A stretch of DNA of 15,224 nucleotides. It comes from Synergistetes bacterium JGI 0000079-D21 (GTDB lineage Bacteria; Synergistota; Synergistia; Synergistales; 79-D21). This document shows, piece by piece, positions 1-15,224 of the stretch (position 1 is its first letter; every line of letters begins with the position of its first letter). Below the pieces are notes generated by a model. It had not been told where the DNA came from, searched no databases, and saw nothing but the letters and a program-made list of their open reading frames with translations. The stretch spans positions 1 to 15,224 of the forward strand of contig AQRZ01000048.1 of the NCBI GenBank assembly GCA_000402835.1, written 5' to 3'. A program made the position numbers and the translations under genes.

Positions 1-95
1 TGCAGGAAGATCCCGTAAGGCCTTCCGGCCAGCGCAAAGAAAACGGTCATACTTCCCGCAGAAAGGATCATTTGTCGTAAAGACGCCCCGGCAAT
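1..95 (+). repeat. Inverted repeat, left copy (at least 95 bp)
   Basis: Bases 1-95 are the exact reverse complement of 4636-4730. Identity stops at base 96 (C, against T expected from 4635). The outer end cannot be judged because the window begins inside the repeat. It covers part of the alaE coding sequence, so it is duplicated gene sequence and not a mobile-element end. Confidence 0.95.
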
Positions 96-395
96 CATCA
101 GGACGATGCCGTAGAGCGGAACCTGAAAGGTGAGGAAGGAAACGGAGTCGGCAACCGCCGCCTGAAACCAGGAGTCCTGCCTGAGCCGCAGGATCTTGAG
201 CAGCCCGTCCCTGTAAATTCCGTATGCCCGCCCGGTGAGGAGGTTGGTCGGAACCGCCGCGAGGCGCGCCGTTAAAGATTGGCCGAAGGTCAATCCAGCC
301 AGGCCGATCTCGATGCTCATGCAAAGGATGGCCGAGAAGACGGTCATTGAAAGCGTGTCTGCTAAAAAAAGCCCCCAGCGGAGGTTTTTCCCCAT
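1..395 (-). CDS. alaE: L-alanine exporter AlaE, 3' end cut by window edge
   Basis: Inner-membrane exporter of the AlaE family, which pumps L-alanine out of the cell. Translating the minus strand from the ATG at 395 gives 131 codons before the window edge. The protein follows E. coli AlaE closely: an N-terminal ADT motif, hydrophobic stretches, a block ending in YGIYRD that corresponds to the E. coli YGMYRD, a TFQVPLYG segment and a YGIFL segment near the C-terminus. It starts only 4 nt after the tpx stop, with AGGG just upstream, so it is probably the last gene of the operon. The missing C-terminus is not lost: it lies on the plus strand at 4731-4764, beyond an exact inverted copy of bases 1-95. 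Joined, the two parts give 142 residues against about 149 in E. coli. The family call is confident; the break is either a rearrangement or an assembly chimera. Confidence 0.88.
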   Translation of the reverse strand, partial: MGKNLRWGLFLADTLSMTVFSAILCMSIEIGLAGLTFGQSLTARLAAVPTNLLTGRAYGIYRDGLLKILRLRQDSWFQAAVADSVSFLTFQVPLYGIVLMIAGASLRQMILSAGSMTVFFALAGRPYGIFL

Positions 396-399
396 GACC

Positions 400-912
400 C
401 TAGAAGAGGGTTCTCAGGAAACGAACGGCGTCCTCGTAATCAGGCTCGTTTGACTGCTCCGGTACGATCTGCACGTACCGGACGGTGTTTTCTGAATCGA
501 CGATGAAAATCGACCTGGCCAGGAGACGCAATTCCTTGATCAGGACACCCCAGGCGGAGCCGAATGAGGCATCACGGTGATCCGAAAAGGCAATTGCCCT
601 GTCGATACCGGATGCCGCGCAAAAACGGCGAATGGCGAACGGCAGGTCCATCGACATGTTGATTACGACCGTATTTTCGGATAGATTCGTCACGTTTTCG
701 TTGAACCAATGGATCTGGAGATCGCAGATTGGTGTGTCGAGCGAAGGAGTAACGGAAAAGACCTTGGTCTTTCCCTCAAAATCCCCAAGCTTCCTGGGCG
801 CAAGGTTCTGGTCCACAACGGAAAAGTCCGGTGCCTTGTCGTTGGGCTTGAGTTCGGGTCCCACCAAAGTGAGAGGATTTCCCTTCATGGTGATGACTCC
901 GGTTCTTTCCAT
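400..912 (-). CDS. tpx: Thiol peroxidase Tpx (atypical 2-Cys peroxiredoxin)
   Basis: Cytoplasmic peroxiredoxin that reduces hydrogen peroxide and organic hydroperoxides using thioredoxin. The start is taken at ATG 912, preceded by GGGGGTG six bases upstream, giving 170 residues, close to the 168 of E. coli Tpx; an in-frame ATG at 978 would add 22 residues with no family match. The GNPLTLVG opening, the SLDTPIC peroxidatic motif (Cys63, with Thr60), the resolving Cys98 in RFCAASG, the active-site Arg133 in LLARS and the EPDYE motif near the end all match Tpx. It lies 52 nt downstream of the cyclodeaminase-family gene and 4 nt upstream of alaE, so it probably shares their transcript. Its place in an amino-acid operon looks like housekeeping for an anaerobe exposed to oxygen, which is inference. 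Confidence 0.93.
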   Translation of the reverse strand: MERTGVITMKGNPLTLVGPELKPNDKAPDFSVVDQNLAPRKLGDFEGKTKVFSVTPSLDTPICDLQIHWFNENVTNLSENTVVINMSMDLPFAIRRFCAASGIDRAIAFSDHRDASFGSAWGVLIKELRLLARSIFIVDSENTVRYVQIVPEQSNEPDYEDAVRFLRTLF

Positions 913-964
913 TCTTTTCACCCCCAGGCGGAATATGGAGTAAAGTCTAGCATGATCCGATCCC

Positions 965-1957
965 TTAAAAGTGAACAACCGTTCCGATTCCCTTTTTTTC
1001 TGCCCGGTTCAAAGCCATGGCTGCGACCATCAGGTCCTGGATGGCCATCCCGGTAGCGTCGAAAAGGGTTATTTCCTCCGCTGAGAGACGTCCCGGTTTC
1101 ATCCCCTCCAGGACGGTCCCGATCTCCGTGATCCTTTCCGCGGGCACAAGTCCAAGTTTGGCCGCGTGCTGGCACTCACCCTTTGCGACTACCTGGGTTG
1201 CGGAATCCGCGAAAACTTTGGCGGAAGCGACGAGTGCCGGTTCGAGTTCCTGTTTCCCGGGCATATCGGCTCCAATGGCGTTGATATGAGTTCCGGGGGA
1301 GACCCACTCCTTTTTCAGGAAGAATTCACGCGATCTCGTGCAGGTGATGATCAGGTCAGACTCTTCCGTTGCACGGGATAGCCCGGAAAATGGGACCGCC
1401 TGCAGCTTGAAACGGGGATAGAGGGCCTGCTGTTCCTCAACGAACCTTGCGGACTGGCTTTCGAGGATATCGGCGACCAGTATGGTTTCAAGTTGCGGCA
1501 TGGCAAAGGACAAACCCAGAAGCTGGGCTCTACCCTGGTTTCCTGCCCCAACGATGAGAGCCGTTCGGCTATCCTTTCGCGCGAAGGTCCTGGCTCCTAT
1601 CGCCCCTGCCGCTCCGGTGCGCAAAAAAGTTACCGGAGTCCCGTCAAGGATGCCTAGGGGCTGCTGTCGATCCACGTCCATGACGATGATGAGCCCTGCA
1701 AGCGGGGGCAAGTTCCGAGCCGGGTTTTCAGCGCACCACCCGAGCATTTTCATGCCGAATACCCCGGCTCCTGCGAGGTGACCGGCTTTCAAGTCCATTT
1801 CCCGTTTTCCGGGCTCGAACTGGTGAACGATGACGGGAAAGACTCCGGCTTCACCCCGGGAAAAAAGGCGGTAGGCCTGTTCGACTCCCTCGATGGCTTC
1901 TGGAATGCCCACCAGTTTTTCAAAATGGGAGCGATCCAGCAGTCTCAACGGATACAT
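965..1957 (-). CDS. Ornithine cyclodeaminase / mu-crystallin family NAD(P)-dependent enzyme
   Basis: Member of the OCD/mu-crystallin family, 330 residues from ATG 1957. The family includes ornithine cyclodeaminase, archaeal alanine dehydrogenase, ketimine reductases and opine-type dehydrogenases, so the substrate is not fixed by sequence alone. Visible are the substrate-side lysines (Lys57 in DLKAG, Lys70), the LRTGAAGAIGA segment, a Rossmann motif VGAGNQG (136-142), the catalytic-type Asp231 in IGADMPGK and the C-terminal DATGMAIQD. The start follows the aminotransferase stop by 5 nt, suggesting translational coupling; an in-frame ATG at 2167 would overlap that gene by 205 nt and is rejected. 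Pairing with an aminotransferase and an alanine exporter makes an alanine- or 2-oxoacid-related reaction plausible, but that is inference. Confidence 0.85.
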   Translation of the reverse strand: MYPLRLLDRSHFEKLVGIPEAIEGVEQAYRLFSRGEAGVFPVIVHQFEPGKREMDLKAGHLAGAGVFGMKMLGWCAENPARNLPPLAGLIIVMDVDRQQPLGILDGTPVTFLRTGAAGAIGARTFARKDSRTALIVGAGNQGRAQLLGLSFAMPQLETILVADILESQSARFVEEQQALYPRFKLQAVPFSGLSRATEESDLIITCTRSREFFLKKEWVSPGTHINAIGADMPGKQELEPALVASAKVFADSATQVVAKGECQHAAKLGLVPAERITEIGTVLEGMKPGRLSAEEITLFDATGMAIQDLMVAAMALNRAEKKGIGTVVHF

Positions 1958-1962
1958 GACCG

Positions 1963-3156
1963 TCAGGAATGATACCGGGCCAGGGTTCTGTCGATTCGCT
2001 CGAGCCCCCTGGCGAGGAAGTTTTTCTCCACTCCGAAGTTCATCCGCAAGTGCCCTTCGATGCCGAAACAACTTCCGGGAATGACGAAGACGCTTTCGTT
2101 TTTCACCATGTCCATGACAAGGTCCCAGGAGGGAACCGAAAGATCGAATTTCACGAAGGCGAAACAACCGGCCTGGGGCGGCGTAAAGGAGAGGATACCC
2201 TTGTGCGAGTTCACCCAGTCCGTGAAGGTTGCGAGGTTCTGTCGGACGATCTCGCGGTTGCGCCTGAAGATGCGGGCACGCATTTCCGGTTTTAGGGCAC
2301 GGGTGGCGAGCATGTCGCTGAATGTGGTTACGGTAGTCGAAAGGTAGTCGTGGTAAAACCAGGCTTTTTCAACGATTTCCCTCGGTCCGGCGATCCAGCC
2401 GACCCTCAGTCCGGGAAGTCCGAAGGATTTGGAAAGGCCGCTGATGACGATGACCTTTTCGTAAAGTCCCCAGAAGCTTGGAGTCATCTCCTCTCCCTGC
2501 TCGGCCCCGCGGTAAACCTCGTCGGAAAGGAGATAGGCCCCGACGCTTTCCGCGACCTTGACCACTTCCAGCATCTGCTCTCTCGAAAGCACGGTCCCTG
2601 TCGGGTTGTTCGGGTTGCACACGCAGATCAGCCTGGTTTTCGGCGTAACGGCCGCCTTCAGGCTGTCCACGTCAAGGGACCAATTCCTGGCAGGGTCAAG
2701 GTTGAAGTTGCGGACGACCGCTCCGTTTGCTTCCACTACGTGGGACAGAAGCATGAAGTTCGGAAGCATGAAGGCGACTTCGTCCCCGGGGTCGATCAGG
2801 CTCCAGGCCAGCAGGTAGAGGGCCTCCGCAGACCCGTTGGTGATAAAGACGCTTTTCGGGTCCATCCCTTCGTAAAAGCTTGCCACGGCCTCACGGAGAT
2901 GCGCCGTCCCGGCGGTGTGGACATACTTGAGATGGAGGTTGTTGTAGACGTCCTCCATCTCTTCAGGCGTCAGGATTTCACGAATGAACATTGGGTAGAT
3001 CCCCGAGGCGCTCAAGTCGTATTCAACTTCGTTTTGGAAACGAGCAAGCGTTCTTTCAAGCTTGAATTCTGCGATCTTCAAACGGATCCCCTCCGTAAGA
3101 GCGAAAAGTGACTGCCTTTCCATCCTAGGGGCCGATTCTAGGGAAGTCAAACCCAT
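1963..3156 (-). CDS. PLP-dependent aminotransferase, class I/II (AAT-I fold)
   Basis: Fold-type I PLP aminotransferase of the aspartate-aminotransferase superfamily, transferring an amino group between an amino acid and a 2-oxoacid in the cytoplasm. Motifs in order: TNGSAEALY (phosphate-binding region), CNPNNPTG, SDEVYRG (Asp stacked on the PLP ring), SGLSKSFG with the Schiff-base lysine, then GLRVGW and a late LRMNFG holding the carboxylate-binding arginine. I place the start at ATG 3156 (397 residues). GTG 3171 has no spacing for a ribosome site, and ATG 3123 is also possible because family similarity begins only around the LKIAEFKLER stretch. It is 76 nt downstream of the ferredoxin-like gene and 5 nt upstream of the cyclodeaminase-family gene. 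The amino-acid specificity cannot be told; alanine is a guess from alaE. Confidence 0.87.
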   Translation of the reverse strand: MGLTSLESAPRMERQSLFALTEGIRLKIAEFKLERTLARFQNEVEYDLSASGIYPMFIREILTPEEMEDVYNNLHLKYVHTAGTAHLREAVASFYEGMDPKSVFITNGSAEALYLLAWSLIDPGDEVAFMLPNFMLLSHVVEANGAVVRNFNLDPARNWSLDVDSLKAAVTPKTRLICVCNPNNPTGTVLSREQMLEVVKVAESVGAYLLSDEVYRGAEQGEEMTPSFWGLYEKVIVISGLSKSFGLPGLRVGWIAGPREIVEKAWFYHDYLSTTVTTFSDMLATRALKPEMRARIFRRNREIVRQNLATFTDWVNSHKGILSFTPPQAGCFAFVKFDLSVPSWDLVMDMVKNESVFVIPGSCFGIEGHLRMNFGVEKNFLARGLERIDRTLARYHS

Positions 3157-3232
3157 CTTTCTCAGGCTCACCCCTGTTGTCCGTTCCTACCTTGAAAGAG
3201 CTAGGTTTTCGTGGGTGACATCAAGAATGTTT

Positions 3233-4438
3233 TCAACGGCGAAAGACCTTTCTCTTCAGCCAGACTCGGAAAGCGTTGGAGAGGTAGCCTGGAACGAGGT
3301 CGAAAAAGAGGTCTGCACGGTTCGAACTTCGTGACGGGGGAGGATTCGCTTCCGTGAGATGGAGCGCCTGGAAGGAGCAGGAAAGCACGCAGAGACCGCA
3401 ACCGATGCAACGGGCCCGATCCAGGACAATTTTCTTACCCACCTGGGAAATAGCCCCCATAGGGCAGGTTTTGGAACATTTGCCGCAGGAAACGCACCTG
3501 GAATCGTCCGCCTCGGGATAAAAACGGGGTGGAGAAATCAGGCCGGGAGAGTTGAACTGCGTGATGCTCCTCATTGCGTGACAGCAGCATCCGCAGCAGG
3601 AACAGCTCGAATTTCCGGTCGGTTCGGAACCGATTTGCCGGTTGATCCAGCTGACGCAACCGGCTGCTTCCGCTTCCTTTTTTATTGCAAGAACTTCCCG
3701 GGCATCTGAAAGCCGCATCAGGCCCCGTTCGATGAACGTTTTCGCATTCCGTCCCATGACCACGCAGTTTTCGAGAGGACGCCCGCACCCCTTCCCGGCA
3801 AGTTCCATCGCGAGCCTGCATTGGCAGTTCCCCACCGCGAATTCGGAATAGCTCGAGAGGATCTCCTCGAGACGTTCCGACGGCCAGGCAAGCGAAAGAG
3901 ACACCGTCGACCCGTGTACCGGCAGGTAGCGGATCCCGGGGATCACTTTTTTCGTGTATTCCGCAATGTAGCCTTCCTCCCAGATCTGCTCGAAAAGAAC
4001 GGCGAATTGCCGGTGCCATTCGTTCCGGGTTCCCACGTCCGGGGTCATGAGGACCATTTCGAAGGTTCCTGGAACGATCGGCATGAGCGTGTATTTTCTC
4101 GGTGTTCCGTAAGAAAGTACGACTCGTTTGCCAAGGGAAAGAAAATCCATCGTCCTTTCCGCTTCTTCCGTGCTCCTTCCGCTCAACCGGGCGATTTGAA
4201 CCGCTGAGCGGGGCCTGAGAGGAGGGAGGTGCTGGACAAGTTCCGCTTCCTCCTCAGTGAAAAGGTGAAGGATGAGGGCAAGCAGTTTTTCGGAAGGCGC
4301 AGGGCCCAAAAGAAGTGGAGAGGAAAAATGCTTCATGACCTTGAAATGGGAAGGAGTGGGGGCGCGGGCGCTTCGGAAACCTGAAGCGGATGCGCCGCCC
4401 AGAAGGGATCGATTTAAAGAAACGGATTTGCTCACCAT
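3233..4438 (-). CDS. Winged-helix and [4Fe-4S] ferredoxin-domain protein with cysteine-dense core
   Basis: A 401-residue multi-domain iron-sulfur protein. About residues 50-130 resemble a winged-helix fold (FTEEEAELVQHL, then QIARLSGRSTEEAERTMDFL). The middle has scattered cysteines (205, 207, 218, 225, 261) and a remarkable run, CSCCGCCC, at 279-286. The C-terminus holds two classic CX2CX2CX3C motifs (315-325 and 344-354) that should bind two [4Fe-4S] clusters. Proteins with this architecture are common in anaerobes and usually annotated only as 4Fe-4S proteins; the partner and reaction are unknown. ATG 4438 has GGGGAAG seven bases upstream; ATG 4336 (residue 35) is the alternative, since the first 34 residues look like low-complexity sequence. 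It is the first gene of the minus-strand operon and is divergent from the nitrilase fragment. Confidence 0.8.
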   Translation of the reverse strand: MVSKSVSLNRSLLGGASASGFRSARAPTPSHFKVMKHFSSPLLLGPAPSEKLLALILHLFTEEEAELVQHLPPLRPRSAVQIARLSGRSTEEAERTMDFLSLGKRVVLSYGTPRKYTLMPIVPGTFEMVLMTPDVGTRNEWHRQFAVLFEQIWEEGYIAEYTKKVIPGIRYLPVHGSTVSLSLAWPSERLEEILSSYSEFAVGNCQCRLAMELAGKGCGRPLENCVVMGRNAKTFIERGLMRLSDAREVLAIKKEAEAAGCVSWINRQIGSEPTGNSSCSCCGCCCHAMRSITQFNSPGLISPPRFYPEADDSRCVSCGKCSKTCPMGAISQVGKKIVLDRARCIGCGLCVLSCSFQALHLTEANPPPSRSSNRADLFFDLVPGYLSNAFRVWLKRKVFRR

Positions 4439-4513
4439 CGCATCACTTCCCCAAAGAGCGATAAAAGATTATTCTATCAGTAATTTCCGATCGGGATCAC
4501 GAGGAGGTCCGAC

Positions 4514-4663
4514 GTGCAGGACTTGAACCTTTCGATTGCGCAACTGTTGCCGACCCTCTTTGATATCCGGGGAAACGCCGCCAAGATCCTGCAGTACATG
4601 GAGGATGCCTCGCGGAAAGGGAGCGATTTGCTCGTATTGCCGGGGCGTCTTTACGACAAATGA
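4514..4663 (+). pseudogene. 5' fragment of a nitrilase-superfamily / NadE-type amidohydrolase gene, broken at 4636
   Basis: A GTG start at 4514 sits 6 nt after a perfect GAGGAGG. The first 43 codons read like the N-terminus of a carbon-nitrogen hydrolase: an SIAQLLPTLFDIRGN opening (compare the AQxNPTVGDIxGN start of glutamine-dependent NAD synthetases) and SDLLVLP, where the family continues with the catalytic Glu and then a TGY-type motif. Instead the frame enters the inverted alaE copy and stops after 49 codons at TGA 4661-4663. The remaining 200-500 residues of such a protein are absent from the window. Whether this is a true NadE, another amidase or a nitrilase cannot be told from 43 residues. 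The clean homology up to the break argues for a recent event or an artefact rather than decay. Confidence 0.75.
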
Positions 4664-4730
4664 TCCTTTCTGCGGGAAGTATGACCGTTTTCTTTGCGCT
4701 GGCCGGAAGGCCTTACGGGATCTTCCTGCA
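4636..4730 (-). repeat. Inverted repeat, right copy (95 bp)
   Basis: Exact reverse complement of bases 1-95. The repeat begins exactly where the nitrilase-like reading frame loses its family similarity. The first eight bases, ATTGCCGG, could belong to either parent gene, because they also encode the family-typical L-P after Val; that would be an 8-nt microhomology at the joint. Confidence 0.95.
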
Positions 4731-4764
4731 AGCCTGCAGAAAATGGGTCCTGTCAAGGTTCTGA
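4636..4764 (+). pseudogene. alaE: 3' fragment of alaE (true C-terminus), displaced to the plus strand
   Basis: In the frame starting at ATT 4636 this stretch encodes the last 42 residues of AlaE and stops at TGA 4762-4764. The first 31 codons are identical to the alaE portion at 95-1; the rest (QACRKWVLSRF) extends past the left window edge and matches the position and character of the E. coli C-terminus (YCRRLF...). It has no start of its own. The stop lies 22 nt before a strong hairpin, which is where an intact alaE would be expected to end, convergent with ssrA. Confidence 0.85.
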
Positions 4765-4779
4765 CTGGCTTCCTTTGAT

Positions 4780-4825
4780 AAAAAACAAGAAGGCCGTTCC
4801 CGCCTTGGGCGGGAACGGCCTTCTT
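4780..4825 (-). terminator. Intrinsic terminator of ssrA (and probable shared terminator for alaE)
   Basis: An 18-bp perfect stem (4787-4804 with 4808-4825) closed by a 3-nt loop. On the minus strand it is followed by G and then six T (complement of 4780-4785), a textbook Rho-independent terminator just past the tmRNA 3' end. On the plus strand the T-richness is weaker (the TTCTTT end), but it also follows the alaE stop by 22 nt, so it could serve both convergent genes. Confidence 0.9.
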
Positions 4826-4831
4826 TCAAGC

Positions 4832-5179
4832 TGGTGGAGGCGCGGAGCATCGAACTCCGGTCCGACAGTGGCCAACCAGACAGGCTCTACGAGCGTAGTC
4901 ACCGATTTCGTGTCGGATTCGAGCTCCCGGTGACCGGATCTCTCCTCCCCAGCTCCCTTGTCTTAGCCGGAGTGCGGGTGCAGTTCCTCCGGAGCGGCCC
5001 TCCTGTCTGACGTCTTTAAGAACCCGAAGGGCAAAGGCTCTTATCGACGTGGCTACTCTTTAGGCAGCCAGTGCGTAGTTTTCGTTGGCACTTCTTTTTT
5101 GCCCCGCGTTTTACAAGGTCTCGGGAATCTTGGCTCGCTCCTCTCGGCCCTCCGACTGCCGTCGAAACCAGTCGCCCCC
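4832..5179 (-). ncRNA. ssrA: Transfer-messenger RNA (tmRNA)
   Basis: tmRNA rescues stalled ribosomes with SmpB. On the minus strand the 348-nt molecule begins GGGGGCGACTGG and ends CGCCTCCACCA; the seven-base acceptor stem pairs fully (one G-U), the T-arm carries GTTCGATGC, and CCA is encoded. The tag reading frame is at 5089-5060 and encodes ANENYALAA followed by TAA, so the finished degradation tag is A-ANENYALAA. The 5' end lies 4 nt after the smpB stop codon. I see no promoter in the last part of smpB (the positions where a -10 box should be read GCGATT), so it is probably transcribed with smpB and released by RNase P. One-piece, not circularly permuted. Confidence 0.97.
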
Positions 5180-5183
5180 AATC

Positions 5184-5672
5184 TCAATCGCTTTCCTCCC
5201 GCCGGCGCCTCACTGCTCGGGCCATTTCCCTCTCAGCATCGCGCTCAGCAATCGAATCGCGCTGATCTCCTTTTGTCTTGTGCTTCACCAGGGCCAACTC
5301 CACCTTGGCCCACCGCCGGTTTTTTATGTAAATCCTCAAGGGGACCAGCGTCAATCCTCTTTCATGGAGTTTTGACCCCAGGCGGATGATCTCGTGTCTT
5401 TTCATCAGGAGCTTTCGGTTCCGGTCCGGGTCTGGGTTGTAGTATGATCCTTTTTCGTAAGGGGAAATATGGACCTTGTATAGCCATAGCTCTCCATTTT
5501 CGATGCGGGCATAACCATCCTTCAGGTTCACCCGCGACTCCCGGACCGATTTGATCTCGGTTCCTGTCAGGACGATCCCGGCTTCGTAGGTTTCCAGGAT
5601 GAAATACTCATGTCTTGCTTTCCGGTTTTGTGCTACGGTTTTTTCTTCTTCTCTCGGCCCCTGATCGCCCAT
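5184..5672 (-). CDS. smpB: SsrA-binding protein SmpB
   Basis: Small RNA-binding protein that delivers tmRNA to the empty ribosomal A site. The 162 residues cover the whole family: NRKARHEYFI, the GTEIKSVRESRVNLKDGYARIENGE core of the OB-fold-like barrel, YNPDPDRNRKLLMKRHEI, and a basic C-terminal tail (KTKGDQRDSIAERDAEREMA then RRRR) that reads the mRNA channel. The ATG at 5672 is the only plausible start: no other ATG, GTG or TTG occurs in frame before the conserved NRKARHEY. A consensus promoter upstream places transcription start on this ATG, so translation looks leaderless. ssrA follows after 4 nt. Confidence 0.97.
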   Translation of the reverse strand: MGDQGPREEEKTVAQNRKARHEYFILETYEAGIVLTGTEIKSVRESRVNLKDGYARIENGELWLYKVHISPYEKGSYYNPDPDRNRKLLMKRHEIIRLGSKLHERGLTLVPLRIYIKNRRWAKVELALVKHKTKGDQRDSIAERDAEREMARAVRRRREESD

Positions 5673-5678
5673 GCTTGT

Positions 5679-5707
5679 ATTTTACTCGTTCTTGGCAGAA
5701 ACGTCAA
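5679..5707 (-). promoter_or_regulatory. Sigma-70-type promoter of smpB-ssrA
   Basis: Minus strand: -35 TTGACG (5707-5702), 17-nt spacer, -10 TAAAAT (5684-5679). Counting seven bases on from the -10 box puts +1 at 5672, the A of the smpB ATG. The hexamers are identical to those of the tRNA-Pro promoter nearby. Confidence 0.8.
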
Positions 5708-5728
5708 TAAAGGTCAGTAAGGGTCGCC

Positions 5729-5759
5729 AAAAAAACGGGATCCGGTTTCCCGGATCCCG
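5729..5759 (-). terminator. Intrinsic terminator downstream of tRNA-Pro
   Basis: Ten-base-pair stem CGGGATCCGG / CCGGATCCCG (5736-5745 with 5750-5759) with a 4-nt loop, followed on the minus strand by seven T (complement of 5729-5735). It separates the tRNA-Pro transcript from the smpB promoter. Confidence 0.92.
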
Positions 5760-5768
5760 ATCTTGGCC

Positions 5769-5846
<78 letters not shown>

Positions 5847-5857
5847 GTTGCCAGCGA

Positions 5858-5886
5858 ATTTTAGCACCCTTGCGGGGCACCGTCAA
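5858..5886 (-). promoter_or_regulatory. Sigma-70-type promoter of tRNA-Pro
   Basis: Minus strand: -35 TTGACG (5886-5881), 17-nt spacer, -10 TAAAAT (5863-5858). Predicted +1 is at 5851, five bases before the mature tRNA 5' end. It is back to back with the AOR operon promoter. Confidence 0.8.
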
Positions 5887-5906
5887 TCGAAGGGGTTTGT
5901 GCAATC

Positions 5907-5935
5907 TTGCGCTTGCTCCCCCCCTTCAGTATACT
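5907..5935 (+). promoter_or_regulatory. Sigma-70-type promoter of the AOR operon
   Basis: -35 TTGCGC (5907-5912), 17-nt spacer, -10 TATACT (5930-5935), predicted +1 near 5942. The leader to the first gene is about 49 nt, too short for a typical molybdenum/tungsten-cofactor riboswitch; it holds only a small GGAC/GTCC hairpin. No operator is obvious. Confidence 0.7.
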
Positions 5936-5990
5936 TAATCTTGCCGTCGAGATGAGGACAAGTGTCCAGACCGAACAAGGGGGGATCATT

Positions 5991-6377
5991 TTGAGGTGGC
6001 TCAAGACGTACGTGGAAAAATGCATCAACTGCGGCAAGTGCATGGAAACCTGCTCCAAGACGTATTTCAAGGAGGAGAACCCTGCTCTTTCCCGGGTCGT
6101 GGTAACCAATCCGGGTGCCGGGCAAAACATCAGTGTCTGTAACCAGTGTGGGGCCTGCATGGCTGTCTGCCCGACCGAAGCTTTGTACCGGGATAAAAAT
6201 GGGGTCGTCCAGCTGGACAAGTCGAAATGTACGTCCTGCCTGATGTGCGTTGGTTTCTGCCCCACGGGGAACATGCTCTACGCCGCTTCAAAGCAGACCG
6301 AGCCCTTCAAGTGCGTGGCTTGCGGCCTCTGTGCCAGGGCTTGTCCCACCCAGGCCCTGGTGCTCGTCAACGATTAG
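5991..6377 (+). CDS. Four-cluster [4Fe-4S] ferredoxin, AOR electron-transfer subunit (AorA-like)
   Basis: A 128-residue iron-sulfur protein with four complete CX2CX2CX3C motifs: Cys 11/14/17/21, 50/53/56/60, 80/83/86/90 and 108/111/114/118, three of them followed by Pro. It should carry four [4Fe-4S] clusters and little else, and accept electrons from the AOR subunit encoded 29 nt downstream. The start is TTG 5991, six bases after GGGGGG; an upstream in-frame ATG at 5907 lies within the -35 box and is rejected. Known AOR complexes of the Aromatoleum type pair the catalytic subunit with a similar four-cluster subunit (AorA) and a flavoprotein (AorC); no AorC gene is present here. The role is strong inference from context. 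Confidence 0.88.
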   Translation: MRWLKTYVEKCINCGKCMETCSKTYFKEENPALSRVVVTNPGAGQNISVCNQCGACMAVCPTEALYRDKNGVVQLDKSKCTSCLMCVGFCPTGNMLYAASKQTEPFKCVACGLCARACPTQALVLVND

Positions 6378-6406
6378 GGATTTTTAAAAGGAGGGCTGGG
6401 CAACTT

Positions 6407-8572
6407 ATGGAAAAGATGAAAGTGCTGGCGGAATGGACCTATACTCCCGCCCCGATTGACAAGGGCTACACGCGCAAGACCCTTTACGTCCATGTCGGCG
6501 AACCGCGCATGGAGATCAAGGATGTTTCCCAGGATATGATCGACACTTTCACGGGCGGCCGTGGATTCGACCTCAAGCTGCTCTGGGATGCAGTCAAGGA
6601 CACGACGAAATGGAACGATCCCGAAAACGAGATCGTCCTTTCCGGGGGACCGCTCTGCGGGATCACCCAGTATCCAGGCGCCGGGAAGTGCTATGCGGCC
6701 TTCATCTCTCCGCTTTCGGGCCAGACCTATGACAGCAACTCCGGAGGCTATTGGGGGCCCCTTTCCAAGTTCAGCGGATTCGATGCCGTCGAGATCCAGG
6801 GAAAAGCTGAAAAGGACATCATTCTCTTCATCAATGGCGATGAGGGGAAAATCCAGATCCTCGAGTCCAACCTGCAGGACCTGAATGCCTACGCAGTCAC
6901 CGAGGCGCTCCACGAATATTTCGCCGTTGACGAGGCCGACAAGCGGAATATTTCCGTCGTGTCTGCAGGGAAAGCTGCAGAAACCTCGTATTACGGCTGC
7001 ATGAACATGAGTTTCTACGATCCCCGGCGAAAGGTGGCTCGCCTGAAGCAGGCCGGGCGCGGTGGCGGCGGATCCATCATGCGGGACAAGAAAATCGCCG
7101 CGCTGGTTGTCAAGTTCTCGAAAATGGGGGGGAACCTCAACAACGTTGTCGATCTGGACACGCTGCAGAAGGTCGGCGTCAAGCTTCACAAGGAAATCCA
7201 CGACCTCGACGACGTCCAGTGCAAGATGCGGAAGGTCGGCACCGCCCACCTGAACGAGATCATGGACGAATATCACCTCCTGCCGACCCACAATTACAAG
7301 TTCGGACAAAACCCGGCCGAGATCTCAAAAATCCACTCTGCCGTCTATGAACGTCTCTTTACCCAGGGAATGCCCGACGGTTGCTGGTATGGATGCTCGA
7401 TGTCCTGTGCAAAGGCCGTAGACGGTTTCACCGTCCAAACCGGGCCTTGCAAAGGTGAAAAGGTTACCGTGGACGGCCCGGAATACGAAACGGTCGCTTC
7501 GCTGGGATCCAACATCGGAGTCTACGATCCCCTCTGGACGATCGAGGCGAATTTCTACGCCGACCATTACGGACTTGACACCATTTCTCTCGGGACCTCC
7601 CTGGCTTTCGTCTGCGAATGCTACGAGCTGGGCCTGATCAACAAGGAACAAACGAACGGCCTTGACCTGAAGTTCGGGAACAAGGACGACATCATGGAAC
7701 TGATCCACCGGATGGCTGCTGGGACGGACGAATTTGCGTCCATCGTGGCCAAGGGGATCCGCTACATGAAGAAGGCCTTTGCGGAAAAATACAAGGCGGA
7801 TGCCAAGACCATGGAAGCGATCGGAATGGAAGGACAGGGTGTTGAAACCTCCGAATATGTTCCGAAAGAGTCGATCGCGCAGTGGGGCGGCTACTACCTG
7901 ACATTGAAGGGCCCGCAGCATGACGAGGCCTGGCTCATTTTCATGGACATGGTCAACAAGCAGCTCCCCACGTTCGAGGACAAGGCAGAAGCGCTCCACT
8001 ACTTCCCGAACTTCCGGACCTGGTTCTCCCTCGTTGGCCTGTGCAAGCTCCCCTGGAACGACGTTGAACCGGCCAACAACCGCATCGTCAACGAGCCCAA
8101 GGAGGCCGCGAAGGTGCCGGAGCACGTACAGAACTACGTCGACATCTTCAATGCCGTGACCGGGAAAAACATTCGGAAGGAAGACATCATCACCATGTCC
8201 GAAAAGGTCTACAACTTCCAGCGGGTTTTCCAGGTCCGAATGAAACAGGGCGATGCGTCTCACAACATCCCGCTTCGAGCCCTCGGCCCGGTTTTCCCGG
8301 ATGAATGGGATGCCCGAAAGGACTACTACGATGGCAAGCTGAAGGAAATCGGGATCGATCCCGCAGCCCTCTCGACCGAGGAAAAGATCAAAAAACTGCA
8401 GGAATACCGCCTTGGAATGTGGGAAGGATTGAAGATGGCGGTTTACAAGCGCCGGGGCTGGAACAAGAAGGGAATCCCGACCGTGGAAACCCTCAAGAGG
8501 CTCGGCATCGACTACCCCGAAGTCGTGGCGGTCGTCGAAAAATACAGCAAGCCGGAGGACATGTTCGAGTAG
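6407..8572 (+). CDS. Aldehyde:ferredoxin oxidoreductase family catalytic subunit (W/Mo bis-pterin enzyme)
   Basis: Catalytic subunit of the tungsten/molybdenum AOR family, which oxidises aldehydes to acids (or the reverse) or, in the BamB branch, takes part in aromatic ring reduction. From ATG 6407, 12 nt after AGGAGG, it is 721 residues, longer than the roughly 600 of classic AORs. Family marks: TGGRGFDLKLLW (49-60), LSGGPLCG, GRGGGGSIMRDKKIAALVV (218-235), cluster-binding cysteines 326, 330 and 334 with the fourth at 546 (GLCKLPW), GPEYET (357-362), GLDTISLG and KGPQHDEAW. The cysteine spacing is CX3CX3C rather than the usual CX2CX3C. An upstream extension to 6227 would overlap the ferredoxin gene and is rejected. 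The substrate is unknown; the MoaD-like gene directly downstream supports a pterin-cofactor enzyme. Confidence 0.92.
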   Translation: MEKMKVLAEWTYTPAPIDKGYTRKTLYVHVGEPRMEIKDVSQDMIDTFTGGRGFDLKLLWDAVKDTTKWNDPENEIVLSGGPLCGITQYPGAGKCYAAFISPLSGQTYDSNSGGYWGPLSKFSGFDAVEIQGKAEKDIILFINGDEGKIQILESNLQDLNAYAVTEALHEYFAVDEADKRNISVVSAGKAAETSYYGCMNMSFYDPRRKVARLKQAGRGGGGSIMRDKKIAALVVKFSKMGGNLNNVVDLDTLQKVGVKLHKEIHDLDDVQCKMRKVGTAHLNEIMDEYHLLPTHNYKFGQNPAEISKIHSAVYERLFTQGMPDGCWYGCSMSCAKAVDGFTVQTGPCKGEKVTVDGPEYETVASLGSNIGVYDPLWTIEANFYADHYGLDTISLGTSLAFVCECYELGLINKEQTNGLDLKFGNKDDIMELIHRMAAGTDEFASIVAKGIRYMKKAFAEKYKADAKTMEAIGMEGQGVETSEYVPKESIAQWGGYYLTLKGPQHDEAWLIFMDMVNKQLPTFEDKAEALHYFPNFRTWFSLVGLCKLPWNDVEPANNRIVNEPKEAAKVPEHVQNYVDIFNAVTGKNIRKEDIITMSEKVYNFQRVFQVRMKQGDASHNIPLRALGPVFPDEWDARKDYYDGKLKEIGIDPAALSTEEKIKKLQEYRLGMWEGLKMAVYKRRGWNKKGIPTVETLKRLGIDYPEVVAVVEKYSKPEDMFE

Positions 8573-8770
8573 ATGATCACCGTAAACGGAGAGCCGCTTG
8601 ACTGGAAACCCGGCATGACGGTTCAGGATGTCCTGGACGCGAAACGGTACACGTTCCGGATGATCGGGGTATGGATCAACGACAAGCCCGTTCCGAAGAA
8701 CGAGTTTCGTACAACTACGGTCCCTGACGGAGCCGTCGTCCAGGCGATCCACATGGTCAGCGGCGGGTAG
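8573..8770 (+). CDS. MoaD/ThiS-family sulfur-carrier protein linked to AOR
   Basis: A 65-residue ubiquitin-fold sulfur carrier. It shows the MITVNGEPLDW opening, a TVQDVLDA segment, NDKPVPKNEF, the PDGAVVQAIHMVSGG ending and the C-terminal Gly-Gly that is adenylated and thiocarboxylated in this family. The ATG follows the AOR stop codon directly, with no gap, so translation is coupled. In molybdopterin synthesis MoaD donates the dithiolene sulfurs; dedicated MoaD-like genes are known beside AOR genes, probably for tungsten-pterin supply. No activating MoeB/ThiF-type gene is in the window. ThiS-type thiamine function is less likely in this context. Confidence 0.88.
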   Translation: MITVNGEPLDWKPGMTVQDVLDAKRYTFRMIGVWINDKPVPKNEFRTTTVPDGAVVQAIHMVSGG

Positions 8771-8787
8771 TGAATCATCGCTGAACG

Positions 8788-8819
8788 AGGAGGGGGGCGC
8801 TTTCAAGCGCCCCCCTCCT
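8788..8819. terminator. GC-rich hairpin between the convergent moaD-like and hypothetical genes
   Basis: A 15-bp perfect stem (8788-8802 with 8805-8819), mostly G-C, 17 nt after the moaD-like stop. Neither side has a T-run, so it is not a classic intrinsic terminator; it may act as an mRNA 3'-end barrier. GTGAATCA at 8770-8777 also pairs with TGATTCAC at 8819-8826, lengthening the structure around a one-sided 10-nt bulge. Confidence 0.6.
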
Positions 8820-8843
8820 GATTCACGGTCCCGAAGCCCAAGA

Positions 8844-9452
8844 TCAGTTTTCCTTCCTGTCTTCTCCCCTGTTCATCTGCCCGAAGTTGAACCCCCTAGC
8901 CTCGTTCTTCCAGTTCAGGCCCGAAACCCTCCCCGGATCCCTGCCGATCGGGATTTCAACCCATCCCCAGGGGCTGAGGAGAAGGACTCTAAGAACGACC
9001 CCCTGTTCCTGGAGCGCACGGACATGCGGCAAATAGCGAAGGACATCTTCAGCCAGCCAACTGTCGCAGAGCAGCCACACTCTTCGGCAAAGTCCCCTTG
9101 CGAACAGAATCGCGTGATCGATCGCCATCCGCATTCCCTCGTCGAAGTCCATGGGGCCGAGACAAAGAACAACGGCATCCCGGTTTTTCGGTACTTTTCC
9201 CAGGTTCGGCAGGAGATCGGCGAAAGGTTCGATCCAAGAAAGCCTGGACAGAATCGAGTCGGGATCTCCCGAAAACCGTCTCTCATCGTATCCATAGAGG
9301 AATTCTTCGTCAGAAAAAAGGGGCCCCTCCCCCTTGAGCGCCGAAACCATCCAGGATCTGATTTCATCCACCAGTTGCAGAATCGCCGGCGGCAAATCCT
9401 CACCGGACATGGCCTTCAGGATTTCTCCGACCGTCATCGAACCCTCATCCAT
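8844..9452 (-). CDS. Protein of unknown function
   Basis: A 202-residue protein I do not recognise. The first 60 residues look helical and acidic (VGEILKAMSG, ILQLVDEIRSWM). From about residue 100 there is an alternating pattern suggesting an alpha/beta fold: the strand-like AVVLCLGP, then DFDEGMRMAIDHAILFARGL, the strand-like RRVWLLCD, helix AEDVLRYLPHVRAL and strand VVLRVLLLSPW. No signal peptide, membrane span or known catalytic motif is visible. The frame stays open upstream to 9596, but that part would cover both divergent promoters and has no ribosome site, so I prefer ATG 9452 (GGTG five bases upstream) or ATG 9437 (GAGGG). It is convergent with the AOR operon and divergent from the ISOC hydrolase gene. 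A real gene is likely from the length and composition. Confidence 0.65.
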   Translation of the reverse strand: MDEGSMTVGEILKAMSGEDLPPAILQLVDEIRSWMVSALKGEGPLFSDEEFLYGYDERRFSGDPDSILSRLSWIEPFADLLPNLGKVPKNRDAVVLCLGPMDFDEGMRMAIDHAILFARGLCRRVWLLCDSWLAEDVLRYLPHVRALQEQGVVLRVLLLSPWGWVEIPIGRDPGRVSGLNWKNEARGFNFGQMNRGEDRKEN

Positions 9453-9509
9453 TTTTGCACCGTCCAACGGGGACCCCCCCTTTCGTTGCCACGAAATCCT
9501 TACCGGGAG

Positions 9510-9518
9510 AGAATACCA
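9510..9518 (-). promoter_or_regulatory. Possible extended -10 promoter of the 8844-9452 gene
   Basis: Minus strand reads TGGTATTCT: a TATTCT box with the extended -10 TGN. No good -35 box is found at 16-18 nt. Its position supports a start codon at or below 9452. Confidence 0.4.
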
Positions 9519-9551
9519 CAAACCGGCAGGTTTTTTGCCCTTCAAATCCGG

Positions 9552-9557
9552 TATAAT
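9552..9557 (+). promoter_or_regulatory. Probable -10 box for the ISOC hydrolase / malic enzyme operon
   Basis: A perfect TATAAT 40 nt before the TTG start. The -35 region is poor: only a T-run at 9531-9536 at 15-nt spacing, or TTGCCC too close at 11 nt, so the promoter may need an activator. Predicted +1 is near 9564, leaving a leader of about 34 nt with AAGGGAGGGG as ribosome site. Confidence 0.5.
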
Positions 9558-9597
9558 TCTCTGGAAACGAGATTCCCCGTAAGGGAGGGGTTCCATA

Positions 9598-10152
9598 TTG
9601 AAACCGTTTCTCCTTAAAGCCGATCAGGCACAGCTGCTGCTAATCGACATGCAGCAGAAACTTTTCCCCGCGATCCACGACCGGGACAACCTCCTGAAAC
9701 AGGCCTGCTTTCTTCTGTCGTCCTGCAAAATCCTGGGGGTCCCCGTCAAGTACACCGAACACTATCCGAAGGGACTCGGCGCGACGGTCCAAGAAATCCT
9801 CGAATGCGTTCCCGAAGGCTCACCGAGATTCGAAAAGATCCATTTCTCCTGCTGGGCTGAACCCGGATTCAACTCCTTCTTTCACAAGGAGGGCAGGCGC
9901 CAGGTCATCGTGGCGGGAATCGAAGCCCACATTTGCGTTTTCTCAACGGCGATGCATCTTTTGGACGTCGGCTACGAAGTCGTCGTTGCCGCGGACGCCG
10001 TAGGGAGTCGAAACCCGGAACACCGCAAGGCGAGCCTCGAAACACTGCTCCACGCCGGAGCGTCCGTTCTTCCGGCCGAGTCGATCGTTTACCAGATGCT
10101 GGAAAAGGCCGGGACACCGGCCTTTAAGGAAATCCTAGCCGCAATCCGGTAG
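9598..10152 (+). CDS. Isochorismatase-fold cysteine hydrolase (ISOC1/2-like)
   Basis: A 184-residue hydrolase of the isochorismatase-like superfamily. The catalytic triad is visible: Asp17 in LLLIDMQQK, Lys80 in FEKIHFSCW and Cys113 in GIEAHICV, with the cis-peptide GIEA typical of the fold. The YTEHYPKGLGATV segment and the FKEILAAIR ending closely resemble animal ISOC2 and its bacterial relatives, which have no firmly assigned substrate. The alternatives within the superfamily (nicotinamidase, true isochorismatase) fit less well. The start is TTG 9598, seven bases after AAGGGAGGGG. It is followed after 12 nt by the malic enzyme gene, so the two are probably one transcript; a shared pathway is not evident. 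Confidence 0.9.
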   Translation: MKPFLLKADQAQLLLIDMQQKLFPAIHDRDNLLKQACFLLSSCKILGVPVKYTEHYPKGLGATVQEILECVPEGSPRFEKIHFSCWAEPGFNSFFHKEGRRQVIVAGIEAHICVFSTAMHLLDVGYEVVVAADAVGSRNPEHRKASLETLLHAGASVLPAESIVYQMLEKAGTPAFKEILAAIR

Positions 10153-10164
10153 GGAGGAAGCCCG

Positions 10165-11409
10165 ATGCCCATCGACCGAATTCGAGCCATGGAGCTCCAT
10201 CGGCGCGCAAAGGGGAAGATCAGGATCTACCCGACGATCAATATTTCCAACGAAGAAGACCTCTCGATGGCCTATATTCCAGGGAGCGTAGGACCATGCC
10301 AGGCCATCCGCGAGGATCCCGAAGCAAGTTTCGATCTTACCGGACGCGCAAACCGGATAGCCGTCATCACGGATGGGAGTGCCGTTCTTGGTCTCGGCGA
10401 TGTGGGCCCGGAGGCCGCCTTGCCTGTCATGGAAGGCAAGTGCCTGCTTTTCAAGCTTTTTGGAGATGTGAATGCCCTGCCCATCTGTCTCGACAGCCGG
10501 AACCCGGCTGATGTCATTCACACCGCCGAATTGCTGGCCCCTTGTCTCGGCGGCTTCAACATCGAGGATATTTCCAGCCCCAACACCTTCACTGTCGTGC
10601 ATGAGTTGCAGAAAAAAGTCTCCATCCCCGTCCTTTGCGACGACCAGCACGGCACAGCGGTGGTCATCCTGGCGGCTCTCTGGAACGCCCTGGAAGTCGT
10701 CGGAAAGTCCCTGGAAAAATCCTCGATCGTCATCTGCGGAGCCGGGGCCGCGGGACTCGCAGTTGCAGACCTTTTTCTGAAAGCCGGGGCTACGGGCATT
10801 ACGATCCTGAATAGTGCCGGGATCCTTTGCCCGTCGAATCCGAAAATGAACCACCTTCAACTGGATTTCTCCAGCCGTACGAACCCGGAGGGACGGGAAG
10901 GCGGCCTGGAAGAGGCAATTAAGGGGGCCGATGTTTTTATCGGGCTTTCCAGGGGCAACCTGCTTAACCCGGAATGGATCCGTACGATGGCGAAGGACCC
11001 GGTCATTTTCGCTCAGGCACTGCCTGAACCGGAAATCATGCCGGAGGTTGCCCTAGCAGCAGGCGCCGCGATTGTCGCTTCCGGCCTTTACGATTACCCC
11101 AACGTCATCTCAAATCTTCATTCCACCCCCGGGATCATGAGGGGGGCTCTCGATGTCAGGGCCGCTTCTCTAAGCGATGCGATTTTCCTTTCGGCTGCGA
11201 GAGCGCTTTCCGCCACGGTGGACCGGCGGAGGCTCGGCCCCCGGCATATCATGCCGGACCTTTTCTGCGATGAAGTTGTTCCCAACGTGGCAGAAGCTGT
11301 CGCCCAAGCTGCGATATCCGAGGGTCTTGCCGCACACCCTCTTCCTAGAGGACAGGTCTACAACGATACCTGGGAACGACTTTTCGGGGGAAGGGCTGCG
11401 CGTTTATAA
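10165..11409 (+). CDS. Malic enzyme family protein, divergent (malate -> pyruvate + CO2)
   Basis: A 414-residue protein with the full bacterial malic enzyme layout; the family decarboxylates malate to pyruvate with NAD(P). The ATG has GGGAGGA six bases upstream. Conserved: Tyr37 in MAYIPG (catalytic acid), DGSAVLGLGDVGPEAALPVMEGK with Lys92 (catalytic base), the metal ligands Glu134-Asp135 (NIEDI) and Asp159/160 (DDQHGTA), the nucleotide motif GAGAAG (192-197) and the ending GIMRGALDVRA. Departures from the usual family sequence: the YTPG motif reads YIPG, GVDAFPI reads DVNALPI, SAPRCF reads SSPNTF, TGRSDYPNQVNN reads SGLYDYPNVISN, and the acidic residue after the nucleotide fold is replaced by ILNSAG. 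Ligands remain but several substrate-side residues differ, so altered specificity is possible. Confidence 0.87.
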   Translation: MPIDRIRAMELHRRAKGKIRIYPTINISNEEDLSMAYIPGSVGPCQAIREDPEASFDLTGRANRIAVITDGSAVLGLGDVGPEAALPVMEGKCLLFKLFGDVNALPICLDSRNPADVIHTAELLAPCLGGFNIEDISSPNTFTVVHELQKKVSIPVLCDDQHGTAVVILAALWNALEVVGKSLEKSSIVICGAGAAGLAVADLFLKAGATGITILNSAGILCPSNPKMNHLQLDFSSRTNPEGREGGLEEAIKGADVFIGLSRGNLLNPEWIRTMAKDPVIFAQALPEPEIMPEVALAAGAAIVASGLYDYPNVISNLHSTPGIMRGALDVRAASLSDAIFLSAARALSATVDRRRLGPRHIMPDLFCDEVVPNVAEAVAQAAISEGLAAHPLPRGQVYNDTWERLFGGRAARL

Positions 11410-11412
11410 CGC

Positions 11413-11458
11413 AATGAAGGAAGGTTGAAGGGTCCGACCCCTTCAACCTTCCTTCATT
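11413..11458 (+). terminator. Terminator hairpin shared by the malic enzyme gene and ogt
   Basis: A 20-bp perfect stem (11413-11432 with 11439-11458) with a 6-nt loop, 4 nt after the malic enzyme stop and followed on the plus strand by T-rich sequence (TTCGTTTTCTTT). On the minus strand the stem holds the last codons and stop of ogt, so one hairpin serves both convergent genes; T-richness on that side is poor. Confidence 0.8.
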
Positions 11459-11946
11459 CGTTTTCTTTCGTATTCGATTAGCCAGGCTTTCAACACTACC
11501 CCCGCTTTCCCTCCGTAACCGCGAAGTTCTCCGTTTTTCCCGACCACACGGTGACAGGGAAGAAAGAGGGGCCATGGGTTCGCTCGCATGATGGCTCCAA
11601 CGGCCCGCGCTCCACGGGTGAATCCCGCAGCACGAGCCACCTCGCCGTAGGAGAGTGTGGTTCCGTATGGAATTCCCGAAACGACCCTCCAAACTGCAGC
11701 GGTTATCGGGGAAGGTTTTCTTTCGGTGCAAAGAGGCACGTTGACCGGCCGACCTTCCCAGAAGTCGTTCCAGGCTCGCTCCAGCCAGGCCGGGCATTCG
11801 CTGCAGCCTGGGCAGCCCTGCAAGTTGCCGATCCACTTCAGCCGGTAAAGTCCCGAATCCCCCCAAGTCGCAAGCCAAAACCCCTTCGGTGCCTCCAGAA
11901 TCGCTTCCCTCTTTTCTTCGGGATAAACGCAGTGTATCCATAGCAT
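11443..11946 (-). CDS. ogt: Methylated-DNA--[protein]-cysteine S-methyltransferase (Ogt type)
   Basis: Suicide DNA-repair protein that takes the alkyl group from O6-alkylguanine onto its own cysteine. The 167 residues contain the SYGEVARAAG helix-turn-helix segment, GARAVGAIMRANP with the hinge Asn, the active-site motif PCHRVV (Cys131), GYGGK and the helix ending LIEYE. The N-terminal domain is short and carries CPGCSEC (Cys 45, 48, 51), unusual for the family and possibly a metal site. The ATG at 11946 is 3 nt after the stop of the upstream membrane methyltransferase-family gene, so translation is probably coupled. The last codons lie within the shared terminator hairpin. Confidence 0.93.
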   Translation of the reverse strand: MLWIHCVYPEEKREAILEAPKGFWLATWGDSGLYRLKWIGNLQGCPGCSECPAWLERAWNDFWEGRPVNVPLCTERKPSPITAAVWRVVSGIPYGTTLSYGEVARAAGFTRGARAVGAIMRANPWPLFLPCHRVVGKNGELRGYGGKAGVVLKAWLIEYERKRMKEG

Positions 11947-11949
11947 CCT

Positions 11950-12543
11950 TTAAAACACCCCCAGGGCCTTCAGAAGGAAAAGGATCGTACCGAGGACCGT
12001 TACATAAAGGGAATGCCGCTCGCTTTTCCACAAGCGGGAAACGACAAACGGGCCCTGCAATCTCTTGCGCCGGATCCCACGGAAAGGGAACAACCTAGGC
12101 GTGGAAGCCTTGTATTCCAGGTAATCCCGGCCGAAGTTCTCCTCTAGGAACCCCTCTTCGTAAGGGATGATGAGAAGGCAGTAGAGAAAGAGGAAGGAGA
12201 CCAGAAAAAACGCAACGGCCACGGAACCTGCCAGCAGGCTCCAACCGAGTCCGATCAAACCGTTCCCGAGATAGAGGGGATTACGGACAATCCCGTAAGG
12301 TCCCCAGGTAACGAGGGTCTTCGCGTTGACCTTTTCGCTTCGGTATCCCTCGATGATCCCTGCTGCCCAGAAACGGATCCCCTGCCCGAGGAAAACCAGG
12401 AGAAGCCCGGGAAGGATCCAGCCCTCTCCGCCCTTTCCCAGAAACAAAATCAATAGGACCAGGCCGGTCCAAATCCCGCCCCTCATGCGGAACGTCCAGT
12501 CCTGGATGGTTCTAAGATTCATTTTCGTCTCGTTTTGCTTCAT
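11950..12543 (-). CDS. Isoprenylcysteine carboxyl methyltransferase-family integral membrane protein
   Basis: A 197-residue membrane protein of the ICMT/phospholipid methyltransferase superfamily. Hydrophobic spans are visible at about 24-36, 43-63, 93-125 and 180-195. The signature region reads TWGPYGIVRNPLYLGN (79-94), and the SAM-side motif PYEEGFLEENFGRDYLEYKAST follows at 127-148. In bacteria such proteins methylate small hydrophobic or lipid substrates, mostly unknown. The ATG at 12543 overlaps the flippase-like gene by 32 nt; ATG 12522 (residue 8) is an alternative with an 11-nt overlap. Either way the three minus-strand genes form one operon. The substrate cannot be told. Confidence 0.85.
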   Translation of the reverse strand: MKQNETKMNLRTIQDWTFRMRGGIWTGLVLLILFLGKGGEGWILPGLLLVFLGQGIRFWAAGIIEGYRSEKVNAKTLVTWGPYGIVRNPLYLGNGLIGLGWSLLAGSVAVAFFLVSFLFLYCLLIIPYEEGFLEENFGRDYLEYKASTPRLFPFRGIRRKRLQGPFVVSRLWKSERHSLYVTVLGTILFLLKALGVF

Positions 12544-13555
12544 TCAGGATCTTTTCTGCCATTCCCCATCCTAGGAACCGCAAGGCTACAAGAGCTCCCA
12601 GCCCGATCGCAAGGTATTCTGTAAAGAACCTCCAACCGATCGCCATCACTCCCGCAAGATTCCAAGGGATCAGGTAGCGGAAAATCGTCGCCCCGCCCGC
12701 TTCGGCAAAACCGCTCCCGCCAGGTGTGGGGACAAAATACATCACGAAATTGAAGAGGGCCTGGATCAGTATCGCCTGGCCGAAATGGATGGGAAGGCCG
12801 ACTGCCTTGACGAGAGTCGGCAGGATGCCCCAAATGCAAAACAGCTGGCAGAAGGAAAGAACAAATCCTGAAACGAACCAACTGAATCCGGTTGTAAAAA
12901 ACAGCCTGAAGTTTTCCGTGTAGTTATCGATCTCCCTGTTCAGGAGCCGAACCACCCTGAGGACTTTCATCGGCTTCACGATTCCCACCCTTTTCAAAAG
13001 AAGGGTGACTATTTTGCCCGTCTTTTTGACTGCTCCCGGGTAGACGAGACTCAGGCCGATCACAATCCAGGCCATCAGGACAAACGCCGCAACATAGTAA
13101 AAAACTCCAGTCATAAAGGAGCTCCCCGACAGGATGTCCGGCGCGAAGATCAAGGTCATCGCCACCACGCAGCCCACGATAAAAAGCGTGGCCATCGTTC
13201 GGGTCAGGGTGATGGCAATCCCCTTGCCCACGGGGACCCCGTTCCGGTACAGGACGTAGACCTGGAAGGGCCCGCCTCCACCCTGCATCGGGGTAATGGC
13301 CGAGCCGAAATAATTCAGCCAGGTGAGGCAAATCGACAGCCGAAAGCCGACCCTTTCCCCCGCGGCTTTCGCAAAAGCCATGAACCGGAAGGCATCGAAA
13401 ACCCAGGAGAGAATGACCAGGCCAAGAGCCTGGAGAAGCTGTGCTTTCCGTGCCGAAAGCAGGAAACGCAGGGTTTCCCTGTCAACCGTCAGGAATAAGA
13501 CCAATCCGACGGAAAGAAACGTGATGCCGAGAAAAAGGGCGATCCCTTTACGCAA
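12512..13555 (-). CDS. Flippase-like integral membrane protein (UPF0104 / LPG_synthase_TM family)
   Basis: A 347-residue polytopic membrane protein of the UPF0104/flippase-like family, related in fold to the membrane part of lysylphosphatidylglycerol synthase. Several strongly hydrophobic spans are seen (for example 5-23, 41-55, 121-139, 151-172, 220-244, 260-275, 302-330). Family marks are TPMQGGGGPFQ (88-98) and the loop PTPGGSGFAE (276-285). Related proteins move or modify lipids; the specific role here is unknown. The start is TTG 13555, with GGAGGTG five bases upstream. It is the first gene of an operon with the ICMT-family and ogt genes; a lipid-related link with the methyltransferase-family neighbour is plausible. 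No clear promoter is visible in the 89-nt gap before it. Confidence 0.88.
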   Translation of the reverse strand: MRKGIALFLGITFLSVGLVLFLTVDRETLRFLLSARKAQLLQALGLVILSWVFDAFRFMAFAKAAGERVGFRLSICLTWLNYFGSAITPMQGGGGPFQVYVLYRNGVPVGKGIAITLTRTMATLFIVGCVVAMTLIFAPDILSGSSFMTGVFYYVAAFVLMAWIVIGLSLVYPGAVKKTGKIVTLLLKRVGIVKPMKVLRVVRLLNREIDNYTENFRLFFTTGFSWFVSGFVLSFCQLFCIWGILPTLVKAVGLPIHFGQAILIQALFNFVMYFVPTPGGSGFAEAGGATIFRYLIPWNLAGVMAIGWRFFTEYLAIGLGALVALRFLGWGMAEKILNEAKRDENES

Positions 13556-13644
13556 GTTCGCACCTCCGCGTTTTCCAGGGGAGATCGAAGTCCTGTCGGA
13601 ATGCGCATCCTTTCCGCTGGACCTTCGGGCGGAAGGAACGGTTT

Positions 13645-14313
13645 TTAGGAGAGGCCAACCCGGTCCGGGCCCTGTTGTGGAAGCCCGAGTTTCCAGGCTA
13701 GAACCGCAGCCTGTGTCCGGTCCTTGACATCCAGCTTTTTCAAAAGGTGGCTGATATGGTTCTTGACCGTTTTCTCGGAAAGGACCATCATCTGGGCAAT
13801 TTCTGCGTTACAGAACCCCTGCGATACCCAGTAAAGGACCTCTTTTTCCTTAGGAGTCAGCTCCAAGAGCAGTGAAATTTCGTCCCGGCGTGGGTTGAAC
13901 CCGCTACTGCAATGGCTTTTCAACTTCGGGTCAACGTAGCGGTCCCCCCGGGCAACCGTGCGGATGGCGCAAAGGAGCTCGAAAAAGTTAGAATCAGGCA
14001 GGAGTAGCCCTTGAATTCCCAGAGAGACAAGGTTGGAAATCCTTTCCTCGCTCTCTTCACCTGTGATTGCAAGATACCGCATCGATTTGCAGAGGGCAGA
14101 AAGCTCCGCGATGACCCCCTTCAGGTCGAAATTCGGCATTGTTGCGTTGAACAGGAGGAGATCCGCTGGTTTTTGGCGGGCGAGTCGAAGAAGTTCGGGA
14201 CCGTCCCCTGCATCCCCGATAATCTTGAGATCCGACTCATGTTCCAGCGAATGGCGCAGGCTATCCCTTACGAGGCGGTGGCGTTCCGCCACAAGGAGAG
14301 TGATCTTCTGCAA
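13645..14313 (-). CDS. NarL/LuxR-type transcriptional regulator with a pseudo-receiver domain
   Basis: A 222-residue protein with an N-terminal response-regulator receiver (about 1-120) and a C-terminal LuxR helix-turn-helix (about 152-212: LTPKEKEVLYWVSQGF, NAEIAQMMVLSEKTVKNHISHLLKKLDVKDR). The receiver is atypical: the phospho-acceptor Asp is Asn56 (LLLFNATMP), the acidic pair near the N-terminus is Ala9-Glu10, and the invariant Lys of the LLKD motif is Pro106 (LLLPD). Thr84 is kept. Phosphorylation by a histidine kinase is therefore unlikely, and no kinase gene is nearby. The start is TTG 14313, seven bases after GGAGGTG. Target genes are unknown; the flippase operon downstream and the divergent ttcA-like gene are candidates. 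Confidence 0.9.
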   Translation of the reverse strand: MQKITLLVAERHRLVRDSLRHSLEHESDLKIIGDAGDGPELLRLARQKPADLLLFNATMPNFDLKGVIAELSALCKSMRYLAITGEESEERISNLVSLGIQGLLLPDSNFFELLCAIRTVARGDRYVDPKLKSHCSSGFNPRRDEISLLLELTPKEKEVLYWVSQGFCNAEIAQMMVLSEKTVKNHISHLLKKLDVKDRTQAAVLAWKLGLPQQGPDRVGLS

Positions 14314-14346
14314 GCAGGGGCACCTCCGGCATGGGTCTTTGGTCCT

Positions 14347-14352
14347 ATTATA
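14347..14352 (-). promoter_or_regulatory. Probable -10 box of the LuxR-type regulator gene
   Basis: The minus strand reads a perfect TATAAT. Predicted +1 is near 14340, leaving a 27-nt leader with GGAGGTG. The -35 region (CATAAA at 17 nt) is weak. The box lies just upstream of the divergent gene's ribosome site. Confidence 0.5.
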
Positions 14353-14372
14353 GACGATGGAGGCCGAGTTTT

Positions 14373-15104
14373 ATGAAGCTCCCGGAACTCACGAGAAACA
14401 GCAGGAAAAAAATCGGAGAAGCGATCCATGAATTTGGCTTGATCCGGGAGGGAGATCGACTCATGGTCGGACTTTCCGGGGGGAAGGACAGCCTTGTCCT
14501 GCTCGTCTCCCTGAAGGCCCTGCAGCAGCGGAGTCCGGTTCGCTTCACGCTGGAAGCCCTCACCCTTGACCCAACGGAAGGGGCCTGCAGCTTCGAATCC
14601 CTTCGCGATTTCTGTACCTCGCTGGGAATTCCACATCATTTCGTCAGCGTGCCGATCTTCCGGTTGATCGAGGAAAGAGCCGAGCCTTCCCCCTGCAGCT
14701 TTTGTGCAAACCTTCGGCGGGGGGTCCTGAGCTCCTTTTCCAGGCAGAAGGGCTGCACGACGCTCTCCCTGGGGCATCACCTGGACGACGTCGTCGAGAC
14801 GGCCCTGCTGAACCTGCTCTTTTCAGGGCGTTTTTCCTCATTTTCCCCCTTGACCTGGCAGGACCGAACGGAGCTTCGAGTGATCCGCCCTCTCGTCTTC
14901 CTGGAGGAATCCCGGATTTCCAGCGAGGCAGAGCGGCTTTGCCTCCCGGTCGTAGACCTGAAATGCCCCTTTTCCCGCAACAGCATGAGAGCCTGGGTAA
15001 AGGCCCAGATCGCGGCGATGTCGGAAACGGCTCCGAATTTGAGGCAAAACCTGCTTCGAGCTTTACGGGGAGAAAACGGCGGTTCGGCCGGTTGGGCGTC
15101 CTGA
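14373..15104 (+). CDS. PP-loop ATPase of the TtcA family (tRNA thiolation-type)
   Basis: A 243-residue N-type ATP pyrophosphatase. It has the PP-loop SGGKDS (35-40), the PCSFCANLRRGVL motif with Cys108 and Cys111 and the GHHLDD motif (134-139), all typical of TtcA, which makes 2-thiocytidine in tRNA using a [4Fe-4S] cluster; Cys198 (LKCPFS) is in the right area for the third cluster cysteine. Members of this family also act on other tRNA positions, so the modified base is not certain. The start is ATG 14373, nine bases after GGAGG; an in-frame ATG at 14331 precedes the promoter area and adds residues without family similarity. The protein is somewhat shorter than E. coli TtcA. Confidence 0.87.
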   Translation: MKLPELTRNSRKKIGEAIHEFGLIREGDRLMVGLSGGKDSLVLLVSLKALQQRSPVRFTLEALTLDPTEGACSFESLRDFCTSLGIPHHFVSVPIFRLIEERAEPSPCSFCANLRRGVLSSFSRQKGCTTLSLGHHLDDVVETALLNLLFSGRFSSFSPLTWQDRTELRVIRPLVFLEESRISSEAERLCLPVVDLKCPFSRNSMRAWVKAQIAAMSETAPNLRQNLLRALRGENGGSAGWAS

Positions 15105-15200
15105 TACCCCCTTTCGGCAGTTCTCCTTTTCAACTAGAATCTTAGCGGAGGAAGGCTGGACACCCGGGGCAAACTGAACCCGACTGAGAGGAGAGAGTGC

Positions 15201-15224
15201 ATGACCTTTGATTCCGGGACGATC
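15201..15224 (+). CDS. Start of an unidentified gene, cut by window edge
   Basis: ATG 15201 follows GAGGAGAGAG at a usual distance and stays open for the eight codons to the window edge (MTFDSGTI). It lies 96 nt after the ttcA-like stop; a TAGAAT at 15135-15140 could be a -10 box but its -35 region is poor. Too short to identify. Confidence 0.5.

Follow-up and report, generated by a model that had tools for sequence, protein, structure and literature searches.

The window, by which we mean the whole stretch of 15,224 nucleotides that was analysed, opens inside alaE, the gene of an L-alanine exporter, and continues through a block of genes lying between the two arms of an inverted repeat (the loop genes) into the start of a nitrilase-family gene. 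Within the second arm the nitrilase-family frame gives way to alaE sequence, and beyond the arm come the end of alaE, a tmRNA gene and smpB (Table 1).

Table 1. Features of the window, in window coordinates.
Feature	Position	Strand	Evidence or remark
Left arm of the inverted repeat: alaE interior, cut by the window start	1..95	-	sequence comparison within the window
alaE (L-alanine exporter), residues 1-131	3..395	-	PF06610, 117.4 bits
Loop genes, in native order among themselves	400..4438	-	
Thiol peroxidase	400-921	-	loop gene
OCD-family dehydrogenase	965-1957	-	loop gene
Aminotransferase	1963-3111	-	loop gene
4Fe-4S protein	3233-4438	-	loop gene
Truncated nitrilase-family gene: 43 native residues, then chimeric GRLYDK and stop, 49 aa	4514..4663	+	intact relatives bear Pfam PF00795
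Right arm: the alaE sequence of the left arm in inverted orientation, 95 nt; first 95-mer common to native and chimeric paths in the model	4636..4730	+	
Microhomology ATTGCCGG at the join, nitrilase side equal to alaE side	4636..4643	+	last base inferred from conserved Glu codon
Native continuation of alaE from base 1, in frame: C-terminus and stop	4731..4764	+	joined protein 142/142 identical to P0001
tmRNA, tag ANENYALAA	4832..5179	-	native downstream neighbour of alaE in 4/4 relatives
smpB	5184..5672	-	next native neighbour after tmRNA

The two arms of the repeat are complementary at 95 of 95 positions (100%) and lie 4540 nt apart, confirming the exact inverted recurrence of the first 95 bases that an earlier note on this DNA had described. 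A perfect inverted repeat of this length is not due to chance; the runner-up listed in the window measures 31 nt at 81%. Pairing stops at the inner ends of the arms, where the alaE strand has a G before the arm and base 4635 is a T. At the other side, the outer end of the left arm coincides with base 1 of the window.

Followed from 395 to 1 and picked up again at 4731, the alaE frame stays open for 11 more residues before reaching its stop, at 4764 by count, and encodes 142 residues in total. The C-terminus and stop thus lie beyond 4730 as the earlier note had claimed, in frame from 4731. The AlaE protein joined in this way across base 1 and 4731 is identical at 142 of 142 residues to the database protein P0001, the best match among 40 proteins that the AlaE fragment retrieved. 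The P0001 entry comprises 6 member sequences and 30 contigs, the longest of 80,374 nt, and is a cluster at 90% identity, so that some of the 30 contigs may carry a slightly different protein.

The nitrilase-family frame begins with a GTG start and runs for 43 residues up to LVLP, after which it turns at 4636, again as previously noted, into alaE sequence, here read as GRLYDK and a stop. An intact nitrilase of 293 residues (P0044), taken from 81 nitrilase proteins found with the gene of the related locus L001 and encoded on one 7,608-nt contig, matches the window at 43 of 43 N-terminal residues when the GTG start is read as Met. After residue 43 it continues with EMSLTGYG, with Glu where the window jumps and with no alaE sequence at the break. 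P0044 may be the protein of a close strain. By these protein comparisons, alaE and the nitrilase gene both exist intact in this lineage or in one very near to it.

At position 44, where the nitrilase family has its first catalytic residue, all 45 relatives counted have Glu; the count covers those of the 81 proteins that share at least 15 of the 43 residues and leaves out the 36 that fall below this threshold. The full 8 nt of the microhomology ATTGCCGG presuppose a Glu codon (GAA/GAG) as the next one in the nitrilase, and given this conservation the suggestion of up to 8 nt of microhomology is borne out. When inverted joins of the window sequence were drawn at random, at least 8 nt were shared in a fraction of 0.00015 of 200,000 draws. 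The chimeric 49-residue frame itself was found as one protein on one contig of 34,576 nt, a count that depends on gene callers calling so short a frame. This contig is probably the window's own; it exceeds the window in length, and base 1 may be its end.

To place the join in a native context, we scanned one genome per species and found a relative of the 4Fe-4S protein at 14 loci. alaE is present in four of them, all from metagenome-assembled genomes (L001-L003 Synergistaceae, L004 Synergistales); tblastn of the fetched stretch found no alaE in the other 10 loci. In all four, alaE is complete and single-copy and is followed by smpB, ferredoxin and aldehyde ferredoxin oxidoreductase (AOR), with the tmRNA gene sitting between alaE and smpB, and this order is that of the window right of 4731. 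At the other end of the block, the nitrilase gene lies beside the 4Fe-4S gene and faces away from it in the three of four loci that reach this far, comparable to the gene starting at 4514 in the window. The contig of L003 ends before the nitrilase, and a matching stretch is found on another contig of the same genome.

The arm sequence is single-copy in each of the four relatives' genomes and loci. In whole-genome DNA matches, the right-hand part begins at 4636 in all four genomes, while the nitrilase-side match reaches 4641 and stops there in two and stops earlier in the other two. The alaE stretch of these genomes is one place matched from both sides of the window. From the gene order and these DNA matches together, we conclude that 4636 joins sites that are non-adjacent in these relatives and that the sequence right of 4731 belongs left of base 1. 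The gene-order comparison proposed in the earlier note therefore supports an inverted join, the native order with an intact alaE being found in all four relatives. The same relatives, together with the intact AlaE and nitrilase proteins, uphold its reading of everything right of 4636 as the reverse complement of what belongs left of base 1.

We extended the DNA comparison to 101 genomes (G003 and relatives), using window positions 1-6400 as the query and scoring two candidates per genome. Among the matches listed, none crosses the join, the arm is covered only by G001-G004, right-hand matches start at 4636 and nitrilase-side matches end at 4641 or earlier. The best arm-side DNA identity is 85%, and no same-species DNA was found for a base-level comparison. 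A scan of viral contigs gave no match to the exact 33-nt join.

The length of the repeat and its start at base 1 can be accounted for by the way a k-mer assembler handles a folded-back molecule. From the window letters we wrote out the inferred native sequence and the fold-back product and built a de Bruijn graph of both. In this model a single unitig (4636-15224) stands for both long arms, and the two ends of the loop unitig are mutually reverse complementary over exactly k bases at each k used (55, 77, 95 and 127). Window 1-4730 is reproduced to the base by the loop unitig of k=95, and the branch node of the k=95 models lies at 4636-4730. The fold-back sequence alone yields unitigs 1-4730 and 4636-15224, and the native sequence alone yields a single unitig without a loop. 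When random letters take the place of the native continuation of the nitrilase gene, the loop still starts at base 1 but breaks at 4643, leaving unitigs 1-4643 and 4549-4730.

A repeat made by k-mer overlap should begin at the first base after the paths diverge and have length k, and the window repeat does so at k=95, its pairing ending at 4635/96. The start at base 1 and the repeat end at 4730 are therefore the expected output of an assembler with k=95, on condition that it lacked the native nitrilase continuation, dropped it or took the chimeric branch, since the loop would otherwise split at 4643. On the strength of the model, the 95-nt arm length is probably the assembler's k, the value k=95 being derived from the window.

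As a rule, contig ends in de Bruijn assemblies overlap by k, in keeping with the graph models; a literature search found no passage stating this in the portions of text it returned. The window repeat resembles such a k-long end overlap between unitigs, as its length equals k in the model and the k=95 loop unitig reproduces window 1-4730. It differs from the ordinary case in being inverted and within one contig: the path comes back upon its own first node, read as the reverse complement.

SPAdes has been run in published work with 95 as its largest k, in single-cell mode by three pipelines (PMC7507113, PMC10066038, PMC7065516) and in --meta mode by one (PMC8522061). The same three single-cell pipelines trim 200 bp off contig ends. 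Because such trimming would remove the overlap, the source assembly would have to be untrimmed. Two further single-cell methods name SPAdes without a k list in the excerpted text (PMC9012536, PMC6424206), the latter with 100 bp trimmed off contig ends. If the window was instead cut from a longer contig, the 95 nt would only reflect where the cut fell, with the palindrome extending further to the left; the fold-back reading stands either way.

Taken together, these results make it very probable that the window contains a single chimeric join of the fold-back (inverted) type at 4636-4643, which a k-mer assembler collapsed, and otherwise has the gene order of its relatives. On the chromosome, base 1 of alaE would be followed by 4731 onward, with the end of alaE, tmRNA, smpB and the genes after them, and the nitrilase gene would continue past 4643 with its own sequence. 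Following the published mechanism for phi29/MDA chimeras, copying would have proceeded as far as ATTGCCGG in the nitrilase gene when the new strand was displaced; this strand would then have paired with the complementary CCGGCAAT, which lies within alaE some 4.5 kb back along that strand, and on extension would have copied all that lies left of base 95 as its reverse complement. A de Bruijn assembler would, as the model predicts, have collapsed both arms of the resulting long hairpin into one path and left a k-long overlap at the contig start.

The join has the properties expected of an MDA fold-back: an inverted orientation relative to the native order (window order against that of the four relatives with alaE), segments within about 10 kb of each other (4540 nt between the arms), and a short complementarity in the range of 2-21 bp (the 8 nt of the microhomology). 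For published chimeras we relied on PMC5372508 and on PMC1855051 (Lasken and Stockwell 2007). In the latter, 406 of 475 MDA chimeras are inverted and 337 of 475 are inverted with parts less than 10 kb apart; complementarity of at least 2 bp, and up to 21 bp, is present in 93.5% of the inverted <10-kb chimeras, and the explanation given is that a displaced 3' end re-primes on a nearby displaced strand (PMC1855051). The other paper reports overlaps that peak at 7 nt, with more than 95% between 3 and 13 nt, and chimera parts mostly within 5 knt at a preferred distance of 80-280 nt (PMC5372508).

Set beside these published chimeras, the window join fits in overlap and orientation, and its 4.5 kb is near the outer edge of the distance. 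Like inverted MDA (phi29) chimeras it joins parts less than 10 kb apart, with loss of the intervening continuation and a short complementarity at the join; unlike those, which were seen in reads, it is seen in an assembled contig, from a sample on which we suppose MDA to have been used. We infer that the sample was amplified, and MDA in particular is likely to have produced the chimera; a fold-back from another library step would look the same.

Several other explanations have to be weighed against this reading. A real inverted duplication of the fold-back or tandem-inversion type in a cell or subpopulation, in which template switching at the 8-nt microhomology re-copied alaE-tmRNA-smpB onward inversely, would leave a join, microhomology and collapsed graph identical to those of a chimera, and the sequence alone cannot tell the two apart. 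We nevertheless regard it as unlikely, since it is absent from all four relatives holding the region and long perfect palindromes are unstable in bacteria. The contig counts also speak against it, the chimeric frame standing on one contig and the entry of the intact, native-join AlaE on 30, counted irrespective of their gene contexts. It is likewise improbable that a minority of the cells of this Synergistales population carry a recent real inverted duplication, with the tmRNA-smpB side doubled and one nitrilase copy truncated. A simple inversion without duplication was rejected, as the first 95 bases of alaE would then occur once and not twice (unless one copy is a graph overlap).

Invertible DNA switches have inverted repeats around a gene block, and the window shares this arrangement. 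The earlier note had put forward an invertible 4.5-kb segment between inverted repeats as an alternative, which would be a phase-variable switch flanked by the 95-bp arms. That proposal is not supported, and we consider it extremely improbable. Unlike in such switches, both arms are the coding interior of one gene, alaE, the second arm is absent in the relatives (one arm copy in 4/4), and no recombinase was matched among the nine window proteins scanned against Pfam. At the break, the matching intact nitrilase P0044 is free of alaE sequence, and in none of the three loci L001, L002 and L004 are the alaE and nitrilase ends paired by an inverted repeat of at least 30 nt; the single inverted-repeat match in this test, a 31-nt pair at 71% in L001, lies beyond alaE near smpB. 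An assembly or gap-closing error without any chimeric molecule is very unlikely as well. The overlap at the contig start is made by the graph in the model in any case, but the 8-nt shared stretch is shorter than every SPAdes k in the method excerpts compared (smallest 21), and on the same ground misassembly by sequence overlap was rejected. Because 8 nt lies below the smallest k, the join calls for a chimeric (or real) molecule, the exception being a join forced by a scaffolder or gap-filler. Where an MDA chimera or a fold-back misassembly had both been suggested, the artefact is thus supported, but the assembler alone would hardly have been enough.

The inverted repeat therefore most likely marks where a chimeric DNA molecule folded back on itself and not a chromosome rearrangement, and there is no new biology in the join. 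Its consequences are for quality control: a perfect inverted repeat that starts at a contig's first base and matches in length a k that assemblers commonly use (here 95) offers an easy warning sign of a fold-back chimera, and such repeats could be scanned for in public assemblies. For this organism, alaE and the nitrilase gene look broken and the tmRNA-smpB block looks inverted in the window, and on this evidence neither is so in the genome.

Over the initial ~48 called codons of the ORF on the minus strand at 8844-9596, a different frame matches the relatives at all four metagenome-assembled alaE loci (L001-L004); at L002 and L004 the main-frame match covers these codons too. The DNA is well conserved across the stretch, including GGTATAATTCTC (9550-9561) and GAGAATACCAC (9509-9519), which form an approximate inverted motif. 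The stretch is perhaps not coding sequence and may represent a conserved promoter/operator separating divergent genes.

A hairpin that is perfect over 20 bp and carries a T-rich tail lies between a malic-enzyme-like gene and the convergent gene at 11443-11946 (minus strand), whose 3' end it overlaps. This terminator-like structure is a candidate terminator.

Coordinates of the features in the window
Feature	Position	Strand	Description
4Fe-4S protein	3233-4438	-	401 aa; Pfam ferredoxin-type domains
Start of the ORF at 8844-9596	9450-9596		putative promoter/operator
Hairpin	11413-11458		candidate terminator

The only Pfam matches in the 4Fe-4S protein fall around residues 308-372, and its relatives, at 37-43% identity, are also found in Planctomycetes-type, Anaerolineae and Deltaproteobacteria genomes.

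Within 3-3111, an OCD-family gene and an aminotransferase gene lie near alaE, which encodes an alanine exporter. The OCD-family gene has archaeal alanine dehydrogenase as its top NCBIfam match (226.9 bits, under the cut-off of 409.15). It is present in three of the four relatives (all but L003) and the thiol peroxidase gene in two (L001 and L004). Together, alaE, the OCD-family gene and the aminotransferase gene may constitute a module that forms and exports alanine in an amino-acid fermenter.
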